Below, piece after piece: positions 1 through 64,000 of a stretch of 64,000 bases of DNA (position 1 is the stretch's first letter; every line of letters starts with the position of its first letter). This DNA is from Lentimicrobium saccharophilum. GTDB taxonomy: Bacteria; Bacteroidota; Bacteroidia; Bacteroidales; Lentimicrobiaceae. The DNA lies in the NCBI RefSeq assembly GCF_001192835.1, contig NZ_DF968182.1, positions 1,614,968-1,678,967 of the forward strand. The letters are read 5' to 3'. Under the pieces are notes generated by a model, which ran no database searches, was not told where the DNA came from, and worked only from the letters and a program-made list of their open reading frames with translations. The position numbers and the translations under genes are program-made.

Positions 1-1048
1 TCGTAAGAGAATATACGCCACCATTACTGTGGGTAATTCCATTGATGCTGGGATTCTGCATATTGCTGATAAATCCGGCCGGGCCTGTCCATTGGTAGGA
101 AGCTCCGGGCACGCTGGCTGCATTTAACTGGAGTGTACCACCAACGCAAACCGGAGAATTGCTGGTTGCCGGAGGGGGAAGAATGGTGCAATCGGTGGTA
201 CCTGTACCGCTCTGCTGCTGGAATGTAATATCGCAGGGCTGATTACTGAAATTCGTGATTATCAGGATATAGTATTCTCCGGTCTGACCGTTGGGAATAT
301 TGGCAGTTTCGGTAGGTGCAGGCGAATAGCTACAGTCAACAACCTTGCTGCCGGTAAGCCCTCCATTGGTATTATTCATGGGGCATGGAGTAATCGGATC
401 GGCAAAAGGCCCCCACAAACAGAAGTCAATGTCCCGCGAAGGGGTACTGTACATGTAGATACCGATGGGACCAGGATCTTCAATTTTAAGATGATACCAA
501 GCCGGATTGGGCCTGGTGGATAAGCAGCTGTAATTGGGGCCTGCCTGTGCCTGGGTATTTGTTCCGGCCGGAAATGTATAAATAGTTCCGGTACAGAATG
601 GCATTGATTTATGACAGGAATCATTCTCAGTATCACGCTGCCCAGTCAGGGCATAATATTCAAGCCACTCACCATGCTGTGATCCAAGCTGTAGAATCAT
701 GGCAGTCTGCGCATCCTTGTCAAGTTCCTCATCCAACGAACAGGCCTTGCTCATAATGCCTGAAACTGCCGTTTCTATCCGGTCGAAACTACTGGCAACC
801 GGATAAATATAAATGATTCCGGTCTCTTCTGAAATCACCACCTTGGCATCGGTTAGTGAGTTAAATTCGCTCACCATTACCATTCGCTCAAAGTAAGAAT
901 AATTCATCAATTCAACCCGAATATGCTGATCTTCAGCACCCCGGCTGATAACCTGCTGAGAGTTCACACCGTTCAGGAAAATAAATAATCCCGCTAAAAG
1001 CAATCCTGTTTTAGTCAGTGCAACTTTCAGTTTGGCAATTGTTTTCAT
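1..1048 (-). CDS. Partial secreted Ig/PKD-type surface protein (3' end outside the window)
   Basis: An open frame runs from an ATG at 1048 to the window edge without a stop (349 codons seen), so the C-terminus is missing. The first ~30 residues form a signal peptide ([15 protein letters not shown], then a hydrophobic run ending near NSQQ). Residues ~155-290 form a Cys-rich region with [20 protein letters not shown] and [15 protein letters not shown], like the N-terminal domain of many Bacteroidota exoproteins and of the neighbour at 8075-10603. After a Cys-Pro linker an Ig-like domain begins ([18 protein letters not shown]). A T9SS sorting domain would be expected beyond the edge but cannot be seen. 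No enzymatic function is evident; an adhesin or surface role is inference. Confidence 0.85.
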
Positions 1049-1510
1049 GCTTTTTTACTTTTTCAATCAATACTGAATATTGACTACCATATTTCCGGGA
1101 AATATCAGGGAAATTCAGGCTAATGACCGGTATAACAGCAGAATAATAATCAGCATTCAGATAAGTTTTTATCTGATGCAGCAGTTCTACTGACTAATGA
1201 CAAATCCCCGGAACAAAACCCCTCCCCAAAAAATGGCGATCAATGCAGTCCCAAAATTATAAATTTATTAATAAGTAACGGACATTACAATGAATTTATT
1301 AATAATTTTTCAAATCAGGGTTGGAGATTGCCGGCATAAAAGCGGCAATATGGAGTACCAGGCAGCTCCTTTGATCTGTGCTTTTTCCTGACAATGTTTC
1401 ATATATTGCAGGATTTCTAAAGATAATATTCCCGGAAAGCACAGAATCAATGCCTGTTAACGGTTGAAATTACGTTTTTCAATACCAGGGAATTCAGCAG
1501 GCCGGACAGA
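1049..1510. other. Intergenic region with candidate promoter and small hairpin
   Basis: I see no convincing gene in these 460 bases. A minus-strand TAATTTTG box (1259-1252) fits the Bacteroidota -7 consensus TAnnTTTG and would give a leader of about 200 nt for the gene starting at 1048. The leader contains a perfect 7-bp hairpin, CAGATAA-gttt-TTATCTG (1158-1175). Near the box, aatttattaata occurs twice about 30 bp apart. A 68-codon plus-strand frame at 1464-1670 only mirrors the 3' end of the next gene. Confidence 0.35.
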
Positions 1511-3799
1511 TCAATTTATTTGTTTCGTTGATGACTCAGATTCAATTTCTTCATCTGAAACGGCAAAACTGATTGCGAAAGAAGGAGTCTGGCCGAAATT
1601 TCCGGTATTTGCCGCGGACGGACCGGACATTTTTATCCTGTCGGCAGATATTCCTTTGGATATCAGATAGTTTTTAACATTCCGGGTCCTCTCCTCTTCA
1701 ATTGCTGAAATCCTTGTCTCTAGATGGGCCCTTCCTGAAAGCTGAACTGACTTTTCCTGAACAGAAGCAAGGGCTGCACTGACACCCGACTGCTCTCCGA
1801 GCCATGCCGTAAAACCGGGATCACGGTTTGAAATCTGCCTGATTCGCAAATCATCTTCAGGAGACAGACTGTCACTAAAACCGAGCCCAAGGAATTTCTG
1901 TTTTGCCATATAGGTGGCCAGGAATTCTATTTCTGCCTCCCGGCTGTTACCCGGTGTAAAATGAACGCTGAGTTCAGGCTTATTCAATATCACTTCAGCA
2001 ATCCTGCCGAGTGTAACCAGGTTATCCTGGTCTGGCTGCTGCTGAAGAAATTCCATCTTCATTTCACGGTAATCATCTTCTGATCCTCCGAACATATCAG
2101 CCACAAGGCGATAAGGAGCAACTGCAGCCTTGATCGCCAGGTTCTTCAATACCTGAAGCAATGCCTTGCCCCAGCGATAATCAGGATCATCGAGATCGCC
2201 CTCAACCGGGATTGACAATCTGATATTCCCTTTCAGGTCCCTTAAAACGGATATGGCCAGCCGGACGGGAATATTCATGGCCGTATTGTTCTGAACCCTT
2301 TTCCCGGCTACCACCCTTTCGATAAATAACCTGTTCTCACTTTTCAATTTGTGATCCCTGATATAAATCTCATTTTCAAAAGTAAGGTCCCCGTCGATAA
2401 ATGGTGTGGCGACATAATATACAGAATATGGATTGATATCGGACAACCTGATGCCCTTTATACTGTAATTCATCTCCATTTCAGAATAACCATCCGGATT
2501 AATACTGAGATTCCCGGAAAAAATTCCGGTCTGGTTAAGTTTAGACTTCATGACCACGTTTATTCGTTCACTTGAAGAATTAAGATTTTCCGACGAGATG
2601 AAAAGGGAGTCCAGCTCGTACTGAAATTTGTCTTCAAGGGTATAATCAGTATATACAACCCTGCCGTTGGTAATCAGCACTTTACCGGCCTTGTAATTAC
2701 TCACTTTATACTGGCTTGTATAGAATTGAACATAATCTGCAATCATCCTGAAAAGATTGGCATAATCCTCCACAGGCACCGTACCTGTATTCACTGAATC
2801 AACTTCTTCGGCAGCTATCAGCATGCGGTCGAAATTAATTCCGTCATCATAAACGGCAAATTTTACGTAAGGTCTGTCAATATTTATGACACCAAAATGA
2901 TAGACATTGCCGGCAGAGTTGATGGAATCCGCATCTATAAGAAGTTTTCCGACCGATGCAATCACTTCGCCTGTGGTATCAGCCACTGAAAATTCCCTTA
3001 AAACAAAATCCCCTGAGGCGGCAATATCAGCCGGGTTTCCGGCATTGCCGTCAAGCCGCAGGTCGGCACTGACTAAACCTTCAAGGGATTCAACAAGCAG
3101 GTAATCCTTCATGTACGGATAAAGATGGGTAAGGCTAAAATCAGTGATCCCCGCTTTCAGATTATACACAGAGGTTTCCTGATTAAAAAACAGATCTGCC
3201 GTTAAATCTCCACCCTGATTGAATGCGCAAGTCGCGGAAATACTGATACGCGGATCGGCAGAAGAGATTACCGGGCAGGTTATATTCAGATTTTCGATTG
3301 AAATATTCACCAGCGGTGATGCACCCTTATAATTCAAGGTATTATTTCTGATTTCAATATTCCTGACTTCAAAAGCTACCGGCGCTCCGTCAGCCGGTTC
3401 CTCAACCGTATCGCCTGCAGCAAACCTGAGTATCAGGTCGTCAAAATTGAATGATTCACCATTCTGCAAAACCTGAATAATGGCATTCTCAATTAAAACA
3501 TCCTCAACGATATTCCTACCGGTAAGAAAAGACAACAGGGCTGTATTTATCCGGATTTTACCGGCAGCTACAAATAAACCGCGATCATCTGTTTCATAAA
3601 CCTTTAGCAGTTTTATGCCGACCTTTCCGTTCAGCAGGTTTATGACGAGCCTGTCCATTTCGATCTTTCTGCCGGTCCATTCCCTGCTGTTTTTTTCAAT
3701 AAGGTATTCAGCGACCGGAGAGATAAATACCGCTAGCAGGATTACAATTCCGGCAACAATTCCCAAAAGAAGCGCAATGAGTTTAGTGAATCTTTTCAT
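1511..3799 (-). CDS. DUF748/AsmA-like envelope protein
   Basis: 762 residues. One N-terminal membrane anchor (residues ~7-30, GIVAGIVILLAVF) is followed by a long beta-rich region. Its opening, with WTGRKIEMDRLVINLLNGKV and FNFDDLILRF, is typical of DUF748 in the AsmA/TamB/YhdP-like superfamily, proteins that span the periplasm and are linked to lipid transport or outer-membrane homeostasis. The last ~140 residues resemble a degenerate OmpA-C-like module (IAEVILNKPELSVHF, then NYLISKGISADRI), a known feature of DUF748 proteins. It lies 83 bp downstream of the 1250-residue T9SS exoprotein and may be the last gene of that operon. Family assignment is fairly secure; the cargo and exact function are unknown. 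Confidence 0.75.
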   Translation of the reverse strand: MKRFTKLIALLLGIVAGIVILLAVFISPVAEYLIEKNSREWTGRKIEMDRLVINLLNGKVGIKLLKVYETDDRGLFVAAGKIRINTALLSFLTGRNIVEDVLIENAIIQVLQNGESFNFDDLILRFAAGDTVEEPADGAPVAFEVRNIEIRNNTLNYKGASPLVNISIENLNITCPVISSADPRISISATCAFNQGGDLTADLFFNQETSVYNLKAGITDFSLTHLYPYMKDYLLVESLEGLVSADLRLDGNAGNPADIAASGDFVLREFSVADTTGEVIASVGKLLIDADSINSAGNVYHFGVINIDRPYVKFAVYDDGINFDRMLIAAEEVDSVNTGTVPVEDYANLFRMIADYVQFYTSQYKVSNYKAGKVLITNGRVVYTDYTLEDKFQYELDSLFISSENLNSSSERINVVMKSKLNQTGIFSGNLSINPDGYSEMEMNYSIKGIRLSDINPYSVYYVATPFIDGDLTFENEIYIRDHKLKSENRLFIERVVAGKRVQNNTAMNIPVRLAISVLRDLKGNIRLSIPVEGDLDDPDYRWGKALLQVLKNLAIKAAVAPYRLVADMFGGSEDDYREMKMEFLQQQPDQDNLVTLGRIAEVILNKPELSVHFTPGNSREAEIEFLATYMAKQKFLGLGFSDSLSPEDDLRIRQISNRDPGFTAWLGEQSGVSAALASVQEKSVQLSGRAHLETRISAIEEERTRNVKNYLISKGISADRIKMSGPSAANTGNFGQTPSFAISFAVSDEEIESESSTKQIN

Positions 3800-3882
3800 C
3801 CTTTCTTCAAAAGCAATTTAGATCTGACGGAATATCATTCAGTGTGTTGCGATGAAAGAAGAAATTTCATACTCATCGCGGC

Positions 3883-6800
3883 TTACCTGTTTATAATCAA
3901 CTTCTTAACAAAGTATCCGGTGTCAGTGCCGATTTTCAGCAGGTACATTCCTTCAGGAAATCCTTCAAGACCAAAACAGGCCGGATCGCTGTTTTCACCG
4001 CTGAAATTATGCGCAGCAAGCAGTCTGCCCCGGATATCATACAACCGGAGTTGAATATCTCCTGATACAAAAGGTAAAATTCTTATACAGACAGTTTCCC
4101 TTGCCGGATTGGGAAATACAACAACATCATTAAAATCTCCGCTTTCGTCAATCCCATAGGAGCAATTTATGAAGTTAAACAGCACATTGACCTCCGCCCT
4201 TGAAAAACAGCCGGTAGAGAGGTCAGTGACAATAACCCATAATTGCCTGAAATCAAAAGTAATACCTGATGTCCACAGTTGAATAAAATTGCCGGTGGAA
4301 CCATCGGACCAGAGAAATGAAACCTCTTCTGAAGGAAGCGTAATGTTGATGGTATCGAAAACGCAGGCCAGAATGGTATTATCCTCATGAGGCACACCCG
4401 GGGCTATAAGATTGATTGCCGGCAGGTTGATAACAGTTACAGGGACTATTCTTTCAATCAAAGACATTCCGTCTCCGACTTCGAGACGATAGGCTGTAGA
4501 AGCCAGTGGTGAAACATTCACTTCAGACTGTTCCGAAATAAGGGTATTTCCATCGTACCACCGGTAGTAATAACCGCTCTGAATTCCACCAAAAGGCAAG
4601 GCCAGCAATGTAGTTGAGGAACCAAGGCAGATGGTATCGGGATTGGCAACCGGAGAAGCATTAAGCATACCACCCTGAACAATAACGCTGACCTGATCGG
4701 GAGGGCTTGAACATCCATGGTGATCGGTGACTGTGAGAAAAAACAGATTACTGGTATACAGAGGGATGGTTAAAGGATCGGCCACAAAGGGGTTAATCAG
4801 CGAATCGGCCGGAGACCAGGAGAAGCTGTAATTTCCCGTGGGTGAGGCGCTGCCCTGGAGTTGGGCACTGCTGCCTGTCTGCAGAAAAATATCTTGCCCG
4901 GCACTGGCTGCCGGTAACGGCCAGACCTCAACGCTTACCTGGGCAGAAACGGAGGAGGTTCCGTCGAAAACCACCACTTCATAAACAGTACTTACATCAG
5001 GCATTACAAAAGGATACTGAAGGTTACTGAATAACACTCCGTTAATCAGCCAGCTGTATTGATAACCTGAACCTGCGCCGCCCAATGCCTGAACCGAGAG
5101 TGCGGTTCCTTCTCCCGCGCATAATGCCGGCGGGTCTGCAAAAGCTGAAATGGTCAGAGGACTGCCGGCTACTTCAATCCAAACCTCATCGCTGGCAGCA
5201 CAACCATTTACCGCATCGGTGGATGTTAATGTAAAGAGTACTGTTGCCTGAAGAGGCAGGGTTTCGGGCCGCATCACATCCGGGTTGAGCAACAGTGAAG
5301 CAGGTTCCCAGTGACAAAGCACCGGGTTGCCTCCTCCCTGAACACTGCCCTTCAGTATAACTGACGCGCCAAAGATTACCGTAGTATCATTCCCCGCGCT
5401 TACCTGGGGACCGGGTGCAATCTCAACCTGCAGTGCAGGCGAAAAAGGGCCGGTACCGCAGTTATTGACAACGGCCACCCTGAGATTGGCGATACCGGAA
5501 AATGCCGGATCCCAGTTCACTGAAACCGCATTCCCGCTGCCTGTAACCACACCGGCACCTGAAGGATCAATGGACCAGTTATAGCCTGAAGCATTCAGTG
5601 CAATCTGAGTGGTGTAAATGCCCGTAGCTCCTCCGGAGCAGAAAAAATCCGGACCCTGAGGCTGCATTGCCTGCGATGGCAATGGACTTACTTCTATCAC
5701 GAGCGGGTCAGACCATACAGATGAACCACATTCATTCACGCCCCTGACGGCCAGTTGGGCTGTGCCGGAAAATGAAGCAGACCACGACAGGGTGATCTGT
5801 TGTCCATTGCCAACAACAATTCCGGCTGACGAAGGCAAGAGCGTCCATTCGTAATGGTCGGCAAAAGCGGAACCTGAAGTAAAATAGGTTGTAAGCCCAG
5901 CACCCTGGCACAAAGCCGCAGGGCCGACCGGTGTTCCGGTTTCCTTGGGCAAGGGGTTTATATTTACCTGCAACGGAGGCGAACCCGGACCGGTTCCGCA
6001 ATCATTAACACCTCTTACCTGAATATAAGCTGTCCCTATAAAATTATCGGCCCAGTTGACCATTGCAGATGTTCCGCTGCCCTGGATGGTTCCGGCCGAT
6101 GGAGGGGACATTCCCCAAAGGTAACTCGTTGTATTGGCAAGGGGGGGTGTACTGAAGACCGTATTGGGCGGATTCTCGCAGAGGGCTGTTGGCCCCTGGA
6201 TCGGGGCGCCGGCCGGAGGAACTGAATAAATCTGCACCATAGTTGAAAATACGACCTGCGGGCAGGCAGCAGAAGGAGGAATGGTATTGGTAACCTGGTA
6301 AGTTCCTTGTGCAGAAGCCGCCAGGTTGATCTCCCCGGTGTAGATGCTCGCAAATACCAATCCTGGTGGTGTTGCAGAAAAAGTGCCGGCTGAAGAACCC
6401 GGCGCAAAAACCGGAAGCGGATTGATCGCCGTGACACAATAACCCGGCTGCGGATATCCAAATGTGGCAGAAGGCGAGGTAACCACTGTAAGTAAAATAC
6501 TTGCCGTGTCAGGGCAGGAACCTTGCGTGATGTGAGAAATGGTATAGGTCCCCGGATTACTCGCACCCAGATTTATATTACCGGTTGAAGCATTGATCGA
6601 CAATCCGGGAGGAGTGGCAAAATAAATACCTCCGGGATAAGGTGTAACAGGATTGCCTGAGAAGCCACTCTGGCAAAGCGTTGAGGATCCGTAACCAAAA
6701 CCCGCGTTATCCTGGGGAATAACAGTGACTGTAACATTATCGGAAAAAACCTGGCCACCGCAAAGATTTACCACGGCGGTATATACCGTTGTCACTGAAG

Positions 6801-7635
6801 GCGTTACAATAAGCTCCGGCCCGTATCCAACAATGGTACCTCCCGGGTAACCACCGGTATACCATTTGATCCCGCTTGGGACAAACCGGGTGCTTTCGTT
6901 CGTAACCACCCATTGGGTGGAATTCCGTCCTGTCGCTGTAAAGGCTGTGGAACCATTGCTGTTATGAACACCCTGGGTAGCTGTTCCACCTGCCCATGTA
7001 AGGCAGTTGGGCTTGTTGGTGAGATGATTCTCGACAATGCTGCTCTGTTCGTTCAGGACTATCTGGAAAGACCCGCGGGTTGAGGTACAACTGAACATCG
7101 GACATTCATACCAGTAAACTACCAGTTTACGGTTTGGGGCTGTGCCGATGGTTTTATAAAAAACATATGGTGGACCGTAGGCTGAAGTCACGCCCGGATG
7201 CCAATCCTGCCAGGGCGCCATAATGCAGTTTTTAGGCACTGTACTGCTTGTGCTGGGAATGGGTGCAGAGGTGTAAGTTGTCCAGGATGAATTGTAGGAA
7301 AATCCGACCCAACCGTTGGAACCAATGTAGAATTGCGAGTAATATTGGTTGAAGAAGCAGAACTGAAACCCGATATTAAACGGACCGGCAATCTGGTCGT
7401 CCTGATTTCCGCCAAAGGTCACCGGTGTCCCGCCGGAATAAGTCTCAGGTTGATACGGATAGACTTCAAAGGTATAGCTATCGGTACCATAGCCACCTTC
7501 TGCCTCAGCAAACAATGTTACCGTTTCACCCTGACAAATGGTAACATCCGGCCCTGCATTAATTTGTGATTTTACCTGAAAATCAAAACAAAAAACCAAC
7601 GCCACCAAAAGAAAAAAACTCCGGTCATTATGCAT
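3883..7635 (-). CDS. Large T9SS-secreted protein with nidogen-like and Ig/PKD-like repeats
   Basis: 1250 residues. The signal peptide covers residues 1 to ~23 (cut near VKSQ). Residues ~60-260 resemble a nidogen-like/FxFFG surface domain (IGFQFCFFNQYYSQFYIGSNGWVGF). Then follow many Ig/PKD-like repeats with recurrent phrases such as GTGPGSPPLQV, NECGSSVWSDPL and NNCGTGPFSPAL; the repeats near 500-800 are clearly related to each other. The last ~85 residues are a type A T9SS sorting domain: VVFPNPARE, a beta-sandwich core (LRLYDIRGRLL), GMYLLKI and the terminal FVKKLIINR. It should be exported by Sec and then by T9SS to the cell surface or medium. It sits 26 bp downstream of the small secreted gene at 7662. 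No catalytic motif was found; an adhesive or matrix role is inference. Confidence 0.88.
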   Translation of the reverse strand: MHNDRSFFLLVALVFCFDFQVKSQINAGPDVTICQGETVTLFAEAEGGYGTDSYTFEVYPYQPETYSGGTPVTFGGNQDDQIAGPFNIGFQFCFFNQYYSQFYIGSNGWVGFSYNSSWTTYTSAPIPSTSSTVPKNCIMAPWQDWHPGVTSAYGPPYVFYKTIGTAPNRKLVVYWYECPMFSCTSTRGSFQIVLNEQSSIVENHLTNKPNCLTWAGGTATQGVHNSNGSTAFTATGRNSTQWVVTNESTRFVPSGIKWYTGGYPGGTIVGYGPELIVTPSVTTVYTAVVNLCGGQVFSDNVTVTVIPQDNAGFGYGSSTLCQSGFSGNPVTPYPGGIYFATPPGLSINASTGNINLGASNPGTYTISHITQGSCPDTASILLTVVTSPSATFGYPQPGYCVTAINPLPVFAPGSSAGTFSATPPGLVFASIYTGEINLAASAQGTYQVTNTIPPSAACPQVVFSTMVQIYSVPPAGAPIQGPTALCENPPNTVFSTPPLANTTSYLWGMSPPSAGTIQGSGTSAMVNWADNFIGTAYIQVRGVNDCGTGPGSPPLQVNINPLPKETGTPVGPAALCQGAGLTTYFTSGSAFADHYEWTLLPSSAGIVVGNGQQITLSWSASFSGTAQLAVRGVNECGSSVWSDPLVIEVSPLPSQAMQPQGPDFFCSGGATGIYTTQIALNASGYNWSIDPSGAGVVTGSGNAVSVNWDPAFSGIANLRVAVVNNCGTGPFSPALQVEIAPGPQVSAGNDTTVIFGASVILKGSVQGGGNPVLCHWEPASLLLNPDVMRPETLPLQATVLFTLTSTDAVNGCAASDEVWIEVAGSPLTISAFADPPALCAGEGTALSVQALGGAGSGYQYSWLINGVLFSNLQYPFVMPDVSTVYEVVVFDGTSSVSAQVSVEVWPLPAASAGQDIFLQTGSSAQLQGSASPTGNYSFSWSPADSLINPFVADPLTIPLYTSNLFFLTVTDHHGCSSPPDQVSVIVQGGMLNASPVANPDTICLGSSTTLLALPFGGIQSGYYYRWYDGNTLISEQSEVNVSPLASTAYRLEVGDGMSLIERIVPVTVINLPAINLIAPGVPHEDNTILACVFDTINITLPSEEVSFLWSDGSTGNFIQLWTSGITFDFRQLWVIVTDLSTGCFSRAEVNVLFNFINCSYGIDESGDFNDVVVFPNPARETVCIRILPFVSGDIQLRLYDIRGRLLAAHNFSGENSDPACFGLEGFPEGMYLLKIGTDTGYFVKKLIINR

Positions 7636-7661
7636 TAAACACCCTTTTAAGTTATAGAAGA

Positions 7662-8063
7662 TTAATCTTCAGGGTTAAAGTCCTCAAGATTATGCTCTTT
7701 GCCATTGATAATAATCTGCCGGATCCCGATGAACAACAGGATTTTCTTTACGTAAGCGGCATCAGTCGGGTGAATGTAAGAAAGAGTAAAACGATGGAAA
7801 TCGGAAGATGGCTGATCTACAGCCAGGGTAAAGGTTTCAGGCATCAGAGAAGCCTGGCTGGTAACGGGTTCAATATCAGGAAAATCGTCAATATTAATAA
7901 AGAAAACAGTTTTAACTCTGCCATTGTCCTGCAATAAAAAATCCTCCGAGTTCACAAACCTGGCAGTATAACCATCCTGAGCACTGACTGGTTGGCCCAT
8001 TAAAAAAATAACCGATATGAACAATGGTATCAGCTTCAATATTTCAGGGCCATGGGTTCTCAT
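7662..8063 (-). CDS. Small secreted protein of unknown function
   Basis: 133 residues from the ATG at 8063; a 9-base upstream extension would need a TTG start. A signal peptide covers residues 1 to ~28 (LIPLFISVIFLMGQPVSAQ). The mature part is about 105 residues with no cysteine, no lipobox and no family I recognise; it looks like one compact beta-rich domain. It lies 11 bp after the T9SS exoprotein ending at 8075 and 26 bp before the one starting at 7635, so it is probably co-transcribed with both. It could be a secretion accessory or a partner of these surface proteins, but nothing in the sequence proves this. Confidence 0.7.
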   Translation of the reverse strand: MRTHGPEILKLIPLFISVIFLMGQPVSAQDGYTARFVNSEDFLLQDNGRVKTVFFINIDDFPDIEPVTSQASLMPETFTLAVDQPSSDFHRFTLSYIHPTDAAYVKKILLFIGIRQIIINGKEHNLEDFNPED

Positions 8064-8074
8064 AACGGACAAAG

Positions 8075-10603
8075 TTAGTGAATAACCAGTTTCGTGACAA
8101 CAGTACCTCTTTTTGATGTAATCCTGAGGAGATAGGTTCCGGGGCTGTTATCCGACAAGTCAAGCATAGTTTGACTGATACCCGGCATGGTTTTACTGAT
8201 TCCGCTGCGCATAATTACACGGCCGCTGAGATCGGTCATGGTGACATCAAAGAAGCCGGCCGGTCCGTCCAGCGCTATGGTTACATTTCTGCGGGCCGGG
8301 TTGGGATACACAATGATAAAATCCTCCGGTTTCAGATCCTCAACGCCATAGGAACAGGCTGTAAAAGTAAATGCAACCCCGGCAGCGCCATGGTTGATGC
8401 ATCCGGTAATCGGGTCGGTCACCCGCACCGAATGTTCCTGAAAGTCAAAACTTATTCCGGAGGTCTTAGTTTCAAGATATCTTTCCGTGGATCCGTTGCT
8501 CCAAAGGTACTGAGCGCCGGCGTTGCCTGCATCCAGGATCAGGGTATCGTAAACACAAACCTGAATATACCCGCCCTGAATATAATATTCCGGTTTAATC
8601 AGGTTTACTTCAGGAAGCGGATTAACCTCAACAGTTACCTGACTTTCAATGGTATTAAACAAATCATTCAGGATCAATGTGTAGGTTGTAGTTCCGGAAG
8701 GGGTTAACTGAACGGTTTCGCCGGTTGAGATTTCCGTATCACCGACTTTCCAGCTGTAAAAATAATGCGGATAGTTGCCGCCACTGGGCAGTGCGATTAA
8801 TTGCACCGTATCACCCATACAGATAACCGGGGGAACTGCCTGAGGCACAACTGCCAGGGGGCCTCCTACAACAGTAACCATCATTTGATCCTCTTCGCTT
8901 ACACAACCATTTGCATCAGTAACAACCAGGCTGAACAAAGTAGAGTTGTTCAGTTTCCTGGTAACAGGGCTCTGTATGGCCGGATTCCATAGCGAATCAG
9001 CCGGTTGCCACTGGTAATCGAAAGGAGGCATTCCTACCCCTGCACTCCCCTGCAATTGGGTAAAAGTCCCGTGATTAATCTGGATATCAGCCCCGGCATC
9101 TGCAACCGGTAAAGGATGTACTATAACTGTAACCTGTGAGCTGACAGGATTGAAGCCGTCGTCCACAATAACCGTGTATGTGGTTGTCTGAACCGGCTCC
9201 ACTACAGGATTCTGAAGCGTTGAGGACCAGCCGTCCGGTGCGCTCCACTCGTAAGTGTAGGGCTGCTGGATATTGCCGCCGAATGCATTTACTTCGAGCT
9301 GGGTGGAACCTCCGTAACAGATTTCATCGGGGCTGGCAGAGGCTGAAGCTGCAAGAGCATCGCCCACAAATAATGTCGCAGCAGGCGACATGGTGAGAGG
9401 AGGGCAGTCACCGCTGACGAGACATCTGTACTGATACTGTCCAAGCTCAAATGTAGCAGGATTGATGGTCAGCGTGTTTGTATTTGTTCCGGAATAAGGG
9501 GCAACTTCGGTAAGATATTGCCAGAATGCGGTCGGATTGGGCCGGTACTGCCACCTGAAACTGGTATCTCCAAGCGTTTCAACATGAAAAACAGCCGTTC
9601 CGCCAATGGGCACCATCTGATCCTCAGGGCCTGCCAGCACGGTTGGAAGCGGATCAAGTTGAACATCAAAGGTCTTCCCGTGCGGCAGTGAATTATTCGA
9701 ACAGAGGTCAACCACATTTCCGATCAAACGCAGTTCATATTCTCCGTTTTCATACATCGGCGGATAAAACTCGATGGTAAAGAACTTCTCCTGCTCGCCA
9801 CCGGCCTGACATCCTGCCCCGTTGACGCTGGTCACCGTGTGCTCGGTTCCGTCAGGACCAACAAGCAGGAAATCAGAAGGATTTACCGAAAGACAACGCA
9901 GGTTCTCGGTAAAACCAAAATACAACGAAGTGGCTCCGGCACATCCGATTTCATTATCAATAAACGCAATGGTTGCTGCAACATCATCATAGATTCCTGC
10001 TGTTGAAGCTCCAAAATCAAGGGTATAACCAGCCGACGAAGAAGCTGTCCAGTTACTTATACATAACACATAGGTATCTCCTCCCTCAACGGGCAGGTCG
10101 GCATTCCATTTATTGGTAGGCCCGCCGCCGTTACAATGTGAGCTCCCGCCATTGGGACTGCTGATACCGGTCGAGCCGTGATAACCCGCCCCCCCGGCAG
10201 CATTACAGCTCTCCTGCATGAAAGCCGCGTTGTTATATATATCGCTGCACTCCATGTCGTTCAGGTTATAAACCGCCCAGTCGTAATCGTCATTCGGGTT
10301 AACCGGAGTGATTACAAAACGCAGCATTCCGGATGTCTGGACAGAAATCACGTACCAAATGGTATTGGTCTCTCCATCCATACAACTGCGCGGACAACTT
10401 TGATTCGGGTTGATTTCATCAGGATAATTTCCAGAGCCAAGCGGCACCAGTGGCTGATCATAGAAACCGGTGCAAACCGGGATGGCCCCCAGGCAATCCT
10501 GAATGGTAGGAACCTGCGACCAGGAGTAACCGTAAAAAGCTATTGCAAAAACAACCGTTAAAAAGAGACCAGACCTGTTTCCCTTGTAGGAAAGATAATT
10601 CAT
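8075..10603 (-). CDS. T9SS-secreted protein with PKD/Ig-like repeats
   Basis: 842 residues with a signal peptide (1 to ~30, ending GYSWSQ). The N-terminal ~200 residues are the Cys-containing domain common in Bacteroidota exoproteins (IQDCLGAIPVCTGFYDQP, YDWAVYNLND, YVLCISNWTASSSAGYTLDF). Then come Ig/PKD-like repeats with recurrent YEWSAPDGWSSTLQNPVVEP and TTTYTVIVDDG, and phrases such as DAGADIQINHGTFTQLQGSA that recur in the 1250-residue neighbour. The last ~85 residues are a T9SS type A sorting domain (IVYPNPARRNVTI, VTMTDLSGRVIM, GTYLLRI, TKLVIH). It is probably the first gene of a minus-strand operon with the genes at 7662, 3883 and perhaps 1511. No enzymatic domain was recognised. Confidence 0.88.
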   Translation of the reverse strand: MNYLSYKGNRSGLFLTVVFAIAFYGYSWSQVPTIQDCLGAIPVCTGFYDQPLVPLGSGNYPDEINPNQSCPRSCMDGETNTIWYVISVQTSGMLRFVITPVNPNDDYDWAVYNLNDMECSDIYNNAAFMQESCNAAGGAGYHGSTGISSPNGGSSHCNGGGPTNKWNADLPVEGGDTYVLCISNWTASSSAGYTLDFGASTAGIYDDVAATIAFIDNEIGCAGATSLYFGFTENLRCLSVNPSDFLLVGPDGTEHTVTSVNGAGCQAGGEQEKFFTIEFYPPMYENGEYELRLIGNVVDLCSNNSLPHGKTFDVQLDPLPTVLAGPEDQMVPIGGTAVFHVETLGDTSFRWQYRPNPTAFWQYLTEVAPYSGTNTNTLTINPATFELGQYQYRCLVSGDCPPLTMSPAATLFVGDALAASASASPDEICYGGSTQLEVNAFGGNIQQPYTYEWSAPDGWSSTLQNPVVEPVQTTTYTVIVDDGFNPVSSQVTVIVHPLPVADAGADIQINHGTFTQLQGSAGVGMPPFDYQWQPADSLWNPAIQSPVTRKLNNSTLFSLVVTDANGCVSEEDQMMVTVVGGPLAVVPQAVPPVICMGDTVQLIALPSGGNYPHYFYSWKVGDTEISTGETVQLTPSGTTTYTLILNDLFNTIESQVTVEVNPLPEVNLIKPEYYIQGGYIQVCVYDTLILDAGNAGAQYLWSNGSTERYLETKTSGISFDFQEHSVRVTDPITGCINHGAAGVAFTFTACSYGVEDLKPEDFIIVYPNPARRNVTIALDGPAGFFDVTMTDLSGRVIMRSGISKTMPGISQTMLDLSDNSPGTYLLRITSKRGTVVTKLVIH

Positions 10604-10694
10604 GACATCAATGTTTCCGTTATAAAAACCTGTTTATAACGATTTAACAAAAAGGAAAGTAAACAATAAGTTGCTGAAAAAGCAAGCACACAGG

Positions 10695-10702
10695 CAAATT
10701 TA
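10695..10702 (-). promoter_or_regulatory. Candidate -7 promoter box (TAAATTTG) for the 8075-10603 operon
   Basis: The minus strand reads TAAATTTG, a match to the Bacteroidota -7 element TAnnTTTG, about 90 nt before the ATG at 10603. No clear -33 TTTG is seen at the usual spacing. Confidence 0.4.
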
Positions 10703-10884
10703 AGAATAATATAACCCGGAATCAGGAGTTCATAAAAAAAATGAAATCTGCCGTATTCCTCTCCTCCCGATGCAGCTGTGAAGGGGATTCGGTAAATCGG
10801 AAATGCACAATTCAAAAAAAATGTGTTTTTTTGTGTACGCTTGCGTCTGTAAAGACGTTATAATCCTGTCAATATACTCAAATT

Positions 10885-11601
10885 ATGCACAAAAACCAAT
10901 ATTCCAACCGGCTGTTTTGCATTATTTTACTTGCTTCTCCGCTGATGTTTATAAGTTGCATCAAAGAAGAAAACAACACACTCAATCACCTCCCGGTAGC
11001 CCGCTATACCGTGAATCCGGCAAGGGGGGAAAACAATACGCAATTTGTATTTGATGCTACGGGTGTCTCCGATGCAGAAGACCTGGCAAGCCAGCTGCAG
11101 ATATGCTGGGACTGGGACAATGACGGGTTTTATGACACGGATTTCACAACAGAAAAGACATCCACCCATCAATATAATGCCACAGGAATTTATTTCCCGC
11201 TGATGCTGGTTCGTGATACAAAGGGCATGAAAGACTCAATCAGGCACATGGTTGTAGTGGTCAGCGATCTGTCAAACCAGCCGCCGGCAATGCCTGCTTA
11301 TATCACCCCGCCAAACTGGCAATCGTGGATGGAACCGGAGGTAATTTTCAAGTGGACATGCAGTGATCCCGAAAACGATGAAATAACCTTTGACCTCTGG
11401 ACCGGCCGCAGCGCTGAGGCCATGTTCCCGGCAGCGACCGGAATTTCGGAATTCAATATGGAGAACGGACGAAAGGTTTATCAAACCACCCACGCAGGAT
11501 TTGAGCTTAAAAAAACCTATTACTGGCAGATTTATGCAAAGGATGTTGCGGGCAATTATACCGCTGGTCCGGTTTGGCGCTTTACAACCCGCCCTGAATA
11601 A
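10885..11601 (+). CDS. Lipoprotein with PKD-like and fibronectin III-like domains
   Basis: 238 residues with a lipoprotein signal peptide (LLASPLMFISC, lipidated Cys near residue 28), so it should be anchored in the periplasm or at the surface. Residues ~42-125 form a PKD-like fold (ARYTVNPARGENNTQFVFDA, WDWDNDGFYDTDF). Residues ~135-238 look like a fibronectin III-type or SusE-like beta-sandwich (PPNWQSWMEPEVIFKWTC, SDPENDEITFDLWTG, YYWQIYAKD, GPVWRFTTRPE). The stop overlaps the start of the next gene (TAATG at 11599-11603), so the two are translationally coupled. The domain pair suggests a binding or scaffold role rather than catalysis. Confidence 0.8.
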   Translation: MHKNQYSNRLFCIILLASPLMFISCIKEENNTLNHLPVARYTVNPARGENNTQFVFDATGVSDAEDLASQLQICWDWDNDGFYDTDFTTEKTSTHQYNATGIYFPLMLVRDTKGMKDSIRHMVVVVSDLSNQPPAMPAYITPPNWQSWMEPEVIFKWTCSDPENDEITFDLWTGRSAEAMFPAATGISEFNMENGRKVYQTTHAGFELKKTYYWQIYAKDVAGNYTAGPVWRFTTRPE

Positions 11602-12935
11602 TGCGGGCAAGGCTATTTTCTTTATTGACCCTATTGATGCTGCTACAGGCGGGATACACTGCCGCAGCAAGGGAATTCACGATCAGTGGTTGTATCGGAG
11701 GAACCGGAAACTCCGGAATTTACCTTTACCGCTTCTACGGAGATCTTGAAATAAAAACCGACTCTGCAAAAACAACTCCCGAAGGATGTTTTACCTTTCA
11801 CTTGAATGATTCCCTGCCTCCGGGCCAATACCGTCTAATATTCAATGGCAACCGATTTCTTGACCTTGTTTTTAATCACGGGGATATCAGTTTCTCTACA
11901 ACCCTGGACCACCTGATCGACAGCATCCGGTTTACCGTTTCCGAAGAAAATGACTTGTATTACAAATACCTGAAATTCAGGTCAAAAAGCAGATACCGTA
12001 TCCGGCAATTGCATAAGCAGCTTAAGTCCTTTCCTGAGGATAACCCACAATACAGGAACACAAGACAGGAAATAATGAGCCTGGTGAAGCAGGAAAATGA
12101 CTTTACCCAAAGGCTGCTCAACGGGCGGGAGAACTATTTTGCAGCAAGGCTGGTTCAGATCGACCGTGAACCCCAACCCGATCCCGCATGGTCGCAGGAG
12201 CTCCGAAACCGTTATGTTTTCAGCCGGTTTCTTGGCTACCTGGATTACAGCGATACCCTGCTGCTCTATACCAATGCCTTCTCAGCCGAGATCATTTCTT
12301 ACCTCTCTGTTGTTACGGCCCTGTGGCCCCAACCCGACAGCACAGCATACGGATTCAGGCTCGCTGCTTTTAACCTGCTGTCAGCCTCAGGCAATTCGGA
12401 GAAAATGTTCGGTTTCATCAAAAGTTATCTTATCCGGGGATTTACCCGTCTGGGTTATATCCGGCTTGCGGAAGAGCTTGACAATACAAGTTACAGGGAT
12501 AATTGCTTTACCGGAGCACTCACGACAGATGCCTCGTTGCACCGGGAAATGTTGACCGGAAAAAAAATTCCTGCATTCAGCAAGTTAAAGGGGTGCACAA
12601 ATCAACAAACGGATGGAAATGACGCCGGCTTACTGATTATTCTTTCAGCTCCCGGTTGTATCTGGGATGAAAATATGAGACACAATGTCATGCAGTCACT
12701 GATACTGTCGCCATACGGCAAATACCGGGCGCTTACCCTGACCGCTGAAGGAACGGACATCATTCCTGTCAACGATAAGGAAAATATTTGCATCCGGGGT
12801 AAAAAGGAATATGCAAAAATCCGCCGCATCGCCGGACATCCCCGGGCTCCCCTGCTGATTGTAACGGATTCCGGAGGAACCATTGAAAAAACCGCCGGTT
12901 CATGGGCTGCACTGTTAAACGGGAGTGAACTATAA
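11601..12935 (+). CDS. Secreted DUF4369-like protein with degenerate thioredoxin-like C-terminus
   Basis: 444 residues with a signal peptide (1 to ~23, AGYTAAA). Residues ~25-110 look like the DUF4369 beta-domain that precedes TlpA/AhpC-type thioredoxin folds in Bacteroidota (REFTISGCIGG, LPPGQYRLIFNG). A helical, charged middle follows (~115-310). Residues ~335-440 resemble a thioredoxin-like fold (LLIILSAPGCIWDENM, then HPRAPLLIVTDSGGTI), but the position expected to be CxxC has GCIWDE with one Cys. It is therefore probably redox-inactive or works differently. It overlaps the upstream lipoprotein gene by one base and overlaps the convergent lutA-type gene by 6 bp. Domain calls are by eye. 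Confidence 0.7.
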   Translation: MRARLFSLLTLLMLLQAGYTAAAREFTISGCIGGTGNSGIYLYRFYGDLEIKTDSAKTTPEGCFTFHLNDSLPPGQYRLIFNGNRFLDLVFNHGDISFSTTLDHLIDSIRFTVSEENDLYYKYLKFRSKSRYRIRQLHKQLKSFPEDNPQYRNTRQEIMSLVKQENDFTQRLLNGRENYFAARLVQIDREPQPDPAWSQELRNRYVFSRFLGYLDYSDTLLLYTNAFSAEIISYLSVVTALWPQPDSTAYGFRLAAFNLLSASGNSEKMFGFIKSYLIRGFTRLGYIRLAEELDNTSYRDNCFTGALTTDASLHREMLTGKKIPAFSKLKGCTNQQTDGNDAGLLIILSAPGCIWDENMRHNVMQSLILSPYGKYRALTLTAEGTDIIPVNDKENICIRGKKEYAKIRRIAGHPRAPLLIVTDSGGTIEKTAGSWAALLNGSEL

Positions 12936-13655
12936 TTCCCAGCCAGAAGCCAGAATATCCACGATGTGAATGGTTTTAAGCGGAATATTGTGTTTGCTGA
13001 TATACCCTTGCATGTGCATGAGGCAGGAACTGTCGGTGGATACAATGTATTCAGCCCCGGTCTTAAGTGCCATTTCAACCTTATGAGCAGCCATAGCAGT
13101 TGAAACGGGTTCATTTTTGACAGAAAACATACCGCCAAACCCGCAACAGGTCTCCTTATCCTCCATTTCAACCAGTTTCAGCCCGCGTACATGCCTGAGC
13201 AGGATTCCCGGCTCATCCTTAAGACCGTATTCCCGGAGAGAAGCACAACTGCTGTGCCAGGTAACGACATGATTAAAGGTGGCACCGGTATCTTTTACAT
13301 TCAGAATATTAACAAGAAAATCCGTGATTTCATAGATATTCTTTTTCAGGGTACGGTATTCATTATGCAGGGCAGAATTGTAAAACATTTCGTCATAATA
13401 ATTCCTCACCATACCCACACAGGAAGCTGAAGGGGCTACAACATGACTGCAATCCTTAAAATCACGGATAAACTTCTCACCCATAGCCTTTGCATGATCC
13501 CAAAACCCGCTGTTGAAGGCGATCTGACCGCAACAGGTCTGATTCTTGTTATATCGGACTGTAACTCCGGCCTTTTCAAGCACTTTTACCATGCTGAAAC
13601 CTGTCTCGGGGTAAAACTGATCAATAAAGCAGGGTATAAATATATCTACAACCAT
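12930..13655 (-). CDS. lutA: LutA/YkgE-type (Fe-S) oxidoreductase subunit
   Basis: 241 residues, close to the usual ~240 for LutA. It has two CCG-type cysteine domains: an N-terminal VDIFIPCFIDQFYP followed by TCCGQIAFNSG (~residues 40-50), and a C-terminal half with WHSSCASLREYG and ETCCGFGGMFSVK (~165-177). These ligate the iron-sulfur cluster in the heterodisulfide-reductase/glycolate-oxidase GlpC-like superfamily. LutA works with LutB and LutC in L-lactate oxidation. No lutB is in the window; a LUD-domain gene lies 5.7 kb away (19321). A minus-strand TAGGTTTG box lies 21 nt before the ATG and is divergent from the beta-lactamase gene. The substrate is not provable from sequence. Confidence 0.85.
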   Translation of the reverse strand: MVVDIFIPCFIDQFYPETGFSMVKVLEKAGVTVRYNKNQTCCGQIAFNSGFWDHAKAMGEKFIRDFKDCSHVVAPSASCVGMVRNYYDEMFYNSALHNEYRTLKKNIYEITDFLVNILNVKDTGATFNHVVTWHSSCASLREYGLKDEPGILLRHVRGLKLVEMEDKETCCGFGGMFSVKNEPVSTAMAAHKVEMALKTGAEYIVSTDSSCLMHMQGYISKHNIPLKTIHIVDILASGWEL

Positions 13656-13675
13656 AGTGTAGCGAAAAATTTTAA

Positions 13676-13694
13676 CAAACCTACGCTATATTTG
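13676..13694. promoter_or_regulatory. Back-to-back divergent promoter boxes between lutA and the beta-lactamase gene
   Basis: The plus strand reads CAAACCTA (13676-13683), a minus-strand TAGGTTTG, then three bases, then TATATTTG (13687-13694). Both fit TAnnTTTG and face outward: one toward lutA (ATG 13655) and one toward the beta-lactamase gene (ATG 13786). The close spacing means their upstream elements would overlap. Confidence 0.45.
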
Positions 13695-13785
13695 CGGAAG
13701 AAACAACCGGTAAGGAAAAAACCGCTTACTTTTTCTGATTTTTGAACGCTTTAGCTACTGCATTGATAAATTGATAACAAAAGGC

Positions 13786-14601
13786 ATGAAACCTGGTTTT
13801 ATTTGTTCGATAATTCTGCTAATCAGCCTTCTGACAGGGATGGCAATAAAGGCACAGGAGGCCTCAACGCCCGATCCGTCTTCATGGGATACCATTTTTT
13901 CAAAACATCAGGTTAACGGCACCTTTGTATTATATTCTGCTGCAAGGGACAAATACTACACATGGAACAAAAAAAGGGCTGACACCAGGTATCTGCCGGC
14001 ATCCACCTTCAAGATTCCGAACACCCTGATCGGATTTCAGACAGGAGCCATCAGGAGTGCGGATGAAGTCTTCGAATGGAACGGCACGGACTATGGTTAT
14101 GATGCATGGAACCGCGACCTTAGCATCAGGGAAGCATTCAGATTATCCGCAGTATGGGTCTACCAGGAAGTTGCCCGTCGTGTTGGCAGGGAAGCGATGG
14201 ATTCACTTTTGCAAATCTGCAGATATGGTAACATGAAGACCGGACCTTTTATCGACAGCTTCTGGCTCGATGGGGATGTGGCCATCTCGGCCAACGAACA
14301 GATTGGATTCCTCAATAAGCTATGGAGCCGTCAATTGCCATTTGACAAAAATTATCAGCAATTGGTTACCGGGATCATGCTTGCCGAAACATCCGGAAAC
14401 CGAAGATTATATGCAAAAACAGGCTGGGCAGCCCGCATACAAAAACAAGTCGGGTGGTATGTTGGGGTCGTTGAAACGCCTGAAGAAATCTGGATCTTTG
14501 CGCTGAACATCGATATCAGGCAGACGGCTGATCTGGACGCCCGCGTAACCATCAGCAGAACGATACTCGACAAAGAAGGTATCTTTCCCTGGCCAGGATA
14601 A
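13786..14601 (+). CDS. Class D (OXA-type) beta-lactamase
   Basis: 271 residues, the normal class D length. I chose the ATG at 13786 because the next frame upstream needs a TTG and this start gives a clean signal peptide (MKPGFICSIILLISLLTG, cut near KAQ). All class D motifs are in the right order and spacing: S73-T-F-K76 (nucleophile and carboxylated Lys), S121-A-V123, Y147-G-N149, W160 and K211-T-G213-W. The predicted product is a periplasmic serine beta-lactamase that hydrolyses penicillins; its spectrum cannot be told. BlaR/MecR-type receptor repeats and TM segments are absent, so it is not a sensor. The stop abuts the convergent aroA stop. No mobile element is near, which suggests a resident gene. 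Confidence 0.92.
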   Translation: MKPGFICSIILLISLLTGMAIKAQEASTPDPSSWDTIFSKHQVNGTFVLYSAARDKYYTWNKKRADTRYLPASTFKIPNTLIGFQTGAIRSADEVFEWNGTDYGYDAWNRDLSIREAFRLSAVWVYQEVARRVGREAMDSLLQICRYGNMKTGPFIDSFWLDGDVAISANEQIGFLNKLWSRQLPFDKNYQQLVTGIMLAETSGNRRLYAKTGWAARIQKQVGWYVGVVETPEEIWIFALNIDIRQTADLDARVTISRTILDKEGIFPWPG

Positions 14602-15834
14602 TCAATCGGACTCCAGTGTAAATCCGGCGCTTTTAAGGTGATCCCAGAATGCCGGATAAGACTTGGAAACCACCCCGGGGCAGTCGATCACAACCGGACC
14701 GGCCTGCACGCTCAGCATTGCAAAAGCCATGGCGATACGATGGTCGGCATGTGATGATATCACATCCGGCTCCTTAGCGTCCCTTCCGGGTAACAGCACC
14801 ATCCGTTCCCGCGCAGGAGAGTATGCATGGTATCCCATGCGTGCAAGGCCTTCAAGCATTGCTTCAATCCTGTCGCTCTCCTTAATGCGCAGGGTCGAGA
14901 GCCCGGAAAATTCCGCCCGGCAACCTTTCCCGGCACAGGCGGCCACCATGGCAGGGAACAGATCAGGAGTTCCGGTAAAGTCGATGTTGATTTTCGCTGT
15001 GCCGCCCGGCTGATGCTGCAGGATGAGTTTATCTCCGCTCCAGCGTGAGTTCACCCCGGCATTCCTGAACATATCTTCCACCACCCGGTCGCCCTGGGCC
15101 GAACCGGGCCTCAGACCCAAAAATGTGATGTTGCTCCCGGGTTTCATTGCCACAAGGGCATACCAGAAGGCCGCAGCCGACCAGTCAGCCTCAATGCCTG
15201 GATTAACAAGCTGATATACTCCTGGATGAATACGGATGAAAGGCAGGTCTGTCTCAACATTGATGCCATGTTCCCTCATAAGCCCGGCGGTAAGCTGAAT
15301 ATACGGCAGCGAAACGGTTTCACCATCAAGTATCAGTTCAAGGCCTTGTTTCATGGAGGGGGCAATCATCATCAGGGCCGAAACAAACTGGCTGCTGACG
15401 GAAGAATCGATCCTGATGCTGCCTCCCTTCAGACTGCCACCGCTTATTTTTATCGGAGGAAAGCCATGGTTGCCCTGATACTCTATGATGACGCCAAGTT
15501 TTGCGAGGGCGTCCACCAGCGGCCCGACCGGACGCTGCAGCATGCGTGGTGATCCGGTAAGCAGGCGGGTTCCTGAAGTTACCGCCATCAGTGCAGACAT
15601 AAACCTGAAAACAGTGCCGGCATCACCTGCATTAAATTCATTGCTGCCGGGCAGTGTAATCAGCTGCCGGATCAGTGTATGCATGATCCTGGTGTCATCG
15701 CAATCCGGCTCTTCACCATAAATGCTGCCGTCTGCGAGAAAACGGATAACCATTAGCCTGTTGGCTATACTTTTCGACAGAGGGAGTTTAACCGTAAGAG
15801 GCCGGACGACTTCCGGCGGAATAATCCGTAGCAT
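14602..15834 (-). CDS. aroA: 3-phosphoshikimate 1-carboxyvinyltransferase (EPSP synthase)
   Basis: 410 residues. It transfers the enolpyruvyl group of PEP to shikimate-3-phosphate, step six of the shikimate pathway, in the cytoplasm. Visible motifs are LPLSKSIANRLM (Lys21, Ser22, Arg26 for substrate binding), NAGDAGTVFRFM, QRPVGPLVDAL, the Asp-containing DFTGTPDLFPAM, LRIKESDRIEAM and SHADHRIAMA. It is slightly shorter than the ~427 residues of the E. coli enzyme, as is common in Bacteroidota. It lies 13 bp downstream of aroB, a clear two-gene operon, and ends directly against the convergent beta-lactamase gene. Confidence 0.95.
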   Translation of the reverse strand: MLRIIPPEVVRPLTVKLPLSKSIANRLMVIRFLADGSIYGEEPDCDDTRIMHTLIRQLITLPGSNEFNAGDAGTVFRFMSALMAVTSGTRLLTGSPRMLQRPVGPLVDALAKLGVIIEYQGNHGFPPIKISGGSLKGGSIRIDSSVSSQFVSALMMIAPSMKQGLELILDGETVSLPYIQLTAGLMREHGINVETDLPFIRIHPGVYQLVNPGIEADWSAAAFWYALVAMKPGSNITFLGLRPGSAQGDRVVEDMFRNAGVNSRWSGDKLILQHQPGGTAKINIDFTGTPDLFPAMVAACAGKGCRAEFSGLSTLRIKESDRIEAMLEGLARMGYHAYSPARERMVLLPGRDAKEPDVISSHADHRIAMAFAMLSVQAGPVVIDCPGVVSKSYPAFWDHLKSAGFTLESD

Positions 15835-15847
15835 CCGGCAAAAAAAA

Positions 15848-16948
15848 TTATTCTGTTAGCCGCCCGAAATCGGTGAAACGGAAAAGACTTTCCCGGATGA
15901 TTGCCGGCTCGCACTGCTGACCTTCCACCGCATGCCCTATATTACGGAGCAGGGTCAGCATAGTCCGTCCTTTCTGGTTTTTCTTATCGTAATTGGTAAT
16001 CTCTACCAGTTCATCGATGGCGGTTGTCGGAATTTTATAATGGTTGAAGTTCAGGAGGATCTGCCGTACCAGTTCATCGCGGTCAGAATGACTTAATCCG
16101 GCAATACGATATGAAATATATGCTTCGCAGATCATCCCCATGGCAATTGCTTCACCATGGGTAAGCGGGGATTTATCGTTGCGCAATGACCAGGTTTCAA
16201 AAGCATGCCCGAGGGTGTGTCCGAAGTTAAGCAACCGGCGCGAGCCCTGTTCAAGGGGGTCAGCGTTTACAATTTCTGCTTTGATCCTGATTGCTTCAAG
16301 AATCTGATCATCCCAACTTGAAACCACGGCCATGGGAATCCTGATCAGCCTTTTCCAGAAATCCGCATCAGCGATCAGGGCATGTTTAATCATCTCGGCA
16401 TAACCGGATAATAACTGACGGTGCGGCAGCGTGCTCAGAAAGCCAGACCATACATAAACGGCAGCAGGAGGTGCAAAGAGCCCGATCTGATTTTTCAGGG
16501 AATAAAGATCTACCCCGGTTTTTCCTCCCAGTGAAGCATCTATCATTGACATCAGGGTGGTAGGAATATTTACATATTCCATTCCCCTGTGAAAAACGGA
16601 TGCCGCAAAGCCTCCGAGATCACTTACCATGCCGCCGCCAAGATTTATCAGCAACGATTTTCTGTTAGCCCCTGCAACAGCCATCTGATTCCACACCTGC
16701 TCGCAGGTCGCAAGGGTTTTGTGATCCTCTCCGGCCGGAATTACAATTTTGTAAGCCCTTTCCATCTGAGGTACCATGCCGGCAAGCAACGGATAGCAAT
16801 GCTTGTCCGTATTTTCATCGGCAAGGATAAAAACAGATTCCTTGTTCACGAAAAGCGTTGTCAGGTTGTAACGCAACTCTTCAAGGGCCGATGGTCCGAC
16901 ATATACCGGACTGCCTGCAATCTTAAATGTCTGCATCTTCTTTGCCAT
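15848..16948 (-). CDS. aroB: 3-dehydroquinate synthase
   Basis: 366 residues from the ATG at 16948 (MAKKMQTF); a second ATG at 16936 is possible and an upstream frame needs TTG. The enzyme converts DAHP to 3-dehydroquinate, using NAD and a divalent metal. The NAD-binding and active-site stretch reads NLGGGMVSDLGGFAASVFHRG, then IPTTLMSMIDASLGGKTGVD. The metal-ligand region LLNFGHTLGHAFE and HGEAIAMGM is complete. First gene of the aroB-aroA operon. A minus-strand TATGTTTG box at 16960-16953 is so close to the ATG that the message would be nearly leaderless or start at the second ATG. Confidence 0.95.
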   Translation of the reverse strand: MAKKMQTFKIAGSPVYVGPSALEELRYNLTTLFVNKESVFILADENTDKHCYPLLAGMVPQMERAYKIVIPAGEDHKTLATCEQVWNQMAVAGANRKSLLINLGGGMVSDLGGFAASVFHRGMEYVNIPTTLMSMIDASLGGKTGVDLYSLKNQIGLFAPPAAVYVWSGFLSTLPHRQLLSGYAEMIKHALIADADFWKRLIRIPMAVVSSWDDQILEAIRIKAEIVNADPLEQGSRRLLNFGHTLGHAFETWSLRNDKSPLTHGEAIAMGMICEAYISYRIAGLSHSDRDELVRQILLNFNHYKIPTTAIDELVEITNYDKKNQKGRTMLTLLRNIGHAVEGQQCEPAIIRESLFRFTDFGRLTE

Positions 16949-16952
16949 AATG

Positions 16953-16960
16953 CAAACATA
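16953..16960 (-). promoter_or_regulatory. Candidate -7 box (TATGTTTG) for aroB-aroA
   Basis: TATGTTTG on the minus strand fits TAnnTTTG and ends 4 bases before the aroB ATG at 16948. Transcription would start about at the start codon, leaving little or no leader. Confidence 0.35.
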
Positions 16961-16966
16961 CAGCAA

Positions 16967-17306
16967 CTTTGCTGAAATTACCAGAAAAAATCACAATTGA
17001 CCGTTAAAAATGATGAATGACCAAACCAAATTTCTGTAAAGTAAAATTCATGATTATACAATCCATTTTCTCCCTGCGCACTTCCAACGTATCAGGCACG
17101 CCTGAATTGCGGTAGCAGACTTATTTTACATCTCATTATCAAATAGTTAATCTATTGTCAATGGCAGTTTCCTGAAATCAGGGCCGGTTTTGTGATATCA
17201 TTAACCTTGCAGATATTTAATTTTTAATTTTTTCAAATTTTCCGGCACTTTTTATCGGGTCAATTAAGTATTTTTGAAAATCAATATTACGGGGCTGCCA
17301 TCAAAT
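16967..17306. other. AT-rich divergent intergenic region between aroB and proline dehydrogenase
   Basis: No gene is seen. A perfect short dyad TCAGGC-ac-GCCTGA (17092-17105) could be an operator. A plus-strand TATTTTTG box (17269-17276) fits the Bacteroidota -7 element, about 30 nt before the proline dehydrogenase ATG at 17307. A long T/A run (~17218-17240) precedes it. Confidence 0.35.
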
Positions 17307-18479
17307 ATGGAATTAAACTTTAACAACACTGAAACAGCTTTTAAAAGCAAGACAAACAGGGACCTCAAGCGTGCCCTTTGGCTCTTCAGGTCGCTGGCCA
17401 GCCCCCGGCTGGTCAGAATCGCCACCTGGATGACCAACACGGCTCTCAGGCTGAAGGTCCCTGTAAACTGGCTGATCAAACCGACCATCTACCGTCATTT
17501 TGTGGGCGGGGAAACCCTTGAAGAATGTGCAGGAACGGTCGCCCGGCATAAAGAATTTAACGTCTGCTCTATATTGGACTATTCCGTTGAAGGCAGCCAC
17601 GATGAAAAAAGCATGCAGGAAACCCTGCTCGAAACCCTTAAATCAATCAGAAACGCCGCCGGAGAAACGGGCATCCCCTTCGCTGTTTTCAAACCAACCG
17701 CATTCGCCGTTCCTGAATTGTTCAACAATGCAGAACCCGGCCGCCCTCTTGAGGGACAAATGGAAAATGAATACTACCGCTTCCGTTCAAGGGTAAACGT
17801 GCTGTGCAACGAAGCCTTTAAACTTGACGTTCCGCTGATGATTGATGCGGAAGACAGCTGGTATCAGCACCTGGTTGACGATACAACCGAGGAAATGATG
17901 CGTCGTTATAACCGGGAGAAGGCGATTGTTTTCAACACCCTGCAGATGTACCGCCATGACCGGATACAGTTTTTAAAGGACAGCATTGCCAACGCAAGGG
18001 AGGGTAATTATTTTCTCGGGGTAAAACTGGTCAGGGGGGCCTATATGGAGAAGGAACGCGAAAGGGCAAAAGCAAAAGGTTACCCCTCTCCTATACACCC
18101 TGACAAAGCCGCCACCGATGCCGCATTCGACGAAGCTATCAGAATCTCACTCGACAACAGCGATATCGTCAGCGTGTTCTGTGGCTCGCACAACGAAACC
18201 AGCAACCTGCTGATGGCTCAGGAAATCCTTAAAAGGGAGCTCCCCGTGAACGACAACCGTTTCTGGTTTGCTCAGCTCTATGGCATGAGTGACCACATCA
18301 GTTTCAACCTGGCAAACAGCGGATTCAATGTGGCAAAATATGTTCCTTATGGCCCTGTGAAAAATGTAATGCCATACCTTTTCAGGAGGGCCGAAGAAAA
18401 TACCAGCATCGCCGGACAAACCAGCCGGGAGCTGAGGCTGTTGAAAACTGAAATCGGGCGAAGGAATTCAACCCGGTAA
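17307..18479 (+). CDS. Proline dehydrogenase (FAD-dependent)
   Basis: 390 residues from the ATG at 17307; an in-frame TTG upstream would overlap the promoter box. It oxidises L-proline to pyrroline-5-carboxylate, giving electrons to FAD and quinone, likely at the inner membrane face. PRODH-family TIM-barrel motifs are visible: PLMIDAEDSWYQ, FLGVKLVRGAYMEKERERA, CGSHNETS, FAQLYGMSDHISF and YVPYGPVKNVMPYLFRRAEEN, the last being the FAD/substrate signature. It is a stand-alone enzyme and not a PutA fusion; no P5C dehydrogenase gene is near. A weak hairpin follows the gene (18485-18499). Confidence 0.92.
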   Translation: MELNFNNTETAFKSKTNRDLKRALWLFRSLASPRLVRIATWMTNTALRLKVPVNWLIKPTIYRHFVGGETLEECAGTVARHKEFNVCSILDYSVEGSHDEKSMQETLLETLKSIRNAAGETGIPFAVFKPTAFAVPELFNNAEPGRPLEGQMENEYYRFRSRVNVLCNEAFKLDVPLMIDAEDSWYQHLVDDTTEEMMRRYNREKAIVFNTLQMYRHDRIQFLKDSIANAREGNYFLGVKLVRGAYMEKERERAKAKGYPSPIHPDKAATDAAFDEAIRISLDNSDIVSVFCGSHNETSNLLMAQEILKRELPVNDNRFWFAQLYGMSDHISFNLANSGFNVAKYVPYGPVKNVMPYLFRRAEENTSIAGQTSRELRLLKTEIGRRNSTR

Positions 18480-18484
18480 CCATC

Positions 18485-18516
18485 ACCGGTTTCACCGGTT
18501 CATCCTCTCTTTTTAC
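18485..18516 (+). terminator. Weak hairpin with T-rich tail after proline dehydrogenase
   Basis: ACCGGT-ttc-ACCGGT (18485-18499) forms a 6-bp stem and a T-rich stretch (tctcttttt) follows within ~8 bases. It is a possible intrinsic terminator, but the spacing is not ideal. Confidence 0.35.
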
Positions 18517-18578
18517 TGACCCGCACACCATTTTTCCGCTTTCACCGATTTCGTGAGTGCTGTCCCCCGACAACCCCA

Positions 18579-18586
18579 TATTTTTG
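18579..18586 (+). promoter_or_regulatory. Candidate -7 box (TATTTTTG) before a 24-codon frame
   Basis: TATTTTTG fits TAnnTTTG and lies 31 bases before an ATG that opens a short hydrophobic reading frame. Confidence 0.3.
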
Positions 18587-18616
18587 TGGCTGTAACCAAT
18601 TATAATACCGGAAGCC

Positions 18617-18691
18617 ATGAAAAAATTACACACCTGGACATCCATCGCAATCATCATCGCCACTGCATTAATAGCTGCTTTCCTGATGTAA
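18617..18691 (+). CDS. Possible 24-residue membrane peptide
   Basis: ATG at 18617, TAA at 18689-18691. The peptide starts MKKLHTWTS and continues with a single hydrophobic helix (IAIIIATALIAAFLM), the layout of a single-pass small membrane protein with a positive N-terminus inside. A -7-like box lies 31 nt upstream. No homologue is known to me, and short hydrophobic frames can arise by chance. Confidence 0.35.
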   Translation: MKKLHTWTSIAIIIATALIAAFLM

Positions 18692-18724
18692 TAAGTCCTG
18701 AAATTATCTGGCCGGCAGGCCGGA

Positions 18725-18740
18725 GTTAACCGTGGTTAAC
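18725..18740. promoter_or_regulatory. Operator-like dyad GTTAACC-gt-GGTTAAC
   Basis: Two perfect 7-bp inverted arms are separated by two bases, ~125 bp upstream of the 63-residue gene. The symmetry and size fit a binding site for a dimeric regulator; the regulator is unknown. Confidence 0.3.
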
Positions 18741-18866
18741 CTGCTGATTGATTCAAATACTAAAAAATTGTTAAACACGCCCTGTCAATAAAACAAGCCA
18801 GACGATTCGTGCGTTACAGTATCTGAAACTACTGAAACACCAAGTCTCACCTAAAACTACTGTGCC

Positions 18867-19058
18867 ATGCTGGAATATTCAAAAACCATCCTTCAAAAGG
18901 TCAGTTTCAACAGGGATCTGTTTAAGAAAGAACTGTACAAGGCAATCAGATTCCTTAAACGGGAAGAGATTGTTCTGCTGCAGATATGGTGTATGGTCAG
19001 TTTTAACGACAAATATGCCGATATCATCCGGGAGGTTTTCCGGAATATCGCACGCTAG
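18867..19058 (+). CDS. Small conserved-type helical protein, 63 residues
   Basis: 63 residues beginning MLEYSKTILQKVSF, rich in Lys, Glu and Leu, without signal peptide or cysteine pair, predicted cytoplasmic and alpha-helical (FLKREEIVLLQIWCMVSF, ADIIREVFRNIAR). It resembles short uncharacterised proteins found next to housekeeping genes in Bacteroidota (recalled family resemblance, not a search). A strong terminator 20 bp after the stop and a 160-bp empty upstream region make it a single-gene unit, which supports it being real. Function unknown. Confidence 0.65.
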   Translation: MLEYSKTILQKVSFNRDLFKKELYKAIRFLKREEIVLLQIWCMVSFNDKYADIIREVFRNIAR

Positions 19059-19078
19059 CATTCAACCACAAATACATG

Positions 19079-19105
19079 AAACCGGCAGATCCGCCGGTTT
19101 TTTAT
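19079..19105 (+). terminator. Intrinsic terminator after the 63-residue gene
   Basis: AAACCGGC (19079-19086), a 6-nt loop, then GCCGGTTT (19093-19100) running into six T residues: a perfect 8-bp GC-rich stem with a U tract, 20 bp downstream of the stop at 19058. Confidence 0.85.
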
Positions 19106-19290
19106 TTAAAAATGATTTGTCCCGAAGCAATCATTTATATCTGTAAACATTACACAACCAGCCTTCTGCTATCAGCCTTAATGGCAATTTGATTAATGCC
19201 TTATGCTGATTCAGGCAACAAAAACTGTGTCAATATCGAGGTTAAAACCGGAATGTCAGCAGGAATTCACCATTTATTAAACTTACATCC

Positions 19291-19298
19291 TATATTTG
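19291..19298 (+). promoter_or_regulatory. Candidate -7 box (TATATTTG) for the LUD-domain gene
   Basis: TATATTTG matches TAnnTTTG and lies 22 nt before the ATG at 19321, after the terminator of the previous unit. Confidence 0.45.
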
Positions 19299-19320
19299 CT
19301 GCTGATCAAATCCTAAATGA

Positions 19321-19962
19321 ATGAATGATTATCAGGAATGGCACAATGAAGTCGTTGCGGACAGGGTGATCGGGAACCTGAAAAGAAACCAGTTTGAGGC
19401 CATTTATTTCAGTAAATCAGCTGAAGCATCAGACTTTATCTGCAACCGGATAAAGCAAGGGATGAAAGTGGCTTTTGGCGGTTCAATGACAATTAGAACA
19501 CTTGGGATGCGCGAGAAAGCCTCAGCACTGGGGGCTATACTGATTGACCATAGCAAACCAGGCCTCAGTGAATCAGAAAGACTGGAAGAAATGCGCAGGG
19601 AACTGACGGCAGATATCTTTCTGTGCAGCACCAATGCACTTACCCTGAAAGGAGAACTGGTTAATGTTGACGGTTATGGTAACCGCGTGGCTGCCATGAT
19701 CTTCGGGCCCGGGCAGGTATTGGTAGTGGCCGGAATCAATAAAATTGTCAGGGACGAGCAGGCTGCATTTGAACGGCTTAGGAGCACTGCAGGGCCCATG
19801 AATATGAAACGGCTTGGAAGAAACACTCCCTGCGCTTCCGATGGCATCTGCCATAACTGCAGTTCAGAGGAACGGGGTTGCAGGGCATACACCATCATCC
19901 GGAAACAACCGGCACAAACCCCAACCACGGTAATCATCATCGGAGAAAACCTGGGTATGTAA
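19321..19962 (+). CDS. LUD-domain (DUF162) protein, LutC-like
   Basis: 213 residues with the LUD fold: KQGMKVAFGGSMTIRTLGM, LGAILIDHSKPGLSESERLE, DIFLCSTNALTLKGELVNVDGYGNRVAAMIFGP and VLVVAGINKIVRD. The C-terminal cysteine cluster CASDGICHNCSSEERGC (~residues 175-192) is typical of the subgroup found in many anaerobes and could bind iron-sulfur. LutC is a LUD protein of the LutABC lactate oxidation complex, but this stand-alone subgroup has no firm function. No LutB fusion or gene is adjacent; a LutA-type gene is at 12930-13655. Own promoter box at 19291. Confidence 0.82.
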   Translation: MNDYQEWHNEVVADRVIGNLKRNQFEAIYFSKSAEASDFICNRIKQGMKVAFGGSMTIRTLGMREKASALGAILIDHSKPGLSESERLEEMRRELTADIFLCSTNALTLKGELVNVDGYGNRVAAMIFGPGQVLVVAGINKIVRDEQAAFERLRSTAGPMNMKRLGRNTPCASDGICHNCSSEERGCRAYTIIRKQPAQTPTTVIIIGENLGM

Positions 19963-20024
19963 AATTGCAGGATCCGTTTTTTTTCTAAAAATCATCATTC
20001 AAACGATAACCATAAACAAGAGAT

Positions 20025-20477
20025 ATGGAAACAAAGCAAACCGGATGGACGATCATCATAGTTTTCGCTATAATCCTGGTCACATTTATCCTCTCTGCCG
20101 TATTGTTGATTCCGAAGGGTGAAGGCGGAGTTTTCCTGTTAGCATTCTCACCCGTCCTGCTATTGGTCATGCTTTTATTTTACCAGCTCACTGTTAAGAT
20201 AGATCATGAGACCATAAAAATCCGTTTTGGCATCGGCCTGATCCGGAAAAGCTGGAAATTATCAGCCATTGAAGGTGCCGCACCGGTCAGGAACAACTTT
20301 TTCCATGGGTGGGGCATACATTACACCCTGAATACAGAGGTATACAATGTAAGCGGGTTCAGTGCGGTGGAACTAAGTTTCAGAAACAGCAAGCGCAAAG
20401 TAAGAATAGGGACAAGTGAGCCGGAAAGACTGGCCGGTCACATCAACCGGATGCTGGAAAAAAACGAAAGGATTTGA
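20025..20477 (+). CDS. Membrane protein with PH-like domain
   Basis: 150 residues. Two TM helices (~8-30 WTIIIVFAIILVTFILSAVL and ~36-54 VFLLAFSPVLLLVMLLF) are followed by a cytoplasmic bacterial PH-like domain (LTVKIDHETIKIRFGIGLI, SWKLSAIEG, VELSFRNSKRKVRIGTSEP), ending in an amphipathic helix (LAGHINRML). The layout matches small YdbS-like/bPH membrane proteins. Function unknown. It lies 62 bp after the LUD gene and 90 bp before purB. Confidence 0.65.
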   Translation: METKQTGWTIIIVFAIILVTFILSAVLLIPKGEGGVFLLAFSPVLLLVMLLFYQLTVKIDHETIKIRFGIGLIRKSWKLSAIEGAAPVRNNFFHGWGIHYTLNTEVYNVSGFSAVELSFRNSKRKVRIGTSEPERLAGHINRMLEKNERI

Positions 20478-20523
20478 GATTCTTTTCAAAAAAGAATGAA
20501 AAAGTAAAAAAAGTTGCTATCTT

Positions 20524-20531
20524 TAAATTTG
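20524..20531 (+). promoter_or_regulatory. Candidate -7 box (TAAATTTG) for purB
   Basis: TAAATTTG fits TAnnTTTG and lies 36 nt before the purB ATG at 20568. Confidence 0.45.
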
Positions 20532-20567
20532 CTTGCTTACATTTGACCCGATTAATATGTTATTGCC

Positions 20568-21920
20568 ATGGAATTAACACCTTTAAATGCGATATCGCCC
20601 GTTGACGGACGTTACAGGAAACAGGTTGAAGTGCTGGCCTATTTCTTTTCAGAAGCAGCGCTGATTAACTATCGCGTATTTGTTGAGGTTGAATACTTTA
20701 TCGCCCTCTGCGAACTGCCCCTGCCCCAACTGAACGGCGTTACCAAAAGCGATTTTGAAAAACTCAGGGCACTCTGCCGCGATTTCACTTTTCAGGATGC
20801 TGCAGAAGTAAAGGAAATCGAAAGCATTACCAACCACGATGTGAAAGCTGTGGAGTATTACCTGAAAAAGAAATTTGACAAAATGGGACTGGGCAAATAC
20901 AAGGAATTCCTGCATTTCGGCCTTACCTCCCAGGACATTAACAACACCGCCGGCCCTTACGCCCTCAAACTGGCTATCGATGAGGTAATCCTGCCCGCTT
21001 ATGAAGACCTGGCTACCAAACTCGCCCAGAAAGCAAAACTCTGGAAGAATGTACCCATGCTTGCCCGCACCCACGGCCAGCCCGCCACCCCGACCACGGT
21101 CGGAAAAGAATTGTATGTATTCACCGACAGGCTGAAACAACAGATTAAACTACTGAAAGCAGTACCTTTCAGCGTGAAGTTCGGAGGCGCTACCGGCGGG
21201 CTGAATGCCCATTATGCAGCCTACCCTGAAACCGACTGGGTATCATTTGCCGAGAACTTTACCAGGCATCATCTGGGTATGGAAAGGCAGAAAGTAACCA
21301 CTCAGATTGAGCATTACGACAACATGGCCGCCCTGTTCGATGCCATAAAACGCATCAACATCATACTGACCGACCTCTGCAGGGACATCTGGGCCTATGT
21401 ATCCATGGACTACTTCAGGCAGAAGATCAAAGCCGGGGAAGTCGGCTCATCAGCCATGCCGCACAAGGTCAACCCCATCGACTTCGAAAATGCAGAAGGA
21501 AATCTTGGTGTCGCCAACGCGCTGCTTGAGCACCTCTCATCGAAACTGCCGGTTTCAAGGTTGCAGCGCGACCTCACAGATTCCACCGTAACCCGCAATA
21601 TCGGTGTTCCGGTTTCCCATACCATTATTGCAGTAAAATCTATTGCCAAAGGCCTGGGTAAGCTGCTGCTCAACGAAGATAAAATTACAGCTGACCTTGA
21701 ATGTAACTGGGCGGTGGTTTCCGAAGCCATACAGACCATTCTCCGGCGCGAAGGCTACCCAAAACCTTACGAAGCCCTGAAAGAACTCACCCGAACCAAC
21801 ACCCGTGTAACCCACGAACTGATCATTGAATTTATCGACGGACTGCATGTGAGCGATAAAGTTAAGAAAGAGCTGAAAGCCATCAGTCCGCAGACTTACC
21901 TCGGCAAATTCACAATTTAG
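20568..21920 (+). CDS. purB: Adenylosuccinate lyase
   Basis: 450 residues, like the E. coli-type enzyme (456). It cleaves SAICAR to AICAR and adenylosuccinate to AMP, releasing fumarate, in purine biosynthesis. Motifs are complete: LTSQDINNTAGPYAL, ARTHGQPATPTTVGKE (catalytic His), TQIEHYDNMA and the fumarase/lyase signature GSSAMPHKVNPIDFENAEGN (flexible catalytic Ser loop), then RDLTDSTVTRNIG. It ends with TAG (21918-21920), which shows that this organism uses TAG as a normal stop. Confidence 0.96.
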   Translation: MELTPLNAISPVDGRYRKQVEVLAYFFSEAALINYRVFVEVEYFIALCELPLPQLNGVTKSDFEKLRALCRDFTFQDAAEVKEIESITNHDVKAVEYYLKKKFDKMGLGKYKEFLHFGLTSQDINNTAGPYALKLAIDEVILPAYEDLATKLAQKAKLWKNVPMLARTHGQPATPTTVGKELYVFTDRLKQQIKLLKAVPFSVKFGGATGGLNAHYAAYPETDWVSFAENFTRHHLGMERQKVTTQIEHYDNMAALFDAIKRINIILTDLCRDIWAYVSMDYFRQKIKAGEVGSSAMPHKVNPIDFENAEGNLGVANALLEHLSSKLPVSRLQRDLTDSTVTRNIGVPVSHTIIAVKSIAKGLGKLLLNEDKITADLECNWAVVSEAIQTILRREGYPKPYEALKELTRTNTRVTHELIIEFIDGLHVSDKVKKELKAISPQTYLGKFTI

Positions 21921-22042
21921 CGTTTTACCCCGGTCTTCACCGGAGAAGTTAGTAATGACAGCCAGTAAATGCCACCGGGACGTAATAACTGCCCGGTTGA
22001 ATGAAACAGGTTATCTTATCATACTTATTGCAGATTTCTTTC

Positions 22043-25000
22043 CTAATCGGAGGGCGAAATAATCCCTGCGCTGTTGACGCTGTTGTTGTATGCGATAATG
22101 TAGTCCAGGAATTCGACATATCCATTCCCGTCAATATCTTCCAGCGAGATGCCTGAGTCGCTTTCTACATTCTTGTTATAAATAGAGATTACATCAACAA
22201 ATTCGATATAGCCATCCTGTGTGACATCACCGGAGAAGAACCCCCATTTTGAGCCATCGCCGTTAAGGTCTTTCTGATTTGCGCCATAGGCTTGTCCGGC
22301 CGAATTTGTGTAATTATAGGAAACGATACTTTCGCTGAAACTAACAGGACTTGCGCTGACAGTTTCAATACTATTGCGATGCCTGACCGCCAGATAGTAA
22401 TTCCCGTCGTACGCGGCAGGGATTGTAACGGTAGCGTTACCATCTGCAAACAAAAGAACCTCCGGTGCAGACACAATAACATCTTCGTAGTTGTCACCAT
22501 CATGAAAATCAACCGTGATCTGGTCCGAAATTGTTACATCCCAGATAGCATTTCCATTTGCATCAAGCACAGGGTTCATTAATCCGCTTGCACTATTAAA
22601 AAGCCCTTCAAGCATTAATGTAAGATGTAAAGTTTTAACCGGGATTATCTGCGAACTGATGTAGATATTCCGCGACTGAACAGCTTCATTATTCATACAA
22701 TAATACTGCCCCGTGAGGGCATCAGAAATGGGATTGAGGAAAGTAAGCACCTGAGTATTGGCGCCGGAAAAACCCGGATTACCGGTCAGATTGCCTGGTG
22801 GCCCCCACCAGGCCAGCCCCGAGCCAGAAAAATTGGCATCCAGCCTGACTGTCCCTGCAATTGGCGCCCCGTTAATCAGCATAATATTCTGATCTGTTGT
22901 TCCATCCAGAGTGGTCAGGGTATTAGCCCAGGTACCATTGTTATATAAATCGCCAAACACAGTGATGGTAAATGAATAAATATTATTCATAATAATTCCG
23001 TTGTTGTGGATATCACCCTGCACTTGAATTGTATAAGAGTTTAATCCCCTATTCTTTATCATTCCTTCATTCACAATGCTCCCTGAAAAAGCAACACCAA
23101 TACCCGCCTGAAATACCCCGTGCAAAGTCACATCCGACAGAAAAACGGTGTTCTGACAATATGCACCTAAGGACTTAAAATGCAGGTCTGTACCTGAAAC
23201 AGATGCATCAAGAAGATAACCATTCAGCACAGAAAGATAACCACCTTCGGGCAAGGTAACCAGACATCCGTTCAGATCAATATCCGTTCCGTCAAAAGTA
23301 AGATCGGTGGCTGCAACGATATCACCGGCTTCATTGTCGTTGATAAGTGCCACACCTTCAAATACCTTTGAGAATGCAAACAGATGTACTGATGTTCCTG
23401 TTAAAATAGTTGAAAGGTTTTTCCAGCTACCGTTATTAATCAAGTTGCCTGAAATGCTCAGATAAAAGTCGTATACATTGTTCTGAATTGTGCCGTTGTT
23501 GGTAAGATTTCCATTAATAGTCAACAGGTACGAGTTGATTGGTCTGTTCTGCAGGGTTCCGTAATTGATCACACTATTTTTGAAATTATGATTGTTCCCA
23601 AAAATCAATAATACACCATAAAGTTCTGTCTGAGGGGCATCTATAATCTGGTTATAAATGAAGTTACCACTGCCGGCAGTTATTTTCAGGGCAGGTGCGG
23701 TTGCTTTATACAAGGTGCCCGGGTTAAGACAGCCACCGTTCATGGTAATGGAATTCCCTGAAGTAAATTCCAGGGTATCTGAGTTCAGGGTAATAATGGT
23801 ATTTGTAAAACTCAGGTTCGAAGTGGCCTGCAATCTTCCATTTGCACTGACTCTCTCGAAATAATATCCGCCGAATGGCTGTGACATGGAAACCGACTGA
23901 TTGACAGCACCGTTCATGACGGTTGAACGGTTTGTCCACACCCCGTTGTTGATCAGATTACCGGAAATATACAGATACAGATCGTAAACATTGTTATGAA
24001 TGGTACCGTTGTTGGTTACACTCCCGTCGATGAACAAAGCATATGAATTGTCCGGATAGTTCTGCAGGGTTCCGTTATTGATAATGCTGGTTTTAAAGTT
24101 GTGAGAACTTCCATAAACCGTTATGGTGCCATAAAACTCAGTTTCCGGTGCATCAATTATAAGGTTTTGAAGGTAAGTGCCTTCATTTGCCGTAATTCTT
24201 AATGCAGGTAAAGCTGTTTTATAAAGTATCCCGGGATTTATGCATCCTCCCGACAAGGTAATACCGGCACCAGTCGTAAACTGCAAGGTATCGTTATTGA
24301 GCGTAATAACGGTATTGTTAAAGGCGAGATCGGTCGCTGCGATCAATCTGCCTGCACCTGCCGCTCTTGTAAAGGCCTGACCGGCAAATGGCTGGGTCAT
24401 CGATATCAGTTGGTTTGAATTGCCGTTGAGAATTGTTCCGTAATTGTCCCACACCCCGTTATTCTCCAGGTTACCCGAGATATTAATATAAAAACCAAAA
24501 ACATTGTCGGTTACGGTTCCATTGTTGGTGAAATTGCCCGGCACCTGCAGTGTGTATGAATTGTTATTATAATTAAGTAATGTTCCATTGTTGATAACAT
24601 CTGATTTCAGCGATACACCACTTCCGTATATAACCAGTGATCCGGCCAGTTGCAGCTGAGGGGCATCAACCATAAGACTACTAAAATATGTTCCGTTGTC
24701 ATTATTCATTGCCAGGGCAGGCATTGATGATTTATAAACGACACCCGACAGTATACTGCCTCCGTTCAGCGTGACGGAAGTGCCGGTGGTAAACTCAAGC
24801 GTATCTCCGTTCAACTGGATTTCGGTACCTTCGAAATCAAGTGCTGAGGTTGCCTGAATCCGGCCTGAACCATTAATCCTTATTAATTCGGCCCCTGAAA
24901 AAGTCTGAGTCATTGATAATTCCTGGTTGACTGTTCCTGACAGGATGGTGCGGTAATTTGCCCAATAGGCATTGTTGACAACATTCCCGTTAATATTCAG

Positions 25001-25849
25001 AATGAAGGAGAAAACATTATTCAGTAAACTTCCGTTGTTCGCAAAATTTCCGTCCACGAAAAGTGTATAGGCATTGTTAGGGTAATTACTCAGTGTACCG
25101 TAATTGATAAAATTATTCCTGAAATAATTGCTGTTGCCATTGATTATAAGGGAACCATAAAATTCAGTCTGAAGAGAGTAAAGTGTAAGATTTGAAGCAT
25201 AGGTTCCGTTGTCCGCCGAAATTTTCAATGCGGGCAACGACGATTTATAGATTACGGCATTTGAAAGATTTCCGGCATCAATCAGCAGTTGGCTGGTTCC
25301 CGTAAATTCGAGGGTGTCATTTAAAAAATTAATATTGGTCCCGGTAAAACTCAGATCAGAGGTGGCAACAACCCTTCCGGTTTGTGTACTTTTCAAAAAA
25401 TTGGAAAGGGATAAGGGTTGTCCGGAAGATATCTGTTGATTTCCCGACCCGCTGAAGTCAAGAGTGGTATTTGACATGGTCCCTTCATTGGCCAGATTAC
25501 CATAAACTTTCAGCGAAAGCCCATATCCGGCATAGTTTGAAATAATTCCGGTGTTTGTGAGGTTACCGTAAACATTGAGTGTATAATTATTACTTGAATG
25601 ATTCTGCAAAATACCACCGAGATTAACCTGAATATTGTTACATGAATTTCCGTTCACACTCACCGTGGATTCAATGATAACATCGTCGGAGGCTGCCGGA
25701 ACAATTCCTCCCAGCCAGGTGGAAGGAACACTCCACACCCCCCCGCCGGGAGCTGAAACAATCTGAGAATTTGCTTTTACAGGTATAAGTGCAAAGGATA
25801 CAAGGACTGCACCCGAGAGAAAAACAAATTTTTTGAAAAGACTTTTCAT
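22043..25849 (-). CDS. Very large secreted repeat protein ending in a dockerin-like EF-hand pair
   Basis: 1268 residues, signal peptide 1 to ~29 (PVKANSQ). The mature N-terminus reads VWSVPSTWLGGIVPAASDDVIIEST, as in the paralogue at 38915-41404. Then come at least five ~165-residue beta-rich repeats, each with NNGTLxNxxNNSYTLxVxGN, NLxNNGxWxN, a GRLxATSxLxF step, an LNxDTLEFTTG step and ALxITAxxGTY. The C-terminus carries a beta-sandwich (LHLTLMLEGLFNSASGLM, ATVTIPAAYDGNYYLAVRHR) and two Ca-binding loops, DVTQDGYIEFVD and DIDGNGYVEFLD, as in dockerins. It lacks the T9SS PNP...VKKL signature. Similar C-terminal modules occur in other Bacteroidota exoproteins (recalled). How it is exported past the periplasm is unclear. 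Ends with TAG. Confidence 0.85.
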   Translation of the reverse strand: MKSLFKKFVFLSGAVLVSFALIPVKANSQIVSAPGGGVWSVPSTWLGGIVPAASDDVIIESTVSVNGNSCNNIQVNLGGILQNHSSNNYTLNVYGNLTNTGIISNYAGYGLSLKVYGNLANEGTMSNTTLDFSGSGNQQISSGQPLSLSNFLKSTQTGRVVATSDLSFTGTNINFLNDTLEFTGTSQLLIDAGNLSNAVIYKSSLPALKISADNGTYASNLTLYSLQTEFYGSLIINGNSNYFRNNFINYGTLSNYPNNAYTLFVDGNFANNGSLLNNVFSFILNINGNVVNNAYWANYRTILSGTVNQELSMTQTFSGAELIRINGSGRIQATSALDFEGTEIQLNGDTLEFTTGTSVTLNGGSILSGVVYKSSMPALAMNNDNGTYFSSLMVDAPQLQLAGSLVIYGSGVSLKSDVINNGTLLNYNNNSYTLQVPGNFTNNGTVTDNVFGFYINISGNLENNGVWDNYGTILNGNSNQLISMTQPFAGQAFTRAAGAGRLIAATDLAFNNTVITLNNDTLQFTTGAGITLSGGCINPGILYKTALPALRITANEGTYLQNLIIDAPETEFYGTITVYGSSHNFKTSIINNGTLQNYPDNSYALFIDGSVTNNGTIHNNVYDLYLYISGNLINNGVWTNRSTVMNGAVNQSVSMSQPFGGYYFERVSANGRLQATSNLSFTNTIITLNSDTLEFTSGNSITMNGGCLNPGTLYKATAPALKITAGSGNFIYNQIIDAPQTELYGVLLIFGNNHNFKNSVINYGTLQNRPINSYLLTINGNLTNNGTIQNNVYDFYLSISGNLINNGSWKNLSTILTGTSVHLFAFSKVFEGVALINDNEAGDIVAATDLTFDGTDIDLNGCLVTLPEGGYLSVLNGYLLDASVSGTDLHFKSLGAYCQNTVFLSDVTLHGVFQAGIGVAFSGSIVNEGMIKNRGLNSYTIQVQGDIHNNGIIMNNIYSFTITVFGDLYNNGTWANTLTTLDGTTDQNIMLINGAPIAGTVRLDANFSGSGLAWWGPPGNLTGNPGFSGANTQVLTFLNPISDALTGQYYCMNNEAVQSRNIYISSQIIPVKTLHLTLMLEGLFNSASGLMNPVLDANGNAIWDVTISDQITVDFHDGDNYEDVIVSAPEVLLFADGNATVTIPAAYDGNYYLAVRHRNSIETVSASPVSFSESIVSYNYTNSAGQAYGANQKDLNGDGSKWGFFSGDVTQDGYIEFVDVISIYNKNVESDSGISLEDIDGNGYVEFLDYIIAYNNSVNSAGIISPSD

Positions 25850-26422
25850 GGCGTTTTGAATTAAAAATTTCCTTTGAGAAAAAAATATTCAGGCCTTATT
25901 TTCGATAAACCGGGAATCACAAATGTTCACCAATGCAATAACAATCGTTTCCGGCTGGTTCAATTACCACGAAAACGATAAATATCAACTATATACCCTC
26001 AGCGAGACGACTCTGTCAGATCAGATGCTTGCAGATAAAGGGCCGGAAGAGAATGGAGAAATGGAGATAAGGAAGAAACAAAACAGAGCGGGACAGGAGT
26101 GGTTGCCGGTCAATAGGCTTCTGCGTTAATGCCAACCGGGGTTATGCAGTCATCATACTAAAAATGAACATTCCAGCCGTTAAAAGATACTTATCTGTCT
26201 GCAGTCACAACTGTGACAATAACTTTAAAACCTGCAGGCAACTGATTTATTTTTAACGCCTTAAGAAAACTAAATATAAGGAAAAATCCCTTTGAATCAG
26301 CCTTGAAGATTAACCTTTAAGGTAATTTTAATACACTGAATCGTCTCTCAACTTCAATGACACAACAGCGCTTTAAAACGGGAAGATAATTTAAAGCGGA
26401 GTCCAGGCATACGTTATATGCT
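25850..26422. other. 570-base intergenic region without a recognised gene
   Basis: This AT-rich gap separates two minus-strand exoprotein genes. A 68-codon plus-strand frame (25923-26129) has no recognisable features and I do not support it. No convincing terminator or TAnnTTTG box was found. A minus-strand AACATTTG near 25920 is one base off the -7 consensus and could serve the 1268-residue gene. Confidence 0.3.
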
Positions 26423-27628
26423 TTACCTGCAGATCAGCAACTTATGCGTTTCCCGCCAACCCCCCCCTTCAACCAGAATGAAATAGGCACCTGGCGGCAG
26501 ATTGCTGACATCAAACGTCAACCCATCTGTTCCGGAATTGAAAATTCCACAACTTAACACGGTTTGACCGCAAAAATTCCTGACAGAAACCTTAAACTCA
26601 CCCCTGCTACTTGAAGATATATTCAACGTTACAACTGTTGAAGCAGGATCAGGAAAAAGGCGCCCCGGCTTCTGAACCGGCATATTCAGGCCGGTGACCA
26701 CACCCGAACCGGCATACCATAATCCATTGGACAAGGTTCCAAAGACAATATTATCGTTGTCCGCACCTACTGTATTGATCATATAGCCACCCTGAGGCAT
26801 TCCTGAAGTAATCAGTCTAAAACTGCTGCTATCCCTGTGTTGTACATAACCTCCTGCATGGGTGGCCACATACAGATAGTCGCCATGGGCTGTCATATCA
26901 GTAATATACATGCCCGGGACCAACCCGGAGCCTGCCGGCGACCAGGTAAGGCCATTGTCGGTACTGTGGTACATCAGGGTAGCTGAAGCCGCAAATAACT
27001 CATCGTCCAGTTTTGCCAAAAGGTTCACTTCGTAAAGTCCTGTTCCGTAAGGCGACCAGGTAAGCCCGTCATCGGTAGAGCGGTAAAGGTAGTTTCCCGT
27101 ATTTGCCAGCCCTGCCAATAAATCCGGGCCATTTTTCAGAAAACACCTGACCAGCTGATTTGATGCTCCCACATTGACAGCTGACCAGTTCTGTCCGTAG
27201 TCTTCGGAACGGAAAACACCATCCTCCGTGTTAGCCAGCAGGATATTCCCATCCGAAAAAATTGCACCTGCATTAAGGCTCGTAAGTCCATTGTTGACTG
27301 CTGTCCAGCTGTAACCCATCATGGTGGAACGGTAAACACCGTTTGCAGTGGAAGCATAAAACACGATATTGGCCCCTTCGACCGAGGATATGATTCTTCG
27401 GATATCGGAGGTGCCGATCCCGGTGAATGAAGGGTACCAGTCGGTGAAGTTTTGCGATCGCTGGATGCCATTGTCGGAGGTTGCTACATACCATATTCCG
27501 CCGTATGACAGCACATCGGTACTCTGGTTCGATACCGGCAGGGCAGACTGAGTCCACTGGGCCTGCAGTGAAGTACTTGCCATTATTGCCAGCAAAATGG
27601 TTTTATAAATGAGAAGAAGTGATTTCAT
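26423..27628 (-). CDS. T9SS-secreted BNR/Asp-box beta-propeller
   Basis: 401 residues, signal peptide 1 to ~23 (STSLQAQ). Repeats of ~40 residues carry Asp-box (BNR) motifs, S-x-D-x-G-x-x-W: YRSTDDGLTWSPYG, YHSTDNGLTWSPAG, RSEDYGQNWSAV and MGYSWTAV. They define a six- or seven-bladed propeller like the Ycf48/sialidase-type folds common in exported Bacteroidota proteins. The catalytic Arg triad of sialidases is not evident, so I do not call an enzyme. The last ~75 residues are a T9SS type A sorting domain (RLFPDPASTVVTLNI, VSVRNFCGQTVLS, GAYFILVEGGG, KLLICR); PDP replaces the usual PNP. Binding or structural surface protein. Confidence 0.85.
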   Translation of the reverse strand: MKSLLLIYKTILLAIMASTSLQAQWTQSALPVSNQSTDVLSYGGIWYVATSDNGIQRSQNFTDWYPSFTGIGTSDIRRIISSVEGANIVFYASTANGVYRSTMMGYSWTAVNNGLTSLNAGAIFSDGNILLANTEDGVFRSEDYGQNWSAVNVGASNQLVRCFLKNGPDLLAGLANTGNYLYRSTDDGLTWSPYGTGLYEVNLLAKLDDELFAASATLMYHSTDNGLTWSPAGSGLVPGMYITDMTAHGDYLYVATHAGGYVQHRDSSSFRLITSGMPQGGYMINTVGADNDNIVFGTLSNGLWYAGSGVVTGLNMPVQKPGRLFPDPASTVVTLNISSSSRGEFKVSVRNFCGQTVLSCGIFNSGTDGLTFDVSNLPPGAYFILVEGGGWRETHKLLICR

Positions 27629-27902
27629 GATTTTCTTTTTTAATGCTCAATGATGACAAAAATTTAAAATGATTGACCCGGATTATATGATTTCTATCAT
27701 TCTTTTCATCTGAGCCTAACCTCAATTTAATTTCACAACATGATTAGCTCGCTCACAATCATTTGATAACAGGCAAACAATCTTACAGGGTAAATTCCGG
27801 CTATAAGGGGGACTGATGCCTGCTTAAATGTTGCATGTAAGAATTACCGGTGAACGATCCGGGTACTTTTCAGTTAAGATAAAACTAAAGTCAGCCAGTT
27901 GA

Positions 27903-28424
27903 TTATTCCTGCAGCTTAGGGGATACCCCGATGCTCAGATTGCCTTCACTACCCATTAAAAAGACGGTATACTTTCCATTGTCTGCCGTGATGGAACCTC
28001 CCTTATCACCCATTTTCATGGTTACTGTTTCGAATCCCTTTTTCTTTAGATCGGCATCGTACTTATCAATGAAATCATCCTCAACATTTTCGTAGATAAC
28101 ATTCCACGATTTGGCTCCATCAATGATACTTGTCGTTACAGCTTTTACTTTTCCGTAAGTGAACTCGGGAACTTCGTCAGGTATTTCTCCGGGCCAGGAA
28201 TTGGCTTTCCCGTCAAGCTCAACAGTATTGCCGCCCTGGGTGATCACAGCTTTTTCATCGCCGAGATCCACATCGGCATTGCTGCCTGTTTCGTTTTCAA
28301 TGGCATCTTCCAACAACTCTTCGCTGGTTTTTTTCGATCTATCCTGACAGGAAACGATAAAACTGCAAAAAACAAGGATTGCAGAAAACAACCCGGTTCT
28401 GTTAATTCTTTTTGTTGCTTTCAT
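27903..28424 (-). CDS. Lipoprotein of unknown function
   Basis: 173 residues with a lipoprotein signal (FSAILVFCSFIVSC, lipidated Cys26). A charged linker (SEELLEDAIENETGSNADVD) precedes a compact C-terminal domain of ~100 residues (WPGEIPDEVPEFTYGKVKAV, WNVIYENVEDDFIDKYDADL, GFETVTMKMGDKGGSITADN, YTVFLMGSEGNLSIGVSP). I recall similar domains in small lipoproteins of Bacteroidota and Firmicutes, without known role. It stands alone: 274 bp lie before it (27629-27902 holds nothing recognisable) and 259 bp after it. Confidence 0.75.
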   Translation of the reverse strand: MKATKRINRTGLFSAILVFCSFIVSCQDRSKKTSEELLEDAIENETGSNADVDLGDEKAVITQGGNTVELDGKANSWPGEIPDEVPEFTYGKVKAVTTSIIDGAKSWNVIYENVEDDFIDKYDADLKKKGFETVTMKMGDKGGSITADNGKYTVFLMGSEGNLSIGVSPKLQE

Positions 28425-28633
28425 AACAAAAAAGTTAAGTGGATAATTGGAAAATTAGTGATAAAATAAAAAAAGTCAGCTGTCATAAAAGAGGATTCAT
28501 GAAATCAGACCATCCGCATAACTGATCCAGTGTGTCGGGTAAGGTACCCGGCAATAAAAGCATCACTGAATGATAAAGTTCGAAGCCTGTGACGGATTTT
28601 AGGATTTTCTGTTTCATGGTTAACTTCTTTCTC

Positions 28634-28680
28634 GCCACAAGTTGTGCCAATCCCGATAAATCGGGACATGTTGTGGTTAA
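28634..28680. repeat. Hairpin-forming intergenic repeat (short copy)
   Basis: CCACAA (28635-28640) pairs with TTGTGG (28671-28676), and inside lies the palindrome TCCCGAT-aa-ATCGGGA (28651-28666). The same inner palindrome occurs at 30556-30571 next to a related gene end. It probably folds in the 3' UTR of the 28684-30465 gene and may end or stabilise its transcript. Confidence 0.7.
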
Positions 28681-28683
28681 TTA

Positions 28684-30465
28684 TCATATCTTTATAATCC
28701 TCTTCACAATCGTTTGATTTTCAATCCTTGTCCGAAGGAAATAGATACCGGCCGGCAGGTGGCTGATATTGAGTTCAATTTGTCGGGTGCCGGGTTCCGG
28801 ATTATCGGATTTTACAACCTGCCCGAGAAGATCGGTAACCTTGCAACTTTGAAATTCAACGCCGGATTTCAAACATTGAACTTTGAAACTCCCATGGGTT
28901 GGATTCGGGAACAGCCCGATATCCGGCAGAATCAACGCTTCTGAACCTAAACTCCCGACAGGGGTAAAGTCCACCATGACCAATCCCGTTGAGTCGGAGC
29001 CATCGCGGATATCAAACTGCATGATTTCTGCAGGATCCGTATGATCCCAGACATTAAAGCGGGCAAAAAGTAACGGATACTGTTCGCTGATGGCCTCAAC
29101 ATACAAATCATAATTTCCGTTACCGGTAATTACATTCAGGCCGGGACAGGTATCCAGCCCGCCACCAAGATCAATGGGATTTCTGAGTACCCGGATCCCG
29201 GAACCAGCGTTGTCTTTGATGACATTACCATGAACAGGGCCGGCCAGACCATCCAGGATCATTCCATCTCCTCTGCAGTCTTTAATGATGTTGTGATGAA
29301 CATCCTCAGCGCCCTTGCTATAGAAACCAGTATAAGATTTTTCGATTTCATTGTTGGCAAACTCCACTGTCCCTGCCTTACTGTAATATCCCATGTTCCC
29401 CCCTGTTATCCTGTTCCCGGCTACATACCCCCATCCGGAATAATTGAAAATTCCGCAAGTGCTTTCAGATGGATCAGGGGCAGCTGATTGTACTTCATCA
29501 ATGATGATAGTGTTGTTCATGACATGCATCGGAGCTCCTGCGCTGGTTCTGATCCCTGAAACATTTCCCGTACAGGTAATGGTATTGTTTCTGATAGTGA
29601 CAGACCTGCTTTTTGCAATGATCCCGGCCTTATAATCCTCATCGATAAATGCCGGGGAGTTTTCGTCGGAATTGATGGTATTGTTTTCAATAAATTCATC
29701 TTCAGTGAGATCGTAATTTCCACCGCTTTGATCCACAATTGCACCATTAAATATCCGGTTATTTGAAATGGTGGTTTTATTCGCAGCCGATTTGTCAAAA
29801 ATACCGTATTGGATCTCGTTGTTATCGATCAGATAGGTATATCCGGCTCCGGATTTGATTTGAATATAACCGCAACTGTTACCGGTAACGGCTATTTCCG
29901 AAATACCTGCACCATGCCTGAACTCAATACTACCTTCTGTTCCTGTAGAATTATTTTCGATTATGAATCCATAATTAGCACCTAATAATGAATCAGGGGG
30001 AGGGATTCCAGCTGCACAACCTATCTCAATATACTCTGTTGAGCAGTTGCGTATTATGTTCCTGTCGGTGAAAGGGCCGGTATGGGCTCCCCTGATAAAA
30101 TAAAACTCATCAAACCTGAGCTTTTCAAGACCGGTTGAAAGATTGCTGTCCTCCCGGTCAACCACAATCCCCTGAATGATCGTTTGACCGGCACCTTCAC
30201 CCATCAGACTTACCCCAGCTTTGAGAAACAAGGTATGTGGATTCCCTGACCAGGAATCATCGGGAATGTATGTTCCCTGTTTGATCATCACCTGCCAACC
30301 TGGAGATGCTGCATTGATGCCTTCCTTTATAGTGTTGAACGGATGTTCCTGTGTCCCGTCTTCAATGCCGGTGTTGTTGGAGGCAGCAACGTAGATGGTT
30401 TGCTGACCAAATGAAAAATGGAATACGAAAAACGGAAAAAGTAAAATGGGGATGAGTTTTTTCAT
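28684..30465 (-). CDS. T9SS-secreted right-handed parallel beta-helix protein (copy 1)
   Basis: 593 residues, signal peptide 1 to ~20 (FVFHFSFGQ). The mature start reads QTIYVAASNNTGIEDGTQEHPFNTIKEGINAA, the DUF1565/pectate-lyase-like opening, followed by many short beta-helix coils with NNT/NNxI ladders (IIENNSTG, ISNNRIFNG, TIRNNTITCTGN, DVHHNIIKDCRGDGMI). No polysaccharide-lyase active-site set is clear, so binding and enzymatic roles are both open. The C-terminal ~80 residues are a T9SS sorting domain (IGLFPNPTHGSFKV, KVTDLLGQVV, AGIYFLRTRI, VKRIIKI). It is paralogous to the next upstream gene (30589), sharing opening, coil style and 3' end. Confidence 0.87.
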   Translation of the reverse strand: MKKLIPILLFPFFVFHFSFGQQTIYVAASNNTGIEDGTQEHPFNTIKEGINAASPGWQVMIKQGTYIPDDSWSGNPHTLFLKAGVSLMGEGAGQTIIQGIVVDREDSNLSTGLEKLRFDEFYFIRGAHTGPFTDRNIIRNCSTEYIEIGCAAGIPPPDSLLGANYGFIIENNSTGTEGSIEFRHGAGISEIAVTGNSCGYIQIKSGAGYTYLIDNNEIQYGIFDKSAANKTTISNNRIFNGAIVDQSGGNYDLTEDEFIENNTINSDENSPAFIDEDYKAGIIAKSRSVTIRNNTITCTGNVSGIRTSAGAPMHVMNNTIIIDEVQSAAPDPSESTCGIFNYSGWGYVAGNRITGGNMGYYSKAGTVEFANNEIEKSYTGFYSKGAEDVHHNIIKDCRGDGMILDGLAGPVHGNVIKDNAGSGIRVLRNPIDLGGGLDTCPGLNVITGNGNYDLYVEAISEQYPLLFARFNVWDHTDPAEIMQFDIRDGSDSTGLVMVDFTPVGSLGSEALILPDIGLFPNPTHGSFKVQCLKSGVEFQSCKVTDLLGQVVKSDNPEPGTRQIELNISHLPAGIYFLRTRIENQTIVKRIIKI

Positions 30466-30480
30466 GACTTATTTTTTTTT

Positions 30481-30582
30481 ACCACAACAGGCACATAGGG
30501 CACCCAGATTTCACAATAGAATTATATGTGCCTTCTATGTGCCTTACTGTGCCTATCCCGATAAATCGGGACATATTGTGGT
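30481..30582. repeat. Intergenic inverted repeat (long copy)
   Basis: ACCACAA (30481-30487) pairs with TTGTGGT (30576-30582), AGGCACATAG (30489-30498) pairs with CTATGTGCCT (30535-30544), and TCCCGATAAATCGGGA (30556-30571) is an inner palindrome. TATGTGCCTT occurs twice in tandem (30525-30545). The element fills almost the whole gap between the two beta-helix genes. Related copies lie at 28634-28680 and 32458-32530. Confidence 0.8.
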
Positions 30583-30588
30583 TAATTA

Positions 30589-32442
30589 TTATAACTTTAT
30601 AATCTTCTTCACCATCGTTTGGCTATCAAAGCAAAACCGTACAATATATATCCCGGAAGAGAGATGGCTGATATCCAGTTCTGAAGTTCCGGAATTTCGG
30701 AACTCCGGAACCCGGGCTTCCAGAATCCTGCCAAAGAAATCGACAATCTCCATAACCGCCGGCAGCCGGCTGCCGGTTGAAAACTGAAAACTGAAAACTC
30801 CCCGGGTGGGATTGGGAAACATTATGATCTCCGGCAACGGATGTTCACTTACACCATATGACAATAGCGGCATATACAACACCAGCGCTCTCGCCGGATC
30901 ATCGTTTGCATCATAAATATCATATTGACCGACTTCTGCTTCAGTACTGTGAGACCACACGTTATTCTGTGCCCAGATGGTGTCAACAAAACCGGAAAGA
31001 GTTTCCACGTAAAGGTCATAACCGTCGTTATCTTTGATGACGTTAAATCCTGTACCGGGTTCATCCAATCGCCCCATGGGACAGTTTCCTCTTGTGCGGA
31101 TACCGTGTCCGCCGTTGTACCTGACGATATTGTAATTCAGTCTGATGGAATTTGTATCAGCATATTCAGACTTGTAATCAAGGATCATCCCGTCTCCGAT
31201 ACAGTACTCCACCCTGTTACTATCGACATCTCCCGAAACTGACTGCAGATATAAACCATAATGCGCCCCATCAATCTCATTTTCATTAAATCCATGCGAA
31301 GCGATGGCCGATAAGTATACCCCATAGGCGCCGCCGCTGATCCTGTTGCCTTTCATCCCTCCGAATGATGTCGATCGCACATGGATAGCGCAAACAGATA
31401 ACGTATCTCCATCTAAAGGCAAGCCGGAGGGTTCAAAATACGGGAGGGTGATGGTATTGTCCTCAAAATAGCCACCGGCTGTAGTTTTAAACCGGATGGC
31501 TGCTACCGAGCCATCGGTGTGGATTTCATTTTCTCTGATGACGATATCCCCGGCGGTAGCCTGAAAATGTATACCACCGTTTTTAAAGTTATTATTCCCG
31601 ATAATTGATTCAGACAATGCCACATATTTGGCCGAAGGCGAACCGTTCTGGATATCATTCTCCGTGAACCGCAGGCCGCTGTGTGAGACCGCTCTTAACC
31701 GGATCCCGCCTCCAATCGTGTTACCGGATATCACATCAGGGTATGAGGCTGTCGATAGCACGATCAGGCTGTCGGATACAGTATTGTTTTGGATGAAGAT
31801 GGTATCGGATTTTGCAGTTGTGATTACGCTCAGGCTTCCTGCCACCTGGTTCCCTTCAAGCCTTATTAAGCCCTGGGAAGAGGTGCTGCTGATCCACAGT
31901 CCACCGCCGGTTTCACAATTTATGACCTCCCGCCTTGCCGCACAGGCAGCGCTTCCAATGTGAATGCTATCATCAACGGAGCAGTTCTTTAATAATATTC
32001 GACCGGTTTCGCTAACCGATGGGGTGTGATCATTCAGAACTTGCAATCCGCAGTCTTCAATAATCAAAGGGGTCACCGAATAACCGCTGTCATTGTGTAT
32101 AACGTTCCGGCACCAAAGATTCCTGATGAGCACAGGCATAGAGTCAAGCTTTGAGGATAGTATAAAAATTCCCTGAACCAGGGTAGAAGCAGCAGATGTT
32201 CCGGCGATGGAAACACATTTCTCAACCAGCAATGTGTCTTCAGGATAGTTACCAGAAACTATCGAGATAGAATCACCGTTCTGTGACAACTGCAATCCTT
32301 CAACAATGGTATTAAAGGGATTTGCCTGTGTGCCGTTCTCGTTGCCTGTATTGTTGGAAACATCGACGTAGATGATTTGCTGCGCAAATGAAAAATGAAA
32401 AGCGCAGAACGCTAAATGCAAAATAAGGATGAATCTTTTCAT
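30589..32442 (-). CDS. T9SS-secreted right-handed parallel beta-helix protein (copy 2)
   Basis: 617 residues from the ATG at 32442; an upstream extension would need TTG and spoil the signal peptide. Signal peptide 1 to ~21 (LAFCAFHFSFAQ). Opening QQIIYVDVSNNTGNENGTQ and beta-helix coils (LIRNLWCRNVIH, FIQNNTVSDSLIVLST, IVIRENEIHTDGSVAAIRF, GIRTRGNCPMGRLD) parallel copy 1. C-terminal T9SS domain: EIIMFPNPTRGVFSFQF, MEIVDFFGRILEARV, SGIYIVRFCF, VKKIIKL. Inside this domain the DNA has a perfect 18-bp palindrome, a threefold GAAAACT repeat and a further dyad that encodes VPEFRNSGTSE, suggesting small DNA insertions kept in frame. No clear catalytic residues. Confidence 0.87.
   Translation of the reverse strand: MKRFILILHLAFCAFHFSFAQQIIYVDVSNNTGNENGTQANPFNTIVEGLQLSQNGDSISIVSGNYPEDTLLVEKCVSIAGTSAASTLVQGIFILSSKLDSMPVLIRNLWCRNVIHNDSGYSVTPLIIEDCGLQVLNDHTPSVSETGRILLKNCSVDDSIHIGSAACAARREVINCETGGGLWISSTSSQGLIRLEGNQVAGSLSVITTAKSDTIFIQNNTVSDSLIVLSTASYPDVISGNTIGGGIRLRAVSHSGLRFTENDIQNGSPSAKYVALSESIIGNNNFKNGGIHFQATAGDIVIRENEIHTDGSVAAIRFKTTAGGYFEDNTITLPYFEPSGLPLDGDTLSVCAIHVRSTSFGGMKGNRISGGAYGVYLSAIASHGFNENEIDGAHYGLYLQSVSGDVDSNRVEYCIGDGMILDYKSEYADTNSIRLNYNIVRYNGGHGIRTRGNCPMGRLDEPGTGFNVIKDNDGYDLYVETLSGFVDTIWAQNNVWSHSTEAEVGQYDIYDANDDPARALVLYMPLLSYGVSEHPLPEIIMFPNPTRGVFSFQFSTGSRLPAVMEIVDFFGRILEARVPEFRNSGTSELDISHLSSGIYIVRFCFDSQTMVKKIIKL
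30684..30799. repeat. Palindromes and tandem heptamers inside a sorting-domain coding region
   Basis: GTTCCG-gaattt-CGGAAC (30686-30703) followed by TCCGGA and CCCGGG; a perfect 18-bp palindrome CCGGCAGCCGGCTGCCGG (30759-30776); then three GAAAACT units (30779-30799). All lie within the C-terminal domain of the 30589-32442 gene and keep its frame. Confidence 0.75.
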
Positions 32443-32457
32443 GGCTTGTTTTTTTTC

Positions 32458-32530
32458 ACCACAACAGGCATATAGATTACACAATAAAATTCTATGTGCC
32501 TTCTATGTGTCTACTGTGTCAATGCGGTTA
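32458..32530. repeat. Intergenic repeat (degenerate copy)
   Basis: ACCACAACAGGCATATAG (32458-32475) and CTATGTGCCT (32492-32501) followed by CTATGTGTCT (32503-32512) match the 30481-30582 element with a few changes; the inner TCCCGAT palindrome is lost. It lies between the 32532 and 30589 genes. Confidence 0.7.
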
Positions 32531-32531
32531 A

Positions 32532-33926
32532 TTATCGTAACTTTATAATCTTCTTCACAATCGTTTGATTTTCAATACACAACCGCACGAAAAAGATTCC
32601 TTTCCTTAACCCGGATGCTTCATACATTACCTTGTGTTCGCCGGGTAATTGCACCTCATTTACAAGGATTGCTGCATTCCGACCGGTTATATCATCGATG
32701 ACAAGCTGCACATGCCCTGGTTCTTTCAAATGATACTGAATTGTTGTTGAGCCGGAAAAGGGATTCGGAAAAAGCCTGAGCTGTAGATCATCAGGATCGT
32801 GATCCTCAACCGACAGGGCTGTTTGCCATCTGGCGATGTATTTGGCTGTTTTATTTCCTGCCTTGGTAAACCGGCCACCGGCATAAAGGTTATTTCCGTC
32901 GGCATACAGTGCTTTCACCCATTGATTGGTGCCACTTCCAAGCGACGACCACTGACTGCCATCCCACATGGCGATGTTGTTGACATTCAGCCCTCCTGCC
33001 TGTGTAAAACTTCCGCCGGCAAATAATTTATCACCAATAACTGCAAGTGTATACACCGGCCCGCTTGTTCCACTGCCCAGGGGAGACCATTGCGAGCCAT
33101 CCCATCTGGCTATATTATTGACGCTCACGCTCCCTGCAACAGTAAATCCGCCGGCAACATACAGATCGTTTCCAATCAGGGCAAGGCTGGTCACAACACC
33201 ATCACCGCCACTGACGCCTCCTCCCAAAGCCGACCAGGATGAACCATCCCATTTGGCAATACTGCTAGCATCCACGGTTCCTGCCCTGGAGAATTTGCCC
33301 CCGACATACACATCATTATCATCTGTTTCAATAGCAAACACATCCGGTGTGTAATAATCTGACAGCCATAAGCCACCACCTACAGCATGAAACTGAGTCC
33401 CATCCCACCGGGCTATTCCATAAAGATCTATCCCGGCGGTAGCGATCATTCCCCCTCCCAGATAAAGTGCATCTCCGGCTGAAGCCAGACAGTCAACCTG
33501 GTAATCTATCACACTGCCGGGCTGAACCCATTCAGTACCGTTCCACTTCGCGAAATGCTTCATAGCCTGCCCGTTCGATTTGTAAAAGATGCCACCGGCA
33601 TAAAGCGCTGAATTGAAGAATTCCATGGCAAAAACGGCATTCTGATCAAATCCGTGGCCGATGGGCGACCAGCTTACCCCGTCCCATTGGGCAATGCGGT
33701 TGATATTGTTACCGCCGGCTTTGGTAAATTCACCCCCGGCGTATAAAATGCCGTCTTTTTTCACAAAACAATTGACGTCGGCGTTCATGCCCGAAGTGCC
33801 AAATGATTCATCCCAGTTTTCATCTCCTGAAATCGGGCTTGCCTGATTTTGCGGGCAGACGTTGAGGCAAATGGACATCAAAATAGTCTGCACAACAGCG
33901 ATCATTGCAAATAAATTTGTCTTCAT
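32532..33926 (-). CDS. T9SS-secreted beta-propeller of WDG/GGxFTxAG repeats
   Basis: 464 residues, signal peptide 1 to ~25. Six to seven ~48-residue repeats follow the pattern LYAGGxFTxAGxxxxNxIAxWDGxxWSxLGxG: LYAGGEFTKAGGN, IAQWDGVSWSPIGHG, LYLGGGMIATAGID, VYVGGKFSRAG, IAKWDGSSWSALGGG, LYVAGGFTVAG, IARWDGSQWSPLGSG, LFAGGSFTQAGG and so on. It is a beta-propeller type common in exported Bacteroidota proteins. The last ~80 residues are a T9SS sorting domain (LRLFPNPFSGSTTIQY, LVIDDITGRNAAI, GIFFVRLCI, VKKIIKL). Its start overlaps the stop of the upstream gene by 4 bases (33923-33926), so the two are coupled. Likely a surface binding protein. Confidence 0.86.
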   Translation of the reverse strand: MKTNLFAMIAVVQTILMSICLNVCPQNQASPISGDENWDESFGTSGMNADVNCFVKKDGILYAGGEFTKAGGNNINRIAQWDGVSWSPIGHGFDQNAVFAMEFFNSALYAGGIFYKSNGQAMKHFAKWNGTEWVQPGSVIDYQVDCLASAGDALYLGGGMIATAGIDLYGIARWDGTQFHAVGGGLWLSDYYTPDVFAIETDDNDVYVGGKFSRAGTVDASSIAKWDGSSWSALGGGVSGGDGVVTSLALIGNDLYVAGGFTVAGSVSVNNIARWDGSQWSPLGSGTSGPVYTLAVIGDKLFAGGSFTQAGGLNVNNIAMWDGSQWSSLGSGTNQWVKALYADGNNLYAGGRFTKAGNKTAKYIARWQTALSVEDHDPDDLQLRLFPNPFSGSTTIQYHLKEPGHVQLVIDDITGRNAAILVNEVQLPGEHKVMYEASGLRKGIFFVRLCIENQTIVKKIIKLR

Positions 33927-35395
33927 AGCCTGATGATTTTTTTCACAATTATTTGGTTTTCAGACTCTATTCTAACGAAGTAGATTCCAGGGGGGAAGTG
34001 TGTGATGTCCATCAGAATGCTGGCGGCACCCCGTTCAGATTTGAGTTTTTCCCGGATTTTCCCTGTGGGATCAACGATCTCAACCTGACAATCCGGATAT
34101 AGGATATTGGATAATAAAATCTGAAATTCCCCCTGTGTCGGGTTTGGCATTATTTCAGCACTTATCCGGCCGGGTTCATCAAATCCCTGTGCCTCCTGCT
34201 GCGACCAGGAATAATAATCCCGGGTGCTGAGCACAAACTGCTGCACATGTACGATCCATTTGTGATACGAATCGCTGTGCCGCCGGTTTAATGAATCGAA
34301 TGTGTAAAGGTGCATGTTTACCCCTTTCCAGGATGCTGATCCGGCATCCCATTGCGATAGCGCATCTTCGACAAGCAGGGTATCCTGAATATATTCATAT
34401 GCACGCATATAGCCAGGCTCCCATTCACCAAAGTCATTACCGCTGTATCCGGTGTTTCTCAACATTCTGTTAAACGCATTATAGGTCATTTCAGCTTTTA
34501 TACTCGGCATCCATGTGACTGTATCTTCGCCAATGCGGTAATATTCATACAGGGCCATATTCCCGGCTTCATCCCAGGCCCAATGATCCTTCTCCAGTGG
34601 AATCCACTCTTCGATTGATTCCTCGTATTTCCAATACCACGACTGAATTTTGCTATGGTGTTCATCCCAGGTGGGTTCTTCCTTTACCATATAGTACCAC
34701 AGTTGTGTATTGTGATTATAAAAGAGCCTGGTTTTCAGAATCATATCGCCGGTTGTATTGTACTCATAGTCATACCTTAATTTAGGATAAAAAACTCCTG
34801 TTCCATCTTCCTCTTCCCATTCGGTCACCCGTTCCGGAAGTCCCTCAGGATTATATTCATATAAAATGTATGATGTTGAATCCCAATGCTGTCCCAGGTT
34901 ATTCCATTCGAAATTCACTTCATTCGTCAGCCTTTGCTGATTATCATAGTAATTCAATATTCTTCGATAATTTATCCAGTCGAAAAGGGAAAGACTCCAG
35001 CCATCGAAGTATGATTCGGAAACATTGCCTTGGGCATCAAATACATATCTTTCCCTGAAAAGGCCTTTGTAAGCCATGGTTTCGTTTTCCCAAAACAATA
35101 CTGCCCACATGGTCTGCCGGTCCTGACCATCATACTGCCATTTTTCAATGCGGTATGGCACCCAAAGATTCAGGGCCTGTTCCCTGACGAATTCCTCTTT
35201 CTGTATGGTTCGCTTTTGCTCATCATACCGATAGGTTGTCCGGAAAGAGAGAATTGAATCGCTGATGCCGGAAAATTTCCAGGTGATTACTGAATCGAGC
35301 ACCTCGGTTTGCGGATTCTCCCGCCACATCTGACCCCATATGGAAAAGGGTAACAGAATAAGCACTGCCATCGCAATTGTAATTGAGTTTTTCAT
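33923..35395 (-). CDS. T9SS-secreted protein with YD-like strand repeats
   Basis: 490 residues, signal peptide 1 to ~21 (LLPFSIWGQ). The body is a series of ~30-residue aromatic-rich strands like YRYDEQKRTIQKE, WQYDGQDRQTMW, YVFDAQGNVSESYF, YEYNTTGDMILKTRLFY and WAWDEAGNMALYEYY, resembling the YD/RHS-like repeats that wind into beta-barrels or sheets. There is no toxin-type C-terminal domain. Residues ~415-490 form a T9SS sorting domain (EIMPNPTQGEFQILL, VEIVDPTGKIREKL, GIYFVRIES, VKKIIRL). The gene lies 8 bp after the interrupted propeller gene and is coupled to the next one by ATGA overlap. Confidence 0.85.
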   Translation of the reverse strand: MKNSITIAMAVLILLPFSIWGQMWRENPQTEVLDSVITWKFSGISDSILSFRTTYRYDEQKRTIQKEEFVREQALNLWVPYRIEKWQYDGQDRQTMWAVLFWENETMAYKGLFRERYVFDAQGNVSESYFDGWSLSLFDWINYRRILNYYDNQQRLTNEVNFEWNNLGQHWDSTSYILYEYNPEGLPERVTEWEEEDGTGVFYPKLRYDYEYNTTGDMILKTRLFYNHNTQLWYYMVKEEPTWDEHHSKIQSWYWKYEESIEEWIPLEKDHWAWDEAGNMALYEYYRIGEDTVTWMPSIKAEMTYNAFNRMLRNTGYSGNDFGEWEPGYMRAYEYIQDTLLVEDALSQWDAGSASWKGVNMHLYTFDSLNRRHSDSYHKWIVHVQQFVLSTRDYYSWSQQEAQGFDEPGRISAEIMPNPTQGEFQILLSNILYPDCQVEIVDPTGKIREKLKSERGAASILMDITHFPPGIYFVRIESENQIIVKKIIRL

Positions 35396-35403
35396 GTCCT
35401 GAT

Positions 35404-38145
35404 TTATTTCTGAAGTACAATTTTTCCTGAAAAAAGCTGATTACCGGCAATTACCCTGCAGATATACATTCCGCCGGCGAAAACCTCCGGATTCCATGAA
35501 ATCCGGTTATTCCCTTTCTGACAGAAACCATGGTTTGCCTGATATACCGTTCGCCCCTGCAAATCAGTAACACAAACGGTTACATCTGCTGAGGCATTCA
35601 GTTCAAAATCGAAAACAGCGATGTTGTTTGCCGGATTGGGTGAAATCTGCAAAGGCCGGGGAGTGTCTTTTTCTCCATAGAGCAGAAAGTCATCGATCCC
35701 CAGCGGAGGCAAAGGCAGTTTGGTCAGTTCACCACCTTTTCTATACAGAATAATATTTGCATTCATTCCGCTGCCGCCTGAAATCCGGCCTTCGCCAACA
35801 GCCACATAACCTCCGCCTGCCAGCGGCTGAGCATCGAAAACATAACCCCTGGTCGGCATATATACATTCCCCGGAGACCAGGCAGCGGTATCAGCCGAGA
35901 TGAAGTTTCCATCCGGATCATAAACCGCCACGTAAATCATTTCCTGTGAGCCGAAACCATTGCGGCTGAGGAGGTAATTACCATCGGCATTCCGGGCGAT
36001 GGAGCTGAAACCGCCATTCTGGTTCGTATGCGGCATTTTCTCCCAGAGCAGGGTTCCACCCGCATCCAGTTTGGCCAGGTACTCACTGTTCATGTAGTAT
36101 CCCGCAAGCAGAAATGAACCGTCATCCTGTTCGATGATATCCCCTCCCGTATCCCAGTAATCTGTGAAGTACTCTTTTGTCCATAAAGTATCCCCGTTCT
36201 GGTCGAAACGGATCACATACATATTGGTGATATAGCCAACCGATAGTGCATTCCCTTTGGTTCCGGCAAATATGTATCCACCATCTGCGGTGGTATGTAC
36301 CTCTCCCACCTCATCGCGACGGTTGCCGCCATATCTTCTGGTCCACAGACTGTCGCCCTGCGCGTTGATTTTCATAAACCACAGGTCGCCTGAACCATCG
36401 TATTTCGTTGTTTTACCGGCAATGAAGCAGCCCCCGTCAGTGGCTTCTGTGATGGAGATGCCTTCTTCATCGGTTTCATAACCGTATGTTTTTTCCCATT
36501 CTTTGTTGCCGTTCTGATCAGTTTTAATAAGATAAAGATCTTTGCCACCGTTGCCGGAAGATTTGGTAAATCCGGTCAGCAGAAAGCCCTGATCGGGGCA
36601 TTGTACAAAGTCGAAGGCCCGGTCCTCCTGGTTTCCGCCATAACTTCTGGTCCACAAGGTATCGCCATTGATATCCGTTTTGATAAGCCTCATGTCAAAG
36701 GTGCTGTTGGTGCCTGAGGAGCCCTGATACCCTGCAATGACAATATTTTTATCCGGTGTTTCCATAACGGCATACCCGCAACCGGCAGTTCCGTAACCTT
36801 CGAGGTTGTAATACCCATCAGAATTCCGCGGTGGATCGAGCTTCCATACATAAATGTCGTGCAGACGATTCGCTTTGTAATCATAACCGGTAAGGTAGAG
36901 ATAACCCTCTTCGTCCGCTGTAATGGCATAGGCAACATCCATGTCGATGGCAGGACCGATGTATCGCATCACCCACAGATCGCGGCCGGTTTTATGGTGC
37001 AGGCTGATCATGTTGGCTTCGGCCAGCAATCCGCAACTGTAAGCCGCCACATGTACATTGGTGTCGGGCGTCTGCACTATGGAGAAACCCATGTCGAAGG
37101 TCCCGTAAAGCCCTTCATAGCGGTAAAACCATTCGGCTGTGCCTTGCCGGTTAACCTTCATCACGGCCACGTCAAGATCGGTATCCACCTGAGCATCGCG
37201 GCCGGCAGCACGACCCACGACATAGATGTTATCATCTATTCCGTAAAGCATTTCATAGCAGGTTTCTCCAAATACCGGTTCCGGGCCCGGCCCGTCAATG
37301 TTGCAGTTCCACTGGAATTCACCTGCAGCATTGAGGCAGATGGCGCCGATATCAGAGCCGATCACACAGCTTGCATAGATGCGGCCGTCGTTGCCGAAAA
37401 CAACATCAGTGGCAACACTGTAACCGACATTAAACGCGGGATGAAGGTATTTCCAGTTAAATCCGCCCAGAGCGGTTAAACTTATAATAACCAATTGTTT
37501 TTCATTGGAATTGAGGGAATAACCGGCAGCATATACATTGCCATCGGAACCAACGGTAATCGCGCTGGCCATATCGTCACACAATGAATACGGACAAGCC
37601 CCGTCGAACCAGTATATCCATTCCTGCACGCCGGTGGTTGAGTTGATGGCTGTTACCAGAAAGTCGTAGTTGGCTTCCCCGGCCGCATATACCAACCCAT
37701 TGCCGCCATATTCCACTGAATAAGCTTTACTGGCATAATCCCCGGTGTTATCGTAAATATATTCCCAACGGAAACTGCCTTCGGAAGTAAGGCTGAAAAC
37801 AAGGTACTTATCATTGCCTTCCACATTTTCCTAAAAACCACAGATATACAAGTTTCCATCGGTTCCATAGTGGATCTCCGATACTTCCATCGCCTTATCC
37901 TGCTCTCCTTCATACACATACACCCACTGCCGGGTTCCCGCCTTATCCAATGCAATGACAACAATGTCGTGGTCTAAGTCATTGTACTCCACACCGGCCA
38001 CATAGACAAAACCATCGTCTCCACAGACGATATCATGTCCAATTTCGCTTTTTCCGGTATTGTAGTTAAAATACCATTTATGGTCCTGGCTGTAGGCGAT
38101 GAGGCCAAGCAACAGGATAATCCAGAGGCTGACGACATTTTTCAT
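35404..38145 (-). pseudogene. T9SS beta-propeller gene interrupted by an in-frame TAG
   Basis: One frame runs from the ATG at 38145 (signal peptide MKNVVSLWIILLLGLIAYSQ) to 35404, except for a single TAG (37831-37833) at codon 105. The text around it is continuous propeller sequence, YICGF-stop-ENVEGNDKYLVFSL, in the same frame and in phase with later repeats such as VYAAGYSLNSNEKQLV. Without the TAG the product would have 913 residues: a first half of WxYxxxG...VYVAG repeats, a second half of SBBP-like repeats (GDTLWTRSYGGNQEDRAFD), and a T9SS domain (LQISPNPANNIAVFDF, VTDLQGRTVYQ, GMYICRVI). The downstream part could restart at a GTG (37824), but without a signal peptide. Nonsense mutation, assembly error or rare readthrough are possible. 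Confidence 0.85.
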
Positions 38146-38212
38146 ATTTATCTGTTTTAAGTTTTACCCAGTTCAGTCTGTAAGAGTATTACCCTAAACC
38201 TGAATAAAAGGA

Positions 38213-38791
38213 TTATACCCTGATGATTTTTCTTACCATTACCTTATCGCCCGAAATGGCCCTGATAAAATAGATGCCCGGAGATAAATGACTTCCATCA
38301 AATAAAATCCGGGCAGAACCGGAACCTTTGTTTCCGGAAACAGGCACGGAAATCACCCTGCCTGTATTGTCGCGTATCTCTATCGTCAGAAAGGATTCGT
38401 TGGTGAGCTCACAATAAACTGACAACTCATTGTGAAAAGGATTCGGGGCCGGAATTACGGCAATCTGTCCTGTGAGTTCTTTTTCTCTGGAAACACCGGT
38501 ATACCCCCCGTTGGAAGTGTGCACTGTTCCGGCAACAATGTTTCTATAATTCAACCCATACAAAAATTCGGCTAAGGGTATGAAAGGCATTTCCCGGCTC
38601 TTGAACTGGTCTTCCGTCCTGACAATGGTTCCACAGGCCCCGACTGCCACAAAGGCTTGTGCGTCAAGAGCCTGCCCGGCCCATAGACCATTCCCCTGTG
38701 GAAGTGGATTCTGCCATTGCCAGGGATTATGTGCCCTGGCATTGAATATCAATAAAATAGTTACAAAGGAAGATACGATTGCTTTTTTCAT
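38213..38791 (-). CDS. Short T9SS protein with remnant of a Ycf48-like propeller
   Basis: 192 residues from the ATG at 38791, signal peptide ending near FNARA. The mature start WQWQNPLPQGNGLWAGQALD, then FVAVGACGTIVRTED, is the opening of Ycf48-like T9SS propellers that normally have ~300 more residues. Here it passes after ~25 unrelated residues to what looks like the last blade (VAGTVHTSNGGYTGVS), then to a T9SS sorting domain (IPAPNPFHNELSVYC, IEIRDNTGRVIS, GIYFIRAI, VRKIIRV). Most of the propeller seems deleted, leaving a mini-protein that could still be secreted. The frame is intact. Confidence 0.78.
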   Translation of the reverse strand: MKKAIVSSFVTILLIFNARAHNPWQWQNPLPQGNGLWAGQALDAQAFVAVGACGTIVRTEDQFKSREMPFIPLAEFLYGLNYRNIVAGTVHTSNGGYTGVSREKELTGQIAVIPAPNPFHNELSVYCELTNESFLTIEIRDNTGRVISVPVSGNKGSGSARILFDGSHLSPGIYFIRAISGDKVMVRKIIRV

Positions 38792-38914
38792 TTCGACAGC
38801 ATTAATAATCAAAAACACTTTTTACATCCGAAAAACCAATTTGCATTTTCAGACGGAAGTTCTCAAATCAACTATAAAATTTTATTCTCCATCCATTTCA
38901 GGCTCAGCTATATT

Positions 38915-41404
38915 TCACATTTTCAACATTTTCCAGGCTGATGTACAATCATCAAACCACCCTTTCAGAAAATAAATTCCTGATGGCAGTTTTGAAGCAT
39001 CGTAATTAAATCTGTGTTCACCTGAAGACCGGTCACAATCCATCAGGGTGCACATCTCTTTGCCGGTAAAGTCATAAAGTTTCAGCACAACATGGGCTTT
39101 TTCAGGCTGATGCCAGCTGATGGTGGTACCCTGTGTAAAAGGATTAGGATAGTTCCGAAACATAAGGGAGTTTCCCTGTTCATTCAAAACACCCGGATCC
39201 TTTACTCCAACCGTTGAATTTTCGTTATACCCGATCAGGTATATGGTTCCCAGGCTTCCGGTTTCAGTGCAATGGATATTGAGCTGAGCGGTAAAAACAC
39301 TGCCGGCAGGCACGAACTGCACTGAAACTTCCCAGGATTCACCGGGGGGCACGGTTTGAATTCCTCCTCCCGATATCATTGAAAATGATTCAGCTCCGGC
39401 TCCGGTGATGTCAGCGCCCTCAAACTGCCAGTTCGTTGTTCCATTATTCATGCAACTTACCTGGTGAACATCGTCGTTCAGGTAAAAAAGCTGATAATTG
39501 GCATAATTGGTAAATGTTCCCCTGTTGATGATATCCCCCTGCACATAAAGAGCAAAAGATTCATTCTGAGTTGGTTCATTCCTGATTAAGCCATTATTCT
39601 CAATATTTCCGAAGTTGTAAAGACTATATGTATAAGAGCCGCCGCCGTATACCTGTGACTGAAGCGTATCGGTAACCAATAAATTGCCATAAAACCTGTT
39701 TCCATCATCAATTACCACTATTCCACGGATTTCTGTATTTCCGGATGCGGTAATATTGCTTAGGGTGGCATTTTTGATGATGGCGGAGTTTACCCTGCCA
39801 TTGTAAAGATGCCCGGAAATATCGATTTCATAATGGTTCATCTCCAGGGTTGATCGCAACAGATTGCAATTACCTGCAATTTTAAGATCGCTGGTGGCAA
39901 CGACCATACTGACGGAATCAACATCCGTGAAATTTGTCTGGAAAACTTTCCCGGGCAGTTGGTGAATCTGCTGTTGCTGACTACCGGAAAATTTGGTATA
40001 AGCATTCTCCCAAAGTCCATGATTGTCAATGCCTCCGGTAATTTCAAGAGACAGCAGGTCACCATCGTTTATGTTGCGGATTAATCCGTAATTCGTGATA
40101 TCTCCCCGAACCTGAAGCGTATAAGTAATGCTTCCTCCGCCATATTCGATGGATTGAAGGGTGTCGTTAACAATTACATAGTCGTGGAAAATATTATTGT
40201 TTTCGATGGTGACAACTCCATTAACTGATAATCCTCCCATACTTATAATGTTGTTCAGGAAACCATTGTTCAGATTGGTATTTTCAATGGCTCCGCCGTA
40301 AAGCCACCCGTAAATTGTAAGTGTATCCCCTGCCATGTTCAGATGTGCCCCATTCAGATTAAGATCATTCATTATCGTGATATTGCTTTGCGCAACAATA
40401 TCACTTTCAGGGTTAAGGTCGCTGAAGTAACTGTCGAAAAACCTGTCGGTACCCTGAGTAATATGCTGTGTTTCATCACCTGCTAACTTTACATATTTGC
40501 ACGACCAGTGCCTGTTGTTTATAATATCACCGGTAATAAGGATTTCAAGATCATCATCATTCAATGGTGCTTTTGTATCCATATTATCCATAATCACCCC
40601 ATTATTTAACAGATTTCCATTAATCCTTAGTTTATAGATGCCATACCCACCTCCATAAACATTGGCCATCAGGGTATCCGTTACTGTAATGTTTCCATTG
40701 AATTTCAGGGTATCCGAAACATCATACCCAACCTTAAATGTTCCAAGAATTTCGAAATCACCCGTAAGGGTCCCGCTGTTAACCAGGCAATGACGCATTT
40801 CAAGGGAGTGATTGCCAACACTGAATATATGGCCGTTGAGCATAAGATGGCTCCGGTTATAATAGCCGTCAGAGTACCAGTCACAGGTAAAAACCAGGTC
40901 GGTGAGGGCGGTGATGCCGGTACTGCTATTGACGATAATTTTACTCCCGAATGTCATTCCTTCAAGCAGGCTCAGGTTATGATTTCCTGAATTTGTCAGC
41001 TCCGTTTCAACAGGCATCCAGATGTTATTATTGGTAAGATCACCATAAACAAACATCTTCAGAGCATCCTCTCCGCCGTTCTCAACGATACCATTATTGA
41101 CAGCGCTTCCATGTACATAAACCGGGAAAATTCCATTCCCCCCCCCATACCCTCCATTGCGGAGCGAACCTGACGAAGTGATTGTAAGATTGTTGCAGTG
41201 AACAGGCAGAATGGCATAACCACTTGTATAAGCCTGAACTACAGGCCCGTTGATGATTACATCATCGTTTTCACCGGGAACAGTCAGACCAATCCAGGTG
41301 TTGGGATCGTGCCATAAACCGCCAAATGTTGTTGACTGAACCTGAGAATAAACACTTACTGACACGACAGAAAGAATGAATGCGAAAAGTAGATTTTTTT
41401 TCAT
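38915..41404 (-). CDS. Large T9SS-secreted repeat protein, paralogue of the 22043-25849 protein
   Basis: 829 residues, signal peptide 1 to ~20 (SVSVYSQ). The mature N-terminus GLWHDPNTWIGLTVPGENDDVIINGPVV matches the VWSVPSTWLGGIVPAASDDVII opening of the 1268-residue protein. Beta-rich repeats follow (YGDLTNNNIWMP, KLRINGNLLNNGVIMDN, YTLQVRGDITNYGLIRN, YSLYNFGNIENNGLIRN) with SDLKIAGN/LNLNGAHLNMAGDTL steps. A domain near 640-725 (DITGAGAESFSMISGGG, VSVQFVPAGSVFTAQLNI) is followed by a T9SS sorting domain (FRNYPNPFTQGTTISW, LKLYDFTGKEMCTLM, GIYFLKGWF, WKMLKM). Probably a surface-layer or adhesive fibre; inference from repeats. Confidence 0.86.
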   Translation of the reverse strand: MKKNLLFAFILSVVSVSVYSQVQSTTFGGLWHDPNTWIGLTVPGENDDVIINGPVVQAYTSGYAILPVHCNNLTITSSGSLRNGGYGGGNGIFPVYVHGSAVNNGIVENGGEDALKMFVYGDLTNNNIWMPVETELTNSGNHNLSLLEGMTFGSKIIVNSSTGITALTDLVFTCDWYSDGYYNRSHLMLNGHIFSVGNHSLEMRHCLVNSGTLTGDFEILGTFKVGYDVSDTLKFNGNITVTDTLMANVYGGGYGIYKLRINGNLLNNGVIMDNMDTKAPLNDDDLEILITGDIINNRHWSCKYVKLAGDETQHITQGTDRFFDSYFSDLNPESDIVAQSNITIMNDLNLNGAHLNMAGDTLTIYGWLYGGAIENTNLNNGFLNNIISMGGLSVNGVVTIENNNIFHDYVIVNDTLQSIEYGGGSITYTLQVRGDITNYGLIRNINDGDLLSLEITGGIDNHGLWENAYTKFSGSQQQQIHQLPGKVFQTNFTDVDSVSMVVATSDLKIAGNCNLLRSTLEMNHYEIDISGHLYNGRVNSAIIKNATLSNITASGNTEIRGIVVIDDGNRFYGNLLVTDTLQSQVYGGGSYTYSLYNFGNIENNGLIRNEPTQNESFALYVQGDIINRGTFTNYANYQLFYLNDDVHQVSCMNNGTTNWQFEGADITGAGAESFSMISGGGIQTVPPGESWEVSVQFVPAGSVFTAQLNIHCTETGSLGTIYLIGYNENSTVGVKDPGVLNEQGNSLMFRNYPNPFTQGTTISWHQPEKAHVVLKLYDFTGKEMCTLMDCDRSSGEHRFNYDASKLPSGIYFLKGWFDDCTSAWKMLKM

Positions 41405-41485
41405 GTTACGGTTTTTGAAATTTTAGCTTAAATGATCTTTTTCCGGGTTATAAAGAAAGTTTTAATGACTGCGAGAAACCAAATT

Positions 41486-42598
41486 CTACCTCTTCCTGAC
41501 CTCCGAACGTTTAAAACCTTTCACCCTTAATTCTGCATCATCATTGGGATTGTAATTATTGTTGTCGTGGTATATCACATCACCCTGAGCATTCTCCCAG
41601 CGGAAATTCCATTCATTGGTTCCGCGTTCAGTTTCTCCGGTAAACGGGTTGATGTAGTCTTCCTGACCGGTAAGGTTGAGGTACATGTCGTTGTTGATTT
41701 CTGAATTGGTCAGGGCACGGTGTTCGGTGATCTCCCGGTCAATGCGGGCAATGTCGCGCTGGGTTTGCAGGGCGATGTTGCTGTTCACCTGCTGGCTGCG
41801 GATTTCACGGGTAATCCATTCGGGATTGAGCTTTACCGACTGGCCGATGGTGGCAAACACAGGTGCCAGCTCTTCGAAAAGCGGTTTTTCGGCCCTTACA
41901 TACCAGGTTTCCTTATTGCTCCACAAACCACCGCCCAGCTGACCCCAGTCCTCGATGGCACATACCATCTTTTCAAGATATGGAATACCGTTTTCGGAGT
42001 ACTCAAGATTCGCGATGGCTGCCTGGTAATTGAACCGGTAACCACCAAGCATAAGCGATGACATTTTCCCATACTCTTCAGCCAGATTGGGGAGCTGTTG
42101 AACACCTGTAACCTTAATGTTCTGAGCATGAGGATGGGCAAACGGAATGGCAATTTCCCTGATAAAATCGACAGGTGTCATCATACGCATTACCATCATC
42201 CCGTTGTAGTTGCTGCCATCCGGGAACATGGGAGCAGCCAGGCTCTTCTCCGGATAGCGGTGTATATCGAAAAAGCGGGTGTCGGGCAGCCACCCCATGC
42301 CGGCTTTCTGATCGGGCGACGAGAGCTTCATATACAGCTTGGCTTCAATGGCATTGCCGGCGCCGCCCGCGGCATTGGGATCAACCCGCGTTATCCCGCC
42401 TGTAATACTCCAATCTTTCGGCAGCAGAAACGTAAAGGCATTTTCGTTGGGTTCGCTGTTGCGATAAAAAATTACCGGATGACCTTCTCCACCGCTTATA
42501 AGCTCCCCTCCATCTTTTTTGTCCGGGTTAAAACCTGAATTGCAGGCAATGAGGGCAAGCAAAGCAGGAATAACTGCTGGTAATGGCATGAGTTTCAT
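41486..42598 (-). CDS. Bacteroidota lipoprotein of unknown function
   Basis: 370 residues with a lipobox (PALLALIAC, lipidated Cys19). The mature protein has no family I can name. It is a mixed alpha/beta domain with AFTFLLPKDWSITGGITRVD, GWLPDTRFFDIH, MMVMRMMTPVDFI, a helical region (ITREIRSQQVNSNIALQTQRDIARID) and a C-terminal small strand domain (EDYINPFTGETERGTNEWNF, VIYHDNNNYNPNDDAELRV). The layout resembles lipoproteins that respond to envelope or host-gut stimuli in related bacteria, but this is only an impression. A minus-strand TAAATTTG box (42668-42661) lies ~60 nt upstream. Confidence 0.72.
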   Translation of the reverse strand: MKLMPLPAVIPALLALIACNSGFNPDKKDGGELISGGEGHPVIFYRNSEPNENAFTFLLPKDWSITGGITRVDPNAAGGAGNAIEAKLYMKLSSPDQKAGMGWLPDTRFFDIHRYPEKSLAAPMFPDGSNYNGMMVMRMMTPVDFIREIAIPFAHPHAQNIKVTGVQQLPNLAEEYGKMSSLMLGGYRFNYQAAIANLEYSENGIPYLEKMVCAIEDWGQLGGGLWSNKETWYVRAEKPLFEELAPVFATIGQSVKLNPEWITREIRSQQVNSNIALQTQRDIARIDREITEHRALTNSEINNDMYLNLTGQEDYINPFTGETERGTNEWNFRWENAQGDVIYHDNNNYNPNDDAELRVKGFKRSEVRKR

Positions 42599-42660
42599 AA
42601 TTGAGAATGTTGTTCCGGGGGGCCGTTGCTATTGAGTCTACGATGTGGACGTAGTCATTA

Positions 42661-42668
42661 CAAATTTA
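42661..42668 (-). promoter_or_regulatory. Candidate -7 box (TAAATTTG) for the 41486-42598 lipoprotein gene
   Basis: The minus strand reads TAAATTTG (plus CAAATTTA), matching TAnnTTTG, 63 nt before the ATG at 42598. Confidence 0.4.
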
Positions 42669-42804
42669 CAACGCGTTTTGCAATATACTCATTAATAGCA
42701 CCTTACAATATCCTTCAGAGCACCCTACAAAAACACTCAAAACAGTAGAAGTGGCAGAAGCAACTTGAGGCAAGGATTTTCGATTCTCAGTTCTGAATCA
42801 TAGC

Positions 42805-42984
42805 GGTCTCAACTCCGCAACATGGCATGATGGCCTTGACTCCGCAACATGGAAAGGTGGTCTCGTGCCGATGGCCATCGGTACCCCTCGACCACCACAG
42901 AAAATCCCGGCTAAATAATAAAACCGGTGTTCAGGCGAAGCCCGGTGGTCGAGCGGAGTCCGGTGGTCGAGCGGAGCCGAGACC
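42805..42984. repeat. Dispersed-type palindromic repeat cluster
   Basis: An 18-bp unit CCGGTGGTCGAGCGGAGT occurs twice in tandem (42942-42959, 42960-42977; one change) and runs into cgagacc. GGTCTCAACTCCGC (42805-42818) is the inverted form of GCGGAGCCGAGACC (42971-42984) with two mismatches, and CCTCGACCACCAC (42886-42898) is inverted to the GGTGGTCGAG units. ACTCCGCAACATGG occurs twice (42812-42825, 42839-42852). The set fills the gap between the lipoprotein and the TPR regulator and looks like a REP/palindromic element family seen in Bacteroidota. A 62-codon minus frame through it is an artefact of the repeats. The rest of the gap (42669-42800) holds nothing recognised. Confidence 0.75.
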
Positions 42985-43019
42985 ATCCGGAAACACCTGA
43001 GAGCAACTCATGTAAAAGA

Positions 43020-45020
43020 TCAGATCAAAGCGATAAAGTTGGTAAGGTTCTGTTCATGAGGCACGCCAAGTTTTTTGCGGATACGGGTGCGGGCGACTTC
43101 GATACTCTTGATGGACTGGCCGGTGAGAGAAGACACCTCCCGGGTATTCATATCGAGGCGGATAAAAGAGCAAAGGCGACGTTCTGCCGGGGTAAGATCA
43201 GGGTAATTCCTGATCAGCCTGGCCTGAAAACCCGGATGAACTTCATTGAACTGGACTTCAAACTCTTTCCATGCATTGGGGGCCAGTTCCTGCTTCAATT
43301 GAACCTGAAGATGCTGAACAGATGCTTCTGACACATCCGTTTTTTTCAGCTCATCCAGTTCTCCGATCAGCTTCTCCAAAAGTTGGTTTTTTTGATTAAT
43401 AAAAATAGTTTTTGCAGTCAGTTCACGCTCTTTGGCAGAAAGATCTTCGCTTAACCGGCCTATTTCTTCACTTTGCCGTCGGATTACCCCGGTTTCACGT
43501 TTTGCTTCATTTTTCCGTTTATAGATCAGCCAAATCAACGCAATACCCAATAAAAGACTTATTCCCAGCAGTAACAAAATGATGTTTTTCGTGCGGATTG
43601 CCTGTTTTTGAAGGAGGCTGTTCTGACTCAACGCCTCGTTCTCCTTTTTCAGTTCGCTCCGTGCGAAACCGGCTTCAATTTCCTCAATAGTCCTGTATTT
43701 TTCTGCCGTATAGATGCTGTCCTTCAAAGCGGCGGCACTTTTCAGGCAAGTATATGCCTTATCGGAATTACCGGCTTTTTCATAGCAGGCTGCCAGGCAG
43801 AGGCTGGCATCCAGTCTTCCTTTGAGCGAACCGGTCGCCGCAGCAATTTTCATTGCTTTGTCAGCCATTTCAATTGCTTCCCTAACAGAATTGAGGTTTA
43901 TCAATGTATAGGACAGTTCGGTCAGAGCTTCGGCCAGTTCGGGCATTGCGCCTATCTCTTCAAAGAGATTCACTGATTTGCGGAAAAATGCCGAAGCAAT
44001 TATAAAATCATTCTTTACTATATGCAATTTGCCAAAAAGCATGTTACACGAACCCAAAAACGATTTATCACCCGATTTTTCCGCCAGCCTAAGGGCATCC
44101 TCGAGAAAAAGACCGGCGTTTTCATAATCCTTAAGTTCGGTGTAGGCCCCTGCCATATTTTTATACCTGATTATCAAACGGTACTCATCATTGAGATTTT
44201 GTGCCATTTTCAGCGATTGGCTGTAATATTCCAGTGCCCTGAACGGGTTGTGGTTGTCGCTGTATAGGTTACCAATATTGTTTAAACAATCAGAAACCGC
44301 TGCTACATCATTTATTTTACGAAAAACCTCAATGGCTTTTTCATAAGATTCCATGGCTTTGGCAAAATCGCCGGTTTTGCGGTGCACATTCCCCAGGTTG
44401 TTGTGGCAGATGGCTTCTTCGTAAGTCATTCCCGTATTCCGTGCTTTCAGCAACGCTTTATTATATAACTCAACAGCATCTTTATAATTCCCGCGCAACT
44501 TCTGAACAATCCCCATACCTGCCAGGCACCAGAACTGACCTGAATCATCATTCAACTTCTCATATCCCGAAAGGGAAAGACGGTAATACTCCATGGAATT
44601 GCCGAACTGGCTTTGCTCCAGGTAAACCTCTGCAATATAGAAATAGCATTCAGCAACAAGCAACTTATCCCCGCTTGCTTCAGCTTCCCGCAAGGCCAAC
44701 CTGAAAAGCTCCATGGAAACAGCATATTCAAGACGGTTGTAATGTACAAGACCCAGCCCAAGCCTGGCTTTGATCAGTTTTCGTTTTACCGCCTTTACCA
44801 ATGCCTTGCTGCCGCCTCCGCTGAGACATTTTTCGGCAGCTTGAATGGCTGTGTTATAGAGTTGAATAGCTTCATCATCCCGGGCATCTCCTGCTTTAGC
44901 CAGAACAGAAGAAATCAGTGCAGTATCATACGGCATTTCAACACCTTGCGACTGTACACCAGCGGGAAAAAGCCAGGACAGACAAAACAGAAGCCGGCTG
45001 ATTATTCTTAAACGGCTCAT
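43020..45020 (-). CDS. TPR-containing membrane regulator with LuxR-like HTH
   Basis: 666 residues, signal peptide 1 to ~25 (FPAGVQSQ). Seven to eight TPR units (~60-450) are typical: AVELYNKALLKARNTGMTYE, EAICHNNLGNVHRKTGDFAKAMESY, DCLNNIGNLYSDNHNPFRAL. One TM helix (~479-500, IILLLLGISLLLGIALIWL) separates them from a cytoplasmic coiled coil (~505-570) and a C-terminal LuxR/GerE-like HTH (~605-666: LTPAERRLCSFIRLDMNTRE, SSLTGQSIKSIEVARTRIRKKLGV). This matches the one-component sensor/regulators of Bacteroidota whose periplasmic TPR part senses a signal. No histidine kinase motifs are present. Targets unknown; the exoprotein island downstream is a candidate by position only. Confidence 0.85.
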   Translation of the reverse strand: MSRLRIISRLLFCLSWLFPAGVQSQGVEMPYDTALISSVLAKAGDARDDEAIQLYNTAIQAAEKCLSGGGSKALVKAVKRKLIKARLGLGLVHYNRLEYAVSMELFRLALREAEASGDKLLVAECYFYIAEVYLEQSQFGNSMEYYRLSLSGYEKLNDDSGQFWCLAGMGIVQKLRGNYKDAVELYNKALLKARNTGMTYEEAICHNNLGNVHRKTGDFAKAMESYEKAIEVFRKINDVAAVSDCLNNIGNLYSDNHNPFRALEYYSQSLKMAQNLNDEYRLIIRYKNMAGAYTELKDYENAGLFLEDALRLAEKSGDKSFLGSCNMLFGKLHIVKNDFIIASAFFRKSVNLFEEIGAMPELAEALTELSYTLINLNSVREAIEMADKAMKIAAATGSLKGRLDASLCLAACYEKAGNSDKAYTCLKSAAALKDSIYTAEKYRTIEEIEAGFARSELKKENEALSQNSLLQKQAIRTKNIILLLLGISLLLGIALIWLIYKRKNEAKRETGVIRRQSEEIGRLSEDLSAKERELTAKTIFINQKNQLLEKLIGELDELKKTDVSEASVQHLQVQLKQELAPNAWKEFEVQFNEVHPGFQARLIRNYPDLTPAERRLCSFIRLDMNTREVSSLTGQSIKSIEVARTRIRKKLGVPHEQNLTNFIALI

Positions 45021-45307
45021 AAGGTTTTACGAAATCCGAAATAAAGATAATGAGTTTTCTATAACTTGTCAACTTACATGATGATCGATTTCATACATAC
45101 CCTGCTACCCCGGTTTCTGTTAGGGCCTCTAACCCGGGCGCAGGCAGGCCCCAGGCGCGAATTCCACTCAACGTTACATTATGATTGACATCAGAACGAA
45201 CCTTGACAAATTCACGATTCAGCGTCCCGCCTTCTATTTCCTTGAATAATTGTAAAAATATAACAGACTGCCGGCTTCATTATCCAAAGACAGTATTTAA
45301 TCAGGTA

Positions 45308-45520
45308 CTAAAGATTTGTTTCAGAACGCTTCCCCGCATTCGATTTGCCATAGATTTTTGAAACATACTTACCTGCATAATACGCCAGTATCAGCGGCAG
45401 CCATAAATGACGGATAAAAAAACTGCAATTATCCAATTGTTTGTCGGTATTCAACAGTAAAATATAAATTCCGAAGGATAGCAGGATAAATGCCATATCC
45501 AGCATGCGAGATATTTTCAT
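45308..45520 (-). CDS. Small membrane protein
   Basis: 70 residues with two hydrophobic helices (~8-24 DMAFILLSFGIYILLLN and ~36-52 FIRHLWLPLILAYYAG) joined by a short polar loop, and a basic C-terminus (KYVSKIYGKSNAGKR). It lies 36 bp downstream of the alanine-dehydrogenase-like gene on the same strand, so it may be the last gene of that unit. I do not recognise a family. The following 287 bp (45021-45307) hold nothing recognisable. Confidence 0.55.
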   Translation of the reverse strand: MKISRMLDMAFILLSFGIYILLLNTDKQLDNCSFFIRHLWLPLILAYYAGKYVSKIYGKSNAGKRSETNL

Positions 45521-45556
45521 TGAATTTCTATTGTAAATCAGAATAAAAATCAGATT

Positions 45557-46783
45557 TCAGTGAAATGCCGCGATCAGCAGTTCAATATCCTTGTGGGGCA
45601 GGTGAAAATATTCACTGATATAACGATTGGTAGAAATGCCGTTGTAAAGATAAACCCCGTTCCTGACCCCGGTATCGGTTCTCAGTATATTGTTAATACC
45701 GCCTTCGTCTCCGACCTTCAGCATGATGGGCGCCAGCAGGTTGCTGAGCGCGCGTGATGCGGTCCGGGGCACCCTGGAGGCAATGTTGGGTACGCAGTAA
45801 TGAGTGACGCCGTATTTTTCGAATACAGGATTTTTGTGGTTGGTAATCACCGAAGTCTCAAAGCAACCACCCTGGTCAATGCTGACATCAATGATAATAG
45901 CTCCGGCCTTCATCTGTTGCACCATCTCTTCGGTAACACACACGGGCGATAGCCCTCCCTGCGGCCTCACGGCGCCAATGGCGACATCGGCAGTCTTCAG
46001 CGCTTCTTCTATCGGCCGGGGCTGCAGTACACTTGTATATATCCTCGTTCCCAGGTTATTCTGAAGCCTGCGCAACCTGTACACAGAGCTATCGAATACT
46101 TTTACCAACGCCCCCATACCCATGGCAGCCCGGGCGGCAAACTCCCCTACCGTACCAGCGCCCAGAATTACCACCTCCGTAGGTGAAATTCCGCTCAATC
46201 CGCCGAACATCAATCCCCTGCCGTAGTCGGGATGACTCAGGTATTCGGCAGCAATCAGAATGGAAGTATTTCCGGCAATTTCCGACATGGCCCTGATTAC
46301 CGGGAAATTCCCGTCACGGTCCTTCATGTATTCATAAGCAAGCGCAGTAACTTTTTTGGCTGCCAGTTGCCTGAAATGAGCTTCGGTTAATCCGGCCAGA
46401 TTCAGCGATGACAGCAGTACCTGTTTACCCCTGAGCATTTCAATTTCCTGGGTAGTCGGCGGTGCCACTTTAATGATCACATCGCACTGGAATATCATTG
46501 CGCTCTCATAAACAATCTCCGCTCCGGCTTCGCTGTATTCGTTGTCGGGATAGTGCGAAGCTGCGCCGGCATTGTTTTCTACAAGAACCCGGTGACCCGA
46601 TTTCACCAGTTGGCTCACGGCATCGGGCACCAGTGAGATCCGGTTCTCAAGCCAGGCGGTTTCTTTGGGAATGCCAATGGTTAAACGGCAAGCCTTATTG
46701 GGAACCTCAAGCCTTTCTTCCTGTGGCATCAGTCCTGTAGTGTGAGAAGGAAACATAATAAAGTCCTGCTGCTGCTCTTCCAT
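45557..46783 (-). CDS. Alanine dehydrogenase / PNT-family NAD-dependent dehydrogenase
   Basis: 408 residues from the ATG at 46783; a GTG three codons upstream is also in frame. After a ~35-residue N-terminal extension it has the AlaDH/PNT signature IGIPKETAWLENRISLVPDAV, a substrate-binding Lys in DVIIKVAPPT, and a Rossmann fold VVILGAGTVGEFAARAAMGMGALVKVFD. C-terminal RTASRALSNLL and GVYLYNG follow. In classical alanine dehydrogenase a catalytic His lies in a YLHLA motif; here the region reads LLSSLNLAGL, with Asn at that place. Family is sure, the alanine reaction less so. It lies 119 bp after tsaE. Confidence 0.8.
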   Translation of the reverse strand: MEEQQQDFIMFPSHTTGLMPQEERLEVPNKACRLTIGIPKETAWLENRISLVPDAVSQLVKSGHRVLVENNAGAASHYPDNEYSEAGAEIVYESAMIFQCDVIIKVAPPTTQEIEMLRGKQVLLSSLNLAGLTEAHFRQLAAKKVTALAYEYMKDRDGNFPVIRAMSEIAGNTSILIAAEYLSHPDYGRGLMFGGLSGISPTEVVILGAGTVGEFAARAAMGMGALVKVFDSSVYRLRRLQNNLGTRIYTSVLQPRPIEEALKTADVAIGAVRPQGGLSPVCVTEEMVQQMKAGAIIIDVSIDQGGCFETSVITNHKNPVFEKYGVTHYCVPNIASRVPRTASRALSNLLAPIMLKVGDEGGINNILRTDTGVRNGVYLYNGISTNRYISEYFHLPHKDIELLIAAFH

Positions 46784-46902
46784 TTTTACCACCGTCTGAA
46801 TTTCATGCTAAGATACAAAAAACAAAAACAACTTAACAAACCCCATGCATGTGCTCCGCAATCCATCAGCACCCACAGGGATTGCTGCAGATGCACTATT
46901 AT

Positions 46903-47355
46903 TTAACTGGTAAAAATAAAGGCCCTGTCTTCACTTCCTTCATCCACAGCAATTTCAACCTTAACGGCCCCGGCCGGAATTAGCATCCCCGCGAGTTCGG
47001 GCCATTCGATAAAGCAGTAATCCCCGCTGAAAAAGTAATCCTCATATCCAATGTCGAGTAATTCCTCAGGTTTCCGCAACCGATAAAGGTCAAAATGAAA
47101 AACAGGCTTTCCGCTGCCGGTACGATACTCATTAACAATTGAGAATGTCGGACTGCTTACGTTGTCTATTACTCCTAATTGCCGGCATACAGCCTGTATA
47201 AAGGTTGTCTTTCCGGCTCCCATGGGACCTGTAACGGCAAATACCTTTTCAACCGGAAAAATGGTCAGCATTTGCTCCGCAATTTGATCAAGTTCGTGCA
47301 CACTGCCGCAACGCAACTGAAGTGCCGGCGTTTTTTCTGAATAAATCATCTGCAT
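46903..47355 (-). CDS. tsaE: tRNA threonylcarbamoyladenosine biosynthesis ATPase TsaE
   Basis: 150 residues, the usual size. It has Walker A GPMGAGKTT (residues 43-51), SSPTFSIVNEYRT (switch-like motif), FHFDLYRLRKPEEL and FIEWPE (Walker B-like). TsaE is the ATPase of the TsaB-TsaD-TsaE complex that makes t6A37 on ANN-decoding tRNAs. The start MQMIYS at 47355 is chosen; MIYS two codons later is possible. A minus-strand TATTTTTG box lies 17 bases upstream, giving a very short leader. It lies between porX and the alanine-dehydrogenase-like gene, an order I recall as common in Bacteroidota. Confidence 0.92.
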   Translation of the reverse strand: MQMIYSEKTPALQLRCGSVHELDQIAEQMLTIFPVEKVFAVTGPMGAGKTTFIQAVCRQLGVIDNVSSPTFSIVNEYRTGSGKPVFHFDLYRLRKPEELLDIGYEDYFFSGDYCFIEWPELAGMLIPAGAVKVEIAVDEGSEDRAFIFTS

Positions 47356-47371
47356 CCCGGATATAAAAATG

Positions 47372-47379
47372 CAAAAATA
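47372..47379 (-). promoter_or_regulatory. Candidate -7 box (TATTTTTG) for tsaE
   Basis: The plus strand reads CAAAAATA, a minus TATTTTTG that fits TAnnTTTG, 17 bases before the tsaE ATG at 47355. It suggests tsaE can be transcribed independently of porX. Confidence 0.4.
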
Positions 47380-47455
47380 AGAAGAACTGCCTCAAGCCGG
47401 GCTGATTAAAGCCGTGGAAGCACACTCTTTTTTATCAAAGCACCGGTTTACCTCC

Positions 47456-49009
47456 CTATTTTGCTTTCAGGGTCACAAAGGGTATCATCATTTCCTCCAT
47501 CGAGATCCCGCCATGCTGGAAGGTATTCCGGTAGTAGTTTACATAATAATTGAAGTTATTGGGATAGGCAAAGAAATCGGCATTCCTGCAGAAAACATAA
47601 TTAGAGCTGACGTTTGTCCGCGGAAGGTAAATATCCGCAGGATTTTTCACTTCAAATACCTCTTTGCGGTTATAACTAAGGCTGCGTCCGGTTTTGTAGC
47701 GCAGGTTTGTATTGGTCGCCTTGTCGCCCACAATTTTTACAGGGGCATCCACCTTTACCGAGCCGTGATCGGTAGTAATCACCAGGGGGATCTTCTTTTC
47801 GGCCAGAAAACGGATGATGTCGTAAAGCGGGGAGTGTTCGAACCACGAAACCGTAATGGAACGATATGCGGCCTCATCGTCAGCCAGTTCTCGGATCACT
47901 TCCATCTCGGTGCGGGCGTGCGAAAGCATATCCACAAAATTATAGACAATTGCATTCAACTTGTTGCCTGTAAGGTTCGGGAGCGTTTCTACCAGTTTAC
48001 GCCCGGCGGAGAGGTTCAGTATCTTGTGGTACGAATACCTGACATCCTTTCCATAGCGCTTCAGTTGCTCGCCCAGCAGTTCACCTTCAAATTGATTCTT
48101 GGTGCCTTCATCGTCTTCGTTTACCCAGTAGCGGGGATATTTCTTTTCGATCTCAGTGGGGAGAAGCCCGGCAAACAGGGCATTCCTTGCATATTGCGTG
48201 GTGGTGGGAAGTATGCTGTAATAAATCTCATCGCGCTCAACCCGGTAAAGTTCACTGATGATCGGCTGAAGGATCTTCCACTGATCATAGCGAAGGTTAT
48301 CGATCAGAATGAAGAACAGCGAAGAGGTTTCATCCAGCAGGGGAATCAGTTTGTCACGGATCAGTGTATGCGACATCACAGGGCGGTCGGGGTTCTTACC
48401 GTTCACCCAATCGGTATAGTTATTCTCGACAAAGCGGCTGAATACCTGACCGGCCTCTTCCTTCTGCATTTTTAGCACATCCATTATGCCGCTGTCGTTC
48501 GACTGCCCCAGCTCAAGTTCCCAGTAAACCAGTTTGCGGTAAACCTCCGGCCATTCACTATGGGTTAAGCGGTTACTTATCTCCATACCGATATTCCGGA
48601 ACTGTTGCTGATAGCTGAAAGTAGTCTTCTCGCTGATAAGCTTCTTGTTTTCAAGGTTCTTTTTAAGACTTAGCAGTATCTGCTTGGGATTCACCGGCTT
48701 GATAAGATAATCGGATATTTTGGAGCCTATGGCATCTTCCATGATCGTCTCTTCTTCACTCTTGGTGATCATGACTACCGGAAGGTCGGGAAACAGGTTT
48801 TTTACCCGGATCAGAGTCTCAATCCCGGAAAGGCCCGGCATCTGCTCATCCAGAAAAACAATATCAAATGGCCTGGTTTTTAATATTTCAATTGCTTCCA
48901 CGCCATTGTTTGAGGTAAACACTTCATAACCCTTATCCCTGAGGAACATGATGTGTGGTTTCAGCAGGTCGATCTCGTCGTCGGCCCAGAGTATTGTTAC
49001 ATTTTCCAT
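47456..49009 (-). CDS. porX: PorX: response regulator with PglZ-type phosphatase domain, T9SS regulator
   Basis: 517 residues. Residues 1-120 are a receiver domain with acidic pocket D10-D11, phospho-acceptor D54 (FDIVFLDEQMPG), the Thr in VVMITKSEEE and the Lys in DYLIKPVNP. A helical linker follows. Residues ~200-517 are a PglZ/alkaline-phosphatase-like domain: FFILIDNLRYDQWKIL (metal Asp), PTTTQYARNALFAGLLP (nucleophile Thr region), NFVDMLSHAR, LVITTDHGSVKV (metal Asp-His). PorX pairs with the kinase PorY and with SigP to control T9SS genes in Porphyromonas, and its enzymatic domain hydrolyses oligonucleotides. Here porX is close to at least ten T9SS cargo genes. No porY is in the window. 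A minus-strand TATCTTTG box lies at 49160-49153. Confidence 0.96.
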   Translation of the reverse strand: MENVTILWADDEIDLLKPHIMFLRDKGYEVFTSNNGVEAIEILKTRPFDIVFLDEQMPGLSGIETLIRVKNLFPDLPVVMITKSEEETIMEDAIGSKISDYLIKPVNPKQILLSLKKNLENKKLISEKTTFSYQQQFRNIGMEISNRLTHSEWPEVYRKLVYWELELGQSNDSGIMDVLKMQKEEAGQVFSRFVENNYTDWVNGKNPDRPVMSHTLIRDKLIPLLDETSSLFFILIDNLRYDQWKILQPIISELYRVERDEIYYSILPTTTQYARNALFAGLLPTEIEKKYPRYWVNEDDEGTKNQFEGELLGEQLKRYGKDVRYSYHKILNLSAGRKLVETLPNLTGNKLNAIVYNFVDMLSHARTEMEVIRELADDEAAYRSITVSWFEHSPLYDIIRFLAEKKIPLVITTDHGSVKVDAPVKIVGDKATNTNLRYKTGRSLSYNRKEVFEVKNPADIYLPRTNVSSNYVFCRNADFFAYPNNFNYYVNYYRNTFQHGGISMEEMMIPFVTLKAK

Positions 49010-49060
49010 ACTAAATCAAGTGAAGGAGTTCGTTTATGCCTGAAGGGGAAATAAATTCCG

Positions 49061-49068
49061 TAATTTTG
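49061..49068 (+). promoter_or_regulatory. Candidate -7 box (TAATTTTG) for the HD-hydrolase gene
   Basis: TAATTTTG fits TAnnTTTG, about 100 nt before the GTG start at 49170. The porX box lies downstream on the other strand, so the two transcripts would overlap at their 5' ends. Confidence 0.35.
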
Positions 49069-49152
49069 TATCATCCGGAACAGATACAGGAATAATGCCG
49101 GAATCCGGTTTTTAGTATCCGGGGCGCAACAAATTAACAATTTTTGCAATTA

Positions 49153-49160
49153 CAAAGATA
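49153..49160 (-). promoter_or_regulatory. Candidate -7 box (TATCTTTG) for porX
   Basis: The minus strand reads TATCTTTG (plus CAAAGATA), matching TAnnTTTG, ~145 nt before the porX ATG at 49009, with no other good candidate nearer. Confidence 0.35.
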
Positions 49161-49169
49161 GGCCAAAAC

Positions 49170-50420
49170 GTGAACCAGGCTGCCCGCAACAAGAGAAAAA
49201 TCGTGAATGATCCGGTGCACGGTTTCGTAACAATATGCTCCGAGTTGTTATTTGATCTGATTGAACATCCTGTTTTTCAGCGCTTAAGAAGGATCAGGCA
49301 GCTCGGGATGACTTCCTACGTTTATCCGGGCGCCCTGCACACCCGCTTTCATCATGCCATTGGCGCCATGCACCTGATGCAGGAAACCATCGATACCCTC
49401 AGGCTCAAAGGATTTGAAATCACACGTGAAGAAGCAGAAGCCACCCTGGCAGCCATACTACTTCATGATATCGGTCACGGACCGTATTCACATGCACTTG
49501 AGCACAGCATTGTGTCGGGCATGGGCCATGAAGAACTGTCGCTGTTGCTGATGCACAGGCTTAACAGGGAGTTTCAGGGCCGGCTCGGCATGGCCATTGA
49601 GGTATTTACCAACAATTACCCCAAACACTTCCTGCACCAGCTGGTATCAAGTCAACTCGACATGGACCGCCTCGATTACCTCAAACGCGACAGTTTTTAT
49701 ACGGGTGTTTCGGAAGGGGTAATCAACACTGACCGCATCATCAAGATGCTTACCGTGCACAACGATGAACTGATGATAGAGGACAAAGGCATCTATTCCA
49801 TCGAAAAGTTCATCGTTGCCCGCAGGCTGATGTACTGGCAGGTCTATTATCATAAAACTGTTGTATCGGCCGAGAATATGCTGATAAATCTTCTGAAACG
49901 TGCCAAATTTCTTGCCGAATCGGGCGAAAAAATCTTTTCCACCCCTGCGCTGGAGCTGTTCCTGCAACACCGGTTCAGCCGCGAAGACTTTGCAGTTGAT
50001 GAAAACCTGGTGGAGAAATTCGCCCTGCTCGACGATTATGATATCTTTTCAGCCATCAAGGTGTGGATGGAACACTCCGATTTTCTGCTGTCCATGCTCA
50101 GCCGTTCATTGGTAAACCGTCAACTTTTCCGGGCCGAATTCAGCGATCATCCAATGAATGAAGTCCGGGTCGGAGCTTTACGAAACGCCATACAGCGCAA
50201 ATGGCCGCAGGCAGGTCCAGGAGCTGAAGCTTATCTGCTTACTACAGGCACCATCACCAACAACGCGTATATACCCGAGCACGACAAAATCTACCTGCTT
50301 TACCGCGATGGCAAGGTGAGCGATATCGCCGAAGCCTCAGATCAGTTAAACATTTCTGTACTTACCAGCGCCGTGTCAAAGCATTTTATTATCTATCCGA
50401 AAACCATCCCTGAATTTTGA
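49170..50420 (+). CDS. HD-domain hydrolase (SAMHD1/YwfO-like)
   Basis: 416 residues from a GTG start. HD metal motifs are visible: HTRFHHAIGAMHLM (His62), LLHDIGHGPYSHALEH (H99-D100), and the downstream Asp in SQLDMDRLDYLKRDSFYTGV. The opening NDPVHGFVTI and QRLRRIRQLGMTSYVYPGA is characteristic of SAMHD1/YwfO-like (d)NTP hydrolases. It probably splits a deoxynucleoside triphosphate or another phosphate substrate; no regulatory SAM or DHH domain is present. It lies 143 bp before lpxD on the same strand and diverges from porX. Confidence 0.88.
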   Translation: MNQAARNKRKIVNDPVHGFVTICSELLFDLIEHPVFQRLRRIRQLGMTSYVYPGALHTRFHHAIGAMHLMQETIDTLRLKGFEITREEAEATLAAILLHDIGHGPYSHALEHSIVSGMGHEELSLLLMHRLNREFQGRLGMAIEVFTNNYPKHFLHQLVSSQLDMDRLDYLKRDSFYTGVSEGVINTDRIIKMLTVHNDELMIEDKGIYSIEKFIVARRLMYWQVYYHKTVVSAENMLINLLKRAKFLAESGEKIFSTPALELFLQHRFSREDFAVDENLVEKFALLDDYDIFSAIKVWMEHSDFLLSMLSRSLVNRQLFRAEFSDHPMNEVRVGALRNAIQRKWPQAGPGAEAYLLTTGTITNNAYIPEHDKIYLLYRDGKVSDIAEASDQLNISVLTSAVSKHFIIYPKTIPEF

Positions 50421-50563
50421 TGTTTATTCTGTCCGGTTTATCGCGATATTTTAATAACTTGCGTGGCTTTTTAAAAAAGGTGCATTTTTGAATATCTGCC
50501 TGTAAAACAATTTTTTAACTCAAATTGCAAGTGCCCATTGAACGCTTGCATAAATCCGGATAA

Positions 50564-51592
50564 ATGAAGTTTACTGTCCAAGAAATTGCCGACCTGATCA
50601 AGGGAACTGTTGATGGTGACCCGAAAACAGAAATCCACAAACTTTCGAAAATCGAGCAGGGTGAACCCGGGTCAATTTCCTTTCTGGGAAATCCCAAATA
50701 CACACATTACATTTACCAGACCAGGGCTTCTGCTGTTATTGTCAACCACGATTTTGAGCCTGAACAAACAATAAACTGCTCCCTTATACGGGTCGAAAAT
50801 GCCTACAATGCATTTGCCATGATGCTGGAAGCATACAATAACCTGAACCGGGAAAAATCAGGCATCTCAAAATATGCAGCCATTGCAGAGAACGCTGAGA
50901 CGGGGGACAACTGCTTTATCGGAGATTTCGTGAGCGTTGGCGAACACGTGAAAATCGGAAGCAACGTTAAGATTTATTCCAATACCAGCATCGGCGACAA
51001 TGTGGTAATCGGCGACAATACCATCCTGAATGCCGGGGTGAAGATATACAATGATTGTCATATCGGAAATAACTGTACCCTGCATTCAGGGGTCGTAATC
51101 GGCGCCGACGGATTTGGTTTTGCGCCGCAAAGCGATAATCATTATGCAAAAGTGGCACAGATCGGGAACGTAATCCTTGAGGATAATGTGGAAATAGGTG
51201 CAAATACCACCATCGACAGGGCGACACTGGGCTCGACAATTATCCGTAAAGGAGTAAAACTGGACAACCTGATTCAGATAGCCCACAATGTGGAAATTGG
51301 CGAAAACACTGTGATTGCTGCACAAACCGGGATTGCCGGCTCCACCCGCATCGGCAGAAACTGTATGATAGCCGGTCAGGTCGGTATCATCGGCCACCTG
51401 GAGATTGGAAATAATGTAAAAATCGCGGCGCAATCCGGAATTTCCACCAACGTTCCTGACGGAGCAATAGTAATGGGCAGTCCGGCTTTCGAAATTTCTA
51501 ACTACCGGAAAGCCTACGTTTACTTCAGGAGCCTTCCGAAACTGGCCGACCGTATTTCTGTCCTTGAGAAGAAATTTAAGGGGGAACAATAG
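50564..51592 (+). CDS. lpxD: UDP-3-O-acylglucosamine N-acyltransferase
   Basis: 342 residues, normal length. It adds the second 3-hydroxyacyl chain in lipid A synthesis. The N-terminal uridine-binding domain (~1-100: [38 protein letters not shown]) is followed by a left-handed beta-helix of hexapeptides ([19 protein letters not shown] ...) and a C-terminal helix. The conserved stretch [29 protein letters not shown] and the catalytic His in [12 protein letters not shown] are intact. It starts the lpxD / lpxC-fabZ / lpxA series; 93 bp separate it from lpxC-fabZ. Confidence 0.95.
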
Positions 51593-51669
51593 CTTTATCA
51601 GCTAAGCTTTAGATTTATTATATTGTTTTTCAGCGCATTAAATATACGCTGATCAAATGAAAAATGTAG

Positions 51670-51677
51670 TAACTTTG
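51670..51677 (+). promoter_or_regulatory. Candidate -7 box (TAACTTTG) just before lpxC-fabZ
   Basis: TAACTTTG fits TAnnTTTG and ends 8 bases before the ATG at 51686, so a transcript from it would start at or next to the start codon. Confidence 0.4.
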
Positions 51678-51685
51678 CCAGCCCT

Positions 51686-53086
51686 ATGTCAGAAAAACAG
51701 AAAACCCTAAAAGAGGCTGTGACCATCTCAGGAGCAGGCCTTCATACAGGCAGGGAAGTCAACCTGACCTTCAGACCAGCCCCGGAAAATCACGGATTCA
51801 AATTTCGCCGTACCGATCTGCCCGGCCAACCGGTAATCGATGCCGATGCCGACCTGGTAACCGATACTTCCCGCGGCACAACCATTGAGCATAACGGAGT
51901 CAGAGTCAGCACGATCGAGCATGCTCTTGCTGCACTCACCGGTATGGACCTTGACAATATCCTGATAGATCTTGACTGCCCCGAAACCCCCATCCTGGAC
52001 GGGAGTTCAAAATTTTACATTGAGGGCATCAAAAAAGCCGGGGTTGTTGAGCAGAACGCAGAAAGGCAGTATTTCAGGATCAATGAGGTGCTAAGGTATT
52101 CAGATCCTGAGAAAAAAACTGAACTACTCATCCTTCCCGATGACACATATAAGGTGTCCGTAATGATTGACTACGACACCAAAGTACTTGGCACACAAAA
52201 CGCCCATCTCAGCCACCTGAATGATTTCGCCGAAGAAATCAGCCCGTGCCGGACATTTGTCTTTCTGCACGAACTTGAATTGCTGATCCAGAACAACCTG
52301 ATCAAAGGGGGCGACCTCAGCAACGCCATTGTGTTTGTTAACCGCCTCATCAGTCAGGAGGAGCTTGACCGCCTGGCAAAATTCTTCAACAAACCTCGCG
52401 TAGAGGTTTTAAAAGAAGGCATACTCAACAACCTGGAACTTTATTTCAACAATGAACCGGCCAGGCATAAATTGCTGGACGTTGTCGGTGACCTTTCCCT
52501 GGTAGGAACCCGCATCAAGGGACATGTGATTGCAAGCAGGCCCGGCCACCTGGCCAATACGCACTTTGCCCGCATCATCAAACAGCACATCAAGCACGAA
52601 ACCTCGCAACCGCAGCAGCCAAAGTTTGACCCTGGCAAACCGCCGTTGTACGACATCAACGACATCAAGCGGTTGCTGCCCCACAGGCCTCCGTTTTTGC
52701 TGGTCGATAAAATACTCGAGATGAGCGACCATGATGTCACCGGACTGAAAAATGTAACCATGAATGAAGGCTTCTTCGTCGGGCACTTCCCTGATGAACC
52801 GGTTATGCCCGGCGTGCTGATCATTGAAGCCATGGCTCAGGCAGGGGGGATTTTTGTACTTAGCTCATTTCCGGATCCGGAGAATTATATTACCTATTTC
52901 ATGAAAATAGACAATGTGCGTTTCAGGCAGAAAGTAGTTCCGGGCGACACCCTGATCTTCCACCTCGAACTGATGTCGCCTTTCCGCAGAGGGATCAGCC
53001 ACATGCGCGGGGTTGCCTATGTCGGGAATAAAATTGTTGCCGAAGCTGAGCTGATGGCCCAAATCACTAAAAAAACCGTATCCTGA
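51686..53086 (+). CDS. lpxC-fabZ: Bifunctional LpxC-FabZ fusion
   Basis: 466 residues. Residues ~1-300 are LpxC, the zinc deacetylase of UDP-3-O-acyl-GlcNAc, the committed lipid A step: TISGAGLHTGREVNLTFRP, the zinc His in VSTIEHALAAL, TPILDGSSKFYIEGI, SPCRTFVF, and RHKLLDVVGDLSLVGTRIKG (second His and Asp). Residues ~315-466 are FabZ, 3-hydroxyacyl-ACP dehydratase: LLPHRPPFLLVDKILEM (active-site His), GFFVGHFPDEPVMPGVLIIEAMAQAGG (catalytic Glu). This fusion is characteristic of Bacteroidota and some relatives, linking lipid A and fatty acid synthesis, which share the 3-hydroxyacyl-ACP pool. lpxA starts one base after the stop. Confidence 0.96.
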   Translation: MSEKQKTLKEAVTISGAGLHTGREVNLTFRPAPENHGFKFRRTDLPGQPVIDADADLVTDTSRGTTIEHNGVRVSTIEHALAALTGMDLDNILIDLDCPETPILDGSSKFYIEGIKKAGVVEQNAERQYFRINEVLRYSDPEKKTELLILPDDTYKVSVMIDYDTKVLGTQNAHLSHLNDFAEEISPCRTFVFLHELELLIQNNLIKGGDLSNAIVFVNRLISQEELDRLAKFFNKPRVEVLKEGILNNLELYFNNEPARHKLLDVVGDLSLVGTRIKGHVIASRPGHLANTHFARIIKQHIKHETSQPQQPKFDPGKPPLYDINDIKRLLPHRPPFLLVDKILEMSDHDVTGLKNVTMNEGFFVGHFPDEPVMPGVLIIEAMAQAGGIFVLSSFPDPENYITYFMKIDNVRFRQKVVPGDTLIFHLELMSPFRRGISHMRGVAYVGNKIVAEAELMAQITKKTVS

Positions 53087-53087
53087 T

Positions 53088-53873
53088 ATGAATCAACCTT
53101 TAGCATACGTCCACCCCCAGGCTAAAGTTGCCAAAAATGCCGTAATTGAGCCCTTTGTCAATATCGAAAAAAACGTTGAAATAGGTGAAGGCACGTGGAT
53201 TGGATCCAATGTCACTATTATGGAAGGTGCACGCATTGGGAAGAATTGCAAAATATTCCCGGGTGCCGTTATTTCCGCTATTCCACAGGACCTTAAATTC
53301 GACGGGGAAGATACCATTGTCAGGATAGGTGACAATACCGTTATCCGCGAGTTTGTCACCATCAACCGCGGCACCAAGGCCAATTGGGAAACTGTAGTTG
53401 GCAACAACTGCCTGTTGATGGCCTATGTGCATGTAGCACACGACTGCATTGTGGGCAACAATGTAATTCTTGCCAACGCAGCCACCCTGGCCGGACATAT
53501 CACCATTGACGATTATGCCATTATCGGCGGATTGAGTGCTGTGCATCAGTTCGTCAATATCGGCGCCCATGTGATGATTTCAGGTGGCTCGCTTGTCCGT
53601 AAAGATGTTCCGCCATTTACAAAGGCGGCCCGCGAACCTCTTTCTTATGTCGGAATCAATTCAATCGGTCTTCGTCGCAGGGGGTTTTCCGCGGAAAAAA
53701 TCAATGAGATTCAGGATATCTACCGTTACATTTACCTGCGCGGCAACAATGTAAGCCAGGCTTTGGAATACATTGAAGCAAATCTGCCTGCCACTTCCGA
53801 ACGCGATGAAATCATCTCTTTCATCTCCAGATCAAGCAGGGGAATTATGAAAGGTTATGCCAAACAGGCATAA
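53088..53873 (+). CDS. lpxA: UDP-N-acetylglucosamine O-acyltransferase
   Basis: 261 residues (E. coli 262). First lipid A enzyme; it transfers 3-hydroxyacyl from ACP to the 3-OH of UDP-GlcNAc. The N-terminal left-handed beta-helix has hexapeptides (KVAKNAVIEPFVNI, VEIGEGTWIGSNVTIMEGARIG). The catalytic His lies in AYVHVAHDCIVGNNV, and GGLSAVHQFVNIG and RDVPP-type KDVPPFTKAAREP loops are intact. A C-terminal helical domain follows. One-base gap to lpxC-fabZ, so co-translated. Confidence 0.95.
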   Translation: MNQPLAYVHPQAKVAKNAVIEPFVNIEKNVEIGEGTWIGSNVTIMEGARIGKNCKIFPGAVISAIPQDLKFDGEDTIVRIGDNTVIREFVTINRGTKANWETVVGNNCLLMAYVHVAHDCIVGNNVILANAATLAGHITIDDYAIIGGLSAVHQFVNIGAHVMISGGSLVRKDVPPFTKAAREPLSYVGINSIGLRRRGFSAEKINEIQDIYRYIYLRGNNVSQALEYIEANLPATSERDEIISFISRSSRGIMKGYAKQA

Positions 53874-53951
53874 GTTTACTGAAGCGACTTCCGGCAAAAT
53901 TCCTGATTCCGGCTCTTTGCCTTTAATAACTATGAATGCCCTTTTCGCACC

Positions 53952-54611
53952 ATGCTGAACATTACGCTCGAAAACGCCGGTAAGCAATATAACCATACCT
54001 GGATCTTTTCAGATCTCAACGCCACGCTCGCTTCAGGGCAACCGACGGCTATTCTGGGGGCCAACGGTTCCGGAAAATCCACTTTACTCCAGATGATTGC
54101 CTCAGCAATAATGCCCAGCAGTGGCACAGTCAGCTATTCCCTTAATGGCAACATCATCAGGGCTGAACAAGCCTTCAGGCTGATGTCGATTGCTGCGCCT
54201 TATATGGAACTGATCGAGGATTTTACCCTTACCGAAATGATCTGTTTCCACCGCAGGCTTAAACCCCTGATGCGAAACATGACAACTGCTGAATTGATCA
54301 GGATAATGCAACTGGAAGAAAACGCAGGCAAGCCCATCCGTTACTTTTCGTCGGGAATGAAGCAGCGGGTAAAACTTGCCCTGGCTATCATGAGCGATAC
54401 ACCGGCGCTGCTGCTCGACGAACCGGTATCAAACCTCGATCAGAAAGCAGTTGAGTGGTTCCGCGGACTTATCGGTTCATTCGGAGGTGAGCGTTTAATT
54501 GTAATCAGTTCGAATTCTGTTGCTTCAGAACATGATTTCTGCACCAATACAATCAGGATGGAGGATTACAAAAGCCGGGCGCACGCGGAACCTGCTCCAA
54601 TGTTCCTTTGA
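53952..54611 (+). CDS. ABC transporter ATP-binding protein
   Basis: 219 residues, a single nucleotide-binding domain: Walker A GANGSGKST (36-44), signature-like YFSSGMKQRVKLALAIM, Walker B ALLLDEPVSNLD and the H-loop region replaced by VISSNSVASEH. The ABC signature is FSSGM rather than LSGGQ, a variant seen in short export-type ATPases such as CcmA-like and ABC-2 types. No membrane subunit gene is adjacent, so its partner must be elsewhere. It lies 78 bp after lpxA on the same strand. The substrate is unknown. Confidence 0.88.
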   Translation: MLNITLENAGKQYNHTWIFSDLNATLASGQPTAILGANGSGKSTLLQMIASAIMPSSGTVSYSLNGNIIRAEQAFRLMSIAAPYMELIEDFTLTEMICFHRRLKPLMRNMTTAELIRIMQLEENAGKPIRYFSSGMKQRVKLALAIMSDTPALLLDEPVSNLDQKAVEWFRGLIGSFGGERLIVISSNSVASEHDFCTNTIRMEDYKSRAHAEPAPMFL

Positions 54612-55325
54612 AGCAACACCTCCCGTTTCCCCGGGCAAATCCTTATTTGATGTGCTGGATATATTATGGAGGCTTTGGCAATTAAAAGAAGCCACCAAAG
54701 CGCGGAAGCACAATCCCGATAGCCATCGGGACACACAAAAGAATTTATCACAGTTTATACAAAACCTGAAATACTGAATAGCTGATTGCAGTTACTGCAC
54801 CATATTATAAAGAAACCGGACCCGGCTTGCAAGTAAACGCTTTTATGATTTGCTTCAATCATAAAATATAGTATCGGAAAAAGGAAGAATATAAATCACA
54901 TTTTCAGGCTAAAATTTCAAAAGCAAAAATTAATCCTGTTATCAGCATGAATAATGACCGAATGTACTATTTGAGAATGAAGCTATCTGTGAGATAAATT
55001 CAAGTAAAAAATCAGATTTATCATATTGTTATACAGTCAATTACATCAAATTATGGTGGTCTGAATCTGATCGGCATTAGTTTTGAGAATATTTGCAGGG
55101 GTATACTCAAGTTAGTCATCAAACTTTTTATAAGAATCCTGGATCTCTTTTCCTGCAATAAATCAGTGCTTCCGTGCTTCTGTGGCAAAAAAATAAACAG
55201 CACATCAAATAATGAATTACCCGTTTTCCCTTCCCCTGATCCCAAATTGTATGAAAACAGTTTGGGAAAACTGTTATAAAAAACATTACCTTTGCGCACG
55301 AAAAAAAAATTAAGTATCAGATTTT
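54612..55325. other. Intergenic region bounded by an inverted repeat
   Basis: No gene is supported in these 714 bases. GCCACCAAAGCGCGGAAGCAC (54691-54711; 21 bp by position) is repeated in inverted orientation at 55166-55186 with 3 mismatches, about 450 bp apart. A TCCCGAT-agcc-ATCGGGA palindrome (54714-54731) adjoins the left arm and resembles that at 28651 and 30556. The right end holds the efp promoter (55287). The sequence between is AT-rich with no coding signal. Low-level 86-codon and similar frames that overlap the ABC gene end are not convincing. Confidence 0.6.
55261..55294 (+). promoter_or_regulatory. Candidate efp promoter (-33 TTTG, -7 TACCTTTG)
   Basis: TTTG (55261-55264), 22 bases, then TACCTTTG (55287-55294), the best two-part match to the Bacteroidota consensus TTTG/TAnnTTTG in the window. 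It lies 32 nt before the efp ATG at 55326. Confidence 0.5.
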
Positions 55326-55892
55326 ATGGCAACTACCGCTGACTTTAAGAATGGCTTATGCATCGAATTTAATGGTGAATTATACTCTCTTGTAGAATTT
55401 CAGCATGTAAAACCCGGCAAAGGGGCTGCATTTGTCCGCACCAAACTGAGAAACCTTAAAACCGGAAAAGTAATCCCCAACACTTTCAGTGCAGGGGTTA
55501 AGATTGATGTAGCCCGTGTTGAACGCAGGCCTTATCAGTTCCTCTACAAGGATGACTCAGGGTATAACTTTATGCACAATGAAACATTTGAACAGGTTTC
55601 CATTGAAGAAGCCCTGATCAGCGCTCCACAGTTTCTGAAGGAAGGGCAATCGGTTGAGATCATGTTTCACGCCGAAACTGAAACTCCGCTCAGCTGTGAT
55701 CTCCCCCCGTTTGTTGAACTGACCGTAACCTACACTGAACCCGGATTGCGCGGCGACACAGCCACCAATACCCTGAAGCAGGCAACCGTTGATACCGGTG
55801 CTGTTGTCAATGTTCCTCTCTTCATCAACGAGGGAGAGCGCATAAAGGTCGATACCCGCACAGGCGACTATTCTGAGAGGGTTAAATCATAA
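55326..55892 (+). CDS. efp: Elongation factor P
   Basis: 188 residues, the normal three-beta-domain EF-P. It relieves ribosome stalling at polyproline. The modification-site loop reads [21 protein letters not shown] with Lys32 at the tip (PGK32GAA). The signature region [20 protein letters not shown] is intact, and the C-terminal [33 protein letters not shown] is typical. Lys at the tip fits an unmodified or EpmA-type Lys; the window has no epmA or earP. A strong terminator follows at 55911. Confidence 0.97.
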
Positions 55893-55910
55893 ACATCAGA
55901 AGAATTGAGG

Positions 55911-55941
55911 AACCGGGCAATCAAACAAGCCCGGTTTTTTT
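55911..55941 (+). terminator. Intrinsic terminator between efp and lpxD2
   Basis: AACCGGGC (55911-55918), a 10-nt loop, GCCCGGTT (55929-55936), then a T run to 55941: perfect 8-bp stem. It ends only 22 bases before the next ATG, so lpxD2 must have a very near promoter or rely on readthrough. Confidence 0.85.
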
Positions 55942-55962
55942 ACAAAAGCCAATAGCAAAACA

Positions 55963-56913
55963 ATGCAACTTGACCCATCACTGACACTGCAGACTGTAGC
56001 CGGCCTCATCGGGGCAGAATTTCAGGGATCCCCTGATTTTCAGATTACCGGTCTTAATGAGATTCACATGGTACAACCCGGTGATCTTACATTTGTCGAC
56101 CACCCCAAGTATTACGATAAAGCACTTCATTCAAAAGCGACTACCATCATCATCAACAAAGAAGTTTCTTGTCCCGATGGCAAGGCTTTGATATTTCACG
56201 ATGATCCCTTTGGTGCCTATGTTTCGCTGGTGAAAAAGTTCAGGCCTTTTGAAAAAGCAGTATCCGCCATCAGCCCCTCGGCAAAAATCGGAGAAGGCAC
56301 AATAATTCAGCCCGGTGCCTTTGTCGGAAATCATGTGGTAATCGGCAAAAACTGCATAATTCATTCCAATGTCAGTATTTATGATCATGTTGTAATAGGG
56401 GATAATGTAATTATCCATTCGGGAAGTGTGATTGGCGCCGATGCATTTTACTTCCAGCGAAAACCGGCAGGATACCGGAAATTTGAATCCTGTGGCCGGG
56501 TCGTCATCAGCGACAATGTGGAAGTAGGAGCGCTCTGCGCCATTGATATAGGCGTTTCCGGAGATACTTTTGTGGGCAAGGGCACAAAGTTTGATAACCA
56601 CGTACAGGTTGGCCACGACAGTTATATCGGTAACAACTGCCTAATTGGTTCACATTGTGCCATAGCCGGAGTTACCCGCATCGAAGATGATGTAATTCTC
56701 TGGGGAAAAGTCGCCATCAATAAAGACCTGGTTATCGGTAAAGGAGCCATTATTCTGGCAACTTCAGCGGTTGACAAGAACCTGGAAGGCGGCAAGACCT
56801 ATTTTGGGGTTCCCGCCGATGACGCCCGTAAAAAGTGGCGCGAACTGGCAGCCCTCAGGCAGCTGCCCGCAATCCTCAACGCTGCAAATTTCAGCGGTAT
56901 AGAGCAGCCATAA
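55963..56913 (+). CDS. LpxD-like acyltransferase paralogue
   Basis: 316 residues, second LpxD-type protein. The N-terminal domain (~1-100: LQTVAGLIGAEFQGSPDFQI, PGDLTFVDHPKYYDKALHSKAT) and left-handed beta-helix (AKIGEGTIIQPGAFVG, NVSIYDHVVIGDNVIIHSGSV) are complete, with a catalytic-type His in NHVQVGHDSYIGNN. It differs from the first LpxD at conserved sites: GADAFYFQRKP instead of GADGFGFAP, and CAIDIGVSGDT instead of [11 protein letters not shown]. It may act on another acyl donor or nucleotide sugar. Many Bacteroidota carry such a paralogue near efp (recalled). It follows the efp terminator by 22 bp. Confidence 0.88.
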   Translation: MQLDPSLTLQTVAGLIGAEFQGSPDFQITGLNEIHMVQPGDLTFVDHPKYYDKALHSKATTIIINKEVSCPDGKALIFHDDPFGAYVSLVKKFRPFEKAVSAISPSAKIGEGTIIQPGAFVGNHVVIGKNCIIHSNVSIYDHVVIGDNVIIHSGSVIGADAFYFQRKPAGYRKFESCGRVVISDNVEVGALCAIDIGVSGDTFVGKGTKFDNHVQVGHDSYIGNNCLIGSHCAIAGVTRIEDDVILWGKVAINKDLVIGKGAIILATSAVDKNLEGGKTYFGVPADDARKKWRELAALRQLPAILNAANFSGIEQP

Positions 56914-56941
56914 TAGACAACTGTCACTGAAACGTGATACC

Positions 56942-57000
56942 CTGCAGTGGTTTAGCCCGCGGAAACGCTTTAACCCGTATTCCGGCTTCAACCACTGCAG
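56942..57000. repeat. 11-bp perfect inverted repeat between convergent genes
   Basis: CTGCAGTGGTT (56942-56952) is perfectly inverted at 56990-57000 (AACCACTGCAG), 37 bases between. It lies between the lpxD paralogue and the convergent PH/GRAM gene. No T run follows, so it could be a bidirectional RNA hairpin rather than a classic terminator. Confidence 0.6.
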
Positions 57001-57019
57001 CATGAACAACATCTGCCTG

Positions 57020-57328
57020 TTAATTCATTGAGGTAATCAGGCGGCACCAGTCGTTCCGGCCTTTCAGGGTAAACCGGAGCATCCGGCCATCTGTAGTTTT
57101 TAGATCAAGTCCCTGTGGAATTATCATCAGCTTGTTGTAAAATAATACCTCACTGATCTCTTTGGGAAGAATTTCAAAATCATCAGCATCCGTGGTGTCC
57201 CCGGTTGATTTGAAATAAATCCGCTGATTCGTAATGATAAGTTTTCCGCGTGACTCCTTTGCTCCTGATGTATGCAGGGTATTTCCGGCCTTTATAACTA
57301 CTTCATTGGCTTTCAGATCTATCTTCAT
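57020..57328 (-). CDS. Small PH/GRAM-like domain protein
   Basis: 102 residues without TM or signal: MKIDLKANEVVIKAGNTLH, GKLIITNQRIYFKS, EILPKEISEVLFYNK and IPQGLDLKTTDGRMLRFTLK. This is the strand pattern of GRAM/bacterial PH domains, which may bind lipid or protein. An unusually complete Shine-Dalgarno AAGGAGG (plus CCTCCTT, 57334-57340) lies 5 bases before the ATG; few other genes here have one. Function unknown. The region 57329-57571 beyond it has no other feature. Confidence 0.7.
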   Translation of the reverse strand: MKIDLKANEVVIKAGNTLHTSGAKESRGKLIITNQRIYFKSTGDTTDADDFEILPKEISEVLFYNKLMIIPQGLDLKTTDGRMLRFTLKGRNDWCRLITSMN

Positions 57329-57571
57329 TTTTTCCTCCTTTTAATTTGTATATCCAGTAAGCAAAACATATGCCACATGAATATTATGTTGTTTTTCAAC
57401 ACTTTACCCGACAGGGCCAATTCAAAATCACCTCATCCTGTCCGGTGATGTTCAACCTTTGTCCGGAAACAGACAATGCCCCGGTAACGGCAACTGTTCT
57501 TAAGACGCCGGAGTGCATATAAAGTTACGCTAAGAAAAAGATTAAATCCGGAAAACGGGAGAAGGTATTGG

Positions 57572-59032
57572 TTAAGCCTGACCTTTTGTCATTGAGGTAT
57601 CCACCCTGTCGGTATTCTTGTGGTAGATATCCATTGCAACGATCATGGCCATAAAGCCCCAGAAAGGCACGGAGGCTTTATCGGTATCCAGAAAATTATT
57701 CAAAAATCCATGAATAAAATAGGTTACCAGTGCCAGCACAGAAACAAGGCTGTAAAGGCGGATTTCACGGTTTCTGGCCTTGCGGTAAACCCTGATACCC
57801 GTTACAATGGCTGCTATTCCAATCCACAGAATGCTGAGTAATCCGGGAAATCCCTGCTCTGAAAGCGGGCCGATATACTCACTATGGGCATTACCAAGGT
57901 CGCCCGCATTGGTACTGATAATGGTACGCTCTTTCGAACGTTGAAAAGGTGCATAAATAAACTGGTATGTTCCCGGCCCCCAGCCTAACACCGGTCTCTC
58001 CTCAAACATCCTGATCGCAGACTGCCAGCGGTTGATGCGCTCCAGGTTTGAAGCATCTGAAGAAATATTATAGATGGATTGGACGTGCTCTATGAAATTG
58101 GCAGACGAATCCTGCTTATTCTTCTCCAATACATACAGAATCTCAGCCTTAAACATGTAAAACGATGCTATCAGAATCACCAGACCTGCAAAAATCCATC
58201 TGAACCTGATTTTATAAACAACAAGAACAGCAACACCGACCGAGGCAGCAAGGCTCACCCAGGCAGCCCGGCTGAACGAAAGATAAAGCGCTCCCAAAAG
58301 TATCAGGGATACAATAGCTGCATAAAGCCTGTAAGTCCTTGACCGTTCATAATTAAAAATAAACCCCACAAAAACAGGTACAAAAAAGGCCAGAATGGCC
58401 CCATAGGCAGTATGGTCATTGTAAAAGGGCTTCATTACCCAGTGTCCCTGCTTTTCAGCAAATCCATAGGAAGAATGATGAACAGTTGTATAGATAATCA
58501 CTACAATCAGGGTAGCAACATATAACCATTTGAACCGGGAGATATTCTTTACATCCTTAAACAGTAAAATACCAAGAAAATAAAAGGGAACTACAAACCA
58601 GAGCCTGGCGGCCAGGAATTTGAACGAAACCAAAGGCATCTCACTGGTAATGCTCGTTATCAGCAGCCACGCCAGGTTAAAAAAAACGGCGATGGTAAGG
58701 GGATGAGTAAGAATTTTTCTGTCGTACTGACCGTTGAAGAGCGTTTTGAGGATAAAGAGTACCAGCACACCTACCATCAGCGGTTCTGATGGTAAAGATA
58801 TTCCTATGCCCAGTTCGCTGTCGGCAATGTTAACAGCCAGCGGAGTTACAAGGACTATAAGAAGCAACAGCTTATCCAGCCAGAAAAGGTACATCAAGGC
58901 TACAACGATGGCAACCGGGATGGCAATACCCCAGTAAAACTCCTTTACCAGAAGCAGGGAGTTCAGCAGGATAAACAATCCGCTGAGAAGGTAAAACCAT
59001 CTTAATTTAGGGTCAGCCAGCGCCTTGAGCAT
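57572..59032 (-). CDS. O-antigen ligase/polymerase-like membrane protein (Wzy/WaaL type)
   Basis: 486 residues, about 11-12 TM helices (e.g. FYLLSGLFILLNSLLLV, IAIPVAIVVALMYLFWL, LIVLVTPLAVNI), with a large loop near ~330-390 (WGPGTYQFIYAPFQRSKE, NAGDLGNAHSEYIGPLSEQGFPGLL), the H/R-containing segment typical of the Wzy_C/O-antigen ligase family. It would polymerise or ligate lipid-linked glycan at the periplasmic face. It lies 25 bp after the wzz-like pair. Ligase and polymerase cannot be told apart by eye. Confidence 0.85.
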   Translation of the reverse strand: MLKALADPKLRWFYLLSGLFILLNSLLLVKEFYWGIAIPVAIVVALMYLFWLDKLLLLIVLVTPLAVNIADSELGIGISLPSEPLMVGVLVLFILKTLFNGQYDRKILTHPLTIAVFFNLAWLLITSITSEMPLVSFKFLAARLWFVVPFYFLGILLFKDVKNISRFKWLYVATLIVVIIYTTVHHSSYGFAEKQGHWVMKPFYNDHTAYGAILAFFVPVFVGFIFNYERSRTYRLYAAIVSLILLGALYLSFSRAAWVSLAASVGVAVLVVYKIRFRWIFAGLVILIASFYMFKAEILYVLEKNKQDSSANFIEHVQSIYNISSDASNLERINRWQSAIRMFEERPVLGWGPGTYQFIYAPFQRSKERTIISTNAGDLGNAHSEYIGPLSEQGFPGLLSILWIGIAAIVTGIRVYRKARNREIRLYSLVSVLALVTYFIHGFLNNFLDTDKASVPFWGFMAMIVAMDIYHKNTDRVDTSMTKGQA

Positions 59033-59057
59033 GGTAATGTGTAAAAAAAATACTGAA

Positions 59058-60056
59058 TCAGGAATTTATCAGGTCTTTCATCTCCTGATTTATCCTTTTG
59101 TTTTCAATAACGGAAATTACAACGATGGAGAAGAACAGAGCGGCTGCCACAGAATAAAGCACGATAAGCCAGCGTACCGGAGAAGATTTCTTGTCCGCAA
59201 CTACCGGGGGAGTGACCACATTGGTAAATGTGAATACTTTATCTGCATCATACACTGCCCTGTCATAAACCAGTTCAAACTCGGAATAGATGCGGAGGAT
59301 ATCATTGCGTCGCTGGGTAAGAATCGCCATTTGACCTGCTTTGCTCTCGAAGTTCTCTTTCATGCGGAGTACATCCTTCATATTGATATTGGTACTGTTT
59401 GACCCATCAACCGTCCGGAGATAACCACGGGTAATTTCTCGTGCCTGCGCTTCATAATCAATCAGTTCATAATTCTGACGGAGTTCCGAAAGCGCTTTTT
59501 CAACACTGTCGAGTTGCGCTTTTTTTTCTTGCATGGTTTTTTCCATGCTGCTGACAACCTCAGAATATTTGTCACGATGGATTTTACGGATCTTAAGATT
59601 ACAGAAATCAATGATTGCCAGAACCATATCCCGTGCAATCACCGGATCTGTATCCATCACAACAATCTCTATTGACTCATATTGTGTTTTACTGATCTTT
59701 ACATTCTTATTGTAAAGAAACTGCATTGTTGACTGGAAATATTTGTAAGAACTATCGATGCGGTAGTGCTCTGCCAGATTGAATTTCCGGATAATACTGT
59801 CTCTGATATCCTGGGACTGAAGCCACTGTAACATCTGCTCACTTTCACTCTCGTCGGAATATGGTGCTATATTCGAAGGATAGACCAATGCATAGGATTT
59901 GAATTTCGGTTTAATAAAGAAAGAACCCGAAAATAAAGCTGCGAGCAATGCCGCAACAACCGCTATGGAAAGGAGATGCCATTTCCACCTGAAGAAGATC
60001 TTCATCATGTGGATGTTACTGAAATAGTTCTCCGTAGTGGGCCTGATGTTGTCCAT
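59058..60056 (-). CDS. Wzz-like polysaccharide chain-length determinant (copy 2)
   Basis: 332 residues. TM1 ~28-50 (WHLLSIAVVAALLAALFSGSFF), a long periplasmic helical region (~55-285; EQMLQWLQSQDIRDSIIRKF, coiled coil MEKTMQEKKAQLDSVEKALSE), and TM2 ~295-315 (WLIVLYSVAAALFFSIVVIS) with a short tail. No Walker A/B tyrosine kinase domain follows, so it is the Wzz/PCP1-type or a kinase-less PCP2. It controls chain length of the polymer made by the neighbouring Wzy-like protein. It is paralogous to the next gene upstream (EQMLQxLxSxxIRDxxxxKF) and separated from it by 17 bp. Confidence 0.88.
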   Translation of the reverse strand: MDNIRPTTENYFSNIHMMKIFFRWKWHLLSIAVVAALLAALFSGSFFIKPKFKSYALVYPSNIAPYSDESESEQMLQWLQSQDIRDSIIRKFNLAEHYRIDSSYKYFQSTMQFLYNKNVKISKTQYESIEIVVMDTDPVIARDMVLAIIDFCNLKIRKIHRDKYSEVVSSMEKTMQEKKAQLDSVEKALSELRQNYELIDYEAQAREITRGYLRTVDGSNSTNINMKDVLRMKENFESKAGQMAILTQRRNDILRIYSEFELVYDRAVYDADKVFTFTNVVTPPVVADKKSSPVRWLIVLYSVAAALFFSIVVISVIENKRINQEMKDLINS

Positions 60057-60073
60057 TATGTTGAAATTAAAGC

Positions 60074-61123
60074 TTATTTTTTTGAAAAGGAGTTTTTTTT
60101 TAAGGCATTGAATGCCGGCAGTTTTTCAATGGTGATGATCACAATCACCGAGATCAGAAATGCAGCAAGGGTTGAAACGAGTACGATAATCCACCGGACA
60201 GGATAAGACTTCTTTTCAGCTTTGTATGCCGATTCAACAACAAATTTTTGCGGCAGGGTCTCTGTGGCATCTACTTTAGCCTCTTCATATCTTGCTTTGA
60301 GATAACTCAATTGCTTTTTCTCATGCTCAAGCATGTCGCGCAAGGAAACATAAGCACCGCCATATTTTGCAAGCAGGTTCAGCTTACTTTCAAGCGAGGC
60401 TATACCCCTTTCATTTCCCCTTGCGATTTCAATGGCAAGCTGCTGATTAAACATTTCCGATTGGGACTCATAATCGTAAACACCCAGTTCACGAATCACC
60501 CGCAGTGAATCCTCCATTTTTGCAATATCATCACGCAACTTCAAATATTCCTGTTCGACGATGGCAAAACCTTTCATCGCCCGTTCGCGTTGCATGGCAT
60601 TCTTCGTAGAATCAAGCAGTTCGGAGATCGTATTGGCAATATCGGCTGCCATTTGGGGGTCGCGGTCGAGCACCGATATCCTGACAGCCATGAATTCCGT
60701 TCTTCTGAACGTAATGTTGCTCTCGTATTGCCTGTGAAGCTCAGTATTCTTATATTTTGACCTTGGATTGATCCTGTAATGTTTCATCAGGTCAAACTTT
60801 TCAACCACCTTATCCCGGATTTTGCTCGAACTGAGAATCTGGAGCATCTGTTCTGTCTGCTCATCTTCACCAAACTCAAGAATATCGGTTTTAGCAGCAG
60901 GCTGATCGGAAAGCAATGCCCTGGAAACAGAGTTGCTTGACACCGGAAAAAGGACAACTGTTGAACGGTAAAGCGGCGTTATGAAAAGGCTGGAGGAAAA
61001 AACCGCAGCCAAAATGGCGGCACTTAAACTTATAATTATCAGGTGCTTACGCCAGGAGAAAAGGAACATTCCGAGGCTTGTGGAATCAAAATCCCTGATT
61101 TCTGATAGCTTATTCTCCGACAT
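60074..61123 (-). CDS. Wzz-like polysaccharide chain-length determinant (copy 1)
   Basis: 349 residues, same layout as copy 2: TM1 ~26-50 (HLIIISLSAAILAAVFSSSLF), periplasmic helical region with EQMLQILSSSKIRDKVVEKF, ADIANTISELLDSTKNAMQR, MEDSLRVIRELGVYDYESQ, and TM2 ~315-335 (WIIVLVSTLAAFLISVIVII). It lacks a kinase domain. Copies 1 and 2 have diverged strongly, suggesting hetero-oligomer or separate glycans. A minus-strand TATCTTTG box (61159-61152) lies ~30 nt upstream, so wzz-wzz-wzy may have its own start. Confidence 0.88.
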   Translation of the reverse strand: MSENKLSEIRDFDSTSLGMFLFSWRKHLIIISLSAAILAAVFSSSLFITPLYRSTVVLFPVSSNSVSRALLSDQPAAKTDILEFGEDEQTEQMLQILSSSKIRDKVVEKFDLMKHYRINPRSKYKNTELHRQYESNITFRRTEFMAVRISVLDRDPQMAADIANTISELLDSTKNAMQRERAMKGFAIVEQEYLKLRDDIAKMEDSLRVIRELGVYDYESQSEMFNQQLAIEIARGNERGIASLESKLNLLAKYGGAYVSLRDMLEHEKKQLSYLKARYEEAKVDATETLPQKFVVESAYKAEKKSYPVRWIIVLVSTLAAFLISVIVIITIEKLPAFNALKKNSFSKK

Positions 61124-61151
61124 AATGGAATGTTGGTTCGTTTTAGGTTGT

Positions 61152-61159
61152 CAAAGATA
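61152..61159 (-). promoter_or_regulatory. Candidate -7 box (TATCTTTG) for the wzz-wzz-wzy unit
   Basis: The plus strand reads CAAAGATA, minus TATCTTTG, matching TAnnTTTG, ~29 nt before the ATG at 61123. Confidence 0.4.
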
Positions 61160-61210
61160 TGGAAAAATAGATCACAATAAAAATATCAACCCCCGATAAA
61201 ATATGCAGTT

Positions 61211-62662
61211 CTACCCGGCCGGCGAAGCAATCAGGCGGATAAAATAGCGCAGGTTCAGCAATCGCAAAACGAGAGCCAGAAAAACAGACAGGAAAATTGC
61301 GAGTATAAGAGACTGTAACCAATACAAGGGAAGACTGACAGCTACCCTGTTGATGAGAACAACACCGATGACAAAAACAAGCAGTGCGCCGAGAAACTTC
61401 GGATTGAATTTAAACCTGAAGAAGATTAACACCAGAATAATCTGCGCTATAGCCATAATTCCCTGCGTAATCAGGCTGGTCCAGGCTGATCCCAAAGCCC
61501 CGAATCGGGGAATAAGCAGCACGTTGAGGCTGATATTCAGGAGCATTCCCCCGGCTGCGATCAGGTTAAGCTGTTTCAGATTTCCGTTGGCCGTCAACAG
61601 GGTGCCGAAAACATAGGTAGTTGAGATAGCTATAAAGCATCCCATCAGCACCCCGAACACCGAAGCTGATTCCGGAATGAAGTGATCATACATCAGGTCC
61701 ATGATCTCAACCCTGTAAAACCAGGAGACAGCTGCCAGAATTACAGAAACAACAAACAATAGCGTAAACGACAGACGTACAAGGTTTTCAACCCTCTCGC
61801 CTGACTTAATCTGTCGCGCGAACAAAGGCAATAAAAGAACTGAAAACAGGTAGGCAATGTTATTGGAAGCATCAAGCAAGCGGTAGGCATGGGCGTAAAT
61901 GCCCGATTGCTCCTTTCCCTGAACACCACCGATCAGACGCTCAATCATCACCGAATCAATCCTGTTGTAGAAGGTCATAAGCAATACCAGAATGGCAAAC
62001 GGCAGGCTTTGCCGGATGATCATCAGAAAAAACGGGAAATTCCAGTTAAGTCGCCTGAAAGAAGCTTTTTTGATTACAATCAGCAAAGCGATCAGTGCAG
62101 TGAGCGCATAGGATACTGTCTGCGCATATACAAACCACTCTATCCTGAATGTCTGGTCTGTGATCCTGCCCCACAGCAATACACTGCATATCGCGATCAT
62201 CAGCATACGGTCGAGCACCGAAAGAAGGCTGTCGGTTTTGAAAAGCAGCAGCGCTGAAACATTTGACCTGAGATAAAGGATGAAGGATATCAGAAATTGA
62301 TTGATCCCGAGCAGGCCAAGCATCCATAATTCATTCCCCCTGTAGCCCCATATTATTCCTACTGAAAAAGTGACAATAAAATAAACCACCGCCAGCAGAA
62401 ATTTCAGGATGATAATGCTGGAAAAATGTTTGTTCAGCAACTGACTGTTCTGGGCAATATTCCGGTTGTTAAAATTGGTAATACCAAAATCAAACAGAAT
62501 ATTAAAAAGAAAGGAAAAGTTAAAAATGGCAAAATAAAAACCAAAGTCCTCAGCCCCCACCACATTCTGCACAGTCCTGTCGATGCCGAAAATCCAGAAA
62601 GGTTTTATCAGCAGGTTAAGGAGTAACAGAAAACCCAGATTGGTAAGAAATTTACGTTGCAT
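61211..62662 (-). CDS. Wzx-like polysaccharide flippase
   Basis: 483 residues from the ATG at 62662; a longer frame starts with TTG at 62713. About 12-14 TM helices, MATE/MOP-type opening (KFLTNLGFLLLLNLLIKPFWIFG), then VVGAEDFGFYFAIFNFSFLFN, the classic Polysacc_synt pattern, and a FDFGITNFNNRNIAQN loop. It would flip lipid-linked repeat units to the periplasm for the downstream polymerase. First gene of the minus-strand glycan set (wzx, wzz, wzz, wzy). Confidence 0.88.
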   Translation of the reverse strand: MQRKFLTNLGFLLLLNLLIKPFWIFGIDRTVQNVVGAEDFGFYFAIFNFSFLFNILFDFGITNFNNRNIAQNSQLLNKHFSSIIILKFLLAVVYFIVTFSVGIIWGYRGNELWMLGLLGINQFLISFILYLRSNVSALLLFKTDSLLSVLDRMLMIAICSVLLWGRITDQTFRIEWFVYAQTVSYALTALIALLIVIKKASFRRLNWNFPFFLMIIRQSLPFAILVLLMTFYNRIDSVMIERLIGGVQGKEQSGIYAHAYRLLDASNNIAYLFSVLLLPLFARQIKSGERVENLVRLSFTLLFVVSVILAAVSWFYRVEIMDLMYDHFIPESASVFGVLMGCFIAISTTYVFGTLLTANGNLKQLNLIAAGGMLLNISLNVLLIPRFGALGSAWTSLITQGIMAIAQIILVLIFFRFKFNPKFLGALLVFVIGVVLINRVAVSLPLYWLQSLILAIFLSVFLALVLRLLNLRYFIRLIASPAG

Positions 62663-62745
62663 ACCGGAAACCGAAAATCTTGCGGGCAAATTCCTCACCG
62701 GTGGGGAATGCAACTGAAAACCTCATCCGGTAAGCGATTATGTGT

Positions 62746-62763
62746 TAAATTTGCGCAAAAATA
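62746..62763. promoter_or_regulatory. Back-to-back divergent -7 boxes between wzx and GT4
   Basis: Plus-strand TAAATTTG (62746-62753), two bases cg, then CAAAAATA (62756-62763), the minus-strand TATTTTTG. Both fit TAnnTTTG. Each faces across the other, so transcription would start inside the opposite box and RNA polymerase could use only one at a time. Confidence 0.45.
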
Positions 62764-62826
62764 TCATTATTCTTGTAATATTCACTGCAGGTGGCCGAAT
62801 AAAAGCCTCATCAAAACAAAATTGAT

Positions 62827-63978
62827 TTGAAGATCGCTGTCAATACCAGATTGCTGTTGCATGGAAGACTCGAAGGCATCGGGTGGTTCAGCTATGAGAA
62901 CCTCAAAAGAATCACAACAGACCATCCTGAACACCAGTTTTATTTTCTTTTCGACCGTCCATACCACAGGGATTTTATTTTCAGCGACAACGTCATCCCC
63001 CTTGTAGCCGGCCCTCCTGCCCGACATCCCGTATTATATTTTATCTGGTTCGAATTTACCGTTCGCCGCCTGCTCAAAAAGACCGGAGCCGACCTTTTCC
63101 TTTCCCCTGACGGTTATCTTTCGCTGGGATCAAAGGTACCTTCCATTGCCGTTTTCCACGATCTTAATTTCGAGCACTACCCCGGCGACCTTCCCCTGGC
63201 GGAGCGCTGGTATTACAGGACCTTTTTCAGAAAATATGCTTCTAAAGCGGCCAGAATAGCAACGGTTTCCGGATTTTCGAAGGCAGACATCACAAGGCAA
63301 TATGGTACGGATCCCGGAAAAATTGATGTGGTATATAACGGGGCAAACGAGGAATATCTTCCTGTTGATGAATCCGTGAAATCAGAAACCAGAAAAAAGT
63401 ACACCGGGGGACGCCCGTATTTCTTTTTCGTAGGATCGTTGCATCCCCGAAAAAATCTGGTCAACCTTTTCAGGGCCTTTGACCTTTTTAAAAGGACAGA
63501 CCGGCAAAACACCTTGTTGCTCCTTGCCGGCGCCCGAAAATGGTGGACAGGTGAGATCGCTTCCGTTTATGAAAACATGGAATTCAAAGACGATGTGATC
63601 TTTTCGGGAAGGCTGGAAACCAGTGAAATGTGCAATGTCATGGGATCGGCTGTTGCGCTCACCTACGTTTCATATTTCGAGGGGTTTGGCATACCAATCG
63701 TGGAGGCTTTCCGTTGCGGGACCCCGGTTATCACATCCAACATCACTTCCATGCCTGAAGTTGGCGGAGAAGCAGCCCTTTATGCCGATCCTTTTAAACC
63801 GGAAGAAATTGCTGATGCCATGACTAAAATCGCAAACGACAACAATCTCCGCGAGCAACTGATTACTGCAGGGGCCGGGAGGGCCGGGATATTTACCTGG
63901 GACCAATCGGCCCGGAGGTTATGGCAAACTATTGAGAAAGTACTAACAGCTCAGGCAGATTTATCAGCGCGCTTGTAG
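62827..63978 (+). CDS. GT4-family glycosyltransferase
   Basis: 383 residues from a TTG start; no ATG gives the family opening MKIAVNTRLLLHGRLEGIGWF. GT-B fold: N-terminal acceptor domain with SIAVFHDLNFEHYPGDLP, linker FSKADITRQYGT-DPGKIDVVYNG, then the GT4 donor domain: YFFFVGSLHPRKNLVNLFRAF, and the E-x7-E motif in YFEGFGIPIVEAFRCGTPVITSN. It retains a nucleotide-sugar-dependent (alpha-retaining) mechanism; the sugar is unknown. Transcribed away from the wzx operon, probably acting on the same glycan. Confidence 0.93.
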   Translation: MKIAVNTRLLLHGRLEGIGWFSYENLKRITTDHPEHQFYFLFDRPYHRDFIFSDNVIPLVAGPPARHPVLYFIWFEFTVRRLLKKTGADLFLSPDGYLSLGSKVPSIAVFHDLNFEHYPGDLPLAERWYYRTFFRKYASKAARIATVSGFSKADITRQYGTDPGKIDVVYNGANEEYLPVDESVKSETRKKYTGGRPYFFFVGSLHPRKNLVNLFRAFDLFKRTDRQNTLLLLAGARKWWTGEIASVYENMEFKDDVIFSGRLETSEMCNVMGSAVALTYVSYFEGFGIPIVEAFRCGTPVITSNITSMPEVGGEAALYADPFKPEEIADAMTKIANDNNLREQLITAGAGRAGIFTWDQSARRLWQTIEKVLTAQADLSARL

Positions 63979-64000
63979 GTGCACAGGCTGACAAGCCACA

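Follow-up and report, generated by a model that had tools for sequence, protein, structure and literature searches.

Young bacterial nonsense pseudogenes carry one derived, strain-private stop in a frame that is otherwise intact and that has intact orthologues. A gene of Lentimicrobium saccharophilum strain TBC1 is alike in each of these respects, and no notable difference from such pseudogenes was found. The same gene resembles the in-frame stops of suspected readthrough described by Belinky et al. (2021, PMC7918605) in having an in-frame TAG flanked on either side by sequence with a dN/dS far less than 1. However, that set was limited to stops common to orthologues of at least two species, whereas the TAG of TBC1 is present in no relative. 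In its architecture the gene is like the Bacteroidota type IX secretion system (T9SS) type A cargos (TIGR04183/PF18962) with propeller repeats (SBBP, delta-60), with a signal-peptide-like N-terminus, repeats, and a C-terminal sorting domain. It differs from them in that the TBC1 copy is interrupted and that the propeller-family matches in its post-stop part are weak, each covering one repeat only.

Strain TBC1, a member of the Bacteroidales, was isolated from methanogenic sludge and sequenced on the Illumina MiSeq platform at approximately 50x, with 3,402 protein genes published (PMC4599096). The genome consists of 4,514,407 bp in two contigs, in which 150 or more T9SS type A sorting domains were counted after scoring of the first 150 candidates. 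The window analyzed here, 64,000 nucleotides in length, spans positions 1,614,968 to 1,678,967 of the 3.11-Mb contig. The interrupted gene in this window belongs to this set of at least 150 cargos and codes for a predicted T9SS-secreted beta-propeller protein; very probably, it has recently become a pseudogene through a nonsense mutation specific to strain TBC1.

The minus strand from 38145 to 35404 is translated as a single frame of 913 codons ahead of the terminal stop, with one internal TAG at codon 105 that leaves 104 residues on its 5′ side and 808 on its 3′ side; beyond this TAG, neither a further stop nor a frameshift occurs ahead of the TAA. The earlier note had read the gene from the ATG at 38145 through about one and a half blades to the TAG, and translation and the structural model of an orthologue agree with this. 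Its claim that the frame resumes past the TAG without a frameshift and runs to a T9SS sorting domain likewise agrees with the translation and with the matches to TIGR04183 (36.5 bits; cutoff, 23) and PF18962 (28.8 bits; cutoff, 27), both of which are over the curated cutoffs. The signal peptide that it proposed is visible as a signal-peptide-like N-terminus, an assignment made by eye and accompanied by an N-terminal helix predicted in the orthologue of UBA5833; in TBC1 the frame from this N-terminus to the sorting domain is interrupted by the TAG. For the post-stop part, ORF finders would report a GTG-started ORF at 35404 to 37824. The coordinates of the features are listed in Table 1.

Table 1. 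Features of the interrupted gene and its surroundings (window coordinates)
Feature	Position	Strand	Evidence
5′ part (104 aa) with a signal-peptide-like N-terminus followed by roughly one and a half blades	37834..38145	-	Translation, orthologue alignment, orthologue model
Premature TAG, codon 105 (Ser, Ser, and Ala in orthologues)	37831..37833	-	Translation, orthologue alignment
Rest of the propeller with the sorting domain, ending with TAA	35404..37830	-	Translation, Pfam/NCBIfam matches
T9SS type A C-terminal sorting domain (Por_Secre_tail)	35404..35650	-	PF18962, TIGR04183
201-aa remnant of a Ycf48/BNR-repeat T9SS protein	38213..38818	-	Comparison with UBA5833 (703 aa)
Mosaic block holding both damaged genes, up to 28% difference per 200 bp	35200..41700		TBC1 versus UBA5833

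The model of the UBA5833 orthologue (mean pLDDT, 66) is all-beta and made of repeated four-stranded units, and the position of the stop corresponds to the second strand (residues 99 to 106) of the second unit, or blade. A Foldseek search of the PDB with this model returned many beta-propeller proteins among the top matches, with low TM-scores, which are expected because the model is only moderate. The gene, which is single-copy in the TBC1 genome, is predicted to encode a large secreted beta-propeller protein in which a putative Sec signal peptide precedes tandem blades and the C-terminus carries a T9SS type A signal.

Searches of the genomes of the genus Lentimicrobium and of a collection of genome contigs retrieved four orthologues. 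Three are full length, from UBA5833 (95% identity), ACE_NR_BACT3 (66%), and Go_SlDig_bin_433 (67%), and the fourth, from RS341, comprises only the C-terminal 251 residues and is too short to show codon 105. The same frame is intact in the three full-length orthologues, which indicates that the long open frame of TBC1 did not arise by chance. Comparison of this codon in close relatives had been proposed as a check, and all three full-length orthologues carry sense codons at the aligned position (Ser, Ser, and Ala, respectively). The TAG therefore appears, as far as seen in these sequences, to be derived and private to TBC1. A stop shared with relatives, a sign of functional readthrough or of an old pseudogene, was found in none of the three.

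The gene immediately upstream is also damaged. It differs between TBC1 and UBA5833 by 1,506 bp in frame, with the junction at 38523/38524, so that the frame is still open; the propeller is gone, and the N-terminus and sorting domain are kept in the TBC1 remnant. Since the version of this protein in UBA5833 is a whole repeat protein, we interpret the difference between the two genomes as sequence deleted from TBC1. A survey of 93 UBA5833 ORFs against TBC1 over the shared region of about 140 kb identified an internal stop in TBC1 only in the gene studied here and a large deletion only in this upstream neighbor. Most other early stops in TBC1 ORFs occurred at residues 1 to 16, which suggests that the starts of these ORFs had been called too far upstream. 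An apparent second in-frame stop, in a reading frame from 38915-41404 continuing to 38213, was also rejected, since the 829-aa gene has a normal end and a sorting domain of its own, and the stretch 3′ of it is what remains of another gene. The occurrence of two adjacent damaged genes among 93 suggests that this part of the cluster may have become less necessary.

Both damaged genes lie in a mosaic region; neither the damage to the upstream gene nor this mosaic figures in the earlier note. TBC1 and UBA5833 diverge by about 5 to 20% across most of the approximately 140 kb, and this divergence is broken by sharp-edged tracts of 98 to 100% identity at approximately 28400-35200, 36000-37250, and approximately 41800-55900 in window coordinates and, past the window end, at approximately 74000-89000. 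The block that holds the two genes has flanks that are about 99.9% identical and contains the second of these tracts. The broken gene itself is a patchwork relative to UBA5833, with codons ~62 to 275 divergent, ~276 to 788 identical, and the rest divergent again, and TAG codon 105 sits in a divergent stretch. The identical tracts likely reflect recent homologous exchange between two Lentimicrobium species, with the caveat that a chimeric metagenome assembly of UBA5833 could also be the source of such a pattern.

The segment from 36.0 to 37.25 kb shows zero differences between TBC1 and UBA5833, was probably exchanged recently, and is of no use for dating the mutation. The dN/dS between the two genomes was similar in the two parts of the gene, at 0.14 ahead of the stop and 0.16 in post-stop alignment columns 117 to 330. 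Among the changes assigned to the TBC1 branch in columns 117 to 290, 8 were nonsynonymous and 14 were synonymous (neutral P = 4e-5), a polarization that is rough because the outgroups are only about 65% identical. Assuming a constraint of about 0.15 while the gene was functional, an unconstrained share larger than roughly a quarter of the TBC1 branch is disfavored. The frame has decayed little, with no other stop or frameshift and with constraint on the branch still visible. These results indicate that the post-stop region is under purifying selection on the TBC1 branch. Either the mutation at codon 105 would be recent or the protein would still be made; the sequence by itself fits both, and a recent mutation is the ordinary expectation. 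Because the post-stop stretch retains the mark of purifying selection, the loss would be recent.

A general reassignment of TAG in TBC1, for which this one codon alone would speak, has a negligible probability and was ruled out. RF1 is present in the genome, over the curated cutoff, and none of the 43 tRNA genes found has the CUA anticodon that would read UAG, although the list lacks Ala-TGC, probably located in an rRNA-operon gap, and may be slightly incomplete. In addition, TAG is the terminal stop of 8 of the 39 predicted genes in the window, with only a short open extension past each, and the survey of 93 genes contains this single internal stop. The view of the earlier note that TAG is an ordinary stop here and general recoding unlikely is thus borne out. 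Low-level suppression, by which leaky or regulatory readthrough of the TAG would yield some full-length protein, is a more specific alternative. A read-through gene would also show an intact frame and purifying selection ahead of the TAG and past it, as seen here, and many such bacterial in-frame stops have been argued to be tolerated (PMC7918605). However, an intact frame is equally well explained by recent age, the stop is absent from the full-length orthologues, no UAG-reading tRNA is among the 43, and no notable stimulatory RNA structure was found 3′ of the TAG (fold z = -0.8), so readthrough is considered unlikely. It would be rather a long shot that the TAG acts as a strain-specific leaky stop throttling secretion of the propeller exoprotein without a dedicated suppressor tRNA.

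An error in the consensus of the deposited assembly, with a sense codon as the true TBC1 codon, must also be weighed, since the outcome hangs on one base. Substitution errors are rare at an Illumina depth of about 50x, and such an error at codon 105 is quite unlikely because the genome is that of a clonal isolate sequenced with Illumina at this depth. A mixed consensus from a collapsed repeat is ruled out by the single-copy status of the gene, and the adjacent 1,506-bp deletion argues that the locus is truly different. Of the three possibilities that the earlier note had left side by side, a recent real mutation is therefore favored by the sense codons of the relatives, RF1, the lack of a UAG-reading tRNA among the 43 found, the selection pattern, and the 50x isolate genome; sequencing error is unlikely, and gene-specific readthrough is unlikely and has no positive support.

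As a recent nonsense pseudogene, the gene was very probably inactivated as follows. A single base substitution in TBC1 changed codon 105 to TAG, translation would stop there, the resulting 104-aa product would lack the T9SS signal, and protein function would be lost. In the intact protein, the T9SS type A C-terminal signal would serve to anchor the protein to the cell surface or to release it there. The loss of one cargo was probably tolerated and is plausible because at least 150 sorting-domain matches occur in the genome. The undecayed rest of the frame would mark the mutation as young, and the neighbor, likewise a damaged T9SS gene, lies in the same apparently recombined stretch. Taken alone, this is another young pseudogene. 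It provides a clean case in which a mutation is told apart from recoding by comparing relatives, and it points to a T9SS gene cluster in which recombination between two Lentimicrobium species has apparently shuffled the sequence and in which one of the two species has two adjacent cargo genes damaged.

A separate observation concerns the tRNA genes. A second tRNA-Leu(UAA)-like gene (L086:85-172, minus strand; G000:C2:1091184-1091271), located 2.6 kb from the normal copy, has an extra A that gives an 8-nt anticodon loop (ARAGORN 'taaa'). It could be a tRNA of the +1-frameshift-suppressor type or a dead copy. UBA5833 has the same 8-nt-loop form (L108:785-872, 97% identical), and the other copies examined in the genus have a normal loop.
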